From positions 1 through 43,801 of the IMG/VR virus record IMGVR_UViG_3300012926_000008: 43,801 nucleotides of DNA. One strand, given 5' to 3'. The DNA comes from a virus. The position numbers and the translations under genes are program-made. The notes under the pieces are model-generated. The model did not search any database. It was not told the origin of the DNA and saw only the letters and a program-made list of their open reading frames with translations. Each line of letters starts with the position of its first letter. Within the stretch, counting starts at the first letter, position 1. Below are positions 1 through 43,801 of this stretch, in pieces.

Positions 1-154
1 CGTGGCTCTCCTCGTCGCCTGTCGCCTCATGCTGAGCGGAGTGGCCTCGGTTGCGGAGGTCGGCGATGAAGTGGTGCATGTTGGCGCGGGCGTTCTCCCG
101 GCTCAAGTAGGTACCGCTGACAGGCCCGGACCCCGGGTTGACGCTGATCGTCAT
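1..154 (-). CDS. Hypothetical small protein, 3' end outside window
   Basis: Reading leftward from the ATG at 154-152, the frame stays open to the window edge, giving 51 codons that begin MTISVNPGSGPVSGTYLSRE. The ATG overlaps the TAA stop of the gene upstream (TAATG), which supports this start and suggests translational coupling. The product is hydrophilic with several His residues and no recognised domain. It is the last visible member of the leftward operon that starts at 778. The C-terminus is missing, so no function is proposed. Confidence 0.6.
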   Translation of the reverse strand, partial: MTISVNPGSGPVSGTYLSRENARANMHHFIADLRNRGHSAQHEATGDEESH

Positions 155-345
155 TACTCACCGTCCAGCATGGAGGAGTAGTCGCAGCTACGGCACTGCC
201 AGCCGATCAGCGTCTTGTCCGCTGGGGTGCCGTCATAGATCGCAATGTAGTTACCGGTTGTCTTGCGACGGCAGTTTGGGCAGCGTCTCGGCCCGTCGGG
301 TACGCCGATCTCAGTGAGCGTCGCCGCTCTGCTCTTGATGATCAC
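154..345 (-). CDS. Small zinc-ribbon-like protein
   Basis: The product has 63 residues and starts with GTG inside the GTGA overlap with the gene upstream. Two CxxC pairs are visible, CPNC near residue 22 and CRSC near residue 51, about 26 residues apart. This spacing fits a small treble-clef or zinc-ribbon fold that could bind nucleic acid or protein. It belongs to the leftward coupled operon led by the palindromic promoter near 800. Zinc binding is inferred from the cysteine pairs; the role is unknown. Confidence 0.7.
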   Translation of the reverse strand: MIIKSRAATLTEIGVPDGPRRCPNCRRKTTGNYIAIYDGTPADKTLIGWQCRSCDYSSMLDGE

Positions 346-536
346 GACTGGCCGTCCAGCACATACAAGAGATCAACGACGGACACCGACGTGACAGCGG
401 TCCCGGTCAACGCGTACAGGTCGCGGCGCATCGCCCGCAGGCGCATCAGGTCGCGGAACTCATCGGACGTGCAGAGCAGGGTGTCGCCGTGACGGGTGCC
501 GCCGTGGGCGACCGTGAGGGCTGGGGTTGTGGTCAC
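342..536 (-). CDS. Hypothetical phage protein, 64 aa
   Basis: I chose the GTG at 536-534 because it overlaps the TGA of the upstream gene as GTGA, the pattern used throughout this operon; the frame is open further upstream but lies over the neighbour. The product starts MTTTPALTVAHGG and is mostly a helical segment around residues 27-42 (DEFRDLMRLRAMRRDLYAL). No domain is recognised. It is probably co-translated with its neighbours. Confidence 0.6.
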   Translation of the reverse strand: MTTTPALTVAHGGTRHGDTLLCTSDEFRDLMRLRAMRRDLYALTGTAVTSVSVVDLLYVLDGQS

Positions 537-778
537 GACTGGGTCTCCTGTCCGACGACATGCAGAGCGGGCCCACTGAGCGGCTTGCAGACATGGCACT
601 CCTTGAGGCGCAACCGGGTCGCGGTCATCCGGACTTGGACGATCTCGCGGCCTTGCGCCCACTCCCACGGCACCGCGCTGTTCCAGCGGTTATGCCGACA
701 GGTGTGGTGGTGGATCATGTCGCCGCCACGGGTACGGACTAGCTCCGTGCGATGCTGCTGGGATTGGGTTGTGGTCAT
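533..778 (-). CDS. His/Cys-containing small protein, first gene of the leftward operon
   Basis: The product has 81 residues. It contains HHHTCRHNRW near residue 23 and CHVC near residue 61, which could form a zinc site, but the pattern matches no family I know. The gene is the first after the palindrome at 800-814. On the minus strand TTGACA is followed after 17 bases by TTTCAT, then by 7 bases and the ATG. No Shine-Dalgarno sequence fits there, so the mRNA is probably leaderless. The gene ends in a GTGA overlap with the next one. Confidence 0.7.
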   Translation of the reverse strand: MTTTQSQQHRTELVRTRGGDMIHHHTCRHNRWNSAVPWEWAQGREIVQVRMTATRLRLKECHVCKPLSGPALHVVGQETQS

Positions 779-868
779 GTGAACGATGAAACTCTGCTAT
801 TGACTACTTGTCAAGGGGTGGGTTAGGGTGGCGGCATCCAAACCAATCCCCAAGTAGCTGGAGTGACG
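778..868. promoter_or_regulatory. Divergent promoter region with palindromic operator (copy 1)
   Basis: The palindrome TTGACTACTTGTCAA lies at 800-814. Each arm can serve as a -35 box. Leftward: TTGACA, 17 bases, TTTCAT, 7 bases, ATG at 778. Rightward: TTGACT at 800-805, 18 bases, TAGGGT at 824-829, then a short leader to the ATG at 869 preceded by CTGGAG. One operator could therefore switch two divergent operons. It is the exact reverse complement of copy 2 at 3450-3464. Confidence 0.75.
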
Positions 869-1093
869 ATGTTGTTCAAGGATCTCGAAGCTGCAGCCCC
901 CGACGGATGCACGCTGACCGCCGTTGTGTGCGACCACTGCCACCTAGGCGTGTACCCCAACTTCAACGGTCCCGGCGTGCACTGCGTAGACGAATGCCAG
1001 CCTACGCATGAGCCCCGCCCGCGAGGCGTCTACACCGCGACTTGGATTATCAAGGCCACGAACGAGCGTCTCCGTAAGGTCGGTCTGCTGTGA
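869..1093 (+). CDS. Small Cys/His protein, first gene of the rightward operon
   Basis: The product has 74 residues. I prefer the ATG at 869 over the in-frame GTG at 863 because a CTGGAG ribosome site at 858-863 is then correctly spaced. The sequence has CDHCHLG near residue 21 and HCVDECQP near residue 38, a four-cysteine layout that could hold a metal, followed by a C-terminal WIIKATNERLRKVG helix. It overlaps the next gene as TGATG. No family is recognised. Confidence 0.7.
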   Translation: MLFKDLEAAAPDGCTLTAVVCDHCHLGVYPNFNGPGVHCVDECQPTHEPRPRGVYTATWIIKATNERLRKVGLL

Positions 1094-1263
1094 TGCGTAT
1101 CTGCTTGTGCGGCCATGACGCCGCCGACCACCACTTGGACCGGATGGCCGTGTACTGCCTCGGTGACCTCATGTTCGTGTTGGAGGAACCACCAGAGTTG
1201 GAGCATTGCGGCTGCACCGTGTACGAGCCTGTCAGGGCGGGCCGCTCGTTGAGACCAGCATGA
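1093..1263 (+). CDS. Very small Cys/His-rich protein, 56 aa
   Basis: The ATG at 1093 overlaps the previous stop (TGATG) and the gene ends in an ATGA overlap with the next one, so both borders are supported by coupling. The product begins MRICLCGHDAADHHLDRM and ends with a HCGC motif. CxCGH plus a downstream HxxL and CxC pair resembles small zinc-binding proteins common in actinophages. Zinc binding is an inference from these residues; the role is unknown. Confidence 0.7.
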   Translation: MRICLCGHDAADHHLDRMAVYCLGDLMFVLEEPPELEHCGCTVYEPVRAGRSLRPA

Positions 1264-1511
1264 CTATCTTCGCAGCAGTGTTCGCGGTCCTGTACGTGTC
1301 TGTACGGATGCGCAGGTGGGTTCGGGACTGGTACACGCCGTGGTACGAGATCCGGCTACAGGAGCGGCTACAGGGCCTGCCGCGTGGCAGTCTCGCGGAA
1401 CGGTGGCAGCACACCGAGGACTGGATCACTGACGACGCATGGTGCCGGTTGCTGAAACACGTGAATCGGGCTACCCGTCTAGAACGCAAACAACTACTAC
1501 GCCAAAGGTGA
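1260..1511 (+). CDS. Small single-pass membrane protein
   Basis: The product has 83 residues starting at the ATG in the ATGA overlap. Residues 1-15 (MTIFAAVFAVLYVSV) form a short hydrophobic segment followed by Arg-rich RMRRWVRDW, the signature of an N-terminal anchor with a cytoplasmic tail. The remainder is hydrophilic, helical and Trp-rich. It is coupled to its upstream neighbour. No known family is recognised. Confidence 0.7.
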   Translation: MTIFAAVFAVLYVSVRMRRWVRDWYTPWYEIRLQERLQGLPRGSLAERWQHTEDWITDDAWCRLLKHVNRATRLERKQLLRQR

Positions 1512-1514
1512 ACG

Positions 1515-1889
1515 ATGAGACTCGCAGGACTGATTGACGCGCTAGCCGAGTTGCCGCCGGACCTCCCGGTCTATGTGGGTAGTGAGCCAGCGGGGCAGCT
1601 CGGTTCGTATCGCGGCTACTACAACCAGTTGACGATCTACCGGTCCAACGGGATCGGTCATGGTGGGGATGCCCCGGCGGTCACGGTCGCTGGACTGCTC
1701 GCTAATGCCCGGGATGCTGACGGCGGGATCTTCACGGGCTACAAGGGCGGCGACTTCACGATGGGTCTGGACACCCCCGTGTGGGCGTCAGACTACGGAG
1801 ATACAGGGCTGGGAATCGCCGAACTGATACAGGACGCTGACCGGGTCACGGTCATCACATTCAACACCGACGACTATCAGGGGTTCTGA
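1515..1889 (+). CDS. Conserved-looking phage protein, 124 aa
   Basis: The ATG at 1515 follows the previous stop by three bases. The product starts MRLAGLIDALAELPPDLPVY, a helix-then-strand opening often seen in actinophage proteins that start with a phrase like 'LIdaLaalPpdapV'. The middle is Gly- and Tyr-rich. The acidic C-terminus VTVITFNTDDYQGF looks like a final beta strand. I cannot assign a function. The stop overlaps the next start as TGATG. Confidence 0.75.
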   Translation: MRLAGLIDALAELPPDLPVYVGSEPAGQLGSYRGYYNQLTIYRSNGIGHGGDAPAVTVAGLLANARDADGGIFTGYKGGDFTMGLDTPVWASDYGDTGLGIAELIQDADRVTVITFNTDDYQGF

Positions 1890-2089
1890 TGAGGCGACTG
1901 CTGATTGCAGCTATCGACCGGTACCGGGTACGGGTGGCGCCGCATTGCACCCAATGCCAGTCGGACCCGACCGCGTCCGCTTCCTACCGGGTGCGGGACC
2001 GCTTGCTCAACCGGGGATTCATGGCCGGGGTGATCCTGTTCGCGACACTCTGGATGGACAGGTTCTCACGCGGCGGCTGGATGCTGTGA
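1889..2089 (+). CDS. Small membrane-associated protein with CxxC
   Basis: The product has 66 residues, starting in a TGATG overlap. It has an Arg-rich N-terminus, a CTQC motif near residue 20 and a hydrophobic stretch FMAGVILFATLWM near residues 44-56 that could span or lie on the membrane. It ends in a GTGA overlap with another small membrane protein, so the pair may work together. No family is recognised. Confidence 0.6.
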   Translation: MRRLLIAAIDRYRVRVAPHCTQCQSDPTASASYRVRDRLLNRGFMAGVILFATLWMDRFSRGGWML

Positions 2090-2211
2090 TCCGGTTCCTG
2101 CTGGGGTTCACGGCAGGAGTCGGGTTCATCCTCGCCGTGCTCATCGTCCAGTCCTACCTGCTCGACTACCACTATCACCGATCAACCAGGAAGAGGCACC
2201 GCCGTGGCTAA
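2086..2211 (+). CDS. Very small transmembrane protein, 41 aa
   Basis: The GTG at 2086 sits in the GTGA overlap with the previous stop. The product is one hydrophobic helix (residues 4-25, FLLGFTAGVGFILAVLIVQSYL) followed by the basic tail RSTRKRHRRG, the layout of a single-pass protein with a cytoplasmic C-terminus. A longer in-frame reading from 1945 would run over the previous gene and is not favoured. Function is unknown. Confidence 0.6.
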   Translation: MIRFLLGFTAGVGFILAVLIVQSYLLDYHYHRSTRKRHRRG

Positions 2212-2548
2212 AGGATGGTCGGCGGGGGACGCTCACCGCCGCTGCTACGTGGGAACACTACGCGGCTACCTGACCAGCACGTTCCGGGGAATGCGGGCCC
2301 GTGACTGGGTCGGCACGCCACGCGTCGTGTCACTGCGGTTCGTTGACTCGTACCGTAACAGCTCCCAGCAGGAGCACCGCTGCTCCCGGCCGGGGGAGTC
2401 CTGCTCCACCCTGGGCCGCGCCTACATCGCACGGTACGGGGCTGTACAGGGCTGGGCGCTCGCCCTATGGGTGATCGCTACATGCGGGGTGTACGAAGAT
2501 CCATGTGGTGGTCCTGGCCGGTCCGGCGGATCGTGCTGCCCCGGATGA
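2204..2548 (+). CDS. Cys-rich hypothetical protein, 114 aa
   Basis: It starts at GTG 2204, overlapping the previous gene by 8 bases, and stops in an ATGA overlap with the helix-turn-helix gene. The sequence has a basic N-terminus, paired cysteines (HRCSRPGESC near residue 58, CGVYEDPC near 94) and a Gly-rich CCPG end. No domain is recognised. Its position immediately before a DNA-binding protein gives no direct clue. Confidence 0.5.
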   Translation: MAKGWSAGDAHRRCYVGTLRGYLTSTFRGMRARDWVGTPRVVSLRFVDSYRNSSQQEHRCSRPGESCSTLGRAYIARYGAVQGWALALWVIATCGVYEDPCGGPGRSGGSCCPG

Positions 2549-2721
2549 GCCGGCCCGTGCAACGCACCTATGAATCAGAGGCACTGCACGCCGAGATCCT
2601 GTGGTTGCTGTCATTTGGTTGGTCGTGGGAGAACATCGCCCAACGACTCGGCATCAGTTTCTCCGCAGTGGAGAAGCACCTGACTGGCCGCGACCCCGGC
2701 CCGCACGCCCGCGCACGCTAG
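2545..2721 (+). CDS. Small helix-turn-helix DNA-binding protein
   Basis: I chose the ATG at 2545 because it forms an ATGA overlap with the previous stop; the frame is open further upstream. The 58-residue product contains HAEILWLLSFGWSWENIAQR followed by LGISFSAVEKHL, a clear helix-turn-helix of the sigma-region-4 or response-regulator kind (about residues 16-47). It ends in a basic tail. It is the last gene of the first rightward operon and could act as an early regulator; which DNA it binds is unknown. Confidence 0.7.
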   Translation: MSRPVQRTYESEALHAEILWLLSFGWSWENIAQRLGISFSAVEKHLTGRDPGPHARAR

Positions 2722-2968
2722 TTCCAGCGGCATCAAGTTTTAGAACTTTGGTCGTCGCAAGCTCCTCCCCGCATCGAAGAGGAACACCAGGATTTCCGTT
2801 CGTCCCTCGTCGCGTCGTTTTCCTTGCGTTGAGCGGTGGGCGGGTCGCTCCGCTGGACTGATGCACGTTGCCGGGTCGCGTCTAGTCACGCGCGCGCGTT
2901 GGGTACCCCCGGGAGGGATAGCTTAGTGTCCGATTAGCCCGGCCAAAGGTACCCCCGAAAGGTACCCC
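2722..2968. other. Convergent intergenic region with GGTACCCCC repeats
   Basis: No gene is seen between the stop of the helix-turn-helix gene and the stop of the leftward regulator. The right half carries GGTACCCCC three times (2902, 2948 and 2961). The last two are a 13-base tandem repeat, AAAGGTACCCCCG then AAAGGTACCCCCT. The 12-mer GGTACCCCCGAA recurs at 11804-11815, before a virion gene. A terminator, regulatory site or attachment site are all possible; nothing here decides. Confidence 0.4.
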
Positions 2969-2969
2969 C
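2945..2969. repeat. Tandem direct repeat of AAAGGTACCCCC
   Basis: Two copies of AAAGGTACCCCC lie back to back, with one base between them, at 2945-2956 and 2958-2969. The second copy runs into the stop codon of the leftward regulator gene. A third GGTACCCCC is at 2902. The role is unknown. Confidence 0.7.
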
Positions 2970-3304
2970 TAGCCCGCACCCTTTGCCTGCTCAATGGTCA
3001 CCCCTACAGGGGTAGCTCTAGCGGTAGGAATGAAGGCGCAGTACATCGCTGTCAGGCCCTTCCATCCGCCATCCGTCTTGGTGAGCAAGCCAGCCTCGAC
3101 GGCTTCCGCTATCCGTTTGCTGATCCTGCGTTCACTCACTCCGAACAACGCGGCCAGCCGCTCCCTGGGGACAGACACGGTGCCTGTGTCGCCCATCTGG
3201 GTGTACAGGTAGAGGAGGAGTGCGCGGGTGCCCTCGCTGACCTGAGCGGGCAGCACGTACGGCAGCCAGCGGTCGCGGTGTCCGCGTCGGCGATCGCTCA
3301 CCAT
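2969..3304 (-). CDS. Winged helix-turn-helix regulator, candidate phage repressor
   Basis: The product has 111 residues. Residues about 20-36 form a leading helix (QVSEGTRALLLYLYTQM). VSVPRERLAALFGVSERRIS (about 43-62) is a helix-turn-helix, followed by a recognition-helix end and a wing (AGLLTKTDGGWKGLT). This resembles the small winged-helix regulators used by phages and plasmids. The gene is isolated and leftward, between two rightward operons, with its own upstream TATACC about 11 bases before the ATG. That position suits a control gene. That it binds the TTGAC-N5-GTCAA palindromes is an inference. Confidence 0.75.
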   Translation of the reverse strand: MVSDRRRGHRDRWLPYVLPAQVSEGTRALLLYLYTQMGDTGTVSVPRERLAALFGVSERRISKRIAEAVEAGLLTKTDGGWKGLTAMYCAFIPTARATPVGVTIEQAKGAG

Positions 3305-3484
3305 GGCGCGGGGAAGGTATAGTCAGGCACAGCGACTCCGTTCAGTCGTTAGCCCCGGCTGCCGGATTCAGGCGTGTCTCTGGCGCCGGGGCAAATTACT
3401 TCCTCCCGATACTACCCGCAACAGGCCCTTAGCCCCCGGAACACTGGCCTTGACAAGTAGTCAATAGCCCGGGAGGATTGGGCA
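3305..3484. promoter_or_regulatory. Intergenic control region with operator copy 2
   Basis: The perfect palindrome TTGACAAGTAGTCAA lies at 3450-3464. Rightward, TTGACA is followed after 17 bases by GAGGAT (3473-3478) and 6 bases later by the GTG at 3485, so the transcript could start at or next to the start codon. A GGGAGG at 3470-3475 could also serve as a ribosome site if transcription begins further up. Leftward, CTATACC near 3322-3316 is a likely -10 for the winged-helix gene. Confidence 0.65.
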
Positions 3485-3634
3485 GTGATACTAGGAATCT
3501 TGATCACCCCCATCGAAATCATCGCCGCGTTCATCGCCGGTGTCCTCGCCCTGTTCGGGTTGGGTGCGGCGGGGAACCGGAACCGGAAACCCGGCGGGAA
3601 ACGACCACCCGCGAAGAAAGGTAAACGGCGATGA
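3485..3634 (+). CDS. Very small transmembrane protein, 49 aa
   Basis: The GTG at 3485 opens a frame of 49 codons ending in an ATGA overlap with the next gene. Residues 1-30 (starting MILGILITPIEIIAAFIAGV) are strongly hydrophobic. The C-terminal third is highly basic (KPGGKRPPAKKGKRR), so the protein is probably an inner-membrane peptide with a positively charged cytoplasmic tail. It is the first gene of the second rightward operon and sits right behind operator copy 2. The role is unknown. Confidence 0.7.
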   Translation: MILGILITPIEIIAAFIAGVLALFGLGAAGNRNRKPGGKRPPAKKGKRR

Positions 3635-3822
3635 CGATCGACGAGGCCCGCGACAACATCGGCAACAAAGTCATCTACCGTTACCGGGGTTGGACTGGCG
3701 TCGCGCCAGCAGAGGAAGGTGTGATCACCTCTGTGAACGAGATCTACGTACATGTGAGGTACGAGACGGACGTCCACTCGAAGGCGACCCGGCCGGAAGA
3801 TCTGGAGCTACTCAAGCGGTGA
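3631..3822 (+). CDS. Small beta-rich protein, 63 aa
   Basis: The ATG at 3631 overlaps the previous stop as ATGA. The product begins MTIDEARDNIGNKVIYRYRG and reads as a small beta barrel (VIYRYRGW, EEGVITSVNEIYVHVRY) ending PEDLELLKR, like the SH3-like 'conversion of position to strand' proteins found in many phages. It is coupled to the next gene by a GTGA overlap. No function is assigned. Confidence 0.7.
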   Translation: MTIDEARDNIGNKVIYRYRGWTGVAPAEEGVITSVNEIYVHVRYETDVHSKATRPEDLELLKR

Positions 3823-4034
3823 GCAACCTCAACCAGTATGAGCAGGCTGTCCGCTCCGGGGAGGTCGCGATACAGATCCTGACCGAAACTGTCGCGACCG
3901 GCAATGAGGAGCTGATGCCAGCCGCGCTTGAGACAGCTAGCTGGAATCTCATGTCAGCATCAGTGCATGCCGCTCTCGCTCAGGTGGACGCTATCCGGGA
4001 ACTCACCGAAGCCGTGAAAGGACTCAAACAATGA
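3819..4034 (+). CDS. Small helical protein, 71 aa
   Basis: The GTG at 3819 lies in the GTGA overlap. The product is almost entirely helical and acidic (NLNQYEQAVRSGEVAIQILT and later AALAQVDAIRELTEAVKGLK), compatible with a coiled-coil or helical-bundle protein. It ends in an ATGA overlap with the next gene. No family is recognised. Confidence 0.65.
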   Translation: MSNLNQYEQAVRSGEVAIQILTETVATGNEELMPAALETASWNLMSASVHAALAQVDAIRELTEAVKGLKQ

Positions 4035-4201
4035 GTCTCGACATGCCCATCAAAATCCAACTGGTCACCAGTCAGGACGACGCCGAGTTGCGGTACGTCG
4101 AGATGGCCGTCAACCTCCTGAACATGTGCGACAACGAGTTGGGTACGCCGACGATGCAGCGGGTCCTGCGCTACCTGCACGCGAGGTTCTTCGATGAGTG
4201 A
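4031..4201 (+). CDS. Hypothetical small protein, 56 aa
   Basis: The ATG at 4031 overlaps the previous stop (ATGA) and the frame ends at TGA 4199-4201, 8 bases into the next gene. The product starts MSLDMPIKIQLVTSQDDAEL and is a beta strand followed by two helices. Borders are supported by coupling on both sides. No function is assigned. Confidence 0.65.
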   Translation: MSLDMPIKIQLVTSQDDAELRYVEMAVNLLNMCDNELGTPTMQRVLRYLHARFFDE

Positions 4202-4397
4202 CGAGTCAGTACACGTCCAGCGGCTGGGCCCGTTCTCGCTGCGGGCGTTCCCCCGCCGGAATTGGCTCGTACTGTCGCGGCACCATTCAGGCACCACCAA
4301 CAGTGTCGGCCTGTCCGGGGACGACGTGGCGGACGCTGTCGCCCTGCTCCGTACAGGGAGCGACTGGCTCGCCGACTACCGAGAGGACAGCAAATGA
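4194..4397 (+). CDS. Hypothetical small protein, 67 aa
   Basis: It starts 8 bases inside the previous gene and stops in an ATGA overlap with the next. The product has a beta-rich N-terminus (HVQRLGPFSLRAFPRRNWLV) and a C-terminal helix (GDDVADAVALLRTGSDWLADY). The GDDVxDAxALL phrase is common in short actinophage proteins of unknown role. No catalytic residues are visible. Confidence 0.65.
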   Translation: MSDESVHVQRLGPFSLRAFPRRNWLVLSRHHSGTTNSVGLSGDDVADAVALLRTGSDWLADYREDSK

Positions 4398-4702
4398 CAG
4401 CCGTCTACCGTTACGAAGTGCCCGTGGATGACACGTGGCACAGCATCACCATGCACGGGAAAATGAGCACCAACCCGATCTTGCATGTTGCATCCCGCAG
4501 CCCCGACACGGTGGAATTTTGGGCTGAGTACCGAAACTGGGCGGGATTCGAAGAGACCCGGTGGTTCCGGGTGTACGGCACAGGTCACCAGTTGCCTGAC
4601 TGGCCTATGCAGCATTCCGGGACAGCGTTCGCAGCGGACGGGCAACTCGTGTGGCATCTATACGAGGCAATCCCGGACCTGCTTGGACACCTCCCGACGT
4701 GA
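4394..4702 (+). CDS. Conserved phage protein resembling DUF7352
   Basis: The product has 102 residues from the ATG in the ATGA overlap. It starts MTAVYRYEVPVDDTWHSITM, with a second block VEFWAEYRN and a third FRVYGTGHQLPD. The three-block pattern (Y-x-Y-E-V-P-V-D-D, V-E-x-W, F-R-V-x-G-T-G-H) resembles a small beta-rich protein widespread in actinophages, which I recall as the DUF7352 family. The function is unknown. The family name is from memory and should be treated as likely rather than certain. Confidence 0.7.
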   Translation: MTAVYRYEVPVDDTWHSITMHGKMSTNPILHVASRSPDTVEFWAEYRNWAGFEETRWFRVYGTGHQLPDWPMQHSGTAFAADGQLVWHLYEAIPDLLGHLPT

Positions 4703-4938
4703 TTACTCCCACGGTGTGGGCCGCGTACCTGTGCCTACTGTGCGTCGTTGGAGCGGACGTGATCATTCTGCGCCGCCCGCTCACCGCCTATCTGGGTCGG
4801 TATCAACGCCACGGCAGGCACCGCCCGCAACCTGTCGTGCCGCATATTCATCAGGCGTACACGGTGATCGACGGTTACGCCTACTGCAATTGCGGCGAAG
4901 TGAAACGGCTAGCGGACGGAAACTACCCACAGCCGTGA
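4699..4938 (+). CDS. Single-pass membrane protein with CxC tail
   Basis: The GTG at 4699 overlaps the previous TGA. Residues 4-24 (PTVWAAYLCLLCVVGADVIIL) form a transmembrane helix, followed by a basic stretch RRPLTAYLGRYQRHGRHR. The C-terminal part DGYAYCNCGEVKRLADGNYP could be a small metal or disulfide module. The product has 79 residues. Its partners are unknown. Confidence 0.65.
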   Translation: MITPTVWAAYLCLLCVVGADVIILRRPLTAYLGRYQRHGRHRPQPVVPHIHQAYTVIDGYAYCNCGEVKRLADGNYPQP

Positions 4939-4957
4939 GTCACGTACACTCAACTCT
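4934..4957 (+). promoter_or_regulatory. Candidate leaderless promoter
   Basis: TACACT at 4945-4950 is a TANNNT -10 hexamer ending 7 bases before the ATG at 4958, the spacing expected when transcription starts at the start codon. No ribosome site precedes this ATG. Just upstream lies the short perfect palindrome CGTGAGTCACG (4934-4944). No -35 is evident. Confidence 0.5.
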
Positions 4958-5158
4958 ATGGCCGGGAAGTCATCGGGACGTACCCGCTCTTGTGGACTCG
5001 GCGCGACGTTCACACGCCTACCCGACGCTATCCTGTGGGCGCGAATCGGGCAGGATGTGACAGGCGGTTCCTGGATTGTCCGCCGCACCCCGACAGGCTG
5101 GGTAGCCCTAAGCCCCACTGAGCAGCGGCAGGAACGGGAACTTGTCACTACCCGCTAG
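4958..5158 (+). CDS. Hypothetical small protein, 66 aa
   Basis: The product begins MAGKSSGRTRSCGLGATFTR and contains WARIGQDVTGGSWIVRRTPTGWVAL, a beta-hairpin-like stretch, before a charged tail. There is no ribosome site, but a TACACT -10 lies 7 bases upstream of the ATG, so a leaderless transcript is likely. It is separated from the previous gene by 19 bases, unlike the overlapping genes before it. No function is assigned. Confidence 0.6.
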   Translation: MAGKSSGRTRSCGLGATFTRLPDAILWARIGQDVTGGSWIVRRTPTGWVALSPTEQRQERELVTTR

Positions 5159-5210
5159 TAGCAGCGTAAAATAGTTCACTCACCCAGCACACTCTGGAGA
5201 TGACTTCCGC

Positions 5211-5570
5211 ATGGCCACCGTAACGAACACCACCCTCGTCGACGACATGGACGGCACGCCTACCGGGGCGTCGCTCGTCACCTTCTCTGTCGACGGTTTC
5301 AGCTACGAAATCGACCTGACCGGCGCGAACAAGGAGAAGCTGTACAACGCGCTGGAGCCGTTCATGGAAGCAGGCCGGCAAATCCGGCAGGACACCGCGA
5401 AGGCTAAGGCACCCCGTAACGGCCGTCAGCCTGCCCGTACCGACCCGGAGCAGCTTGCCGCTATCAGGGAGTGGGCTCGGAATGCGGGCCATCAGGTGAG
5501 CAACCGTGGCCGAATCAAGGCGAGCATTCAGGACGCGTACAACCAGGCGCATCAGGAGGCGACAGCATGA
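5211..5570 (+). CDS. lsr2: Lsr2-like nucleoid-associated protein
   Basis: The product has 119 residues. The N-terminal half (TFSVDGFSYEIDLTGANKEK, then LYNALEPFMEAGR) matches the Lsr2 dimerisation domain. The C-terminal half (IREWARNAGHQVSNRGRIKA) matches its DNA-binding domain, including the R99-G100-R101 AT-hook-like motif that inserts into the minor groove. Lsr2 is the actinobacterial H-NS analogue that silences AT-rich foreign DNA. A phage copy may compact phage DNA, interfere with host silencing or modulate lysogeny; that role is inferred. A TGGAG ribosome site precedes the ATG. It is coupled to the DUF397 gene. Confidence 0.9.
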   Translation: MATVTNTTLVDDMDGTPTGASLVTFSVDGFSYEIDLTGANKEKLYNALEPFMEAGRQIRQDTAKAKAPRNGRQPARTDPEQLAAIREWARNAGHQVSNRGRIKASIQDAYNQAHQEATA

Positions 5571-5815
5571 CCGGGATTCAGTGGCGTAAATCCAGCTACT
5601 CGCAGGGCAACGGGAACTGCGTACAGGTCGGGTGGGCAAAGTCGTCCTTCAGTAACAGCGGCGCATGCGTAGAGACCCGCCGTGACGGCGACGGCGACAT
5701 CCTGATCAGGGATACGAAGCTAGGCGACGCCAGCCCTGTCCTGCGGTTCACGCCTGCCGAGTTTGCAGCGTGGGTCAAGGGTTGCGCCGCCGGGGAATTC
5801 GATCTACCCGCCTAG
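5567..5815 (+). CDS. DUF397 domain protein with duplicated N-terminal motif
   Basis: The product has 82 residues from the ATG in an ATGA overlap with the Lsr2-like gene. WRKSSYSQGNGNCVQVG and, 17 residues later, AKSSFSNSGACVETR are two copies of the DUF397 opening. They are followed by ILIRDTKLGD, PVLRFTPAEFAAWV and GEFDLP, which complete the domain. DUF397 proteins are abundant in Streptomyces and relatives, where they usually pair with XRE-type regulators of development. In a phage, next to Lsr2, it may engage host regulators; this is inference. No XRE partner is adjacent. Confidence 0.85.
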   Translation: MTGIQWRKSSYSQGNGNCVQVGWAKSSFSNSGACVETRRDGDGDILIRDTKLGDASPVLRFTPAEFAAWVKGCAAGEFDLPA

Positions 5816-5856
5816 CCCCTTGACAGGTAGTCACTAGGCCGTTTAGGGTTTCACTG
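5816..5856 (+). promoter_or_regulatory. Operator-promoter copy 3, driving the structured RNA region
   Basis: TTGACAGGTAGTCAC (5820-5834) is a palindrome with one arm mismatch. TTGACA at 5820-5825 is followed after 18 bases by TAGGGT (5844-5849). Transcription would start near 5856, beside the first inverted repeat (5858). The next protein gene begins 780 bases downstream and has its own promoter, so this promoter appears to serve a non-coding transcript. Confidence 0.65.
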
Positions 5857-5857
5857 A

Positions 5858-5914
5858 ACGTCAGCGGTTCAACCCATCAGCCGAGTGCTGTGCAGTTGTC
5901 CCACCCGCTGACGT
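5858..5914 (+). repeat. Perfect 10-bp inverted repeat at the predicted 5' end of the RNA
   Basis: ACGTCAGCGG at 5858-5867 pairs with CCGCTGACGT at 5905-5914, enclosing 37 bases that include a small CAGC/GCTG hairpin. It begins at the predicted start of transcription from operator copy 3, so it would cap the RNA's 5' end. Confidence 0.7.
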
Positions 5915-5915
5915 A

Positions 5916-5979
5916 GGCCAGATAGGTTCGCCGATGGATTGATCACCTGAGGCGTCGCCGTTCGATTCGGCGGATGGCC
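5916..5979 (+). ncRNA. tRNA-like element 1 (T-arm with partial acceptor stem)
   Basis: CGCCG-TTCGATT-CGGCG at 5956-5972 is a textbook T-arm. The seven bases after it (GATGGCC) pair over five positions with GGCCA at 5916-5920. Between them only AGGT/ACCT (5924-5927 with 5945-5948) could form another arm, so the element is about 64 bases, too short for a normal tRNA. It may be a remnant or an armless tRNA-like RNA. Confidence 0.4.
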
Positions 5980-6048
5980 GCTGCGGAGAAGTTGCTACGG
6001 AGAGACGGCCTGAAAGCCGACTCATGACCGTACTGGCTGTTGAAAGAC

Positions 6049-6068
6049 CGCTACCCGACGGGGTAGCG
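6049..6068 (+). terminator. Strong hairpin, possible terminator or processing site
   Basis: CGCTACCC pairs perfectly with GGGTAGCG around a GACG tetraloop, and TTTT occurs about 11 bases after the stem. The U-tract is too far for a textbook intrinsic terminator, so an RNA-processing or stabilising role is equally possible. Confidence 0.45.
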
Positions 6069-6182
6069 TCAGCCCAACTTTTCCCTTGAACCCTAGGGCA
6101 GCATGAACAGACATGCGCTCCGTGGATGCGGCCGCATGAAGCGGGGAGATTCAGTGCGATACTGACGCTAGGGGCTAGGTTG

Positions 6183-6223
6183 CCAACGTCCCATGCTCGC
6201 GAGAGTGTGTCTAAAAACGTTGG
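6183..6223 (+). repeat. 7-bp inverted repeat of acceptor-stem size
   Basis: CCAACGT at 6183-6189 pairs perfectly with ACGTTGG at 6217-6223. The 27-base interior contains the palindrome CTCGCGAG. It lies directly before tRNA-like element 2. Confidence 0.6.
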
Positions 6224-6224
6224 G

Positions 6225-6283
6225 GTGTGTGGCCGCTGCAGCGGACCGGTTAAGAGCGGGGTTCAAGTCCCCGCCCACACGCA
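6225..6283 (+). ncRNA. tRNA-like element 2, lacking an anticodon arm
   Basis: CGGGG-TTCAAGT-CCCCG (6257-6273) is a canonical T-arm. The next seven bases, CCCACAC (6274-6280), pair with GTGTGTG (6225-6231) at six of seven positions, followed by GCA. GGACCGGTTAAGAG (6243-6256) resembles a D-loop side. Only 25 bases lie between the acceptor 5' strand and the T-arm, so no normal anticodon arm fits. This is a truncated tRNA gene or a tRNA-like RNA. Confidence 0.5.
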
Positions 6284-6357
6284 AGGACGCCCACGGTCCG
6301 ATAACCGCTCCATCACAGTGGGGGTTAACTCCTAGTCGTCCTCCGGGACTGGCTAGG

Positions 6358-6456
6358 CTTGAACGTGGTCACGGCGACAAGGCCCGGTGTGGTTCATCCC
6401 TCCCGAACCCACGGACACCTGCCAGTAGACATCCTGGTTCGCCGTGACCGTTCAAG
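6358..6456 (+). repeat. Long imperfect inverted repeat (18 pairs, 2-base bulge)
   Basis: The arm at 6358-6377 pairs with 6439-6456 apart from a 2-base bulge (TG) in the left arm. The 61-base interior contains a second nested stem: GGTGT and GGTTC on the left with GAACC and ACACC on the right. Such a long near-perfect stem is unlikely by chance and indicates a folded RNA. Confidence 0.7.
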
Positions 6457-6602
6457 GGCCGGAAGATGCGGAAGTTGGGGCGGCTCCCATAGGTGGCGCA
6501 GCGGCTAGGGAATCGCTGGTTCGTCCTTCTCCCTAGCTGCGATAGGCCAGCATTCCGAGGCTGGGTTCCGGGTTCGATTCCCGGTGCCGCATCTTCCGGT
6601 CC
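6456..6602 (+). ncRNA. tRNA-like element 3 with extended closing stem
   Basis: A 16-pair stem (6456-6471 with 6587-6602, one G-T pair) closes an interior with a TGGG/CCCA hairpin, a long bulged stem (CGCAG and CTAGGGA with TCCCTAG and CTGCG), CCAGC-ATTCCGAG-GCTGG (6548-6565) and the T-arm CCGGG-TTCGATT-CCCGG (6568-6584). The order resembles a tRNA carrying an insertion. An alternative 7-base acceptor (6467-6473 with 6585-6591) has one mismatch. No CCA is encoded. The anticodon cannot be assigned with confidence. Confidence 0.5.
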
Positions 6603-6631
6603 TTTGACTACCGGTCAACTATGATCAGTGC
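6603..6631 (+). promoter_or_regulatory. Operator copy 4 and leaderless terminase promoter
   Basis: The perfect palindrome TTGACTACCGGTCAA (6604-6618) lies immediately before TATGAT (6620-6625), the best -10 in the window. Six bases later is the terminase ATG (6632). The palindrome sits between the -35 and -10 positions rather than supplying the -35, so a bound protein would block polymerase. No ribosome site exists, so the mRNA is probably leaderless. Confidence 0.7.
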
Positions 6632-9157
6632 ATGACTGCTGGCCGCCTTTCCGTGTGGGAGATGGCCGCCGCGAAGCTGGAGGGAACGCTGCGACTCGCG
6701 AAAGACGCGGCGACACCCGGCGAACTGGCCGGGATTCTTGACCCGCAGACTGTGCAAACCCCCGCATTGGAGCTGATCGACCAGCGGCTAGTTGAGGCCA
6801 GTAAGCCGTACGGTCGGCTGATGGTGGCGCTGGCACCTCAGGAAGGTAAGGCTCTCGCCCTAGATACGCCTGTGGCTACCGTTGACGGCTGGTCCACGAT
6901 GGGCGCGCTTCGGGTCGGCGACCAAGTTTTCGACCGCAACGGCGACCCCTGCGCGGTCACGTGGCTGTCTCCGGTCTGGACTGACCGCCCCTGCTACACG
7001 GTGCGTGCCGGTGATGGTGAGGCCATCGTGGCAGATGCTGCACACGAGTGGATCGGGAAGGTCTCTCGCAACAACCCCCGTGAGCGAGTGCACGAGACAA
7101 CTGACCTAGCCATTCGGCGAGCCAAAAACTTCCAGATCACGGGTCCCGCTTCTCTTAATCTGCCCGACGTTGATGTACCGCTAGACCCCTACGTTCTTGG
7201 CGTCTGGCTAGGAGACGGTCACTCACTAGGCGCTCGCCTAACCAGCCATTTAGACGATGTGGCAGTGCGTGACCGACTTGCGGATGCTGGTTGGCCTGTC
7301 CGAAAAGATCAGTCCAAGTACGGCTACAGTTTCGCCGCTGCGCATGAACAGGGCCCCAAGGGCAGCCGCTTCCGTCAGGCCCTAAAGCAACTCGACTTGA
7401 TCCAAAATAAGCACATCCCCACTGCTTACTTGCGTGGATCAGAGAAGCAGAGGCTAGCCCTGCTTCAGGGCCTAGTGGACACCGATGGGTACGTCGACCC
7501 GCGAGGTCAAGTGGAGTTCTGCACCATGTCTCGCCGGATCGCTGAAGACGTCGTGCATCTCGTGTTCAGCCTTGGCGCTAAGGCCACTCTCCGAACGGGC
7601 CGGGCAACTCTCAACGGCAAAGATTGCGGCGAGAAGTACCGCGTGAGGTTCTTCCGCAAGGGCGCTGCGCACCTGCCCCGCAAGGCTGAGCGGTGTGCAG
7701 ACTCAAGTGTTGCCCGAGTCCGGTACGTCTGGGCTGAGGAATCCGCATCGGTCCCCGTCCGATGCATAGAGGTCGACAGCGCGGACCACACGTTCCTAGC
7801 TGGACGCACCCTACTGCCAACCCGAAACAGCACGCGTTGCGCGATGTACTTCCCGCTGTGGCTGCTGATGCGAAACCCGGATCTGCGGATCGCTATCGCC
7901 TCCTACGAGTCGACGATCGCCCGTCGCTGGGGTCGCGCCATCCGCAACCTGATCATCTCCCATCCGGAACTCGGGTTGAAGGTGAAAGGCGACACGGCTG
8001 CTGCGCATGAGTGGGCGTTGGACGGGAAGCATCCGAAAGACAGCAAGGGTTACGAGTCGCCGCATCGTGGTGGCCTGATCACTGCCGGGTTGGATGCTGC
8101 GATCACCGGGCGACCCGTAGATGTGTTGATCATCGATGACCCAGTGAAGGACCGTGCGCAAGCCGAGTCGCAGGTGTACCGGGAACGTGCATGGGACTGG
8201 TGGACCGACGCCGCGCGTCCCCGGTTCGGGCCGGGTGCGATCGTGGTGGTGGTGCAAACACGTTGGCATGAGGACGACTTGACGGGGCGTCTACAGGTCC
8301 GTGACGCTGACACGTGGACCGTGCTGAACGTCCCCACACAGGCAGACCATCGGCCCGAGAAAGGCGAGACAGACCCGTTAGGGCGCGAACCGGGCGAGTA
8401 CATGATCTCAGCTCGCGGTAACCGCATGCCGGACTGGCTCGCCCAGCAGAAATCCCCATCCACATGGGCGGCGCTGTATCAGGGGAAACCAGCGCCGGCT
8501 GAGGGCACGCTGCTGAAACGGCCGTACTGGGTGTACTACGACACCCCGAAAGCGATCCGGCAGCCGGACGGCACGATGCTCGCGCTCGGCGCCGATGAGG
8601 TGATCCAGTCGTGGGACTGCGCATTCAAAGACACGAAAGCCTCCGACTACGTGGTGTGCCAGGTGTGGGGACGTTGGGGTAACGACGCGTACCTGCTGGA
8701 TCAGGTGCATGAACGGTTGTCGTTCACAGGCACCGTGGAGGCAGTGAAACGCGTCTCGAAGGAGTGGCCGCAAACCCGGTTGAAGCTCGTGGAGGACAAG
8801 GCGAACGGTACCGCCGTAATCGACCATCTGCGGCGGGAGGTCACGGGGCTCGTGCCGGTGCAGGTGAGGGACGGCAAGTACGCCCGAGCGGTCGCGGTGT
8901 CGCCGTTCATCGAGTCGCGGCACGCGTTCATCCCGTCAGAGAATCTGTCCCGATGGGTGCAGGGCTTCGTCGATGAGTGCGCGACGTTCCCGAACAGCAC
9001 CAACGATGACCAGGTTGATGCCATGACGCAAGCTCTAGACCGACTACTCGGCCATCCGGTGAAGGTGCTGGTTCGTCGCCCTCCGCAGCAGTTGAATTTG
9101 CCGTCGGGGGTGGGTGCGGCGCTGGGTGGGCAGGTGCTAGGTAACCGATACCGCTAG
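6632..9157 (+). CDS. terL: Terminase large subunit with in-frame intein
   Basis: The precursor has 841 residues. Removing residues 74-399 leaves a 515-residue terminase, a normal length. The packaging ATPase has a split P-loop (APQEGK at 68-73, joined to STRC at 400-403 after splicing), Walker B VDVLIIDD (496-503) and the coupling motif VVVVQTRWHEDDL. The C-terminal RNase H-like nuclease shows D662 (SWDCAFKD), E721 (LVEDKANG) and D796 (NDDQVDAM). The protein pumps DNA into the prohead through the portal and cuts concatemers. It has its own leaderless promoter. No small terminase gene is obvious nearby. The protein is inactive unless the intein is excised. Confidence 0.95.
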   Translation: MTAGRLSVWEMAAAKLEGTLRLAKDAATPGELAGILDPQTVQTPALELIDQRLVEASKPYGRLMVALAPQEGKALALDTPVATVDGWSTMGALRVGDQVFDRNGDPCAVTWLSPVWTDRPCYTVRAGDGEAIVADAAHEWIGKVSRNNPRERVHETTDLAIRRAKNFQITGPASLNLPDVDVPLDPYVLGVWLGDGHSLGARLTSHLDDVAVRDRLADAGWPVRKDQSKYGYSFAAAHEQGPKGSRFRQALKQLDLIQNKHIPTAYLRGSEKQRLALLQGLVDTDGYVDPRGQVEFCTMSRRIAEDVVHLVFSLGAKATLRTGRATLNGKDCGEKYRVRFFRKGAAHLPRKAERCADSSVARVRYVWAEESASVPVRCIEVDSADHTFLAGRTLLPTRNSTRCAMYFPLWLLMRNPDLRIAIASYESTIARRWGRAIRNLIISHPELGLKVKGDTAAAHEWALDGKHPKDSKGYESPHRGGLITAGLDAAITGRPVDVLIIDDPVKDRAQAESQVYRERAWDWWTDAARPRFGPGAIVVVVQTRWHEDDLTGRLQVRDADTWTVLNVPTQADHRPEKGETDPLGREPGEYMISARGNRMPDWLAQQKSPSTWAALYQGKPAPAEGTLLKRPYWVYYDTPKAIRQPDGTMLALGADEVIQSWDCAFKDTKASDYVVCQVWGRWGNDAYLLDQVHERLSFTGTVEAVKRVSKEWPQTRLKLVEDKANGTAVIDHLRREVTGLVPVQVRDGKYARAVAVSPFIESRHAFIPSENLSRWVQGFVDECATFPNSTNDDQVDAMTQALDRLLGHPVKVLVRRPPQQLNLPSGVGAALGGQVLGNRYR
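6851..7828 (+). mobile_element. Intein with LAGLIDADG homing endonuclease, class 3 features
   Basis: Residues 74-399 of the terminase precursor (326 aa) interrupt the P-loop between Lys73 and Ser400. The intein starts with Ala74, not Cys or Ser, and ends PTRN with Asn399 before the Ser nucleophile. W140 after the block B His138 (AAHEW), C378 in block F (VRCIEVD) and T397 in block G form the W-C-T set that defines class 3 inteins, which splice through the block F Cys. VLGVWLGDG (188-196) and LLQGLVDTDG (277-286) are the two LAGLIDADG motifs of the endonuclease. Assignment is by motif only. Confidence 0.9.
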
Positions 9158-9160
9158 CCC

Positions 9161-9230
9161 TTGACTACTAGTCAATAGCCCTGTAGGTTTGCCGGGAATA
9201 GCAAACATCCACTACCGGGAGGAATCCCCC
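9161..9230 (+). promoter_or_regulatory. Operator-promoter copy 5
   Basis: The perfect palindrome TTGACTACTAGTCAA (9161-9175) supplies a TTGACT -35. TAGGTT follows after exactly 17 bases (9184-9189). Transcription from about 9196 gives a short leader with GGGAGGA before the ATG at 9231. It begins four bases after the terminase stop. Confidence 0.75.
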
Positions 9231-9440
9231 ATGCACGCCCTGCTTCTGCTCGCGCTGCTCCACCGAACCCCCGCGCCTGCCCCCGCCCGGCCAACGAACC
9301 CCGTGACGATCATCATCACGAATCCGCCGCCCGTGAGCCCCTGGCCCGGTGCGGGGCATCAAACCCCGCCGCCGTCCCCGCGCTGCCACCATCACCCGCA
9401 TCGTCATCACCACGGACACCGCCACCACCCTCACCACTGA
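9231..9440 (+). CDS. Small secreted or anchored protein with His-rich tail
   Basis: The product has 69 residues. The ATG at 9231 follows GGGAGGA with good spacing, so it is preferred over the in-frame ATG at 9189, which lies on the predicted -10. Residues 2-10 (HALLLLALL) are hydrophobic and the middle is Pro-rich. The last 18 residues from CHHHPH onward are mostly His, a plausible metal-binding tail. The short hydrophobic start might be a weak signal or anchor. No family is recognised. Confidence 0.65.
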   Translation: MHALLLLALLHRTPAPAPARPTNPVTIIITNPPPVSPWPGAGHQTPPPSPRCHHHPHRHHHGHRHHPHH

Positions 9441-9498
9441 ACCTGACCCCGCCCTAAAAACCTCATTCCTCATTCCTCGATTTACTTTGGAGACAGTC

Positions 9499-10113
9499 AT
9501 GCCCGAGCAGTACCCGTATCAGCAGTTCGGTGGCCAATTCCCGCCACCCCCGCCCGTGAAGAAAAACCGGCATTGGGTCCGGTGGACGCTTGTAGGGGTG
9601 GTTGTGTTCGTGGTGGCCGCTGGTGTCGGTAGCGCAGCGTCGAGTGGGAAGAAGCAGGCCGCGCGTGTCGCCACAACCCACACGGAGCCGTCCACATCCG
9701 CCCCGGCAGCCCCCGAACGCACGCCGGAGACGACGAGCGAAGCACCACCGCCGCCTGCTACTCCGGACCCGGCTGGGACTGTCACCGGCACTTGCGCGTA
9801 CGAACTGTCCTCCGACCTCGACAACTACGAGACGCACGCAGCGGACTTGAACGCTGAGGTTGACGTGGAGAACACGGGCAACGTCGGCATCGTCCTCACC
9901 GTGACCGTCACCTACCCCCAACTGGCGCACCCGTCGATCGTCATGACGAAGAAAGTGAACGTGCCGTACGGGCAGACCGTGACGGTTCCGTTCACCCGCC
10001 CGATCACGCAGTCGCAGGTGTCGCGTCTGCAGGATTGGCAGTCCGGCCACGACTTCGACGACGGCTGCAAGTACAAGGGGACGATCGTCGACACCTACGG
10101 CCCGGCCCACTAA
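9499..10113 (+). CDS. Membrane-anchored protein with extracytoplasmic beta domain
   Basis: The product has 204 residues; the ATG at 9499 follows TTGGAGA. It has a Pro/Gln-rich cytoplasmic start (QFPPPPPVKKNRHW), a transmembrane helix (about residues 31-50), a Ser/Thr/Pro linker and a C-terminal beta-rich domain (about 96-204) with two cysteines. Phrases like VDVENTGNVGIVLTVTVTYP recall FxLYD-type domains of actinobacterial cell-surface proteins. It may be a superinfection-exclusion or surface protein; that is speculative. Confidence 0.7.
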   Translation: MPEQYPYQQFGGQFPPPPPVKKNRHWVRWTLVGVVVFVVAAGVGSAASSGKKQAARVATTHTEPSTSAPAAPERTPETTSEAPPPPATPDPAGTVTGTCAYELSSDLDNYETHAADLNAEVDVENTGNVGIVLTVTVTYPQLAHPSIVMTKKVNVPYGQTVTVPFTRPITQSQVSRLQDWQSGHDFDDGCKYKGTIVDTYGPAH

Positions 10114-10155
10114 CTCCCTTGACTAGTAGTCACTAGCGGTCTAGTGTTTTCGGTT
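10114..10155 (+). promoter_or_regulatory. Operator-promoter copy 6, leaderless
   Basis: TTGACTAGTAGTCAC (10119-10133) provides a TTGACT -35. TAGTGT follows after exactly 17 bases (10142-10147) and the ATG at 10156 comes 8 bases later. Transcription would start one or two bases before the ATG. This is one of the clearest consensus promoters in the window. Confidence 0.75.
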
Positions 10156-10353
10156 ATGACCACCACCCAGGGAGTCGCGTTCAACCATCCGGTTGCGGCC
10201 CTGATCGTCGGGCTGGTGTGGCTGATCGCAGCGATCGTGTTCGCTCTGGTCATGGCCTGCGTGTACACCTGCTACGGGGTTGTGGTTGGTGCCCAGTGGG
10301 GGTACGGGCGGTGGGCCGGACGGTACCGGGGTAGCCACCGGGAGACAGCGTGA
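10156..10353 (+). CDS. Small membrane protein, 65 aa
   Basis: A long hydrophobic stretch (about residues 14-47, AALIVGLVWLIAAIVFALVM onward) could form one or two membrane helices. A short Arg/Gly-rich tail follows. The ATG at 10156 is chosen because it lies at the predicted transcription start; an upstream in-frame GTG overlaps the -10. The gene overlaps another small membrane protein as GTGA, so the two may form a complex. Function is unknown. Confidence 0.7.
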   Translation: MTTTQGVAFNHPVAALIVGLVWLIAAIVFALVMACVYTCYGVVVGAQWGYGRWAGRYRGSHRETA

Positions 10354-10547
10354 CCAACGATCCTAAGTTGATGATGCTGGTGGATTCACTGTTCACGAGC
10401 CTGTGGCTGTTTGTCACACTGATCGGTGACTTCCGGCCCGTCTGGCTGTACATCATGTGGACGGTGGCGCTGAGCCTCGGGTGGGCTTGCACTGGCCTGT
10501 TGTGGTGGCTCGGCCGCAAACTGGATCACCTGCGGGGCCTGCAATGA
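10350..10547 (+). CDS. Small two-helix membrane protein, 65 aa
   Basis: The GTG at 10350 overlaps the previous stop. Two hydrophobic segments, LFTSLWLFVTLIG (about 14-26) and WLYIMWTVALSLGWACTGLL (about 32-51), are joined by a short loop, followed by a basic GRKLDHLRG end. The size resembles small holin-like or exclusion proteins, but it is far from the lysis genes. It overlaps the next gene as ATGA. Confidence 0.65.
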   Translation: MTNDPKLMMLVDSLFTSLWLFVTLIGDFRPVWLYIMWTVALSLGWACTGLLWWLGRKLDHLRGLQ

Positions 10548-11110
10548 CGGTTTGGCTCACCTCTGATCAGCATTTCGGGCATCGTCTGGTCAGTGGGTTG
10601 CGGGGGTTCGGTGAGGACACCGCTGCCCACGATCAGGCGCTCTGCGACAACTGGGCCGACACGGTTCGTGCCGGGGATCAAGTGTGGGTGTTGGGTGATC
10701 TCGCGATGGGTAAGCCGGATGCGGCGCTCGGGATGCTCGGGAAACTTCCCGGCGTGAAGCATCTGATCCCCGGGAATCACGACACGTGCCATCCGATGCA
10801 CCGTGAATCGTTCAAGCATCAACGCACCTACATGGGCGTGTTTGAGTCGGTGCAGATGGCGGCACGGCGGAAAGTGAACGGGCAGGTTGTGTTGCTGTCA
10901 CATTTGCCGTACACGACGGATCGTGGATTCGAGGCGCGGTACCCACAGTGGCGCCTACCCGACCTTGGGGAGTGGTTGTTCCACGGCCACACTCATTCGA
11001 AAGAGCAGGTGACCAGCGGCCACGAACTGCATGTGGGTGTTGACGCGTGGGATCTGAAACCGGTGTCGTTGGAGACACTGGCCAAACTGATGCGGGGTGA
11101 GACGTGGTGA
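10544..11110 (+). CDS. Calcineurin-like metallophosphoesterase
   Basis: The product has 188 residues from the ATG in an ATGA overlap. The five metal-binding blocks of the family appear in order: SDQHFGH (5-11), VLGDLAMG (about 48-55), PGNHD, LSHLPY and HGHTHS. These place two metal ions and hydrolyse phosphoesters. It resembles the small single-domain phosphoesterases common in phages; the substrate (nucleotide, RNA end or DNA) cannot be told. No signal peptide is present, so it is cytoplasmic. Confidence 0.9.
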   Translation: MTVWLTSDQHFGHRLVSGLRGFGEDTAAHDQALCDNWADTVRAGDQVWVLGDLAMGKPDAALGMLGKLPGVKHLIPGNHDTCHPMHRESFKHQRTYMGVFESVQMAARRKVNGQVVLLSHLPYTTDRGFEARYPQWRLPDLGEWLFHGHTHSKEQVTSGHELHVGVDAWDLKPVSLETLAKLMRGETW

Positions 11111-11271
11111 CCCAGTGGCGTAAGGCGACCCGTGTGGAGCTCGTAGCGGAGATCGACCGCCTGACCCGGGTGAACGCCGAGATCCGGGCTGAACTCGCGC
11201 TGAGGGACGCGTCGGACGGCACAGCGATGGTCGTGGGGCAGCATCTCATCCGTGCCGCGTTCAGCGACTAG
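11107..11271 (+). CDS. Small helical protein, 54 aa
   Basis: The GTG at 11107 overlaps the previous TGA and the frame ends with TAG at 11269-11271. The product is mostly one amphipathic helix (VELVAEIDRLTRVNAEIRAE), probably a coiled coil. It is coupled to the phosphoesterase. The stop codon is also the first three bases of the TAGACT -10-like hexamer for the next gene. Confidence 0.6.
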   Translation: MTQWRKATRVELVAEIDRLTRVNAEIRAELALRDASDGTAMVVGQHLIRAAFSD

Positions 11272-11280
11272 ACTCAAGCC
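11265..11280 (+). promoter_or_regulatory. Candidate leaderless -10 element
   Basis: TAGACT (11269-11274) ends 6 bases before the GTG at 11281, and no ribosome site is present. No -35 is evident. Because TAG is the previous stop codon, chance is a real alternative. Confidence 0.4.
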
Positions 11281-11595
11281 GTGACCGACGTCGTCATCCA
11301 ACTCGACTTGTTCCCAGCTAGCGCGCTGTTAGCTGAGTCGGGGACCACGTTCATGAACACGCGGGTTGCTGTCGTTGACGGCAACGTAGAGGTGTGGCGG
11401 AACGAATACCCGGCACCTGTGGTCGTGTTCACGGCGCCGCTCACCTCATTCGAGGGCAATGTTCGTACCGGGTACACGTTGCACACGGACGCAGGGACGG
11501 TGATCGCCGGTAGGGACGGCGGATGCGGATGCGGCGCCACACTCGGCACTGTTGATCTTTGGGCCGGTAAGCGAAGAATTAACACCTCCCTGTAG
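11281..11595 (+). CDS. Hypothetical beta-rich protein, 104 aa
   Basis: The frame starts with GTG at 11281. The product is beta-rich (TDVVIQLDLFPASALLA, NVEVWRNEYPAPVVVFTAPL) with a CGCG motif near residue 82 and a basic end. It has no catalytic signature or membrane segment. It is the last gene before operator copy 7. Confidence 0.6.
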   Translation: MTDVVIQLDLFPASALLAESGTTFMNTRVAVVDGNVEVWRNEYPAPVVVFTAPLTSFEGNVRTGYTLHTDAGTVIAGRDGGCGCGATLGTVDLWAGKRRINTSL

Positions 11596-11828
11596 CCCTT
11601 GACTGGTAGTCACGACTGCCGTTAAGCTTCGGGGTGTTCCCTTCCCTCTAGGCGTCAAACCTTCGGGCGGCGCAGGGAAGACGGAAAGCTGAGGCCCCGG
11701 GACGCGCACTTTGGGGATTGTGGGTCTAGCGTCCCGGGGTTTCCGCATACAAGCGGTGTCCTACGTACTTTCTGCCGTGGCATGGCCTACGATGCGCGGT
11801 AACGGTACCCCCGAAGGAGACTTCTGCT
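11596..11828 (+). promoter_or_regulatory. Operator-promoter copy 7 and long structured leader
   Basis: TTGACTGGTAGTCAC (11599-11613) supplies TTGACT; TAAGCT (11623-11628) follows after 18 bases. The leader to the ATG at 11829 is then about 195 bases, unlike the leaderless units. It contains a perfect 11-bp inverted repeat (11695-11705 with 11729-11739) followed by TTT, plus TTCCC/GGGAA pairing upstream. GAAGGAGA precedes the ATG. The hairpin may act as an attenuator, processing site or stabiliser. Confidence 0.6.
11695..11739 (+). terminator. Leader hairpin, possible attenuator
   Basis: CCCCGGGACGC pairs perfectly with GCGTCCCGGGG across a 23-base loop and is followed by TTTCC. The stem is very stable but the U-run is only three bases, so full termination is doubtful. 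Confidence 0.5.
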
Positions 11829-12350
11829 ATGGCACGCTATTCCACCTCCGTCGTGTCCCAGACGGCCCAACTCGCTGGCGCCAATGCGACCACCACCGTC
11901 AACGGCTACATCGGCTATTGGGGCGGTTCCGCTACGGCGGGGTTCCGTCTGCGCCGCGTCGGTATCGGACTGCTGACCACGACTGCTGTGGTTCCGACGT
12001 CGCAGCAGTTCGCGGTGGCGATCCACCGGCAGACCGTCGCCCCCGCCGGCACCGGCCTCGCTGCCGCCGTACTCGGGCAGCCGTTGGAGACGCACACCCT
12101 GCAAACCGACCCCACCACGGGGATCATCGTTACCACCGCGACGACGATCGGCACCACCGGCCCCACCGTCGCAGCGAACCCGCTGTTCACGATCACCGGC
12201 AACACCCAGTCCTACCTGCCCGAATGGTGGGAGGCCTACGACGAGCTGATCTGCCCGATCGGCACCGCGAACGGCATCGCGTTCGTCAACATCGGTAACA
12301 CCCTGCCCGCTGGGCACTTCATCAAACTGTCCGTCGAGATCGAAGTCTGA
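11829..12350 (+). CDS. Probable virion protein, 173 aa
   Basis: The product starts MARYSTSVVSQTAQLAGANA and is Thr/Ala/Gly-rich with alternating strands and no charged core, as in tail or head accessory proteins. Its composition (TTTTGxxxVAA, IGTANGIAFVNIGNTLPAGH) resembles the minor virion protein at 22227-22781 on the other strand. A GAAGGAGA ribosome site lies 8-9 bases upstream. It leads a three-gene unit with the repeat protein and a beta-rich protein, just upstream of the glycosylation cassette, so it may be a glycosylated surface protein; this is inference. Confidence 0.6.
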   Translation: MARYSTSVVSQTAQLAGANATTTVNGYIGYWGGSATAGFRLRRVGIGLLTTTAVVPTSQQFAVAIHRQTVAPAGTGLAAAVLGQPLETHTLQTDPTTGIIVTTATTIGTTGPTVAANPLFTITGNTQSYLPEWWEAYDELICPIGTANGIAFVNIGNTLPAGHFIKLSVEIEV

Positions 12351-12385
12351 CCGTAGCTCGAACCGCGAGAGGGGCGCTGGTTTAG

Positions 12386-14173
12386 ATGGCCGCGCCCATC
12401 ATCGCCAGCAACGGCACGATCGCTGACACCACCACTACTACCGTCGCTGTGCCGGTGCCGTCAGGGGTGGCGTCCGGGTCGCTGATCGTCGCCTACATCT
12501 ACGCAGCATGGTTCAACGCCACCGTTCCGGATGCGACCGCGTTCACCGCGCCAACTGGTGCAGGTACATGGTTCATCAAGGACATCGTCACGCACGCTGT
12601 TAACGGTGCGAACAACCACGCGCTGATCATCGCCTACAAGTACGCCACCGGGTCGGACAGCGGCACCTACTCGTGGACGGTCAACACTGTCGGTGGCACG
12701 GCCCCGGCGTTCGCGTCAGGTGTCGCAGGACGGGTCACGGGCGGTGCGACCTCGGGTGACCCGTTCGCCGATGCGATCCAGAAAGGGTCCTCGGCTGACG
12801 GCACGTCCTCGGTCACGGTCGCCTCGTTCACCCCTGGCGGGGACAACACTCTGCTGGCCGCATACGCGATGGATGCGGATTCGCCGGCCACGGTCAGTCT
12901 CCCCGGTGGTTGGACGTCGCTGGCGTCCAGCAACGGTGCGGGCGCGTCAGGCAGTTCAGTCCTCGGTGATCTCACCCAGGGCACTGCCGCAGCGACCGGG
13001 ACGCTGACGTTCAGCAGCACGTCCTCGACGTTCAGCAAACTCGCCCTGGTCGCCACGTTCCGGGCGCCGTTCGTCCCGTTGCCACCATCGGGGGCGACCC
13101 GCCGTCGAATCCAACTACCGCGCCGTCGGCCCCGTCCCGCCGCAGCACCGATCAGGGTCGCGGGCGTCCTGCCGCCGCAGCCGGCTGCACGCCACCGAAC
13201 GTGGCTGCCGCCGCGCAGGCCCCGCACGGGGCAGCCCGTCCCGGCCCCGGTCGTGGTCGTCACAATCCAAGCGCTTCCACCACAGCCGGGACGCCGTCAG
13301 CCTCGACTGCTCACCGCGTCTCGGCATCGCGCCGCTCAAGTCGTCCCAGCGCAGGTTGTCGTCCAAACTGCCCAAGCATTGCCTGCGCAACCTGCCCGGC
13401 GCCCACGGCTATCACCGATCCAAGCGAAGCACCGGGCAGCGCAGCCAGTCCCGGCCGCTGCAGTCGTGGTCACGGTTCAGGCCCTGCCGCCGCAGCCGAC
13501 CCGCCGACCCGGACGGCCGCTACTCGCGCGTCGGCCACGCGCCACGCTGCCGCCACTTACAGTCACCGTCACACTTCCACCGCAGACCGTGCGGCGACGG
13601 GGGTGGGTGCCGGTCCGCAGACCGCGCCCGGGTCAGCCAGTGCCAGCGCAGGTTGCGGTTGTCACGGTTCAGCCGCTACCACCGCAGCCGACAAGACGCC
13701 CACCTCGGGTGGCGCTAGTACCTAGGCGCGGCGCTATCCAGCCTGTCCCGACCGTAACAGTTGTGGTCACAGTGCAAGCCCTACCGCCGCAGCCGACCCG
13801 CCGTTTGCTCCGGCCGCTGCTGGTTCGGCGTGCCCGTGTCACAGTGCCGCTCACGGTCACTGTCACATTACCCCCGCCTGCAGTTCGGCGCCGGGCGTGG
13901 CCGCTCACTGCTCGCCGTGCGCGTCAGGCTCAGCCGGTACCCGCGCAGGTCGTCATCGTCACCGCACAGTCGTTGCCACTCCAGCCGACAAGGCGCCTCC
14001 GGTGGCTGCCTCAGCGGCGACGTAACCAACTCGGTCAGCCCGTCCCACTGCCCGGGGTGACACCCCCTCCGGTCCGCGACGTGGACGTTGTCAACGTCGA
14101 GGTTGAGCCGGGGCGGCTGTCCGTGTCGGTAGAATCAGACCGAGGATCAGCCATGACGGAAGGTAACCCATGA
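12386..14173 (+). CDS. Putative virion adhesin with long Pro/Arg/Val repeat tail
   Basis: The product has 595 residues. Residues 1-228 are a Thr/Ala/Gly-rich beta domain of the kind seen in phage tail or head-fibre proteins. Residues about 231-565 are nine to ten imperfect repeats of 29-35 residues, each of the form LPPQPTRRPxRPLLxRR then QPVPAQVVVVTVQA. The tail alternates basic and hydrophobic strands. The last 30 residues are acidic. It ends in an ATGA overlap with the next gene. A role in binding the cell wall or DNA is possible; nothing here proves it. Confidence 0.7.
   Translation: MAAPIIASNGTIADTTTTTVAVPVPSGVASGSLIVAYIYAAWFNATVPDATAFTAPTGAGTWFIKDIVTHAVNGANNHALIIAYKYATGSDSGTYSWTVNTVGGTAPAFASGVAGRVTGGATSGDPFADAIQKGSSADGTSSVTVASFTPGGDNTLLAAYAMDADSPATVSLPGGWTSLASSNGAGASGSSVLGDLTQGTAAATGTLTFSSTSSTFSKLALVATFRAPFVPLPPSGATRRRIQLPRRRPRPAAAPIRVAGVLPPQPAARHRTWLPPRRPRTGQPVPAPVVVVTIQALPPQPGRRQPRLLTASRHRAAQVVPAQVVVQTAQALPAQPARRPRLSPIQAKHRAAQPVPAAAVVVTVQALPPQPTRRPGRPLLARRPRATLPPLTVTVTLPPQTVRRRGWVPVRRPRPGQPVPAQVAVVTVQPLPPQPTRRPPRVALVPRRGAIQPVPTVTVVVTVQALPPQPTRRLLRPLLVRRARVTVPLTVTVTLPPPAVRRRAWPLTARRARQAQPVPAQVVIVTAQSLPLQPTRRLRWLPQRRRNQLGQPVPLPGVTPPPVRDVDVVNVEVEPGRLSVSVESDRGSAMTEGNP
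13076..14085 (+). repeat. Protein-coding tandem repeats (9-10 units of about 87-105 bp)
   Basis: The repeat units share LPPQP, RR and VVVTVQA blocks. Long units of about 35 residues alternate with short ones of about 30. At DNA level they have diverged, so they are old or under protein-level selection. Confidence 0.75.
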
Positions 14174-14508
14174 CGCAGCCGCAGTACCTGACGAACTGCG
14201 AACTGCGCACCATCGACCTGACCAACGGCGCTGTCGAATATCTTTGGGTGGATTTCGAGGACGCCGAGAAGCACAACATCACCACCTCCCTGGTCTCTAT
14301 CTCGCTGGGTTCCTACGACACCCCCGGGACGTGGCACACCGCTGACCTAGTGCAGCAGAACGGCGCTGTGTGGAAGATCCGCGCCGGGCTTCTCATCGGC
14401 GCCAGCCTCACCTACCCGCCCGGCCAGTACTGGGCGTGGGTGCGGGTCAGCGATACTCCGGAGATCATCCCTAAACGCGCCGGGAACCTGCTGGTGGAGA
14501 TCACCTGA
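14170..14508 (+). CDS. Small beta-sandwich virion-type protein, 112 aa
   Basis: The ATG at 14170 overlaps the stop of the repeat protein. The sequence reads as an all-beta domain (ELRTIDLTNGAVEYLWVDF, ISLGSYDTPGTWHTADLV, YWAWVRVSDTPEIIP). Short Ig-like proteins with the phrase 'W-x-x-A-D-x-V' and 'G-x-Y-x-x-W-V-R-V-S-D-x-P-E' are frequent next to phage tail genes. The coupling suggests it works with the repeat protein. Confidence 0.65.
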   Translation: MTQPQYLTNCELRTIDLTNGAVEYLWVDFEDAEKHNITTSLVSISLGSYDTPGTWHTADLVQQNGAVWKIRAGLLIGASLTYPPGQYWAWVRVSDTPEIIPKRAGNLLVEIT

Positions 14509-14525
14509 CCTTCGTGTCCGGCTAG

Positions 14526-14559
14526 GTCCCGTGACTGGTAGTCAAGTAGAATCACAGGC
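14526..14559 (+). promoter_or_regulatory. Operator copy 8 and leaderless promoter of the glycosylation cassette
   Basis: GTGACTGGTAGTCAA (14531-14545) is a palindrome with one end mismatch. TAGAAT (14547-14552) follows directly, and the GTG start codon (14560) is 7 bases later. This is the same layout as copy 4 before the terminase. No ribosome site is present. Confidence 0.7.
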
Positions 14560-15591
14560 GTGAAAGTCCACCTGATCCCGATGGACGACGGCGCATGCTC
14601 GTACTACAGGATTCGGGAGCCGGTGCGGGTCGCTAGGTCGATCGGGGTGGATGCGGAATGGTTCGCGGAGATCCAAGTTGTCGCCACCCATCACCCGTCC
14701 GGCGTGACGGAAGTGCACGAACTGCGGCATGACTGCGATGTGTTGGTGCTGCAACGGCCGTTGATGCAGGCCACGTACGCGATCGCGGTGCAGGCGCAGC
14801 GGCAGGGCATCAAAGTGGTGGTGGAACTGGATGACGACCTGCATGCGGTGCACCGCCGAAACACGGTTGAACCGTTCATTGATCCGAAGAAACAGCCGTG
14901 GCATAACCGGGATTGGGCCGCGAAAACCATTGCCATCGCTGACCTGCTCACTGTCAGCACTCCCGCGTTGACCCGGTACGGCCCTGAGAAGGCCGTGGTG
15001 GTCCGTAACCGGCTACCGGAAGCGTGTCTAGCGTTGCGTCCTGCGGTGTCGCCAGCGAGGCGCACAGTGGGCTGGACAGGCACCCTGGGTGTGCACCCGG
15101 CTGATCTGCAAGCAACTGAGGGTGGGTTGGCGAAGGTGCAGGCGCCGATCTCGATCGTGGGTGACGATAGGGGCGTCGCGGACGCGTTGAAGGTACCGCC
15201 TGGCCGGGTGTCGTTGGGGGCTACGTGGGACCCGGACATTCCCGCCTACTGGAAGTTGATCGCCGAAAACATGGGTGTCGGGATCGCACCTTTAGAGATG
15301 TCTGCGTTTAATGAGAGCAAAAGTGCGCTCAAGCCCACCGAGATGTGTGCTTTGGGTATTCCGTTCGTTGCGTCCCCCACGTCCGAATACAAGCGGATGG
15401 TGGCCGAATCCGGCGCCGGGCTGATCGCCCAGTCACGCGGCCAATGGGCTCGCATGGTGAACCGGCTCCTCAACGACGATGCGGAGTACGAGCGGATGCG
15501 GCAGCGAGGCGCCGAATGGGCAGCCGACCAGACGCTAGAGCGACACATCGGGTCATTCGTACACGCTTGGGAGAGAGCAGCAGATTCATGA
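14560..15591 (+). CDS. Glycosyltransferase, GT-B-like
   Basis: The product has 343 residues. The C-terminal half shows the usual nucleotide-sugar side of a GT4-like enzyme: VGWTGTLGVHPADL (about 167-180), an LSxVGDD-like strand (PISIVGDDRG), ESKSALKPTEMCALGIPFVA (about 249-268) and a closing helix. The enzyme would move a sugar from a nucleotide donor, probably onto a virion protein given the neighbours. It starts at GTG 14560 with no ribosome site and leads the coupled cassette. Confidence 0.8.
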   Translation: MKVHLIPMDDGACSYYRIREPVRVARSIGVDAEWFAEIQVVATHHPSGVTEVHELRHDCDVLVLQRPLMQATYAIAVQAQRQGIKVVVELDDDLHAVHRRNTVEPFIDPKKQPWHNRDWAAKTIAIADLLTVSTPALTRYGPEKAVVVRNRLPEACLALRPAVSPARRTVGWTGTLGVHPADLQATEGGLAKVQAPISIVGDDRGVADALKVPPGRVSLGATWDPDIPAYWKLIAENMGVGIAPLEMSAFNESKSALKPTEMCALGIPFVASPTSEYKRMVAESGAGLIAQSRGQWARMVNRLLNDDAEYERMRQRGAEWAADQTLERHIGSFVHAWERAADS

Positions 15592-16172
15592 TCCCCGGGG
15601 TAAGCGTGATCATTCCAACGGTGGCGCCGCGTGCGAACACGCTGCAGCGAGCCTTGGCCTCCGTCACTGCACAAACCCTGCAACCCGATACGGTGATCGT
15701 TCAAGAAGACACTGAACGGGAAGGAGCAGCGGCTACCCGGCAGCGGGCGCAAGACCGTGTGGTTACCGAATACACGTGTCCACTCGATGACGACGACGAG
15801 CTGCTACCGATGCACTTGGAACACCTGCTCGCCGAGGTTCAGCGCACCAATGCTGACCTAGTGTTTCCTTGGTACGAAGTGCGTGGCGGGGGCGACCCTA
15901 TGCCAGAAGCGTTCGGCCGTAACTGGGAGGACTACCTAACTGAATTCGGCCCGTACCAGTTCCCGGTCACGTTCCTCGCCCGCACTGAGGTGATCCGGGA
16001 CGCGGGGGGATGGCGCGGCATGGACGGTACTGTGGCCAGTCAAGAAGACTGGGTATTAATTCTGAGCCTCGTGTCAATGGGCGCAAAGATCGTGCACCTT
16101 CCGGAGCGCACTTGGCTTTGGATGCATCATGGTGCCAACTCCTCCGGACGTCCGGAGAATATCCGGTGGTGA
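15588..16172 (+). CDS. Glycosyltransferase family 2-like
   Basis: The product has 194 residues from the ATG in an ATGA overlap. The GT-A opening VSVIIPTVAPRANTLQRALA is followed by QTLQPDTVIVQED, then by CPLDDDDELLPMHLEHLLAE, where the Asp cluster would bind the metal and UDP- or dTDP-sugar. EDW near residue 152 fits the ED(W/Y) acceptor-side motif. It closely resembles the next gene and may have arisen by duplication. Confidence 0.85.
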   Translation: MIPGVSVIIPTVAPRANTLQRALASVTAQTLQPDTVIVQEDTEREGAAATRQRAQDRVVTEYTCPLDDDDELLPMHLEHLLAEVQRTNADLVFPWYEVRGGGDPMPEAFGRNWEDYLTEFGPYQFPVTFLARTEVIRDAGGWRGMDGTVASQEDWVLILSLVSMGAKIVHLPERTWLWMHHGANSSGRPENIRW

Positions 16173-16846
16173 CAGCACGCAGCGGTGACGTGACCATCGT
16201 CATCCCCACTATTCCGGGCCGCGAAGATCTACTAGCGCGAGCGGTGGGGTCAGTTAATGCTCAAACGGTTCCTGTCGCGGCAGTCATCATCCAGTTAGAT
16301 GCGGACCGTCGTGGTGCTGCCGCGACACGCAACGCGGCGTTGCCACGTGTGCAAACCCCTTTCCTGGGGTGGCTTGATGATGATGATGTTTTACTCCCGG
16401 ATCATGTACAGACACTAGTGGACGGGCAGAACGAGTCCGGCGCCGACCTCGTCTTCACCTACGCCGAGTTCGTCGGAGGGCGCGACCCGCTCGCCTGCTG
16501 CCAGGACGGTGTCCTCATAGCTGAGCCGATCAACGTTCCGTTCGGTCCGCAGCAACGCGACCATCTCGATTCGCGCCTAGGTCCGCTCTGCTCATGGTGC
16601 GGCGCTCATCGCGGCGGCTTCATCCCCATCACTCATATGGTCCGCACTGATGCCATACGTGCTACTAGCGGGTTCCCGGAACCTAACTCGATGCCGGAAG
16701 TACCAGTGTCCGGTGACTGCGAGGATTACCTAGCCCTGTTGAAGCTGTTGGATGCTGGCGCCGAGTTTCATCACGTCGTCGGCAAACGAACATGGCAGTA
16801 TTTCATGCACGGAGCAAACACGGCGGGCAGAGGAATAGCTTCATGA
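16169..16846 (+). CDS. Glycosyltransferase family 2-like, paralogue of the previous gene
   Basis: The GTG at 16169 lies in a GTGA overlap. VTIVIPTIPGREDLLARAVG, then AAATRNAAL and FLGWLDDDDVLLPDH, mirror the neighbouring enzyme block for block. CEDYLALLKLLDAGAEFHHV corresponds to its EDW segment. A Cys-containing insert (LGPLCSWCGAHRGG) is specific to this copy. The duplication suggests two sugars are added in sequence; the donors are unknown. Confidence 0.85.
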   Translation: MTARSGDVTIVIPTIPGREDLLARAVGSVNAQTVPVAAVIIQLDADRRGAAATRNAALPRVQTPFLGWLDDDDVLLPDHVQTLVDGQNESGADLVFTYAEFVGGRDPLACCQDGVLIAEPINVPFGPQQRDHLDSRLGPLCSWCGAHRGGFIPITHMVRTDAIRATSGFPEPNSMPEVPVSGDCEDYLALLKLLDAGAEFHHVVGKRTWQYFMHGANTAGRGIAS

Positions 16847-17502
16847 CACCACCTAGGTTCGCGGTCGTCCTCACGCACAACCGTCCAGCGCTGCTGTGGG
16901 AATGTGTTGAGTCGGTGTTCCCGCAAGTAGACCACGTGGTCATCGTTGATAATGCTTCTGATCCGCCCGTGTCTGATGATGAGTGGCCAGCGAACGTCAC
17001 TGTTGTTCATGACCTGTTGCAGCCCCCGAACCTTGCCTACCTGTGGAACAGTCAACTAGACAGCATTCGCGACTCGCGGCCCGGCGCTGAATGGGATGTA
17101 GCGCTTCTGTGCGATGACGTGTTCATGCCGTCGGATTGGTTCGACCGGGTGTCCGGGGCTCTACGGGCACACTCAACAGCGGCAGCGGCGTCTACCCACT
17201 CGTACGGCCCGATCGTGGAGCCGTACCTGTTGACGCAACTTTCCAACGGCACCGACAGGATGTGCCCGTGGTGTTTCATGCTCCCCGGTGAACGGGGTCT
17301 ACGAGCCAATGAGGCTTTGCATTGGTGGTGGACCGACACTCACATCGACATGCTGGCTAGGCAGAGCGGCGGAACCCTGATTGTGCCCGGAGCGATCGCC
17401 ACCAACGAGCGCATCGGCGAGTACACCAACAGCAAGCCGGAACTCGCTGAGCAGGCTGGACGCGACGGCGACACGTTCCAATCGATATGGGGATTTCGGT
17501 GA
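16843..17502 (+). CDS. Glycosyltransferase family 2-like
   Basis: The product has 219 residues, starting at the ATG in an ATGA overlap. FAVVLTHNRPALLWECVESV and VDHVVIVDNASDPP are the classic GT2 opening with the N-A-S loop. LCDDVFMPSDWF carries the DxD-like pair. The C-terminus (WWTDTHIDMLARQSGG) would close the active site. Its position inside the cassette fits a stepwise glycan assembly. Confidence 0.8.
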   Translation: MTPPRFAVVLTHNRPALLWECVESVFPQVDHVVIVDNASDPPVSDDEWPANVTVVHDLLQPPNLAYLWNSQLDSIRDSRPGAEWDVALLCDDVFMPSDWFDRVSGALRAHSTAAAASTHSYGPIVEPYLLTQLSNGTDRMCPWCFMLPGERGLRANEALHWWWTDTHIDMLARQSGGTLIVPGAIATNERIGEYTNSKPELAEQAGRDGDTFQSIWGFR

Positions 17503-18119
17503 CAGTTGGCTACGGCGTGTGTGTCGGTTCGTGGGACAAGTTCGTGGCGAACGTCGCCCCCCGCACCACTGGCCGGCCGATGATGGCGCTATCTGGCCAA
17601 TCGGGCATCGTTCACGCCTACAACACCATCGTTGCCGCTGCGTTCGCGAGGCACGACCTGGATGCGCTGATTCTGCTGCATGACGACCTGGAACTGACTG
17701 ACCCTGATGCGGAAGCGAAACTGCTCGCACCGCTAGTCGACCCCGATGTTGGCTTAGTGGGTGTCGCTGGCGGTGGTGGCGATTCCATCTACTGGTGGAA
17801 CCACAATCCCGTAGGTCATCAACTCACTGACGTGATGAACATCGACTTCGGGCAGCGGGAAGGCGACGTCACCCTTATCGAGGGCAGCGTCATGGTGTTG
17901 TCGCCGTGGCTACTAGCCAACTTGCGGTTCGACCCCCGGTTCACCGGCTACCACGGCTACGACGAGATCGGCATGCAGGTTCGGGCAGCCGGGAAGCGTG
18001 TCGTCGTCGTGGACGTGGACACGCACCACCACAATCCTATGGGGTACGCGTCGGAAGAGTCAGCGGAGATGTGCCGTCTGGCTGCGCAGTTGTATCAAGA
18101 GAAATGGGGTTTGGGATGA
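17499..18119 (+). CDS. Glycosyltransferase-like protein, GT-A fold
   Basis: The GTG at 17499 lies in a GTGA overlap and gives 206 residues. LDALILLHDDLELTDPDAEA contains the Asp pair of GT-A enzymes, and VTLIEGSVMVLSPWLL with FDPRFTGYHGYDEIGMQVRA forms the acceptor and catalytic region. HHHNPMGY near the end could bind the metal. It resembles small bacterial 'glycosyltransferase-like' domains acting on surface sugars. Confidence 0.75.
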   Translation: MTVGYGVCVGSWDKFVANVAPRTTGRPMMALSGQSGIVHAYNTIVAAAFARHDLDALILLHDDLELTDPDAEAKLLAPLVDPDVGLVGVAGGGGDSIYWWNHNPVGHQLTDVMNIDFGQREGDVTLIEGSVMVLSPWLLANLRFDPRFTGYHGYDEIGMQVRAAGKRVVVVDVDTHHHNPMGYASEESAEMCRLAAQLYQEKWGLG

Positions 18120-18760
18120 CGGTGCCGTTCACGGTGCGGCCCTACCCGTTGGACGAGTACCCGTTCACGGAGTTAGTGGCTGAATCACTCGGAGTGGATG
18201 ACCTGTCTAACCTGTCAGCGGATTTGCCGCGCCGCACTTGGCGGACTGATCAGCAAAGCCCGTGGCACGCCTCGTTTTACAGTGGGTTCGAAGCGTGGCG
18301 CGGACTGTTCGCTGGGTTCGTCCGAGACGAGATCGGTCCGCTCGTGAATGAACCTTTCTACTGGCAGGCGGTGCCAACGTTCCGGGTGCATCTCCCCGGT
18401 AATGTCGCGGTCGGCGAATTCCACACTGACGCCCAATACCACCATCCGGTCGATGAGCGGTCGTTCTGGTTACCACTTACCCCCGCCTACGACACGTGCA
18501 GTGTGTGGGTGGAAGCCGACGACGGCGTGCTACACGCCCCCGATGTTGATCCCGGGCATTTAGTGGAGTTCTCGGCGGCGACACGACGCCACGGCAACAA
18601 AATCAACGAGACGGGTCACACTCGGGTCAGTTTCGATTTTCGTGTGCTGCCGGTGCGGCTTCTCCCCCCAGAAGAGGGAGCGCCTACTGAGCACACGAAG
18701 CTGCGGTTCGTCCCGGGCGGCTACTACGCGGCAGACGCGATGGAAGGTGCGGGGTCATGA
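18116..18760 (+). CDS. StrG-like 2-oxoglutarate/Fe(II) oxygenase family protein
   Basis: The product has 214 residues. VAVGEFHTDAQYHHPVDERS places H103 and D105; RRHGNKINETGHTRVSFDFR places H159 and R170. Together these form the HxD...H...R iron and 2-oxoglutarate set. The sequence resembles StrG from streptomycin gene clusters, a protein of uncertain exact role. Here it may oxidise a sugar or a modified residue. The clustering with glycosyltransferases supports a decoration role; the substrate is not known. Confidence 0.75.
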   Translation: MTVPFTVRPYPLDEYPFTELVAESLGVDDLSNLSADLPRRTWRTDQQSPWHASFYSGFEAWRGLFAGFVRDEIGPLVNEPFYWQAVPTFRVHLPGNVAVGEFHTDAQYHHPVDERSFWLPLTPAYDTCSVWVEADDGVLHAPDVDPGHLVEFSAATRRHGNKINETGHTRVSFDFRVLPVRLLPPEEGAPTEHTKLRFVPGGYYAADAMEGAGS

Positions 18761-19965
18761 GACGTGAACAGTGCGGGTCCTGCGGGTACGACGACCTAGA
18801 GCTATTCCTTGATTTGGGGATGTCCCCGGTAGCGGACGCCTACACGGCATCGGCTGACGAACTGTCAGAAACGCATCCGTTGCAGCTCGCGGTGTGCAAC
18901 GGATGCCGGCTCGTGCAACTGCTGGACGTGGTCGACCACGACGTGCTGTTCGGCACCGGCTATTCGTTCTACTCGTCAGCGTCGCCCCCGCTGTCCGAGT
19001 ACCACGCCTCCTACGCCGGCCAAGTCCTGACTCGGCATGGCGAGTTGGCAAAACGGTTCACGGTGGAGATCGGCTGCAACGACGGTGACCTGCTCCGGCA
19101 CTTCGCCGCCGCTAAATGCCCCGTGTTGGGTGTCGATCCGGCAGGTGGTCCCGTCGACCATGCCCGTAAGCGTGGCCTCGACGTGGTCAACGTCCCGTTC
19201 GGGAAACTGATCGCCGAGCAACTTCTCAATGAGCATGGCCCGGCTGGTGTGATCATCGCGAACCACGTCTTGGCTCATGTCGAATCAGTCTCTGACGTCT
19301 TGGACGGCATCCAACATTTGCTGGCTGCGGACGGTGTCGCCTACATCGAGGTGCAGTACCTGCCGGATCTGTTGGTGAACAACGCGTTCGATCTGGTGTA
19401 TCACGAGCACCGGAACTTCTTCTCCCTGACCAGTTTAGAAAGCGCGGCTCAACGGTGGGGCCTGCATGTCGCGGACGCTGAACTGACCGATAGGCAGGGC
19501 GGTTCACTCAGGGTGGTGTTGGCGCGGTCCGTGTCGCCGTCTGAGCGGGTGGAACGTATCCGGGCATCAGAGGCGTGGCTACGGGGGATGGGGGCTTACC
19601 GTGGCTTCCAAGGCCGTGCGGACCGTATCCGTGTCCGGCTGCTCGACGCGGTGGATGAGGCCACGTACAACGGTCTGCTGGTCGGTTACGGCGCCCCCGC
19701 GAAAGCGACGACGCTGCTGAACTTCTGCGGCCTCACCGCAGACCACGTCGACTACGTGGTCGATTCCACTCCCGCGAAACAGGGGCGGTTCATCCCGGGC
19801 ACCGGGATACCGATCAAACCGCCTACGCCGAAGGTACTTGACCCGGCAGGCACGGTGCTGGTTCTGGCATGGAACTACGCCCCACAGATCATGCGCAACA
19901 ACCTAGCGTTCACGATGCGTGGCGGGCGTTGGCTGATACCCATTCCGAGTCCGGTGCTTCTATGA
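18757..19965 (+). CDS. Sugar C-methyltransferase-like SAM enzyme
   Basis: The product has 402 residues in three parts. An N-terminal zinc module has C6, C9, C47 and C50. A SAM-binding Rossmann domain follows with VEIGCNDGDLLRHF (about 103-116). The C-terminal domain includes GYGAPAKATTLLNFCG and ends LVLAWNYAPQI. This architecture is that of TylCIII/NovU-type enzymes that methylate carbon on dTDP-sugars in antibiotic pathways. It probably methylates a sugar used by the neighbouring transferases. Confidence 0.85.
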   Translation: MRREQCGSCGYDDLELFLDLGMSPVADAYTASADELSETHPLQLAVCNGCRLVQLLDVVDHDVLFGTGYSFYSSASPPLSEYHASYAGQVLTRHGELAKRFTVEIGCNDGDLLRHFAAAKCPVLGVDPAGGPVDHARKRGLDVVNVPFGKLIAEQLLNEHGPAGVIIANHVLAHVESVSDVLDGIQHLLAADGVAYIEVQYLPDLLVNNAFDLVYHEHRNFFSLTSLESAAQRWGLHVADAELTDRQGGSLRVVLARSVSPSERVERIRASEAWLRGMGAYRGFQGRADRIRVRLLDAVDEATYNGLLVGYGAPAKATTLLNFCGLTADHVDYVVDSTPAKQGRFIPGTGIPIKPPTPKVLDPAGTVLVLAWNYAPQIMRNNLAFTMRGGRWLIPIPSPVLL

Positions 19966-20489
19966 GGCTCAATCTCGGATGCGGCGACAGGTATGCGGAA
20001 GCTTGGACGAACGTCGATTTCGGTTCCCCGCACCGCAAGGATCAAGAGGTGGACTTGACGGGGCCGTTGCCGTGGGAGCCGGGAAGCGTTACCCATGCCT
20101 ACCTGGGGCACGTCCTAGAGCACCTGACGGTCGATCAATGTACAGATCTGCTGACCCGGTTGTTGCCATGCATGGACCCAACGGGCGCGTTGATGATGAT
20201 CGTCGGACCGGACGTCCCCCTAGCGGAACAGATGATCGCCGACGGCACATTCGACTTCACCTACCACAGTCTGGACTCGCTCAGGTACGGCGCCGGGCGC
20301 TGGTCCGGGGACGTACATCTATGGGAATGCTCAGGTGCAGCCGTAGCTCAGTTGTGCCGTGACGCAGGCTGGCCGATCGTGACCGATATTGGGATCAGAT
20401 CGGTTGATCAGACGTGGCCCGTGGCCGACAGAACCCCCCAGTGGCAGCTCGCGGTCCGCGCCTACACGGGGACCCCGACGTCTTGGTAG
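19962..20489 (+). CDS. Class I SAM-dependent methyltransferase
   Basis: The product has 175 residues from the ATG in an ATGA overlap. MRLNLGCGDRYAEAWTNVDF is the SAM-binding loop and acidic strand, and AYLGHVLEHL is the family's motif at the end of strand 4. Small enzymes of this kind often O-methylate sugars or proteins. It is the last gene of the coupled cassette. Confidence 0.85.
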   Translation: MRLNLGCGDRYAEAWTNVDFGSPHRKDQEVDLTGPLPWEPGSVTHAYLGHVLEHLTVDQCTDLLTRLLPCMDPTGALMMIVGPDVPLAEQMIADGTFDFTYHSLDSLRYGAGRWSGDVHLWECSGAAVAQLCRDAGWPIVTDIGIRSVDQTWPVADRTPQWQLAVRAYTGTPTSW

Positions 20490-20498
20490 GGTTTAGGC
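20487..20498 (+). promoter_or_regulatory. Candidate leaderless -10 element
   Basis: TAGGGT (20487-20492), whose TAG is the previous stop codon, ends 6 bases before the ATG at 20499. No clear -35 or ribosome site is present. The assignment is weak. Confidence 0.35.
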
Positions 20499-20741
20499 AT
20501 GGCTAGGTGGGTACGGGTCATCAACTCTGGCAGCACCAGTGGCTACTTCAACTTGGACAGCGACAGCGGCCTGTTTGTCGTCCCCCGGGAGAAGGAAGAC
20601 ACCACGTGGGTGATTGAGGTCTACTCAGCGTTCGGTGCCACGGACCACTTCGGGCTGACGGGCGTGTTCGACACAGAAGCCGCTGCTCATGACGCTCTAC
20701 GGAACCTACTCGGCGGTACTGACGTCACCCCTACAAGTTAA
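20499..20741 (+). CDS. Hypothetical small protein, 80 aa
   Basis: The product starts MARWVRVINSGSTSGYFNLD and is beta-rich with a C-terminal helix (TEAAAHDALRNLLGG). It resembles small phage proteins with a 'W-V-x-V-x-N ... F-D-T-x-x-A-A-x-x-A-L' layout. A leaderless start is possible. It may be a minor virion or accessory protein; no evidence decides. Confidence 0.6.
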   Translation: MARWVRVINSGSTSGYFNLDSDSGLFVVPREKEDTTWVIEVYSAFGATDHFGLTGVFDTEAAAHDALRNLLGGTDVTPTS

Positions 20742-20751
20742 GGACACCTTT

Positions 20752-21015
20752 ATGTTGATCAGCAAGACGGTTGATCTGACCAGCACGCCCACTCTGATCG
20801 TTGACGGCAGCGAACTGGAGGGAGACGTCACTGTTCAGATACAGACCAACACCATCGTAGTGATCGGCGACGACACCATCGTTCCGTCCCCTCCGTACGG
20901 GTTCTTCCTGGAGAGCGGCGAGCAGGATTTCACGCTGAACCTTGAGCAGGGCGACTCGCTATACGCCGCAGTAGCCTCCACTGGACAAGTTAGCGTGTTG
21001 GTCTACAACCGGTAG
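20752..21015 (+). CDS. Small beta-rich virion-type protein, 87 aa
   Basis: AAGGA lies upstream of the ATG at 20752, which supports this start over the longer frame from 20689 that overlaps the previous gene. The whole product is beta-rich (VDLTSTPTLIVDGSELEGDV, VTVQIQTNTIVVIGDD, NLEQGDSLYAAVAS). This recalls the short single-domain proteins that decorate heads or tails. There is no membrane or signal segment. Confidence 0.65.
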   Translation: MLISKTVDLTSTPTLIVDGSELEGDVTVQIQTNTIVVIGDDTIVPSPPYGFFLESGEQDFTLNLEQGDSLYAAVASTGQVSVLVYNR

Positions 21016-21055
21016 CCCTTGACTACTGGTCAATAGCCGTGTGATGATGCGCGGC
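21016..21055 (+). promoter_or_regulatory. Operator-promoter copy 9, leaderless
   Basis: The perfect palindrome TTGACTACTGGTCAA (21019-21033) provides TTGACT. GATGAT (21043-21048) follows after 18 bases and ends 7 bases before the ATG at 21056. The -10 is the weakest of the set. It drives only a 48-codon gene before running into the opposing structural operon. Confidence 0.65.
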
Positions 21056-21202
21056 ATGAGAACCCGACTCCGCAGCTACCTCACCGGCCGCAACGCCCCC
21101 GTCACCGCTGCCCTGCTCGCCATCGCCGCTGTCGCCATGACGAGCCTCACCGCGTCGACGACCGCCGCACAAGTCGCCTACTACGTCGTCACCGGGCGCT
21201 AG
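21056..21202 (+). CDS. Very small membrane protein, 48 aa
   Basis: The product begins MRTRLRSYLTGRNAPVTAAL. A basic N-terminus is followed by a hydrophobic helix (about residues 16-33, VTAALLAIAAVAMTSLTA) and a short polar tail, typical of a one-helix membrane peptide or uncleaved signal. Its TAG stop shares the bases CTAG with the stop of the converging gene on the other strand. It is isolated behind operator copy 9, so it may be expressed differently from the late genes. Confidence 0.6.
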   Translation: MRTRLRSYLTGRNAPVTAALLAIAAVAMTSLTASTTAAQVAYYVVTGR

Positions 21203-22197
21203 ACGCTGTGCCGTCCACCCGTGCCGTTACTCGGCGGGTAATGCACGTCCAACCAGTCGGTGAGTGCGCCACGTAACCCCTCCGTCTGTGCATGGGTATG
21301 CCAGCGGTGGTTCAGCCACGTTTTAGCCGCGTCAGCCAACTGCGTATCCACGTCTGTAGGCGCAGGAACAGGCTGCGGAGGTACTGGTACAGGGTCAGGT
21401 GTGGGACCGGGTTCGGGGATGACCACTGAAAATGGACGGCCCGTCAACTGGGTGAAGGCCTCACCGAACTTGACGAGATCAAACCCTTCCCTGAACGCCG
21501 CATGATCCACATGGGCTTGCGTGACGATTACATACGCTTCAGTCACCTGATGCTGGACGAACGCCTGCGTCATCTCATACACGGCACTCCACGACACGGT
21601 GTCAATGTCGTCGGGGCTACCCGGGAAGCCACCCCACACGGTCGCATGCCCACCCCAAGACGGGGAGCCTTTCACGTAGTCCCAGACGTCGCCGGACTGC
21701 TGCGCGACCTGCATGTCCTGACCGGTGATGACCGCGAGGAACAACCAGACCGCTGCCTTCACCTCATCCTCGTTAGTGGGGTCGATTTTCGCGAAACCCA
21801 GAATGAGCCCTTGCTTCACCATCCACGACAGGAATGCCTGTACGTCCATTCCTTGGTCGTTGGGGCCGCCAGCGTCCGCCCACGACGTGAACCCCGGGTT
21901 CTGCGACTGGTACGCACGGAGTAGCTGCGCGTCGCTCCAGTTCACGTACGACCCCGTCAGCAGGGTTTCCACGAGCTGCAACGCATGATCCCCCGACGCG
22001 ACAACGCAATCCCCAGCCTGGTCGTTACGGTCCATCGGGTAGGTGAACCCCGGGATCGGGTCAGCGACCGGATGTGCAGGGACCGCTGTCAAGAAATCCC
22101 GGGCGAGTAGCACGGGCGTGTTTGACGCTAGCCGACCAGTCCTCGCGCCGAGCTTCAACACGGGATGGTCGTGAATACCTTCAGCAGGTGACGTCAT
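21199..22197 (-). CDS. Papain-like (C39-like) cysteine protein, tail-associated
   Basis: The product has 332 residues. QAGDCVVASGDHALQLVETL places C64 and GGHATVWGGF places H184, the Cys-His pair of papain-fold peptidases. Pro-rich residues 270-290 separate this from a helical C-terminus (DTQLADAAKTWLNHRWHTH). It is the last gene of the structural operon, after the tail-tip proteins. It may act on host cell wall, on virion proteins or simply be a structural relic; activity is inferred. Confidence 0.65.
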   Translation of the reverse strand: MTSPAEGIHDHPVLKLGARTGRLASNTPVLLARDFLTAVPAHPVADPIPGFTYPMDRNDQAGDCVVASGDHALQLVETLLTGSYVNWSDAQLLRAYQSQNPGFTSWADAGGPNDQGMDVQAFLSWMVKQGLILGFAKIDPTNEDEVKAAVWLFLAVITGQDMQVAQQSGDVWDYVKGSPSWGGHATVWGGFPGSPDDIDTVSWSAVYEMTQAFVQHQVTEAYVIVTQAHVDHAAFREGFDLVKFGEAFTQLTGRPFSVVIPEPGPTPDPVPVPPQPVPAPTDVDTQLADAAKTWLNHRWHTHAQTEGLRGALTDWLDVHYPPSNGTGGRHSV

Positions 22198-22226
22198 TCC
22201 CGAACCTTAGTCTCCGCACCCATGAT

Positions 22227-22781
22227 TTACGTGTTCCCCGCGTCATAAACGGCGGTCAACCCGAGAAGCGCCGTGTCTGTCGCTGAACCGCCCGCTGTCC
22301 GGACAGCCACAGGGAACGCAGTCCACTGCCCCGCCGTCAGCAACACGGTATGGTCGGCCGCGCACGCTATGGACCCGGCGCCCCCGGTTGTTGTCGTGGA
22401 AACCTGGTTGGCGTTCGACTGCCCCAGCAGGACCACCCCCGTCAACGTTGCCGTGCCCCCCGCTACGTAGGCGGCGGTCACCGAGCAGGCCCCCGACGCG
22501 CCGCTGGCCATCGAGTACCGGGCTTGAGCCCGTATCCGCACCCGCCGGGTCGTTGCCAACGTGAACGTGACAGCGGCGTTCGGGACGAGGGCCGTGGCGG
22601 CGAGCGTCGTCAACGTCACCGTGTTACCGGAGGTCCCTTCCGTTTCTCCGTACAGGAACCCCCCCTGCTGCTGCAACTGCGCGTAGATCGTGTTGATCGG
22701 GACGAACACGTTCGCGTACAGCAACGCCTCGTCGATCAGTTGCGTATCCGTGAAAACGTTCGACGGAATCGGAAGCGTCAC
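22227..22781 (-). CDS. Minor tail or fibre protein, 184 aa
   Basis: The product starts MTLPIPSNVFTDTQLIDEAL. A short helical N-terminus is followed by a Thr/Ala/Gly-rich beta domain (VTLTTLAATALVPNAAVTFT and ADHTVLLTAGQWTAFPVAV), typical of trimeric fibre or tail-tip proteins. It lies 13 bases after the large tail protein. Composition is similar to the protein at 11829-12350. Confidence 0.65.
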   Translation of the reverse strand: MTLPIPSNVFTDTQLIDEALLYANVFVPINTIYAQLQQQGGFLYGETEGTSGNTVTLTTLAATALVPNAAVTFTLATTRRVRIRAQARYSMASGASGACSVTAAYVAGGTATLTGVVLLGQSNANQVSTTTTGGAGSIACAADHTVLLTAGQWTAFPVAVRTAGGSATDTALLGLTAVYDAGNT

Positions 22782-22793
22782 GACTGCCTCATT

Positions 22794-25700
22794 CTAGACA
22801 TAGGTGTTCACTCCGAGTTCACTGCGGCCGACCACACCCAGCAGCCACCCACCCGGAGTGGACACCGCCCGCAAATCCAAGGTTTGTGACCAGTCCGTCG
22901 CGGACGCCGTGAAATGCACCCCGAACACCACAGCATCATCCGTCACTTTCGTCGTATCCGGGTCAGTCACCGTCATCCGGTCCGTGAGTTGCGCCGTCGG
23001 GTCAGGGACCACTCCCACCGACCGCCACAACGGACGCGGCTTATACAAGTCGGCCAGCAGGTCATTCGCGAAGTCGGTGGCGAAACTGGTGGACTGCGAC
23101 CACTGGTTGGCTTGCATCCCCAACAGTTGCTCCCCGTACACCGACAATTTAGCCCCACCGTCAGCAGCGGCAGGGAACTGAACATCCACGACGGTCCCCC
23201 CCGACGTGAGGGCCGTCGTCGAATCCACCACTGACGAAGTCGGTGACACGGGCCGGGCGAACAGCACCAACGCTGGCTGCCCGTTCGACGCCGCCGGGTA
23301 CCCCGCACCGGACGGAGAACACAGGTACACGACGTACGGGTTGGGGTTTCTGATGCTGATCCCGACCGTCGTGGAGTTGATCTGCGACACGGTCATGGTC
23401 AGGTTGGCGACCGCTCCGCCCGTGCCGTCCGCGTTCCTCGCCGCCCGGTACCCGGAGAACGCGACCGCACCCCCGGTAGGGATCACGTTGCAGGTGGATG
23501 GTAACGCCACGATCGGGGTGTCCGTGGTTGCCACCGTCGTGTAAGTCGAGTTCCCGGACACTTGGATCACGGACGTAGCCGACCACACCACCTGCGGGGT
23601 TTGCACCTGCAACGTGTTCACCGGTATCTGGATACGGTTCCGGACAGTAGAGTTGCCTACTTCCTGCTGCAACGTTTTCAGGCTGTACGTGGGGGTGATG
23701 GTTCGGGTTGACAGGCGGGATTTCAACGTGGCCCGGTTGATGAAAATGAACACGCCGCGTTCGTCGAACCCGACGACGCCACCTTCAGCTTCCGCGATAG
23801 CTTGCAGCACACTCCACGCGTCCTGCCCGGTCACGTCAGGGACCACCGTCAACTGGTTCAGTGACGGGTCCAAATCAGCGAACTGGGAGGGTGTGAACGT
23901 GGTGTTCGCGGCGGGGGTGCCCGTTTCGTTCGTGACCTGCACCGATTCGGAAGGCACCAGCGCGTAGGTGATCAGTTGCGTGACGACGTCACTAGCCGGC
24001 ACGGCTGCCCCGGCTGTCCCGGTCGCGGTTTCTGTGGCGCCATCCACGTAGAAGGTGGTGCTGAATCCGGTGGTGCTGGTGAAGTGGAAAGCGAACGCCA
24101 CGTAATGCCATGCGTCATCAGCGGGGACCGTCAACGTCGCCGGGTTGATCACGATGGAGGTGCCGCTGATGCTGACGGTGGCGAACAAGTCGAGAGGCGC
24201 CCCGAGCCCGAGCCCCTGCGCGCCGAACTGCACACTGGTGTTGGTGCCGTTCAACGTGTTCAGCAACGCGAAATTCGGGTAGACCGCCGCCGGGTTCGAC
24301 GACGGGGACTGAATCCAGCATTCCATGAACCACGAGTTGCCGGACGACCCAACGTTTTTCAGGACACCCGTGGAGTTGACGTCGTCCAGTTTAGTGTAGA
24401 AATTGGTGGGGACTTGGTTGCTGAATTTCCCGGCCACCCAATCCGGCCCGAGCTGCGACTTCACATATGTGGTGGCGTTGGGGGTCGTTTCGGGCCACGC
24501 CCCGCCGTGGTTGGTTTGCCGCAGCAGTGCCGTAGTCCGCAGCGGTGGGGAATCGTACCGGCCGATCGACTCGCACAGGTAGTTCAGCACCCACCCGGAC
24601 GTGAACAGTTGCGCTTTCAAGCCGTTGCTGGGGTCGATGGACGAGTACGCCCCCACCGGTAACGTCGGGACGGTAGTGAAGAGGTTCCGCTGATCCAGGC
24701 AGGTCAACGTGACAGTGCCGGTTTGCATGTCCACGGTGTAGTCGTCGACGAGGCCCGTGAAAATCGTGTACGTCTCCGGGGTGGTGGACCCGGGAAGGTA
24801 CAGGCCGGTTTGGATGCTGACAGGGGAGTTCAACGCCGTCTTCCGGAACATCGGCGAAGTCGATTCGGATGGGTTTAGCAGCCACGCGATCGTTTTCGAA
24901 GCCCCCGGGGTTTGGTCTATCAACCCGGACAGGACGATAGTTGCCGACGCGGCCGGGTAGCCGGTGACCAGCCGGGTACCGTCGGGCATGTCGGTGGTGG
25001 TTTGCCGGTCCACAGTGACCGACTCCACCGTGACCCCCACATCGGAGTACGCGGTGACCGCCAGTTTCGACGTAGACAGGCCAGCGGTCCCCGTCCACGT
25101 ACCGTTCGTGGTGTCACCGTCGAAATAGGCGCCGGCCGTCGCTGACTGCTCTACCAGTACCGCGTCGACGTACGTGAACTTACCTGCCATGCCACCGAAC
25201 GACGACAAAGATGACACACTGATACCGATGGTGGTTGCTGTCGCAGTGACAGTATGACTGATCCGTGTCCACTGGTCGTTGACTGTAGACGAGTGCCCCA
25301 CCCCCAGCCCGGATGCGGCTACCGCGACAGGGACCGACCCCGCTGGCACGTAAACCCATGCGCTGATCGTGTACGCCTGACCGATGGTGATGTTGGCTGC
25401 CGTCAGGTACGCCCCGTCGAAAAGGGTAACCGTGTTTTGCCACGCCAGCCGCATGGAACTAACACTCGAATACATGACTGTTGACGACTGTGTCAGTGTC
25501 GGAGGTTCGGACCCTCCTGCCGTCCAGCTAGTCAACCCTGCCTCGAAAGACGGGTTCTGGCAGAGGTTTGTTCGGACAGTGGGTGCAGCGAACGCCGTGT
25601 TCAACACTGATATGGACAGGCCGGTGGTGCCCGTCCACGCCGCGTCAGTGGTGTCACCGTCGAAGTAGGCGTTCGGTTGCGGGGCGGTTTCCAGCAGCAC

Positions 25701-26195
25701 CGCATCGAGGTAGGTGGTCAACCCGGCCGAGGTGGTGCCGGTGGCGTTGACGAGTTGGATGGTGGTGGAGGAGGTGAGCGCTGTGAACGTGTACGCGACC
25801 TGCGTCCACGCCCCCGTGATCACCGTTGGTGCACCCGAACCGGTGATGCCTGCCGCCGTGAATTGCACGGGCGGCGTCGCGGACACCGACCATGCCTGGG
25901 CGCTGATCGTGTACACCTGCCCGGGTTGGGTCGCGACCGTGAACCCGACCGTGCCCGCCTGCGCGGCCAAACCGTTGTTCCATGTCACCAGCAGCGACTT
26001 CGTCCCGGACACCGCGCGGGTCGACGATTGCGCGATGGTGGCCCCCGACGCCGCCCAAGACGCCGTGGACACCTCGAAACTAGGGTTGGGGCACAAGTTG
26101 GTGCGGGTCAACGGCAGGGTGAGGCTGACGGCGTGAGCGACAGTTTGCGACGCGCCCGCCACGGTCGTCTGAAACAGCGGGGTGGAGACCTGCAT
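22794..26195 (-). CDS. Large minor tail protein with carbohydrate-binding modules
   Basis: The product has 1133 residues. The ATG at 26195 forms a TGATG overlap with the previous stop. Two tandem modules start RTNLCPNPSFEVSTASW and RTNLCQNPSFEAGLTSW and both end with AYFDGDTT, the layout of CBM4/9-like sugar-binding domains. A LamG/concanavalin-like domain follows mid-protein (WFMECWIQ ... DDAWHYVAFAFHF). Around it are tail-hub-like regions (LTCLDQRNLF, EGGVVGFDERGVFIFINRAT). It is probably the tail-tip protein that contacts the cell surface. Confidence 0.8.
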   Translation of the reverse strand: MQVSTPLFQTTVAGASQTVAHAVSLTLPLTRTNLCPNPSFEVSTASWAASGATIAQSSTRAVSGTKSLLVTWNNGLAAQAGTVGFTVATQPGQVYTISAQAWSVSATPPVQFTAAGITGSGAPTVITGAWTQVAYTFTALTSSTTIQLVNATGTTSAGLTTYLDAVLLETAPQPNAYFDGDTTDAAWTGTTGLSISVLNTAFAAPTVRTNLCQNPSFEAGLTSWTAGGSEPPTLTQSSTVMYSSVSSMRLAWQNTVTLFDGAYLTAANITIGQAYTISAWVYVPAGSVPVAVAASGLGVGHSSTVNDQWTRISHTVTATATTIGISVSSLSSFGGMAGKFTYVDAVLVEQSATAGAYFDGDTTNGTWTGTAGLSTSKLAVTAYSDVGVTVESVTVDRQTTTDMPDGTRLVTGYPAASATIVLSGLIDQTPGASKTIAWLLNPSESTSPMFRKTALNSPVSIQTGLYLPGSTTPETYTIFTGLVDDYTVDMQTGTVTLTCLDQRNLFTTVPTLPVGAYSSIDPSNGLKAQLFTSGWVLNYLCESIGRYDSPPLRTTALLRQTNHGGAWPETTPNATTYVKSQLGPDWVAGKFSNQVPTNFYTKLDDVNSTGVLKNVGSSGNSWFMECWIQSPSSNPAAVYPNFALLNTLNGTNTSVQFGAQGLGLGAPLDLFATVSISGTSIVINPATLTVPADDAWHYVAFAFHFTSTTGFSTTFYVDGATETATGTAGAAVPASDVVTQLITYALVPSESVQVTNETGTPAANTTFTPSQFADLDPSLNQLTVVPDVTGQDAWSVLQAIAEAEGGVVGFDERGVFIFINRATLKSRLSTRTITPTYSLKTLQQEVGNSTVRNRIQIPVNTLQVQTPQVVWSATSVIQVSGNSTYTTVATTDTPIVALPSTCNVIPTGGAVAFSGYRAARNADGTGGAVANLTMTVSQINSTTVGISIRNPNPYVVYLCSPSGAGYPAASNGQPALVLFARPVSPTSSVVDSTTALTSGGTVVDVQFPAAADGGAKLSVYGEQLLGMQANQWSQSTSFATDFANDLLADLYKPRPLWRSVGVVPDPTAQLTDRMTVTDPDTTKVTDDAVVFGVHFTASATDWSQTLDLRAVSTPGGWLLGVVGRSELGVNTYV

Positions 26196-27124
26196 CAGAT
26201 TTCCGCCAGTTGCAGGGCGTGGTCGCGGGTCACGTAAAACGGGCCGCTCGACGGCAGACCAGCCGACACCACCACACGCGGAACCCCCACACCGCCCGCC
26301 CATCCCGCCGGGGTCGTCACCCCGTACTGGACGTCAGCGCAGGACAGGTACAGGTTCGGTGCGGACGCCGTGTTACACAGCACGTCGATGACCACGTACG
26401 CGGCTGTGACCGATATCGGGATGACCGCCGTGTACGCCTGCCACGCCGTGGTAGCTGTGGCCGTCGTGGTCGTGGTGGACGCCACCGTTCCGTTGGCGGC
26501 AACCGCCAAGCCACGCAACGAAATGGATGCTGTCGACGACGCGGTCCGCACATACACCCGGACCGGGGTGGTGCGGTCCGACAAGTACGGGGGTGTAGCA
26601 GCCGTGTCCGGCACGAACACCCCGCCAGTGAACGTTCCCGTACCCAACCGGGAACCGTTCCCCGCGCCCGCCCACAACGCCACCCCCGACGGCGCCTCGA
26701 ACGGGGTGACGGCGGTCGTGAAGTTCACGGTCTCCGCACCAGGGTTCGACAACGCCCACCCTGAGATCGCTTGGGCGCGGGCCCCGAACGTGGACGTGTC
26801 GTCCCGCAACTGGTTCCGCCACGCCGGGTCAACGAAACAGAACGGGCCGTCCCCGTAGTCGCCCACATAGAACCCGACGAGGGTTTGCGCCGTGTCCGGG
26901 GTGCAACCACTGAACCCCAACGTGTAGGTGCGACGGGCACGAACCCGACGGGTCACCGCCGTACCGCCCGAGATCAGGTCGTGGGTGACTTCCCCCCGTG
27001 ACAGTGGCCCCGCCACCCCCAAATCGGGGATACGCAGCGCCTGCATCGCCCCCGGGACACCCAAATAGTAGGCGTTCAACTGTGTTTTGAACGCCGTGAA
27101 CGGAACCGGCACCGGTGACGTCAC
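26195..27124 (-). CDS. Distal tail (Dit-like) minor tail protein
   Basis: The product has 309 residues and follows the tape measure gene with a 4-base overlap, the position of the distal tail protein in siphophages. TRRVRARRTYTLGFSGCTPD and GPFCFVDPAWRNQLRDDTST are compatible with the Dit N-terminal domain. The rest is a beta-rich, Thr/Ala-rich module like a sugar-binding galectin-like domain. Assignment rests on position and composition. Confidence 0.7.
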   Translation of the reverse strand: MTSPVPVPFTAFKTQLNAYYLGVPGAMQALRIPDLGVAGPLSRGEVTHDLISGGTAVTRRVRARRTYTLGFSGCTPDTAQTLVGFYVGDYGDGPFCFVDPAWRNQLRDDTSTFGARAQAISGWALSNPGAETVNFTTAVTPFEAPSGVALWAGAGNGSRLGTGTFTGGVFVPDTAATPPYLSDRTTPVRVYVRTASSTASISLRGLAVAANGTVASTTTTTATATTAWQAYTAVIPISVTAAYVVIDVLCNTASAPNLYLSCADVQYGVTTPAGWAGGVGVPRVVVSAGLPSSGPFYVTRDHALQLAEI

Positions 27125-30018
27125 TGACCTAACCTCCGTGCGTTCACTTTGTTCGCGTCGTTCACGACTTTCGCGAGCGGCAGGCCACCGTTCGACGCGA
27201 CCAACTCGAACCGCAACTGCCGGAACTCAGCGGCGATAGCAGCAGCCACCGCACCCCAATCCGTTCCGCCCCCACCGCCAGCCGATGATGCGACGCCACC
27301 AGCGGCCATCCCCTGGTCTTGGTTGATCGCCCGCAGCAAAGGCAGATACTTTTTCGTCGATGCCGCGTTCGTCACGTACTCGCCGTTCGACAAAGCGAAC
27401 AGGCCAGCCGTGTCCGACGTCCCCGTTCCGGGCCCCACCACTCGCCCCGACGGGCCGCCCGCCGCCCGATACTGGATCAGGCCACCCGCCGCGAACTGCG
27501 CCAACTTCCCGGCACCACTGGTAGCCCCCACATGCACCGTCGCCGTGATAACCGGACGCATGTTGATGATCCGTTCATTCAACGCGGCTAGAGCCCGGTC
27601 CGCTGGGCTGACGTCCGCACCCACCGTGACCGTTTTCCCGTGCAAACCATGCAACGCGTCGTTCACGCCGTGAATATCGTCCTTGGCTTTCCCCGCGCCC
27701 GGCGCGCTCACCTTCGGGTTCCACGGCTTCCCCACCATGTACGCCAACAGTTCACCGATCTTGTTCAACACGGTCACGACCGGATCAGTGCCGATCGCGG
27801 CAACCTTTGTTTTCACATCCTTCGGCACATCGAAGTAGGCGGTGGCGAGTTTCTCCGCTTCCGTCTTCGTCAACCCCAGTTGTTTCGCGTCCGCCACCAG
27901 CGCGTTGAACGTCTGGTTCTTGAAAATGTCCGCAGCGTCAGCCGCAGCCTTCCCCGCACCCTTCGTCGCAACCTCATGCTGATACGTGGCCGACGCGGCA
28001 GCCAGCGCAGCATCCTGCATCGCCTGCAACTGTTGGATCAGCGGCCCGGCACCTTGCTTCGTCACATCGATCAAGCCCGTTTTCAGGGTGATCGCAGCCT
28101 TCTCTGTGGCGCCGAGCGCGAGCGTCCCGGCCTTCACCTGATCCGCCTGCTGCTTGAACGAATCCGTCAACGCATAGTTAGCTTGATACGCGCTCGCGAC
28201 CGCACTTGAGTAAGACAGCAGGTCGCCCTGGGAGGCTTTCAGATATGCACCGATCAGTTGCGCCCGGTCCGCTGCCGTCCCCGCGCTCGTCGAGAACTTC
28301 TGGAGTGAATCCAGGAACCCGGCACCGGTCGCGGTTGCGGTGTTGTAGGCGTTCGACACGGTCTGCACCGCATCTGCTAGTTGCTTGTTGGTGACCAGGC
28401 CGTCCTTAATGGCGGTCTTGGAGATGCCGAGTACCGCCGCGAAACTATCGATTGACTGCGCTGACAGATTAAACTTCGCTCCAAGCTGCGTAACCGAATC
28501 AGCGTTGGTTTTCAACGCACCCCAGCCGGGGGCGTTCGTCATCGCCGTCAACGCGCCTGCCGTCAAATTGACAATGTCGATGGTGCCTTGGAAAGTGCGG
28601 TGCAATTCGGTCAGGGCCTTGATGTCGTCCTTGGTCGCGCCGCCATGTTTGTTGATCCGGTCGATCAAACCTTGGAACGCGGCGTCATTACTACCGACGG
28701 CCGCCGTCACATCATCGCTGGTGACGCCTAGTGTCTTGAAATGGGACACTAGCTCCTGCGTCTTGTCGCCCAACCCCCGGGTGCCGTCACTGACTTTCTG
28801 CCCCGACAACGCGAACTTCAGGAGGGTGGCGGAAGTAGCGTCAGCCGCCCCGGTCGCGTTCCAATACGCGGTGGACAGTTCCTGCAACCCGGACACGTTT
28901 TGACTGGCCGCGATCTTCCCGGTAGCGAACGAGTTAGCGACCTTATCCAACTGGTTGCTGAACAGTTGGGTTGCGGTGTACCCGGTGAGGAGGATCGCTG
29001 CGACAGGACCCATCGCCGCCGTGAACGTAGCGGTCTGCACCGCGAGCGTCCCCATACCCACCGAAGCGACCCCGGCGGATGCACCGAACTTCACCAGCGA
29101 CAGCGACAAGTTGTTAAACAAGGTGAGTAGCCGGTTCGCGCCGTACAGGGTGACGAAAAGGTCCGCGAGCACCTTCAACACAGGCAGCGGTACCGCATTA
29201 ATCGCGCCAGCGAGCGCACCGAACACGCCGACAACGTTATCGCCGATAGGTACGAACGCGGCGATCAGTTTCCCGACCGCCTCCGTCAAGTGCACCAACA
29301 CCGGCACCACAAGGTCGAACTGTTTCCCGAGGGTGCCAGCGAAGCTAGCGCCACCCGGGCCGGTCGCCCACGCCTGGAAATGCTGCGCAGCGATATCAGC
29401 CTCTTGCGCGATGTGGGTGAGGAGCGGCTCGAACGTCTGCAACCCCGAGACGAGCCCCACCACCACATGAGAGGCGACGTCGCCGAGGATGACGGACAGG
29501 GTGCCGACGGACTTGTTCACACCCGGCAGCGACGAATTCAGAGCGGTCACGGTCTGCTGGAATCCGGGGAGGATTCCCCGTGCCGCTGTCTTCTCCAACG
29601 TGGACAGGTCACCTTGAAGGGTTTGCAGGCCGGTGGAGAACTTGGTTCCGGTGACAGTCCCGGCCGCCATCTCTTTCTTCACGCCGAGCACTGCCAGTAC
29701 AGCAACACCGGCGCCTGCTGCGGTAGCAGCGAACGCAGCGGTAGCGGCAGCACCCAGTGGGCCTATCGCGGGACCTAACCCAACGATGGCGTCAAACAGT
29801 AGGCTGGTTTCTTTCTTCGCCTGTTTCGAATCGACTTTCGGGGTGATCTTCGGGCTTTTCCCGTCCAGCCCGTCGGCTTCCCGCTTTGTTGCTTCCAGTT
29901 CCGCGTCGGCTTTAGCGGTGTCCGCATCAACTTTGATGTCGATGTTTTGCAGGTCGGACTTTTCAACAGCGGACTTGATGTCCTTACCGATGGTGTCAGT
30001 GAGGAGCCGCAGCCTCAC
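27121..30018 (-). CDS. Tape measure protein
   Basis: The product has 965 residues, helical, Ala/Gly/Lys-rich, with a hydrophobic region (about 72-115, FDAIVGLGPAIGPLGAAATA onward) and the typical opening RLRLLTDTIGKDIKSAVEKS. Its length sets the tail length and it helps DNA pass through the membrane. It lies directly after the two chaperone frames. The annotated GTG at 30018 may not be the true start: the frame continues upstream as AAVVGTAY, and a perfect AGGGAGG (30060-30054) is placed for an ATC at 30045 or a GTA overlapping the previous stop. Start is uncertain; identity is strong. Confidence 0.9.
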   Translation of the reverse strand: MRLRLLTDTIGKDIKSAVEKSDLQNIDIKVDADTAKADAELEATKREADGLDGKSPKITPKVDSKQAKKETSLLFDAIVGLGPAIGPLGAAATAAFAATAAGAGVAVLAVLGVKKEMAAGTVTGTKFSTGLQTLQGDLSTLEKTAARGILPGFQQTVTALNSSLPGVNKSVGTLSVILGDVASHVVVGLVSGLQTFEPLLTHIAQEADIAAQHFQAWATGPGGASFAGTLGKQFDLVVPVLVHLTEAVGKLIAAFVPIGDNVVGVFGALAGAINAVPLPVLKVLADLFVTLYGANRLLTLFNNLSLSLVKFGASAGVASVGMGTLAVQTATFTAAMGPVAAILLTGYTATQLFSNQLDKVANSFATGKIAASQNVSGLQELSTAYWNATGAADATSATLLKFALSGQKVSDGTRGLGDKTQELVSHFKTLGVTSDDVTAAVGSNDAAFQGLIDRINKHGGATKDDIKALTELHRTFQGTIDIVNLTAGALTAMTNAPGWGALKTNADSVTQLGAKFNLSAQSIDSFAAVLGISKTAIKDGLVTNKQLADAVQTVSNAYNTATATGAGFLDSLQKFSTSAGTAADRAQLIGAYLKASQGDLLSYSSAVASAYQANYALTDSFKQQADQVKAGTLALGATEKAAITLKTGLIDVTKQGAGPLIQQLQAMQDAALAAASATYQHEVATKGAGKAAADAADIFKNQTFNALVADAKQLGLTKTEAEKLATAYFDVPKDVKTKVAAIGTDPVVTVLNKIGELLAYMVGKPWNPKVSAPGAGKAKDDIHGVNDALHGLHGKTVTVGADVSPADRALAALNERIINMRPVITATVHVGATSGAGKLAQFAAGGLIQYRAAGGPSGRVVGPGTGTSDTAGLFALSNGEYVTNAASTKKYLPLLRAINQDQGMAAGGVASSAGGGGGTDWGAVAAAIAAEFRQLRFELVASNGGLPLAKVVNDANKVNARRLGQ

Positions 30019-30047
30019 ATAAGCTGTTCCTACGACCGCTGCGATGG

Positions 30048-30730
30048 TTACCGCCTCCCTCTAGCGTCAACCGGACTGACGGGTAGATCCGGGTCCGGTT
30101 CAGCAGCGTCCTTCACCGGGGCGTGGTACCGGTCCGTGTCGCCCCGCCCGATCGACGCCAGCAGCGCCGGGTCAGGCCCGAACGGATTGTTGTCCGCTGG
30201 TAGGTCCGCCAGCACGTCCCGTTCGATCAGGAACCGCAACACCTTCCCCCGCGCCTCATCCACACCGGACACGAAGTTGTCCTCGAACGCGGCGTAGGCG
30301 ACGGCATGCAACTGCGGCACGGTCAGCTCGTCGAGGTCTCGTCCGGTGGCGGCGTAGAGACGTCCACGTTCGGCGGTGCGGCGGTCGTTGAACCATTCGA
30401 GGACTGTTCGGCCGCCCGGGTAGGGAAATTCAGGTACTCATCCAAAACCCATCCGGCGATCTCGTTCAACGTGGACAGCGGAACCTTCTTGTCCTTCACC
30501 GTCTTCCGGAACCGGGGAACGTCCCCTTCGGGGATGAACTCATTGAAAAGTTTGATCATCGTTTGGATGCGGGCGATCCCGCCACCGCCCGTCAGGCCAG
30601 CCAGGTAGTCGAGCACTTCGATGCTGGACAGGTCATCCGTCGGCCGGCAGTAAAACACTTCACCCTTGATCTCGAACTCGGGTGTTTCACTGTACAGTGT
30701 TGCCTCGAACTCGAAAACCTTGCGTACCAC
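30048..30730 (-). CDS. Tail assembly chaperone, GT fusion by -1 frameshift
   Basis: The T frame ends at 30048 and is open well upstream of its first in-frame GTG (30320). The upstream part reads TVLEWFNDRRTAERGRLYAA and then TGRDLDELTVPQLHAV, clearly coding. A zero-frame slippery heptamer T-TTC-CCT lies at 30428-30422; slipping back one base joins the G frame at residue 103 to the T frame and gives a 227-residue G-T fusion. As in lambda gpG/gpGT, a minority of ribosomes would make this form, which loads tape measure into the tail tube. The site is seen; its efficiency is unknown. Confidence 0.8.
30323..30730 (-). CDS. Tail assembly chaperone, G protein
   Basis: The product has 135 residues from GTG 30730, preceded by GGGGAG with normal spacing. 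VFEFEATLYSETPEFEIKGE and IARIQTMIKLFNEFIPEGDV, then VLDEYLNFP, resemble tail chaperones that sit before the tape measure. The last third is a disordered Ser/Thr/Pro tail. It overlaps the GT fusion and stops at 30323. It binds tape measure and tail tube subunits during assembly by analogy with lambda gpG. Confidence 0.8.
   Translation of the reverse strand: MVRKVFEFEATLYSETPEFEIKGEVFYCRPTDDLSSIEVLDYLAGLTGGGGIARIQTMIKLFNEFIPEGDVPRFRKTVKDKKVPLSTLNEIAGWVLDEYLNFPTRAAEQSSNGSTTAAPPNVDVSTPPPDETSTS
30422..30428 (-). promoter_or_regulatory. Programmed -1 frameshift slippery site TTTCCCT
   Basis: Read on the minus strand in the G frame as T TTC CCT, this fits X XXY YYZ exactly. After a one-base back-step the same tRNAs read TTT CCC, then TAC CCG. 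The GC-rich CCCGGGCGGCCG just after could pair with nearby bases and stimulate slipping. The -1 frame is closed by a TGA just upstream, within GATGAG, so the shift must occur after that point. Confidence 0.8.
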
Positions 30731-30789
30731 GATGTCTCCCCACGTTGCTGTTAAGGGAAGTCAACCCGAACCAGCGCTAAGATCGCGGC
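30731..30789 (+). promoter_or_regulatory. Candidate leaderless promoter of the inserted CGNR-like gene
   Basis: TAAGAT (30778-30783) ends 6 bases before the ATG at 30790; no ribosome site is present. A GTCAA half-site like that of the operators lies at 30760-30764, preceded by TTAAG, but this is not a clear palindrome. It drives a plus-strand gene against the flow of the operon. Confidence 0.45.
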
Positions 30790-31521
30790 ATGGAAAAACG
30801 ACGATTAGTGCTTACTCCTGACTGTGTCGTGGCCCGTGGTGGCCGCGTGTCGCTCACCCCGAACGGGTGGCTGGCGTGGCGCCCAGACCCAGCAGTGCCA
30901 TCGCGGCCGCTCCCTGATGAATGGATCTTCCGGGGGCTCCAGGAAGGCGACCTAACCGACCCGGCATGGATGCTCGCTATCCTCACCCGCCGGGGGATGG
31001 TGTGGAGACGCTACGACGCGTTCAGGGACGACGAGGAGACACCCGCCGAACTGACCCTACGTCGCCTACCGCCTGTGGACGATGCGACCGCCACCGTGCA
31101 TCTCAGCGAGGCGTACGAGCATCTGACCGCTCTGCGCGCGGCTGCCAATGAGTGGCTAGGCCATCAGGCAAGCGGCGCGCCGTTGACGCCGTGGTTCCGA
31201 CGGGTCATCCACGCGGGCATGGCCGTGTTCCCGCTCGATGACGTGGCGCTCAACCCGCAGCCGTTCCCCGTGGACCTGTTCGAAGCCGGGACGCTGCAAC
31301 TGTTCGCGACGATGCTTGACTACGCGCCGTTGAAGTACTGCCAGAACGAGATGTGTCGACGCCCGTTCTACCGGAAGCAAGATGGCAACCAGTACGGCTA
31401 CCGGCAAACCGTGGGGCTACGGTACTGCTCCACGTCATGCGCCAATGCGCAGAATCAACGGGTCTACCGGCGTCGAGTCAGCGCACGAACTCGCTCAGAT
31501 GTCTCACTAAATAGGGGTTAG
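30790..31521 (+). CDS. CGNR-like zinc-finger protein, candidate moron
   Basis: The product has 243 residues. C184, C189, C213 and C217 form a treble-clef-like finger (KYCQNEMCRRPF ... LRYCSTSCANAQ), followed by the basic RVYRRRVSARTR. The finger resembles CGNR proteins, transcription regulators of actinobacteria, with CAN in place of CGN. The first 180 residues are helical and may sense a ligand. It is one of two plus-strand genes within the minus-strand operon and has its own leaderless promoter, the signature of a 'moron' gene possibly expressed from a prophage. Its 3' end overlaps the converging gene by 44 bases. Confidence 0.75.
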   Translation: MEKRRLVLTPDCVVARGGRVSLTPNGWLAWRPDPAVPSRPLPDEWIFRGLQEGDLTDPAWMLAILTRRGMVWRRYDAFRDDEETPAELTLRRLPPVDDATATVHLSEAYEHLTALRAAANEWLGHQASGAPLTPWFRRVIHAGMAVFPLDDVALNPQPFPVDLFEAGTLQLFATMLDYAPLKYCQNEMCRRPFYRKQDGNQYGYRQTVGLRYCSTSCANAQNQRVYRRRVSARTRSDVSLNRG

Positions 31522-31888
31522 CCCGAGTGCCGGGATGGTTCACTCGCCGCGCAAACACCACTTTCCCCGCAACCACGAACCGCAGCGCCTTGCCGCGTTT
31601 CGGGAGGATCACGTGTGGGCGGGTACCCGACGACACGTACTGGGCGTAGCCCTTCGCGTTCGTTGATGCGACGTTCACGCCAGCCCCGCCCTCCAAGTAA
31701 CGGCCGAAGTCGGATTGCATGCGACGCGGACCAACCATCCCCGCCATGCGCCCCGTACGCCGGGGGGCGTCGCTGGACTGTCGGTAAGCGAGCGTCTTCA
31801 TCCTGCGTTCGAAGTCCCGGCCCGGCGCCCCCTCCCACGACAGGAACGCTCGTAGCGCCGTCACATCTTCCACGTATTTGATGCTCAC
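31478..31888 (-). CDS. Minor capsid / HK97 gp10-like connector protein
   Basis: The GTG at 31888 overlaps the previous TGA and gives 136 residues; the open frame further upstream lies over the neighbour. KTLAYRQSSDAPRRTGRMAG, then NAKGYAQYVSSGTRPHVILPK and NHPGTRANPYLVRHL, match the pattern of HK97 gp10-like tail-completion proteins (Y-A-x-Y-v-e-x-G-T, H-P-G-x-x-A-x-P). It would join head and tail. Its end runs 44 bases into the convergent CGNR-like gene. Confidence 0.75.
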   Translation of the reverse strand: MSIKYVEDVTALRAFLSWEGAPGRDFERRMKTLAYRQSSDAPRRTGRMAGMVGPRRMQSDFGRYLEGGAGVNVASTNAKGYAQYVSSGTRPHVILPKRGKALRFVVAGKVVFARRVNHPGTRANPYLVRHLSEFVR

Positions 31889-32427
31889 CCGAGTGGCCCC
31901 GGGAACGCTTCGACCGTGAACCGGAACTGCACCCCGTGGAAACCGCCCTCCGACAGAGCAGCGTTGCCGTCGTGCGGGACAGGTTGCAGATTCCTTGCTA
32001 CTAGCGTTTCGGCGGCGTTCACAATGACGGCGACGTCGGAGGACACTTTCGTCAGATCGAACGCGAACTTGTCTACAGCCGGTGCGCCCGTCGGCCGGGC
32101 CGACGGTGCGGGCAGGGCCGTCAACTTGCGGATCACCCCCACCTCCAACGTGACCGTCCACACCGTGAGATTCCCGGGCGGCCACGTGTTGATCCCCGTC
32201 AACCCGATCGCCTCATTCGCCGTCTCAGGTAAACCGAGCTGCGCGGTCATGAACGACACGTACGTCATCTCGCAGTCCCACGTGGCCCCAGCCGACGTCA
32301 AAACCTGCCGGGCAGGCAGAGTGACCACACCGGGTAAAACGTCGGCAGCGTCGTTCACAGCCTGCATGACCCGCTGCACACACGTTTCCACCGTGTCCGC
32401 GTCAAACACGCTCACTACGGTCGTCAT
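31885..32427 (-). CDS. Probable tail terminator or connector protein
   Basis: The product has 180 residues. VETCVQRVMQAVNDAADVLP, then WDCEMTYVSFMTAQLGLPE and VWTVTLEVGVIRKL, show the helix-sheet layout of tail-terminator-like proteins. It is coupled by GTGA to the gp10-like gene and lies two genes before the chaperones, the usual place for this protein. The assignment rests mainly on position and size. Confidence 0.55.
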   Translation of the reverse strand: MTTVVSVFDADTVETCVQRVMQAVNDAADVLPGVVTLPARQVLTSAGATWDCEMTYVSFMTAQLGLPETANEAIGLTGINTWPPGNLTVWTVTLEVGVIRKLTALPAPSARPTGAPAVDKFAFDLTKVSSDVAVIVNAAETLVARNLQPVPHDGNAALSEGGFHGVQFRFTVEAFPGPLG

Positions 32428-32438
32428 AGGTCAGGAGC

Positions 32439-32870
32439 CTACGCAGCGGGAGCGAGCGTGTGCACCACAGACGGGTTGCCCTTCGCCGGGCCCACATTCC
32501 ACGACGCCCACGACGTCACCACTGAGGTGGCGGCGGCGAGCAGAGACACTTGCAGGACCTCCAGCCACGGAACCGAGGAAATGTCGATGAACGTGTTCGC
32601 GGCGAGAAACGCCAACGCCGACTGACCGAACGTCAACACGGATCGGAGCAGCACCTGCAACGCCGGGTTCAGTTGCTTACTGATCGGGATTGACACCGCC
32701 GACGTCAACACGGACACGACACCCGCGAGCAGCGCGATATCCAGGGCATGCCAGAAACTCGTCCAGTTCAACGCCACCCCCAACGCGAGCAATGTCATCG
32801 CGAACGACTGCACGACCGTTTTCCCGGCGCGTTCCCCGGCGTCCCTGAGCCAAATCTCCACTGTGGACAT
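32439..32870 (-). CDS. Holin
   Basis: The product has 143 residues with four hydrophobic segments: QSFAMTLLALGVAL (about 20-35), LDIALLAGVVSVLTSAVSI (about 43-61), LTFGQSALAFLAANTFI (about 79-95) and LEVLQVSLLAAATSVVTSW (about 103-121). The start MSTVEIWLRDAGERAGKTVV is typical of r1t-type actinophage holins. It lies 8 bases after the lysin gene. It would form membrane lesions that release the lysin at a set time. SD-like GGAGA precedes the ATG. Confidence 0.85.
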   Translation of the reverse strand: MSTVEIWLRDAGERAGKTVVQSFAMTLLALGVALNWTSFWHALDIALLAGVVSVLTSAVSIPISKQLNPALQVLLRSVLTFGQSALAFLAANTFIDISSVPWLEVLQVSLLAAATSVVTSWASWNVGPAKGNPSVVHTLAPAA

Positions 32871-32878
32871 GTCGTCTC

Positions 32879-33931
32879 CTAGCTGGAATGAAGAGTCGTC
32901 GAATTGATGATGGCGAGAACATCCGCTTTCGTCACGGCACCGCCCGCACCGCCACCGATCTTCGCCACGACCGCTGTAGCGATCGCAGCCAACGCGGCAG
33001 CATCCAACGTGTTGACGTTCACACCCGGCTTCCAGTTCGGGAGAGTGGTGCTGTTGAACACCGTGTTCTCAGAACCGTCCGTCCACTGCACCAAACGCAG
33101 CAGGTCCGGCTGGATCAAAGCATGCACCTTAGCGGCGATGCGGTTCATCTCGGCATCCGTGACAGGCATGTCTGCTTCTCCTATGCCGTAGTCGGCTTCT
33201 ATCTGGGTGATGGTACGGGGGGTCATGTTCATGTCGACGTAGGAACCGAACGGCGCGCAGGTACGCGGCCACCCAGCCGGTGACGGATACGGCAGCGCAC
33301 CGTAGTATTGCTTCGAGTAGAACCCTGCCGGTATGGGGTTAGTGTTGTAAGCGGCGAGCCGCTTCTTCATCCACGCTGGCGGCGTCGGCCAGTTCCCGGA
33401 CCAGTCCGGTTGATTCGCGTAGCCCTGGGTTTGTTTCTGCTCACCCGCCCACGTCGCAAGCGTGGCGATGAAACTGTTCGCCTCACTGGAATGGTCCCCC
33501 GGGCCGGCGAACCCAGCACCCGACTCCATGTCGATCTCCGGGACTATCTGCGGTGGGCATTGCGACCCGAACAGGTTCCGCAACCGTTTGAAGATCGCAC
33601 CCGACTGGCCCGGTTTGAAAATGACGTACGGGATCGCCACCCGGATATGGTCAGGGTGGCTGTCGCAGTAAGCCCAGTTCGCGGCTGCGTGACTGTCGGT
33701 GCGGTTGCCGTTGTCGGCGCGGAACCCCAACACCGGGTAAGGGTACGAATCGTTAACAACTACTTGGAACTCGCTTATGTCAGCGCCGAACGTTTGTCCG
33801 GTTGCCGCGTATAGCATGCCCTCGTCGCGGGTGTGCGCGAACAGGTTCAGCGACTCGTCAGGCTCAACCCAAATCGACGGGCGTTCACGAGCCCCCGCCC
33901 GCTGACTGTAATCAACCGTTGGATCTATCAT
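32879..33931 (-). CDS. Endolysin, GH25-like muramidase
   Basis: The product has 350 residues. I chose the ATG at 33931, directly preceded by AAGGGGGAG, over the longer frame from 34018 that runs close to the previous gene. GADISEFQ (49-56) with D51 and VPEIDMES (130-137) with D134 and E136 are the GH25 catalytic residues; IPYVIFKPG lies between. The C-terminal 110 residues (MPVTDAEMNRIAAKVHALIQ onward) look like a wall-binding or oligomerising helical module. It cleaves the glycan backbone of peptidoglycan and is exported by the holin. Confidence 0.85.
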   Translation of the reverse strand: MIDPTVDYSQRAGARERPSIWVEPDESLNLFAHTRDEGMLYAATGQTFGADISEFQVVVNDSYPYPVLGFRADNGNRTDSHAAANWAYCDSHPDHIRVAIPYVIFKPGQSGAIFKRLRNLFGSQCPPQIVPEIDMESGAGFAGPGDHSSEANSFIATLATWAGEQKQTQGYANQPDWSGNWPTPPAWMKKRLAAYNTNPIPAGFYSKQYYGALPYPSPAGWPRTCAPFGSYVDMNMTPRTITQIEADYGIGEADMPVTDAEMNRIAAKVHALIQPDLLRLVQWTDGSENTVFNSTTLPNWKPGVNVNTLDAAALAAIATAVVAKIGGGAGGAVTKADVLAIINSTTLHSS

Positions 33932-33986
33932 ACTCCCCCTTACGCTATCGTCCCCCAGTTTACCGGTTCGATAGCCACGTCGTTCG

Positions 33987-35768
33987 CTACGCGCCGCCGA
34001 AACGCAGCACGTCACCAATCGTCTTCACTCTCATACCGGCAGCGTTAACCGCATCAACGATGGCCTGAAAGTCGGACAGCAGGCATTCCGTGGTCGCGGC
34101 TGGCGTCGTGGTGACGATCTTATGAAACACCAGGATTAACCATCCGGCGTTCGCTGCGGCCTTCGCGATCTTCCCTGTCGACGCAGTTGTCAACGATGCG
34201 GGGGTAACACCCCCCGCGAATGTGGTGATCGCCGATGTGGCCCGTAACCGCAACGGGTCAGCCGGCGGGTACGTTTCCACTGTGCGTGAACTTGTGGTGC
34301 GTTCATACGCGAAATACCGGCGGGAAACCTCCCGAGTGGACTGCGCATCAGTGGTCTGCCCGAACTGGCCGAGCGGATACGCGGAACCGTCCGCGTCACG
34401 TAAACCATTCGTGATCATCCAAGCTTTCTGCGCACGGCGGTCCGTCTCCAACGCCGCCGCTGTCTCCCCCGTGTAAGTAAGCGCATGTGCCGCGTCAGTG
34501 TAAGCATGGGAGGCGATCTCCCAACCCCATCGGTCATGTCGATTCTTCAGATCAGCGAGAGTTAACCGGCTGGCGACCCCTAGAACATCAGTGATCACGA
34601 ACATCGAGGCGGGCCACCCCAGTCCGTCGAGTTTGTCCCACGCTCCGATCGTTTTCGGGGAATCCCACGAGTCGTCGAAACAGAACGACACCACCCCATT
34701 CGGGAACGGTGTCGACCCATCCGGAACCAACTCAACGGACTGGATGTGCACGGTGACCGGGTTAGTGGTGTTGTCGTCCCACGCTTGGATTTGCAGATCC
34801 GTCATACCGGACCGGGCGGGACTGCCAGTGATGACGGCGTCAGCGAAACTGAGCACGACAGTAAGCCACTGACCGGAAACCACGTACGCGGACGCACCGA
34901 GGGTGAAAAACGTCCACTTGTAGTTGCTACCCAAGTTCGTTGAACCCAGATAGAAGTCCAACTCAGACAGGTGGGTGGTGTCGTCAACTTTGATGCGCAG
35001 CCGGAAATATTTCCCGGTCGTATCGGGGACGGTACCCGCGAACTTACGGATGTTCGTTTGTGCACCCGCCCCGCCAGTGGTCATTTTCGCTGACTGGGTA
35101 CCGGAATCGAAGTCGGTGGTGTCGTTCAGGTTGAACGTTGCACCTGTCCCGTTGCTGGTCCAGCCGTGCCCGGTCTGGAACCGGGTTTGCACGGTGGACG
35201 CACGCGGATACTGCGGCAGCAACGCAACCGGTCCGTACGCCGATGCTGCGATAACATCCGCGTATGCCTGCGATGCTGCCTGCGCGGCTGTAGCCGCACC
35301 AGCAGCATCGAACGCGGTGGAGGCCTGCACAGCGGCAGTCCCGAGGCCCAGATTGCCGCGTGCGGACGTAGCGTTAACCAAATCGGACAGGTTCGAGGCG
35401 CGTTGCACTGAACTCGCGACAGCGGCAGCGCCAGCAGTCGAGGCAGCGCCAGCCGCGTCATACAAGTCGGACAGCACCACGACACCAGTCCGGCCATCAA
35501 CCGACGTGACCGCCCCCGCCGTTGCTGGCAACTGACTAGACGGGACTTTCCCTGTCCCGTCCAATGTGGCGACACCGTTCACGGCGCCCCGTTGAGTCGA
35601 CGGGATCAGATACGGCAGCGACGACCACGCCGTGACCCCATCCCCCACCTTGAACAGCCCGGTGTCGGTTTCTAATCCTGGTTCAGCTTGGAGCAGTATC
35701 GTGTTTTTCGCTGCCCAGTCAGCGGCAGTGTCGCGCCGCAATTCGAACGTCACAGCCACGCGGGTCAC
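33987..35768 (-). CDS. Tail fibre protein with polysaccharide deacetylase domain
   Basis: The GTG at 35768 overlaps the previous TGA, giving 593 residues. The N-terminus (VTFELRRDTAADWAAKNTIL then ETDTGLFKVGDG) is a common phage fibre repeat. The middle is Ala-rich and coiled-coil-like. About residues 340-590 form a NodB-type deacetylase (VSFCFDDSWDSPKT with the Asp pair, IASHAYTDAAHAL with the metal His). It would trim acetyl groups from cell-surface polysaccharide during adsorption. It precedes the lysin. Confidence 0.8.
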   Translation of the reverse strand: MTRVAVTFELRRDTAADWAAKNTILLQAEPGLETDTGLFKVGDGVTAWSSLPYLIPSTQRGAVNGVATLDGTGKVPSSQLPATAGAVTSVDGRTGVVVLSDLYDAAGAASTAGAAAVASSVQRASNLSDLVNATSARGNLGLGTAAVQASTAFDAAGAATAAQAASQAYADVIAASAYGPVALLPQYPRASTVQTRFQTGHGWTSNGTGATFNLNDTTDFDSGTQSAKMTTGGAGAQTNIRKFAGTVPDTTGKYFRLRIKVDDTTHLSELDFYLGSTNLGSNYKWTFFTLGASAYVVSGQWLTVVLSFADAVITGSPARSGMTDLQIQAWDDNTTNPVTVHIQSVELVPDGSTPFPNGVVSFCFDDSWDSPKTIGAWDKLDGLGWPASMFVITDVLGVASRLTLADLKNRHDRWGWEIASHAYTDAAHALTYTGETAAALETDRRAQKAWMITNGLRDADGSAYPLGQFGQTTDAQSTREVSRRYFAYERTTSSRTVETYPPADPLRLRATSAITTFAGGVTPASLTTASTGKIAKAAANAGWLILVFHKIVTTTPAATTECLLSDFQAIVDAVNAAGMRVKTIGDVLRFGGA

Positions 35769-36529
35769 GCTGATCCCCCATCGAGGATGGTCCCCGTGTC
35801 CACGAACGGCACCTGCACACTGCTGATTCTCCGTGGTGGCGGTATCTCCGGTGACATGACACCAGCGCGTGCCTTCGTCCCCACATACGTTTTGATAACC
35901 AAATCGACGAAATACAGCCCGGTCCTGCCCTGATCGAGAAAGTCCTGCGGGTCGATCAGAGTATAGGAGATGCCTTCCCGCGTGATCGACGTGACCCGTT
36001 CCGGCAGTTGACAGTTCTCCCAATCGCAGGCTTCCGCGAACGCGAACTGCTGCGCCAACTGGCTGATAGCCCGCTGCACATCGATCGGTGGCGGCGAGCC
36101 GTACGTGTAATCCACCGTGATGTCCCTAGCGCCCGGCGGCTGCGCCGTCCCGTACCATGACATGTTGAACCACGGTGGTGGGGCGGCGATATCCCACAGG
36201 CCTCCGGGCCACCAGTAGTCCTGTGGTTGCAGGAACCAGATTTGGGTGCCGTTGTTCACCTGATACAACGCCGGGTCCAGCACGTCCCCGCTGGGCCCCT
36301 TCACGGAATGCACTGCGGACACTGGCCGGCCGTACAGGCTGATGGTGCGGGTTTGGAACGGCACCCGGTACGTGTCGATCACACGCCGCTGAGGCCACGT
36401 CCACCGCCACCCCATCAACCCCGACATGATGCGGGTAGCGGCCAACATCAGATCAGGCGACGGTACGGGGCTGCTCACGTGGGTAAGCACCGCCTTCCGT
36501 ACCGTCGCCGTCACTGACAAGAGCAACAC
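35765..36529 (-). CDS. Head-tail connector (gp6-like) protein
   Basis: The product has up to 254 residues from GTG 36529; a second GTG at 36478 (VSSPVPSPDLMLAA) is also possible. RTISLYGRPVSAVHSVKGP, ALYQVNNGTQIWFLQP, ITVDYTYGSPPPIDVQRAIS and AISQLAQQFAFAEACDW follow the gp6-like adaptor plan of strand blocks and a helix pair. It would dock under the portal. Start uncertain. Confidence 0.6.
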   Translation of the reverse strand: MLLLSVTATVRKAVLTHVSSPVPSPDLMLAATRIMSGLMGWRWTWPQRRVIDTYRVPFQTRTISLYGRPVSAVHSVKGPSGDVLDPALYQVNNGTQIWFLQPQDYWWPGGLWDIAAPPPWFNMSWYGTAQPPGARDITVDYTYGSPPPIDVQRAISQLAQQFAFAEACDWENCQLPERVTSITREGISYTLIDPQDFLDQGRTGLYFVDLVIKTYVGTKARAGVMSPEIPPPRRISSVQVPFVDTGTILDGGSA

Positions 36530-36568
36530 TGCCCCTGCGGGGGGAGGGGGAGGGCAGCGCCACCCCGC

Positions 36569-37237
36569 TTAGCTGGTGAACCCGTTCAGGATCGTCGGTA
36601 GCGCGGACACCCGGTCCGACTGGTAAGGCTTGTCCGTCGGGATCTGCAACACCGGGGTGCCACCACCGGGGAAGAAGTTCGCGTTACCGAAGCAGTACCC
36701 TTCGAACACGGTCGCGATGAACCCGTTCTCAATCACCCGGTCACCCGTCAACGTGAGCGTGCACAGCGGGAACGCATGCACCCAGTACGGGTTCGTCGAC
36801 GCCGGCTTGCCGTTCACGTACGCGCCGGACCACACTTCCAGGCCGACACCGTTACCGACACCCGACGTGGTCAACTGCCCCGCCTGCAACGACTGGTAGC
36901 CGGTCACCGGGGACGAACCCGGGTTGGTGAACGTCGTACCACCACCGAGGAGGACGATCAGCTCAGGTTCCGGGTTGCAGATCTCCAGGTGCACGTTGTA
37001 GTACTTCAGAATGTCCGGGGTTTTCAAGATCTGGCACAGCGACCCGTCAGCGGCCTTGTTCGCGATGTCCTCGCCGGGTTCGTTCTCCGGGGTGAACGTG
37101 ACGTTCAGGAACTGCCCCGACACCCACACACTGCCGGACGTGCCGGTGAGCGGCGCGCCGGACACGGACAGGGACGACACGCGCATCGCATACCCGCGAA
37201 CCGAAGTCGCGTGGTCAGTCAACGCAGGAGCTGCCAT
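36569..37237 (-). CDS. Probable major tail protein
   Basis: The product has 222 residues. FLNVTFTPENEPGEDIANKA and GLEVWSGAYVNGKPASTNPY, then WVHAFPLCTLTLTGDRVIEN and FIATVFEGYCFGN, are strand-rich blocks with Gly turns as in tail-tube subunits. It lies between capsid-like genes and tail connectors. Another structural role cannot be excluded, since gene order here is unusual. Confidence 0.6.
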   Translation of the reverse strand: MAAPALTDHATSVRGYAMRVSSLSVSGAPLTGTSGSVWVSGQFLNVTFTPENEPGEDIANKAADGSLCQILKTPDILKYYNVHLEICNPEPELIVLLGGGTTFTNPGSSPVTGYQSLQAGQLTTSGVGNGVGLEVWSGAYVNGKPASTNPYWVHAFPLCTLTLTGDRVIENGFIATVFEGYCFGNANFFPGGGTPVLQIPTDKPYQSDRVSALPTILNGFTS

Positions 37238-37249
37238 CGTAGTTTCTCC

Positions 37250-37996
37250 CTAACTCAAGGTCCCGCGAACCGCGATGGACGCGTCGAATTCCACGGCCAA
37301 CACCATGTCAGTCGTGAAGTAGGTTCGGTTCAGGCTGTAGTCGTAGGCCGGTACCAAGTCAGCGACATCGGAGCGGCGCACCACGATCGGGCCTGTCGCG
37401 CCGACCTGACTGATCGGATACTCCGGGGCGACCACGATCGGAGTGCCGTCCATGGTGAGGAAAAACTCGCCTGACTGCGGCGTCGGGGACATGGCGTTAC
37501 CGGCCGACAGCAGCATCGCTGCCCGCAACCCCATGTGCAGAACTGCGTGTTCCCCGACCTCCCCGTCGTAGAACTGGTCCAGCACCTTCGCGACCACATC
37601 CTGCACAGTCAAGGATGACCCGACATCAACGACATCGGAGCTAGTCATGAACGGTTGCGCCGACGTCCACCCGGGGATGCCGTTCCACAAGGTGTACGCC
37701 GCCGCGCGTTGCGCATCGGATTTCAGGTCAGCGTGCAGACTGGCATCGAAATCGGGGAAGTCACCGATCACACACCGGTTCGGCCGGAACGCGGACACCA
37801 TCGCCCCGAACGGCCGGATCGTGTACACCACGGCGGGATTACCGAGCGACCCCGCCACCCGGGCCACATTCGCGCGGGTACACACGTCCTGAACGATCAG
37901 CGGGCGGGAACCCGAATCGTATTGCTCGTCGTAAGGGACGCCAGACCAAGGCCCGTCCCCATCAAGCACTTCCGCTACATCAAACAGGCTGGACAC
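37250..37996 (-). CDS. Structural protein of uncertain role, 248 aa
   Basis: The product begins MSSLFDVAEVLDGDGPWSGV. Residues about 113-160 (QPFMTSSDVVDVGSSLTVQD onward) form helices, followed by strands (FFLTMDGTPIVVAPEYPISQ, TGPIVVRRSDVADLVPAYDY). The alternation resembles accessory capsid or connector proteins coded after the major capsid gene. No family is recognised with certainty. Confidence 0.55.
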   Translation of the reverse strand: MSSLFDVAEVLDGDGPWSGVPYDEQYDSGSRPLIVQDVCTRANVARVAGSLGNPAVVYTIRPFGAMVSAFRPNRCVIGDFPDFDASLHADLKSDAQRAAAYTLWNGIPGWTSAQPFMTSSDVVDVGSSLTVQDVVAKVLDQFYDGEVGEHAVLHMGLRAAMLLSAGNAMSPTPQSGEFFLTMDGTPIVVAPEYPISQVGATGPIVVRRSDVADLVPAYDYSLNRTYFTTDMVLAVEFDASIAVRGTLS

Positions 37997-38064
37997 CGGT
38001 CACGCCCCCTCTCTGTGGCTTGCCCAGCGGCCGTGTGACCGCTGAGCTTCACCCGTCGTCAGGA

Positions 38065-39813
38065 TCAGTTGCCGGTCTTGCCGAGCAGCGGAATGTTAAA
38101 GGCGCTCGCGACCTTCAACGACTCCACGCCGACCATGGCGAGAGCCTCGAAGTTCTCCGTGAACTGGATGTAGTCGTTCGTGCCGACCAGCGTCGAGTCC
38201 CGGACCACACCGATGTCCAGCGTGCCGCCGTCGAGGAACAGGAACGTTCCCTCAGCGAACAGGTACCACGTGACCGTGGTCGGGTACAGGAGCAGCGCAC
38301 CCGCAGCCTGCGCACCGACGAGAGCAGAGTCATCGATGTGCCATGCGACGTTCACGTTGCGGGCCGACAGCCAACCCTCAATCGTGCCGTCACCCTCACC
38401 GAGGACACTCTCGCTCGTCGGGGTCTTCGACATCGCGATGTCGTCGCGGATCGCGTCCCGCACCCATGCCGGGGCGATGACCCGGAGCGGGGCATCGGCG
38501 GCCATGCGGTGCCGGGTCCGGTACGCCACAGCGCCCTGAGCGACCTGCGGCAGCCAGTCGCGGGTGATACCCAGCGGAGTGCCGGGGTTCGCCACCGTGA
38601 CAGCCGTAGACAGGGTCGTCATCGCCGAGAGCAGGGTCTGCTCCGCGAGGCGGGCCTGAGCGATCAGCCCAAGATCCGTGTTGCGGGCCACCATCTCCGG
38701 GTAGGCGCGGTTCATGAAGTTACCGAACTGCATCTCCAGCGTCACCGCCGAGATCGTCGCGGTCTGCTCGGCGCCGCACGCGACGATCAGCTTGTTCTTC
38801 GTCGCACCACCCGGGGTCGTGTCAGTCGCGGCGGTCCACACACCGACCGAGCCAGTGACACCGGAAAGCTTCGGTGGGGTGATGAACCGGATACCGCCAC
38901 GCTGCGCCCGGAAGCCGGGAAGGGCGCCCCGCACCGGGCGGTCCGTCACGCCGATACCGAACACGTCGTAGCGGGGCTCCAGCGGGGCACAGTACCCACC
39001 GGACGCGACGAGGGCCTTCACGTGACTGGCGTCGCGGCCGATGACCTCAGCGATCTTCTCCGCGTTGCCTTCCATGTCCCCGGCCATCAACATCCGGTCG
39101 TCGGACGGGTCAGGCGACTTCACCGACGCGACGAGCACATGCTCACCGTCGCCGCGTGCGCCACGCAGGGCCGATACCTTGTCGGTTAGGGCCTGGATGA
39201 ACTGGGCACGGTCCGTGAACTGCATGCCCGCGCTCACATGCGGCACGTCCGCGCCGGCCACAACAACGTTTGACGCCGCGACAGGGGTTGCCAGCGGCTG
39301 ACGGTCCTCGGGAACACTGGGAGTGTCCACCTTGGCCTCCTCCTCGTTCTCGGCCGTCACGGTCGTGTCGGCAGTCTCAGGGTCGTTCTCGGGGGATGGT
39401 GCGGGTTCCTCGCCAGCAGGGGCCGTATCAGCCTCCACGGGCTGCTCACCGGCCGTCTCAGGCTCGGCGGGGGCATCGGCAGGCGGGTCGGTCACGTCAG
39501 CCACAGGGACCTCCGTAGTCGCGGCGGCCGCGATGTCCATCGCGGCGTCCGGGTTCGCGCCCGGCTCCAGCGACGCATCGTCATCACCGTCAGCGTCCGG
39601 GTCAGACACGTCGATGCCACGGGACTGCGCCTCAGCCTGAACCTGATCCAAGGCGTCAGCAGCGGACGACATGCCGTCAAGGTCATCGCCAGTGTCGGCG
39701 GCCTCGAACGCGGCAACGATCTCAGTTTCCAGCCCGGCCAGTTCATCGTTCGACAACTGGGCAATGTTGGCCAGTTTGTCCTGGTAGCCGGTGCCGTCGG
39801 TTGGTGCCGTCAT
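38065..39813 (-). CDS. Major capsid protein with acidic N-terminal scaffold region
   Basis: The product has 582 residues. Residues 1-190 are acidic and Ala/Glu/Pro-rich with helices (LANIAQLSNDELAGLETEIV), suited to act as a built-in scaffold that the protease removes. From about residue 200, YDVFGIGVTDRPVRGALPGF, GGIRFITPPKLSGVTGSVGV, LPQVAQGAVAYRTRHRMAAD and ALMYP-like GALLLYPTTVTWYLFAEG fit an HK97-fold capsid. It follows the protease region. The ribosome site is buried in a hairpin (see 39821-39849). Confidence 0.85.
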   Translation of the reverse strand: MTAPTDGTGYQDKLANIAQLSNDELAGLETEIVAAFEAADTGDDLDGMSSAADALDQVQAEAQSRGIDVSDPDADGDDDASLEPGANPDAAMDIAAAATTEVPVADVTDPPADAPAEPETAGEQPVEADTAPAGEEPAPSPENDPETADTTVTAENEEEAKVDTPSVPEDRQPLATPVAASNVVVAGADVPHVSAGMQFTDRAQFIQALTDKVSALRGARGDGEHVLVASVKSPDPSDDRMLMAGDMEGNAEKIAEVIGRDASHVKALVASGGYCAPLEPRYDVFGIGVTDRPVRGALPGFRAQRGGIRFITPPKLSGVTGSVGVWTAATDTTPGGATKNKLIVACGAEQTATISAVTLEMQFGNFMNRAYPEMVARNTDLGLIAQARLAEQTLLSAMTTLSTAVTVANPGTPLGITRDWLPQVAQGAVAYRTRHRMAADAPLRVIAPAWVRDAIRDDIAMSKTPTSESVLGEGDGTIEGWLSARNVNVAWHIDDSALVGAQAAGALLLYPTTVTWYLFAEGTFLFLDGGTLDIGVVRDSTLVGTNDYIQFTENFEALAMVGVESLKVASAFNIPLLGKTGN

Positions 39814-39820
39814 GCGACGC

Positions 39821-39849
39821 CTCCAAAGGACAGATGGTCAACTTTGGAG
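39821..39849 (-). promoter_or_regulatory. Hairpin masking the capsid ribosome site
   Basis: On the minus strand CTCCAAAG pairs perfectly with CTTTGGAG across a 13-base loop. The right arm contains the GGAG of the capsid ribosome site, 8 bases before the ATG at 39813. The stem would limit initiation unless opened, or protect the 5' end of a processed transcript. Confidence 0.65.
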
Positions 39850-39942
39850 GGGAGCCCAATCAGCACGCCTCGTAATCAGAACGAACGGTAACACACAGTA
39901 CGACGGGGGTCCGTTAGCACCGACGTCCCGGGGGTGTCGCTT

Positions 39943-40758
39943 TCACTCGGCAGGAACACACACAGCGTATGGAGTGGTCGGGTTCCCCGGATCGCCCAGC
40001 GCAGGAGACGGTGGAGTGACAGTCGCCGTTGATGGGCAGGCACTCGGTAGAAGCACACTCACAATGATCGGGTCACCCCGAGACATGACGAACGTCAAAG
40101 TAAGGGTGCCGCCGTTCTGGCTAGCTTGAATGCCGGTCACTGAAGTAGCGTCGGGAGGCGTGGTGCCGCTAGTTCCATTAGTTCCATCAGAGCCTTTACT
40201 GCCCGGCAGGCCGTTAGCGCCACTCAACCCAGATTCACCGGGACTACCGTTCACACCAGACGGACCCACGGAACCGGCTGGTGCGGTATGCGCAACCAAA
40301 TACGAGTTCACGAATGCTTGCAGCACCATGTAATCAATCGGTGGAGGATGCGCCTTCAGGTAAATGTTCACTGCGGTCTGCACCTGCGTATCTGAAGGCC
40401 CCGGGCCAGCAGGACCCGTCGGTCCCGGGATGGGCGTCGGGGTTGCGGTAGCCAGTACAGATGCCTGCACACATAAGGAAGGGTTGTCAGCGCGGAACGC
40501 CGCATCCGTCCGGCATTGCTGCTGAACGTTCTTCGCGAGCGCCTTACCCTGGTTCGCTACCGACCCGACCGCCGACGCGGACGCCACTGCCGACGTCTTC
40601 CCCGACAGGGCACTGTCCTTCGCGGACACGTCAGTAGTGTGCCGAACAGTCAGCCACGACATCCACAAGATCAGGATGACCCCACCGGTGACGGCCGCAG
40701 CAAGGGCTCTACGGCGCTTCCTCCGGAGCCCGTTCGTCTCGGTTCGCGATGTCACCAC
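39943..40758 (-). CDS. Membrane-anchored collagen-like protein
   Basis: The product has 271 residues. A basic start (RRKRRRALAAAVTGGVILIL) leads into a membrane helix (about 19-36). Gly-x-y triplets follow in two blocks (GPTGPAGP and GSVGPSGVNGSPGESGLSGA onward), which should form a triple helix. The C-terminal part is beta-rich with two Cys. Collagen-like segments are common in phage fibres, but an N-terminal anchor suggests a host-envelope protein. It overlaps the preceding coiled-coil gene by 50 bases; both may form one complex. Confidence 0.7.
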   Translation of the reverse strand: MVTSRTETNGLRRKRRRALAAAVTGGVILILWMSWLTVRHTTDVSAKDSALSGKTSAVASASAVGSVANQGKALAKNVQQQCRTDAAFRADNPSLCVQASVLATATPTPIPGPTGPAGPGPSDTQVQTAVNIYLKAHPPPIDYMVLQAFVNSYLVAHTAPAGSVGPSGVNGSPGESGLSGANGLPGSKGSDGTNGTSGTTPPDATSVTGIQASQNGGTLTLTFVMSRGDPIIVSVLLPSACPSTATVTPPSPALGDPGNPTTPYAVCVPAE

Positions 40759-41143
40759 GCCTCCGCAGCCTCGTCAGCTCGGACTCTAATCTAGCAATCT
40801 CCGTTTGCAGCCGGGCGATTTCCTGTTCCAGCCGTAGGGCTTGCTGCTCGCGCCACGTGATCTCCACTTTCAGGCCTTCAGCGTGGGATTCGGCTACCGC
40901 GACCCGCATTTTGATGTCGTTGATTTCGTCGTGGAGACGGGCGTTTTCGGTCTCCAACGTATCCACACGGGTCCGGGACAAATCTAGACGTTCCTGTACG
41001 GCGGTCAGTTGTTTCTGCTGGTCCTCGCCTGCGCGTTGCTGCCTTTTGTCCGCGTAAAACACGGACCGGACCCCGTACACCACTAGACCCGAACCGAACA
41101 CGCCACCGGCTACGGTGGGGATCACGTCGGACAGCACTGTCAT
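40709..41143 (-). CDS. Membrane-anchored coiled-coil protein
   Basis: The product has 144 residues. Residues 5-24 (SDVIPTVAGGVFGSGLVVYG) are a hydrophobic N-terminal anchor. About residues 35-128 form one long coiled coil with heptads such as LDLSRTRVDTLETENARLHD and LEQEIARLQTEIARLESELT. Proteins of this kind appear in phage lysis or exclusion modules (for example Rz-like spanins or superinfection proteins); here the partner appears to be the collagen-like protein. Role unproved. Confidence 0.7.
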   Translation of the reverse strand: MTVLSDVIPTVAGGVFGSGLVVYGVRSVFYADKRQQRAGEDQQKQLTAVQERLDLSRTRVDTLETENARLHDEINDIKMRVAVAESHAEGLKVEITWREQQALRLEQEIARLQTEIARLESELTRLRRRGDIANRDERAPEEAP

Positions 41144-41297
41144 CCTGTTTTCTCATCGTAGCCACGCACCCGGCACCCCTAACAGTCTGTAAGTGTTGGT
41201 GCGCGTAACGCATGCGCGTATGCAGAATATCCTGTTAACCGCCTGGCAAGATCGTAACGACACGGCAAGATCACCCCGTGTGGTTAACGATCCGGGG
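41144..41297. other. Intergenic region after the protease gene
   Basis: No gene is seen. On the minus strand ACACGG pairs with CCGTGT across ten bases just after the protease stop, without a U-run. GGCAAGATC occurs twice 17 bases apart and GCGTAACGCATGCGCGTATGC-like near-palindromic DNA lies further on. These may be processing or regulatory sites. Confidence 0.4.
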
Positions 41298-42059
41298 TCA
41301 CCGGCCGATACGGGCCCGCAACGCTCGCTTCTCCAACTGGTGCTCCACCCTGGCGTCGATCGCCGCCGTGAGCGCGGCAGGGTCGGTGAAGAACGCGTCC
41401 AGCATGCGCACCCCGAACATGTCCTGAGCACCCGCTGCGACCAGCGCCGTGACAGCACCGGATGCGACCAGGCATTCCGCGCGGGGTACGGGGAACCCGG
41501 GTGCGTTCACTTGGCACACGGCGATCAGCTCTAGCGCGCCGTTGATGACCCGCCAGTCACCGCTAGGTGCCGAGGCGCGCAACGCGCGGATCTGTTCCGG
41601 GGTGGCATCCGACCGCAGCGACCCCGCGACCCAGATACCGTGCCTGTCCTCCCCAGCGTTCACGTCGGCGATAGCGGAACGGGTGTCGTCGTAATGCTGC
41701 ACGGCGCGCCCAGCATCAGCACTGAGAGGTGCGTGGCCGCCGGCTAGGGTCAACTGCCCGACCGGCTGGTCGGAGCCGTTAGCGGTCGCCACAACCCCGG
41801 TGCGGAAGTAGCTGTAGTTTGACCTCGACTTGGGCGGCCGGACATTCCCGGGCAAACCAGTATGTGTAGAGTTCCATGAGGCGATATGCCCGAACACTTG
41901 ACCCGCTGGCGTCACAGTTATGGGTGTCGGCCGTAGCATCTCCGGCGGCTGAAACCACTCCGCAGGTGGCTGCACCGGGCCAGCGTCAGCCGTCAACGCC
42001 GCGATCAACGGCTCATCCAAACGCAGCGGGTCCGCCTCGCGGAAGATTGAGATCGTCAT
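41298..42059 (-). CDS. Capsid maturation protease
   Basis: The product has 253 residues. PAGQVFGHIASWNSTHTGLP (about 51-70) and later SNYSYFRTGVVATANG, then VGQLTLAGGHAPLSADAG, contain the His and Ser blocks found in actinophage prohead proteases of the S78-like kind. It lies between the MuF-like gene and the capsid gene, the usual place. It would remove the capsid N-terminal region once the prohead is built. It has a helical C-terminus (ALTAAIDARVEHQLEKRALR). Confidence 0.75.
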   Translation of the reverse strand: MTISIFREADPLRLDEPLIAALTADAGPVQPPAEWFQPPEMLRPTPITVTPAGQVFGHIASWNSTHTGLPGNVRPPKSRSNYSYFRTGVVATANGSDQPVGQLTLAGGHAPLSADAGRAVQHYDDTRSAIADVNAGEDRHGIWVAGSLRSDATPEQIRALRASAPSGDWRVINGALELIAVCQVNAPGFPVPRAECLVASGAVTALVAAGAQDMFGVRMLDAFFTDPAALTAAIDARVEHQLEKRALRARIGR

Positions 42060-42080
42060 GATGCCTCCGATGGGGAGTCG

Positions 42081-42097
42081 TCCGGTACACTTGAACG
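42081..42097 (+). promoter_or_regulatory. Candidate leaderless promoter of the HNH gene
   Basis: TACACT (42086-42091) ends 6 bases before the ATG at 42098; no ribosome site lies in between. The same hexamer with similar spacing precedes the gene at 4958. No -35 is evident. Confidence 0.45.
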
Positions 42098-42619
42098 ATG
42101 CCCGAATGCATCCATAGCACCGTAGGTGATTGTAGTTCTAGCCGTCTCCGGCGGGGGATGTGCGAGCGGCATTACCGTCGAGTTGCCGCAACAGGAACAC
42201 CCGTAAAAAGAGCAACCGGATGGGGAACGCTCGTCGTCAAGCAAGAGGACGGATGCTGGATCTGGCAGGGGCCACCTAGTAACGCGGGATACGGCAGCTA
42301 CAACGTCCACAACGACCGGACCTACATCGCTCACCGATACGTCTACGAACTGCACAAGGGACCGGTGCCTGACGGTTTGGATTTGGACCATCTCTGCATG
42401 GTCAAGATGTGCGTCAATCCGGACCATCTTGAGCCGGTGACCCGTAAAGAGAACCACCGCCGCCGTATCGCTGCTCGGACTCGCTGCAAACATGGTCATG
42501 ACTTGAGCCTGCCCGGTGCTTTCATCCCGGGGACTAGTCAATGCCATCCGTGTCGACTGGCTGTGTACCGCAGGGTTCGGGAACGGCGAAAGAGGGAATC
42601 CCAAGCAACTGGTGGCTAG
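42098..42619 (+). CDS. HNH homing endonuclease, mobile insertion
   Basis: The product has 173 residues. YIAHRYVYELHKGPVPDGLD then LDHLCMVKMCVNPDHLEPVT is an HNH_3 nuclease core with the two Cys that structure the finger and HLEPVT at the C-terminal helix. A Cys-rich N-terminus (CIHSTVGDCSSSRLRRGMC) and a C-terminal CKHGHDL plus CHPC finger help DNA binding. It lies on the opposite strand exactly between the MuF-like and protease genes, ending 2 bases from the MuF stop. This is typical of free-standing homing endonucleases. Confidence 0.9.
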   Translation: MPECIHSTVGDCSSSRLRRGMCERHYRRVAATGTPVKRATGWGTLVVKQEDGCWIWQGPPSNAGYGSYNVHNDRTYIAHRYVYELHKGPVPDGLDLDHLCMVKMCVNPDHLEPVTRKENHRRRIAARTRCKHGHDLSLPGAFIPGTSQCHPCRLAVYRRVRERRKRESQATGG

Positions 42620-42621
42620 GT

Positions 42622-43801
42622 TCATTTGCCACCCCGGTCTAACTTCGCATGCTGCGCTGGCCACAGACCCGTGGCGATTTTATGAAGCTCATTGCATTGG
42701 CCCTTGACGGCGTACTCATTATGCACGTACTTGGATAGCAAACGGACACATCGTGACCAGTCACCACTTTCACCCCACCGCACGCGAGCGGAGCCTTTCC
42801 CGTGAGTCCAATACTCGCGAAGTTGGTCAGGTGTCCGTGTATGCGCGGCAACGTCAGCCACCACTGGCTCAGCGCTAGCCTTGACCGGCGCCTTCACCGG
42901 AGGTGCCTTAGGCGGCGCGGGGGTACCGGCAGGCGGGAACTGCTTAGCCAACTGTGCGTCGATAGCAGCAATCTGCGCCTTCAACTGGGCGTCCAGTTTC
43001 GCTTTACTAGCAGCGTTCGCTTTCGTTGCTGCCGTATGCCGCGCTGTTTCCTTCGCGGTTGCTTCCGCACGGCGGGTTTGCCAGGCGAGACGCCGTTGCG
43101 CTTCCGCTACCCGCATCGCCTTTCGATCCGCCGGGCTAGCAGCCGCGTACTGTCGCATGTAGTCGATACGGTGCTGCTGCTCCCCGAGCAGCGACGTGGA
43201 TTGCGCGTCCAGGAACTTCTGATGCTGCGCCGTTTCCGTCGCCGATGCAGTTTTCTCTTTCGCCGCTACCGCGTTACGCAACGCTGTCTTCTGCACTTGC
43301 GCGGCCTTAGTCGCAGCCGCCTTCTTAGCGGCAGCGGCTTTCTTCGCGGCAGCCGAGCCACCCCCGCCGCCTGCACCTTTCGGGGTTTTGTACGGCTTCG
43401 CTATCACCGTTTTCGCTGTTGGCGCGGCATGCGGTGCGGTCGTTTTCCGGTTCGCCTCTAACGCGTTCGCCTGACTACCACCGCCGGCAGTCCATTTCCC
43501 GGTCGGGTCGCGTGATTCTGACGGGTTGAACGCCGCTGTGACCGGGCCGAGGGGGATGTTGCGTTGGTCGGCGCCGTGCCACACCCCGACCTGATCGAAG
43601 TTGAGTGGGGTGCCGCCGAGACCGTCTGTTGGTACCGGGTCAGCCCCGTACTGCCTGGTCACGTGCGGGGTGAACGAGTGGTCGGACTGCTGGGTAACAC
43701 CGTTACCGGCGAGATGGTCGATGAGTGACTGCCGTGCCTCCGGTAGGCCCGGCACATCGGCGAGCGCCACCTGTACCGGGTTGTCGGCGTTGTCGCTTCC
43801 C
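42622..43801 (-). CDS. MuF/portal-associated protein C-terminus with 2H-phosphoesterase-like motif, partial
   Basis: The frame is open to the window edge, so the N-terminus is missing; 393 residues are visible. HSFTPHVTRQYG near the start is an HxT motif of the 2H phosphoesterase family. A long Ala/Lys helical region follows (AAAKKAAAAKKAAATKAAQV). The C-terminal SGDWSRCVRLLSKYVHNEYA, VKGQCNELHKIATGLWPAQH resembles the end of actinophage MuF or protease fusion proteins. It probably takes part in prohead assembly. It is the first visible gene of the structural operon, which continues beyond the window. Confidence 0.7.
   Translation of the reverse strand, partial: GSDNADNPVQVALADVPGLPEARQSLIDHLAGNGVTQQSDHSFTPHVTRQYGADPVPTDGLGGTPLNFDQVGVWHGADQRNIPLGPVTAAFNPSESRDPTGKWTAGGGSQANALEANRKTTAPHAAPTAKTVIAKPYKTPKGAGGGGGSAAAKKAAAAKKAAATKAAQVQKTALRNAVAAKEKTASATETAQHQKFLDAQSTSLLGEQQHRIDYMRQYAAASPADRKAMRVAEAQRRLAWQTRRAEATAKETARHTAATKANAASKAKLDAQLKAQIAAIDAQLAKQFPPAGTPAPPKAPPVKAPVKASAEPVVADVAAHTRTPDQLREYWTHGKGSARVRWGESGDWSRCVRLLSKYVHNEYAVKGQCNELHKIATGLWPAQHAKLDRGGK

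What the first reader, a model, noticed from the sequence alone, without database searches (positions are those of the whole stretch)
5816..6631. Operator-driven structured non-coding region with tRNA-like elements
Between DUF397 and terminase lie about 780 bases without a gene, headed by operator copy 3 and closed by copy 4. The region contains a 10-bp, an 18-bp (one bulge) and a 16-bp inverted repeat, plus three hairpins with canonical T-loops. Element 2 has a 6/7 acceptor stem but no room for an anticodon arm; element 3 is too long. This could be decaying tRNAs, intron-like interrupted tRNAs, or an RNA that mimics tRNA.
Basis: partly seen in the sequence, partly recalled or inferred. Interest (0 to 1): 0.85.

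Follow-up and report, generated by a model that had tools for sequence, protein, structure and literature searches.

The report
Decayed phage tRNA array, new hairpin
The gene-free stretch is a transfer-RNA gene array that has mostly rotted away in this actinobacterial phage, between structured RNA pieces that are still conserved; one of these, a 27-base hairpin, belongs to a previously uncatalogued family found in many actinobacterial phages and plasmids.

Summary
In detail: 816 gene-free bases between DUF397 and terL, three inverted repeats, and three perfect T-arms found nowhere else in the window (expected 0.0025). Relatives explain it. A close relative (L002) has 25-30 real tRNA genes at this exact site; a third (L003) has none. 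The window's own elements score as no tRNA in Rfam: they are remnants of an array, not working tRNAs, introns or mimics. The hairpin is an 11-bp helix with a bulged U and a UCCG loop. It recurs, about once per genome, in 30 actinobacterial phage and plasmid loci, with strong covariation. It lies inside tRNA arrays (Myrna, Phabba), in leaders of NYN-domain genes, and before other genes. A search by NYN protein alone recovered it independently. It is not in Rfam. Function is inferred only: control of transcription elongation, or RNA processing.

The parts
5817..5852 (+). Operator-overlapping promoter: TTGACA, 18 nt, TAGGGT (operator copy 3)
   Evidence: Sequence; repeated motif; conserved in L002 and L003. 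The consensus scan did not list it because its -10 is weak.
5858..5914 (+). Head RNA: covarying outer stem of up to 10 bp around an almost invariant core GGTTCAACCMATCAGYCKAGTGCTGTGCAGTTGT
   Evidence: L003 94% identical; in L002 the stem is replaced by compensatory changes at 3 pairs while the core is kept; absent from other viral contigs at the pattern used
5956..5972 (+). T-arm 1 (CGCCG-TTCGATT-CGGCG), remnant of a tRNA (element 1)
   Evidence: surrounding fold not stable (z +0.7)
6000..6028 (+). Possible remnant of a tRNA-Cys anticodon arm (tentative)
   Evidence: Local resemblance to the L002 tRNA-Cys; alignment score within the shuffled range, so suggestive only
6225..6282 (+). Element 2: acceptor stem, D-arm-like part and T-arm, no anticodon arm; decayed tRNA
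   Evidence: sub-threshold mascRNA-like match, 24.3 bits against a gathering score of 42.5
6331..6357 (+). Conserved hairpin CCTAG-TC-GTCC-TCCG-GGAC-T-GG-CTAGG, 11 bp, bulged U, UCCG loop; member of the new family
   Evidence: R1 58.6 bits in the window; 29-sequence alignment with 6 covarying pairs
6367..6449 (+). Tail RNA: 11-bp closing stem and three-way junction
   Evidence: 93% identical in L002 and L003 although the start of terL is only 72% identical to L003; z -2.8 to -4.1
6456..6603 (+). Element 3: long inverted repeat around an interrupted tRNA-like unit with T-arm 3 (6568-6584)
   Evidence: not in L002 or L003 at this place
6605..6620 (+). Operator copy 4 upstream of terL (TTGACTACCGGTCAAC)

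Best explanation
The region is a former tRNA-gene array of an actinobacterial phage, sitting at a fixed site between an early promoter/operator and terL. Close relatives keep the array (L002), have none (L003), or, as here, keep broken pieces of it. The array was framed by structured RNA elements that selection still maintains although the tRNAs are gone: a head RNA behind the promoter, a tail RNA before the next promoter and, here and in L003, a 27-nt bulged-U hairpin. The most likely mechanism: one transcript starts at about 5850 and runs through head, tRNA segment, hairpin and tail. In the array-bearing form the tRNAs are cut out by the host's RNase P and RNase Z. The hairpin is a cis-acting RNA signal read by a host factor that controls elongation (attenuation or antitermination) or processing of untranslated or leader RNA. 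Shown: the homologous site, array present, broken or absent, conservation and covariation of the elements, one hairpin per genome, hairpins in tRNA arrays and in NYN-gene leaders. Inferred: transcription, processing and all functions of head, hairpin and tail. The stated confidence is for the decayed-array reading with conserved RNA elements; for the hairpin's role in elongation control it is about 0.35.
For: L002: 25 ARAGORN tRNAs (about 30 with lenient settings) at the same site, 17 over Rfam's cut-off; the window and L003 have none over it. Flanks homologous. Three perfect T-arms only here. Head and tail conserved more than flanking coding DNA; head stem with 3 compensatory pairs. Hairpin: 97.8% of cells paired, 25 double-changed cells against 4.1 in shuffles, slid controls 24-55% paired; members outside the model found at E 8e-11 and 2e-7; one per record in 17 of 17; all 47 tRNAs within 1 kb lie on its strand; a protein-only NYN search recovered it. 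A promoter-like match lies upstream in 6 of 29, random rate 0.02. U-tract after 17 of 30, absent in several tRNA-linked copies.
Against: Only three relatives of this locus are known, and L002 is a 5.9-kb fragment; the direction of change (loss rather than incomplete gain) is inferred. No individual L002 tRNA aligns to a window remnant above shuffled scores. L002 lacks the hairpin, so the hairpin is not needed for an array in this lineage. The tRNA association of the hairpin is partly a property of the contigs: 10 observed within 1 kb against 5.7 expected from positions in the same loci. No RNA data.
Confidence: 0.8

Rival explanations
1. Elements 1-3 are functional RNAs that mimic tRNA (decoys, or Y-RNA/mascRNA-like effectors) and are kept by selection.
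For: Element 2 has acceptor, D-like and T arms without an anticodon arm, giving a weak mascRNA-like score; element 3 is a long stem around a tRNA-like module, as in Y RNAs, and folds better than shuffles (z -4.3). Krypton555, which has the hairpin, has sub-threshold YrlA-like matches.
Against: Not conserved in either relative. YrlA score 12 bits against a cut-off of 69, and no TROVE/Ro60 gene in the record. A damaged tRNA array explains the parts more simply.
Confidence: 0.1
2. The hairpin 6331-6357 is only an intrinsic transcription terminator, its likeness across elements due to common descent or convergence.
For: GC-rich hairpin followed by at least 5 T in 8 bases in 17 of 30 copies; UNCG-type loops are usual in terminators (own knowledge).
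Against: 13 of 30 copies, the window's included, lack the U-tract yet keep loop, bulge and core letters; no terminator is called here. Several copies stand in front of a gene, 12-71 nt after a promoter-like sequence, where a plain terminator would silence it.
Confidence: 0.25
3. The hairpin is a recognition or cleavage site of an NYN-domain (PIN-like) ribonuclease: self-limiting in plasmid NYN genes, a processing site or decoy in phage arrays.
For: It lies in the leader of NYN genes in plasmids of three genera and in L295, which was found by protein alone. Host genomes can carry NYN proteins (control genomes).
Against: No NYN gene in the hairpin-bearing phage records searched other than L295, though several of these are fragments; the element also precedes capsid and other genes.
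Confidence: 0.2
4. The site is an acquisition hot spot, and the window shows an array under construction rather than in decay.
For: Array content differs completely among three relatives; L003 has none.
Against: The remnants are partial (no anticodon arm in element 2, an interruption in element 3), which fits decay; a newly acquired tRNA should be intact.
Confidence: 0.12

Closest known systems
Phage tRNA arrays (e.g. mycobacteriophages Myrna and Phabba; L002 here)
   Same: Same locus and strand as the L002 array; T-arms in the canonical form; the hairpin itself lies between tRNA genes in Myrna and Phabba
   Different: No element of the window passes Rfam's tRNA cut-off; most of the array is gone
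HK022 putRNA (protein-free antiterminator RNA; PMC9378689)
   Same: Works-like candidate: a short RNA structure with bulges, in phage leaders near early promoters, no partner protein gene shared by the bearers
   Different: put is about 70 nt with two stem-loops and acts on E. coli RNAP; this is one 27-nt hairpin, antitermination untested, no sequence link shown
Intrinsic terminators and leader attenuators
   Same: GC-rich hairpin, U-tract in 17 of 30 copies
   Different: Conserved loop, bulge and core; U-tract missing in the window's copy
mascRNA-menRNA (RF01684) and bacterial Y RNA (YrlA, RF02553)
   Same: tRNA-like fold with reduced or no anticodon arm
   Different: Scores far below gathering; no Ro60/TROVE gene; not conserved

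Membership tests
Functional tRNA gene | Scores above Rfam RF00005 gathering (29 bits) | tested here: not met
   No match in the record at E<=10, whereas 17 in L002 pass
Functional tRNA gene | Canonical T-arm | tested here: met
   Three perfect T-arms, expected 0.0025
Functional tRNA gene | Complete D, anticodon and acceptor arms | tested here: not met
   Element 2 lacks an anticodon arm; element 3 is accepted by ARAGORN only as an odd 94-nt tRNA-Ala
Remnant of a phage tRNA array | Homologous site in a close relative holds a tRNA array | tested here: met
   L002 1502-4311 between homologous DUF397 and terL
Remnant of a phage tRNA array | Individual remnants align to tRNAs of the relative | tested here: inconclusive
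   Scores within the shuffled range
Bacterial Y RNA (YrlA) | RF02553 gathering score and Ro60 (TROVE) partner | tested here: not met
   12.4 bits against 69; no TROVE
mascRNA-like | RF01684 gathering score | tested here: not met
   24.3 against 42.5 bits
Any catalogued RNA family (for hairpin, head, tail) | Match in Rfam 15 | tested here: not met
   None at gathering; none in the sense direction at these places at E<=10 in the window, none at the hairpin at E<=0.5 in relatives
Intrinsic terminator | GC hairpin followed by a U-tract | tested here: not met
   Window copy 2 T in 8; met in 17 of 30 family members
put-like antiterminator | Suppresses termination in cis without a protein | not testable with these tools
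   Needs transcription assays
put-like antiterminator | Two adjacent stem-loops of about 70 nt | tested here: not met
   Only one hairpin is shared by the family; some leaders have a further, dissimilar hairpin upstream

The most novel reading that the evidence does not exclude
The bulged-U/UCCG hairpin is a protein-free, RNA-only control element of actinobacterial RNA polymerase, shared by unrelated phages and plasmids, which lets polymerase pass through long untranslated tRNA arrays and leaders: an actinobacterial counterpart of HK022 put.
Probability: 0.15. Interest if true: 0.85.

Novelty: new variant of a known kind. Interest (0 to 1): 0.6.

Why it matters
It catches a phage tRNA array in three states (full, broken, absent) at one fixed site, which makes gain and loss of phage tRNAs testable. 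It also brings out a new, well-supported small RNA structure that links tRNA arrays, NYN-domain genes and leaders in actinobacterial phages and plasmids. If the hairpin acts on the host's RNA polymerase or on a host nuclease, it would be a shared regulatory device of mobile elements in this phylum.

Tried and rejected
Known RNA families: cmscan at gathering and at E<=10 gave only weak tRNA-like matches. DNA relatives in annotated phages: none for the region; head and tail only chance-level hits. Head and tail patterns hit only L002 and the L003 contig among 2.9 million viral contigs; the tail pattern hit nothing in 84,980 species genomes. Divergent terL relatives L004-L081 and genome loci L083-L104 gave no further copy of the locus. 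Y RNA idea: rejected. Sleepyhead L282, Pupper L283, L284, L285 and L115 score weakly and were not counted as members. Host chromosomes could not be searched with the model: the tool draws no kin for virus records. The motif string is not in the paper library.

Full report
CHECK. The window is a 43,801-base virus record. DUF397 ends at 5815 and terL begins at 6632. The gap has the stated inverted repeats, is headed by a promoter/operator copy at 5817 and closed by another at 6605, and the operator motif recurs across the window. Three perfect T-arms lie in it, all on the + strand; there is no other perfect one on either strand of the window, and shuffles of the region give a mean of 0.0025. ARAGORN accepts only element 3 (tRNA-Ala, 94 nt). 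Rfam's tRNA model accepts none.

RELATIVES. A search by terL found L002 (98% identical terL segment) and L003 (71%). Both keep the same neighbours. L002 has a tRNA array exactly here: 25 genes by ARAGORN, about 30 with lenient settings, 17 above Rfam's cut-off. L003 has no tRNA and no T-arm here. The simplest reading is one array site in three states, with the window in the broken state. Individual window fragments could not be matched to particular L002 tRNAs above shuffled scores, so descent from this very array is inferred from place and T-arms.

CONSERVED ELEMENTS. The parts shared by the relatives are not the tRNA-like ones. (i) The head RNA, 5858-5914: core almost letter-identical in three relatives, outer stem changed at three pairs with pairing kept in L002. 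(ii) The tail RNA, 6367-6449: about 93% identical in L002 and L003, while the start of terL is 88% and 72% identical; it folds into a closed three-way junction in all three with z -2.8 to -4.1. (iii) A hairpin at 6331-6357, in the window and L003.

THE HAIRPIN FAMILY. A weak blastn hit (E 0.1) led from window 6325-6360 to the spacers directly before tRNA-Thr genes in Mycobacterium phages Phabba and Myrna. Pattern scans and blastn then gave 30 loci in actinobacterial phages, prophages, plasmids and viral contigs; for contigs without a named host the actinobacterial origin is inferred. The alignment of 29 sequences shows an 11-bp helix, one bulged U and a UCCG loop. 97.8% of cells are paired, 6 pairs have changes on both sides, 25 double-changed cells against 4.1 in shuffles; slid partners give 24-55% paired. 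The covariance model built from the first 15 found members not in it: prophiGD102-1 (47 bits) and Krypton555 (35.7 bits). Every record searched whole has one full-length copy, apart from the weak L115. The strict pattern leaves four stem letters free, yet all 15 of its hits have complementary letters there.

CONTEXT. The hairpin lies inside tRNA arrays (Phabba, Myrna, L131), just before single tRNAs (L176, L281, L255, L257), in leaders of NYN-domain genes on Pseudonocardia, Rhodococcus and Clavibacter plasmids, before a capsid gene (L133), and elsewhere. An NYN-protein search of viral contigs, made without the motif, found a single contig, L295, and the hairpin is there about 33 nt before the match. 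By ARAGORN 12 of 29 loci have a tRNA within 3 kb, against 4 of 190 other viral loci; the Fisher test used 13, adding L127, whose tRNA was seen by Rfam only. The background loci are not matched for host, and within the same loci the excess is modest (10 against 5.7). All 47 tRNAs within 1 kb are on the hairpin's strand. Six of 29 have a promoter-like sequence just upstream against 2% of random stretches. 17 of 30 have a U-tract behind it, the window copy does not. No NYN gene is found in the phage records with the hairpin other than L295.

MECHANISM. Shown: array present, broken or absent at one site; conserved and covarying RNA structures around it. Inferred: a transcript from about 5850 through the region; RNase P/Z processing of the tRNAs in array-bearing relatives; the hairpin as a cis signal for elongation or processing. 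Because loop and bulge are kept even where the U-tract is lost, termination alone is unlikely to be what selection maintains; a ligand (RNA polymerase, a Nus factor or a nuclease) is more likely. I give elongation control (attenuation or antitermination) about 0.35, NYN-type nuclease recognition 0.2, plain terminator 0.25.

KNOWN OR NEW. Phage tRNA arrays and their proposed role against host tRNA nucleases are known (PMC10264068). HK022 putRNA is a known protein-free antiterminator (PMC9378689). The hairpin family, head RNA and tail RNA match nothing in Rfam 15 and the core string is absent from the paper library (that library lacks most subscription papers).

Noticed in passing
6632-9157: terL carries an intein with a LAGLIDADG homing endonuclease domain; the relative L002 appears to lack it (terL match of 1500 bases covering query residues 1-826).
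   Followed up: partly
5211-5570 and 5471-5815: Phage-borne Lsr2-like nucleoid protein followed by a DUF397 protein, directly before the RNA island.
   Followed up: no
796, 3447, 5817, 6605, 9158, 10116, 11596, 14528, 21016: A repeated operator-like palindrome CCCTTGACTANTAGTCAATAG overlapping the -35 box, reminiscent of dispersed repressor sites.
   Followed up: no
13214-13997: Five-copy repeats of about 65-85 nt inside the 595-aa ORF 12386-14173, which has no PHROG match and no phage homologue found.
   Followed up: no
14560-20489: Glycosyltransferases and a C-methyltransferase, perhaps for DNA or surface sugar modification.
   Followed up: no
L146 (Krypton555 41302-44344): Sub-threshold YrlA-like RNA match (38 bits at 42639-42703) downstream of a DUF7788/DUF2828 vWA 'RNA-binding protein' gene; perhaps a divergent Y RNA/Ro system.
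   Followed up: partly
L176, L227, L255, L278, L281: A DUF7341 (with or without DUF7340) gene repeatedly lies just upstream of the hairpin.
   Followed up: partly

Follow-up and report, generated by a model that had tools for sequence, protein, structure and literature searches.

The window analysed here is a 43,801-nucleotide stretch of viral DNA, and a run of glycosyltransferase and sugar-modification genes within it raises the question of what sugar a phage would make with such enzymes and to which molecule it would attach it. A preliminary description had read the region as an eight-gene coupled set for glycosylation and sugar modification behind an operator. This held: eight + strand genes occupy positions 14560–20489, and a copy of the operator precedes them. 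By family matches, five of the genes encode glycosyltransferases, and the other three a 2OG-Fe(II) oxygenase, a small methyltransferase and a sugar C-3-methyltransferase. The features are as follows.

14532..14544, no strand assigned: 13-bp palindromic operator copy, directly upstream of gtA
14547..14552, + strand: TAGAAT, a −10-like hexamer, 7 nt before the GTG of gtA
14560..15591, + strand: gtA, GT-B-type (group 1) glycosyltransferase, 343 aa (phrog_7162, 3.1e-33; PF00534, 2.4e-5, below cut-off)
15588..16172, + strand: gtB, GT-A family-2 glycosyltransferase, 194 aa (PF00535, 8e-12; phrog_14775, 4.1e-40)
16166 or 16169..16846, + strand: gtC, paralogue of gtB, 36% identity (PF00535, 1.2e-8; phrog_14775, 2.2e-26)
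16843..17502, + strand: gtD, GT-A-like glycosyltransferase, 219 aa (PF00535, 1.1e-4, below the Pfam cut-off)
17499..18119, + strand: gtE, GT-A glycosyltransferase, 206 aa (PF13712, 3.5e-8)
18116..18760, + strand: ox, 2-oxoglutarate/Fe(II) oxygenase, 214 aa (TIGR04324, 4.8e-9; H103-x-D105...H159...R170)
18757..19965, + strand: cMT, predicted NDP-sugar C-3-methyltransferase with a zinc-binding N-terminal domain, 402 aa (PF08484, 1.1e-39)
19962..20489, + strand: sMT, small SAM methyltransferase, 175 aa (phrog_6636 methyltransferase, 9.9e-7)

Organization of the cassette and its upstream signals

Six of the seven junctions in the cassette are overlaps of exactly 4 bases, and the gtB/gtC junction overlaps by 4 or 7 bases, as either of two GTGs may be the start of gtC. 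The phage-encoded glycosyltransferases are arranged as an operon, a feature expected of actinobacteriophage virion-glycosylation cassettes. In the window this operon is a separate one, which is convergent with the tail genes and lies outside the tail operon.

The 13-bp palindrome ahead of gtA was observed at nine places in the window (14532 and also 801, 3451, 5821, 6605, 9162, 10120, 11600 and 21020), and a related 14-base pattern occurs 21 times over the two strands, where 2.06 occurrences would be expected. The upstream regions of gtA and of the terminase gene (6632) have this operator in common, and their layouts also match, the terminase gene having TATGAT 6 nt before its ATG. Leaderless starts are an actinobacterial habit, and the position of the −10-like hexamer suggests such a start for gtA; a scan with the consensus promoter found no sigma-70 site before this gene.

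The window is a fragment, as a portal model was matched in its C-terminal third only and there is no terminal repeat. The preliminary description had drawn on mycobacteriophages, which is too narrow: an Lsr2-like gene, an actinobacterial trait, points to an actinobacteriophage, as do relatives of the capsid protein among phages that infect different actinobacterial genera. The GC content of the cassette (59.6–62.3%) does not set it apart from seven other window genes (61.5–67.1%), and recent import of the cassette is therefore unsupported. A nucleotide search with the cassette gave no match among 50,697 phage records.

Among the glycosyltransferases, gtB retains D67, D69 and D70 in 54 of 54 aligned sequences and gtD retains D91-D92 in 36 of 36. 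gtE was aligned between the window and 15 gtE loci (alignment A4). Its AlphaFold2 model (pLDDT 91.4) resembles majastridin (2qgi; Z 19.2, rmsd 2.9, 195 aligned residues), and it had no match among the 50,697 phage records. For gtA, no sequence match was obtained in the PDB at 0.01 and no relative was confirmed in viral_contigs by a single-query search, its relatives having been found afterwards through the neighbourhoods of cMT.

The iron-site and 2OG-binding residues of ox (HxD...H and Arg; H103, D105, H159 and R170) are invariant in 14 aligned sequences (alignment A2: the window's own, that of L019 and those of 12 among 15 ox loci, L010, L012 and L016 being left out). Neither Pfam nor, even at an E-value of 1, a profile search of the PDB gave a match. 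The predicted structure (pLDDT 88.4) has a PhyH-like jelly-roll, with PtlH as the closest fold (Z 13.7, rmsd 3.3, 181 aligned residues). The preliminary description had likened ox to StrG; by sequence, the closest named family is NCBIfam TIGR04324, the sporadic carbohydrate cluster 2OG-Fe(II) oxygenases, which matches ox in the iron-site region and shares its carbohydrate-gene setting; however, ox scores 36.1 bits against the curated cut-off of 150 bits and is a distant branch rather than a member. In sMT, an NLGCG motif close to the N-terminus is present in 17 of 17 aligned sequences.

The C-methyltransferase and its probable sugar precursor

The antibiotic-type C-methyltransferase that had been recognized in the cassette indeed belongs to the family of TcaB9 and the D-mycarose 3-C-methyltransferase. 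It aligns with both end to end (7.1e-74 and 1.8e-67, respectively; profile 7.7e-95) and shares their three-domain architecture, with PF08421 (residues 6–65), PF13489 (103–238) and PF08484 (247–397) in this order, all above cut-off. Y69, H174, Y215, E217 and H218 are invariant in 21 aligned sequences (alignment A1: the window's cMT with those of 20 among the 47 close loci). Of these, Tyr69, Tyr215, Glu217 and His218 align with the residues mutated in the TcaB9 entries 4e31, 4e2x, 4e2y and 4e2z, which we take to be catalytic; the identities of the changed residues were read from the PDB sequences. From this likeness, cMT is predicted to methylate C-3 of an NDP-4-keto-6-deoxysugar.

Its setting differs from that of the TcaB9 and D-mycarose enzymes, as it is phage-encoded beside glycosyltransferases, with no antibiotic cluster, and the window is without a dehydratase or ketoreductase. 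Consistent with the earlier remark that sugar-nucleotide synthesis genes are absent, a search of the window for PF01370 (NAD-dependent epimerase/dehydratase) found none, and no 4-ketoreductase was found there.

Viral relatives often have a gene of NDP-sugar dehydratase type next to cMT. The SDRs beside cMT in four loci (L029, L058, L027 and L077) score 116–170 bits against the TIGR01472 cut-off of 415, short of membership among the GDP-mannose 4,6-dehydratases. In 12 of 12 aligned dehydratase-type sequences (alignment A3: 11 viral proteins and L077), Ala replaces the catalytic Glu, at what we take to be its position in GDP-mannose dehydratase, and the three other SDRs compared (L060, L016 and L083) keep the Glu. 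Two open frames, of 715 aa in L038 and 754 aa in L059, looked like cMT–dehydratase fusions but are not, because their N-terminal parts are a different frame running over cMT.

A host-made precursor, as had been proposed, is plausible: dTDP-glucose 4,6-dehydratase scored above its curated cut-off in 67 of 81 sampled genomes from the family of the single MAG match, a Micromonosporaceae bacterium by its title.

Placement beside virion genes and the probable function

We observed cMT, at 49–68% identity, in 47 of the 55 viral loci recovered, which, like the window, presumably come from soil, judging by their metagenome numbers. Only eight matches, all distant, were obtained in the phage records. 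The other cassette genes recur with cMT: gtE at 39, gtB/C at 38, gtD at 35, gtA at 20 and sMT at 16 of the 47 loci, counted over contigs of which several end inside the cassette. A virion gene is present at 42 of the 47, and all 106 virion-gene matches lie on the cMT strand. A virion-assembly gene lies within 2 kb of cMT at 40 of the 47 loci, which is a raw count in tailed-phage genomes rich in virion genes, and for three of these 40 (L039, L043 and L050) the nearby gene was labelled 'minor tail' because of where it lies. The sites vary: some loci have the major capsid gene on one side and the head–tail adaptor on the other, some follow the tail genes, and some directly precede a capsid gene that belongs to the family found in the window. 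A quick cMT tree implies repeated switching between such sites. Three records that share the window's capsid protein (L074–L076) have no cMT in 16–39 kb; these are fragments ending near tail genes.

The placement by virion genes in these 47 relatives favours the earlier choice of virion glycosylation as the best target. The separate position of the operon in the window, outside that of the tail genes, and the missing 4-ketoreductase tell against it. It is probable that the eight enzymes, all soluble, attach to the proteins of the virion a glycan that includes a C-methylated deoxysugar derived from the host. The host would provide an activated 4-keto-6-deoxysugar, which could be dTDP-4-keto-6-deoxyglucose of the rhamnose pathway or its GDP counterpart, and the phage C-methyltransferase would put a methyl branch on C-3. 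Further oxidation and methylation, of the sugar or of the completed glycan, would fall to ox and sMT. The five glycosyltransferases would assemble a short glycan stepwise in the cytoplasm, on virion proteins newly made and either not yet assembled or being assembled, the operon presumably acting late in infection. The resulting glycan would cover the particle and may serve in masking, adsorption or protection.

As to the particular virion protein, the repeat protein encoded just upstream (12386–14173) had been put forward. This suggestion was not upheld: nothing singles out this product, whose repeat half is rich in Pro and Arg and contains 1% Ser.

Glycosylation of DNA bases is an activity of various classes of phage glycosyltransferase, and reportedly the subject of Pyle 2024, which PMC12619734 cites. 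The main alternative is that the cassette acts in DNA hypermodification, its glycosyltransferases using a hydroxymethylated base to give restriction-resistant glycosylated DNA and its methyltransferases and oxygenase finishing the sugar. Of 17 records searched, four (L050, L055, L061 and L062) encode a divergent member of the thymidylate-synthase family (PF00303), which would fit this, and three such proteins (L087, L088 and L089) keep a Cys and have Asp after PY, where ordinary thymidylate synthases presumably have Asn and where we take Asp to be a sign of dCMP hydroxymethylase. However, the gene is absent from 13 of the 17 records, the window included, all of which may be fragments; in L050 it lies at 4.9 kb, far from the cassette at about 67–85 kb; and the cassette instead tracks virion genes. 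We consider DNA modification unlikely.

A change of the host surface, in which the cassette would alter the cell-envelope glycan and so block superinfection or free the progeny, appears quite improbable. The carbohydrate-cluster family closest to ox is in its favour, as is a cMT and dehydratase pair in a prophage-like region of an actinobacterial chromosome. But no membrane-like stretch occurs in any of the eight proteins (highest 19-aa hydropathy, 1.45), neither a flippase nor a polyprenyl-phosphate glycosyltransferase was seen in the cassette, and the virion-operon placement better fits late work on the virion. A small-molecule or nucleotide-sugar pathway, yielding a metabolite or signal that carries a modified sugar and has nothing to do with the virion, is very improbable: antibiotic sugars are where the family of cMT is best known, but neither the cassette nor the labelled neighbours in the 47 relatives, where most neighbouring frames are unlabelled, include an aglycone-making gene.

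Virion glycosylation in known phages and its possible occurrence in uncultured ones

Virion glycosylation in the mycobacteriophages Che8, Corndog and Myrna was reportedly described by Freeman et al. in 2023. According to the excerpts of PMC12363180, PMC11600133 and PMC11256854, virion proteins of these phages are glycosylated, with phage glycosyltransferases decorating capsid and tail-tube proteins, and in cluster O phages an O-methyltransferase gene adjoins glycosyltransferase genes arranged in tandem; unlike in the present cassette, no C-methyltransferase or oxygenase is mentioned for them in these excerpts. The enzymes shown to act in this way are gp110 of Che8, gp38 of Corndog and one of Myrna. 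In the organism tallies, gtA, gtB, gtD and gtE had no match among Mycobacterium phage records at 1e-5, and the mycobacteriophage precedent is therefore an analogy only.

Virion glycosylation in mycobacteriophages is already known; what is new is the predicted branched-sugar chemistry and the mobile, morphogenesis-linked layout. Branched C-methylated deoxysugar chemistry is otherwise known from antibiotics, and no phage C-methyltransferase cassette of a like type was found in the open-licence literature, judged by listings. Tentatively, it is possible that a mobile module of uncultured actinobacteriophages in soil supplies their capsids or tails with branched, C-methylated deoxysugars, hopping between sites within virion-assembly operons while glycosyltransferases and finishing enzymes are reshuffled between phages, so that the particle surface would change fast, like variable bacterial O-antigens. 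If so, virion glycosylation, known from a handful of mycobacteriophages, would be common in uncultured actinobacteriophages, with a much richer sugar chemistry wired into morphogenesis operons. Such modules would be a source of new protein-acting sugar-modifying enzymes, and would offer a testable reason for variation of the phage surface, which could serve to choose receptors, to withstand enzymes of the host or the soil, or to evade recognition.

Partial counterparts exist in named phages. The Streptomyces phages Zuko and KimJongPhill (Zukovirus) have relatives of gtA (26%), gtB (43%) and gtD (35–38%, annotated as glycosyltransferases), and gp5 of KimJongPhill is a homologue of sMT (37%). 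A sugar-nucleotide gene, methyltransferases and the terminase lie near their glycosylation genes; however, these genes are divided between both genome ends, and cMT, ox and gtE are unmatched. In the Arthrobacter phages Mimi, Racecar, Talia1610 and Atuin, where cMT, ox and sMT are unmatched, relatives of gtA (38%, gp173 in Mimi) and gtB (39–40%) lie a few genes apart. In Mimi they stand amid genes for tRNAs and RNA ligase, at a distance from the gene of the capsid protein. The major capsid protein of these four phages is related to that of the window.

Composition of the cassette

The preliminary description had proposed a set of eight genes for glycosylation and sugar modification at 14560–20489, and our analysis confirmed it: every open frame lies on the + strand, and six of the seven junctions are overlaps of exactly 4 bases (4 or 7 bases at the remaining one). 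Family searches assigned gtA, gtB, gtC and gtE as glycosyltransferases, and cMT as a sugar C-methyltransferase with three domains. Pfam support was weaker for gtD than for these four genes; its relatives in Streptomyces phages carry glycosyltransferase annotation, and an adjacent Asp pair is conserved in all 36 aligned sequences. The predicted structure of gtE (pLDDT 91.4) has a GT-A fold, the nearest structure being majastridin (Z 19.2, rmsd 2.9, 195 aligned). For sMT, the small methyltransferase, the sole family match was a PHROG methyltransferase (9.9e-7). Because no membrane-like stretch was found in the cassette enzymes, they would be cytoplasmic enzymes whose substrates are proteins, DNA or sugar nucleotides.

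In a single-sequence search, the C-METHYLTRANSFERASE (cMT) matched the antibiotic-sugar enzymes TcaB9 (7.1e-74) and D-mycarose 3-C-methyltransferase (1.8e-67). Mutant entries of TcaB9 reveal the residues altered by experimenters; the four positions visible are all conserved in the window cMT and in a 21-sequence alignment.

The oxygenase, ox, had no sequence match in Pfam or PDB and gave a distant match in NCBIfam, far below the cut-off, to TIGR04324, 'sporadic carbohydrate cluster 2OG-Fe(II) oxygenase' (4.8e-9). Its predicted structure (pLDDT 88.4) resembles that of PtlH (Z 13.7, rmsd 3.3, 181 aligned) and those of other PhyH-like oxygenases, and residues H103, D105, H159 and R170 are invariant among 14 aligned sequences. 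Relatives of ox are present in 15 viral contigs. Several have GDP-mannose dehydratase-type genes nearby, and that of L016 scores above the GDP-mannose dehydratase cut-off. From the translations read, the relative in L005 lies inside its own run of glycosyltransferase- and methyltransferase-like open frames; about ten of these surround it (6435–14448), directly 3′ of a 679-aa gene. This different uncultured phage carries, as predicted from its open frames, another large glycan cassette.

Relatives, placement and target

We recovered 55 cMT loci from IMG/VR viral contigs, 47 at 49–68% identity (L019–L065) and eight at 31–33% (L066–L073). Among 50,697 phage records, cMT had only eight matches (best 31%), none of them in an actinobacteriophage judging by phage names, and gtE and ox had zero. 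The other cassette genes, and a GDP-mannose 4,6-dehydratase-type (GMD-type) gene, were found at the 47 close loci in the following numbers, which are lower bounds because several contigs stop within the cassette: gtE 39, gtB/C 38, gtD 35, the GMD-type gene 25, gtA 20, sMT 16 and ox 1. Beyond these 25, L023 and L025 have a dTDP-glucose-dehydratase-like gene immediately 5′ of cMT. The locus closest to the window in content, L019, holds gtE-ox-sMT-cMT and two gtB/C genes just 5′ of a capsid gene of the same family as the window's.

A virion gene is present at 42 of the 47 close loci (none at L022, L023, L025, L060 and L065), and all 106 virion-gene matches are on the same strand as cMT. The distance is ≤2 kb in 40 of the 47 and ≤1 kb in 30; nine are flanked on both sides. 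Virion labels were PHROG matches of cluster representatives (maturation protease, capsid, head-tail adaptor, tail terminator, tape measure, tail protein), except that two 'minor tail' clusters, one with 'phosphodiesterase' as its best match, were labelled by position, which affects L039, L043 and L050. By raw counts at these 47 loci, the module repeatedly ends up beside virion genes. Three layouts predominate: capsid gene-cassette-head-tail adaptor, tail genes-cassette and cassette-capsid gene. A quick cMT tree intermingles head with tail placements and needs 13 placement changes in all, where the minimum would be 5 and shuffling gives 26.1 on average; at least three head-group changes are forced by starred branches. 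This interleaving indicates that the module has been relocated more than once.

Gene placement favours virion proteins as the target of the cassette. Modification of DNA instead deserves weight, as a thymidylate-synthase (TS)-like gene was found in 4 of the 17 records searched, and the three divergent TS-like proteins read, from cassette-bearing phages (L087 237–1073, L088 338–1243 and L089 333–1283), have Asp after PY. Ordinary thymidylate synthases have Asn at this site and dCMP hydroxymethylase has Asp; the three proteins are possibly such enzymes and may hint at DNA modification in some cassette-bearing phages. The other 13 records, the window among them and all possibly incomplete, had no match.

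Glycosylation of virions by phage-encoded enzymes is established in Che8, Corndog and Myrna, as stated in papers that cite the original work (PMC12363180, PMC11600133, PMC11256854, PMC12619734). What is new here is an antibiotic-type C-methyltransferase with a 2OG oxygenase within a virion-glycosylation-type gene set, the broad occurrence of the cassette across uncultured viruses, and its recurrent establishment among morphogenesis genes.

Regulation and other features of the window

Features of the window
801, 3451, 5821, 6605, 9162, 10120, 11600, 14532, 21020: 13-bp palindrome (TGACTASTAGTCA-like), nine sites, mostly intergenic
6632–9157: terminase, 841 aa; separate stretches of its N-terminal part match a primase model and other terminase models
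12386–14173: repeat protein, 595 aa; first 230 residues Ser/Thr-rich; repeat half 21% Pro, 17% Arg, 15% Val
41298–43770: match to a portal-type model, C-terminal part alone

The palindrome, whose TTGAC half is a possible −35 box at several sites, looks like an operator for a single repressor governing many phage genes. Two copies stand just 5′ of start codons, those of the terminase (6632) and of gtA (14560), with a hexamer in between: TATGAT, 6 bases from the start, in the first case and TAGAAT, 7 bases from it, in the second; a standard promoter scan found nothing at these two copies, and the spacing resembles that of leaderless genes. The common layout suggests that the cassette may be switched jointly with the packaging gene. 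The repeat protein had no match in Pfam or PHROG. Given the partial portal match and a last gene starting 31 bases from the window's end, the record is probably cut there.

Host and sugar supply

The single genome-contig match to cMT, in a MAG titled Micromonosporaceae, lies on a contig that also has a GMD-type gene and a head-tail gene. A close cMT occurs in 2 of 300 genomes of that family, this MAG included; the second is an 8.67-Mb chromosome with prophage-like genes, cMT and a dehydratase. Two identical stretches of at least 11.9 kb, each holding cMT and a dehydratase, lie 48 kb apart on one chromosome (L083 and L084; G120:C1 6000–25900 and 46000–65900), either a prophage duplication or an assembly artefact. 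The window encodes an Lsr2-like gene, and its capsid relatives are in phages of Mycobacterium, Gordonia, Microbacterium, Arthrobacter and Streptomyces. From these genes and the Micromonosporaceae matches, we conclude on sequence grounds that the host is actinobacterial, at no finer rank.

No epimerase- or dehydratase-type gene was found within the window. The gene adjoining cMT in relatives is nearest to GDP-mannose 4,6-dehydratase (PDB profile, 4.6e-65 versus 8.1e-21 for 4-ketoreductase). All 12 of the adjoining proteins aligned carry Ala at a site that is Glu in three fuller GMD-type proteins; the Ala type may have turned into a ketoreductase or epimerase acting on the sugar after cMT. Among 81 sampled genomes of the MAG's family, dTDP-glucose 4,6-dehydratase scored above the cut-off in 67 and GDP-mannose dehydratase was found in 12, and either host enzyme could supply the window cMT.
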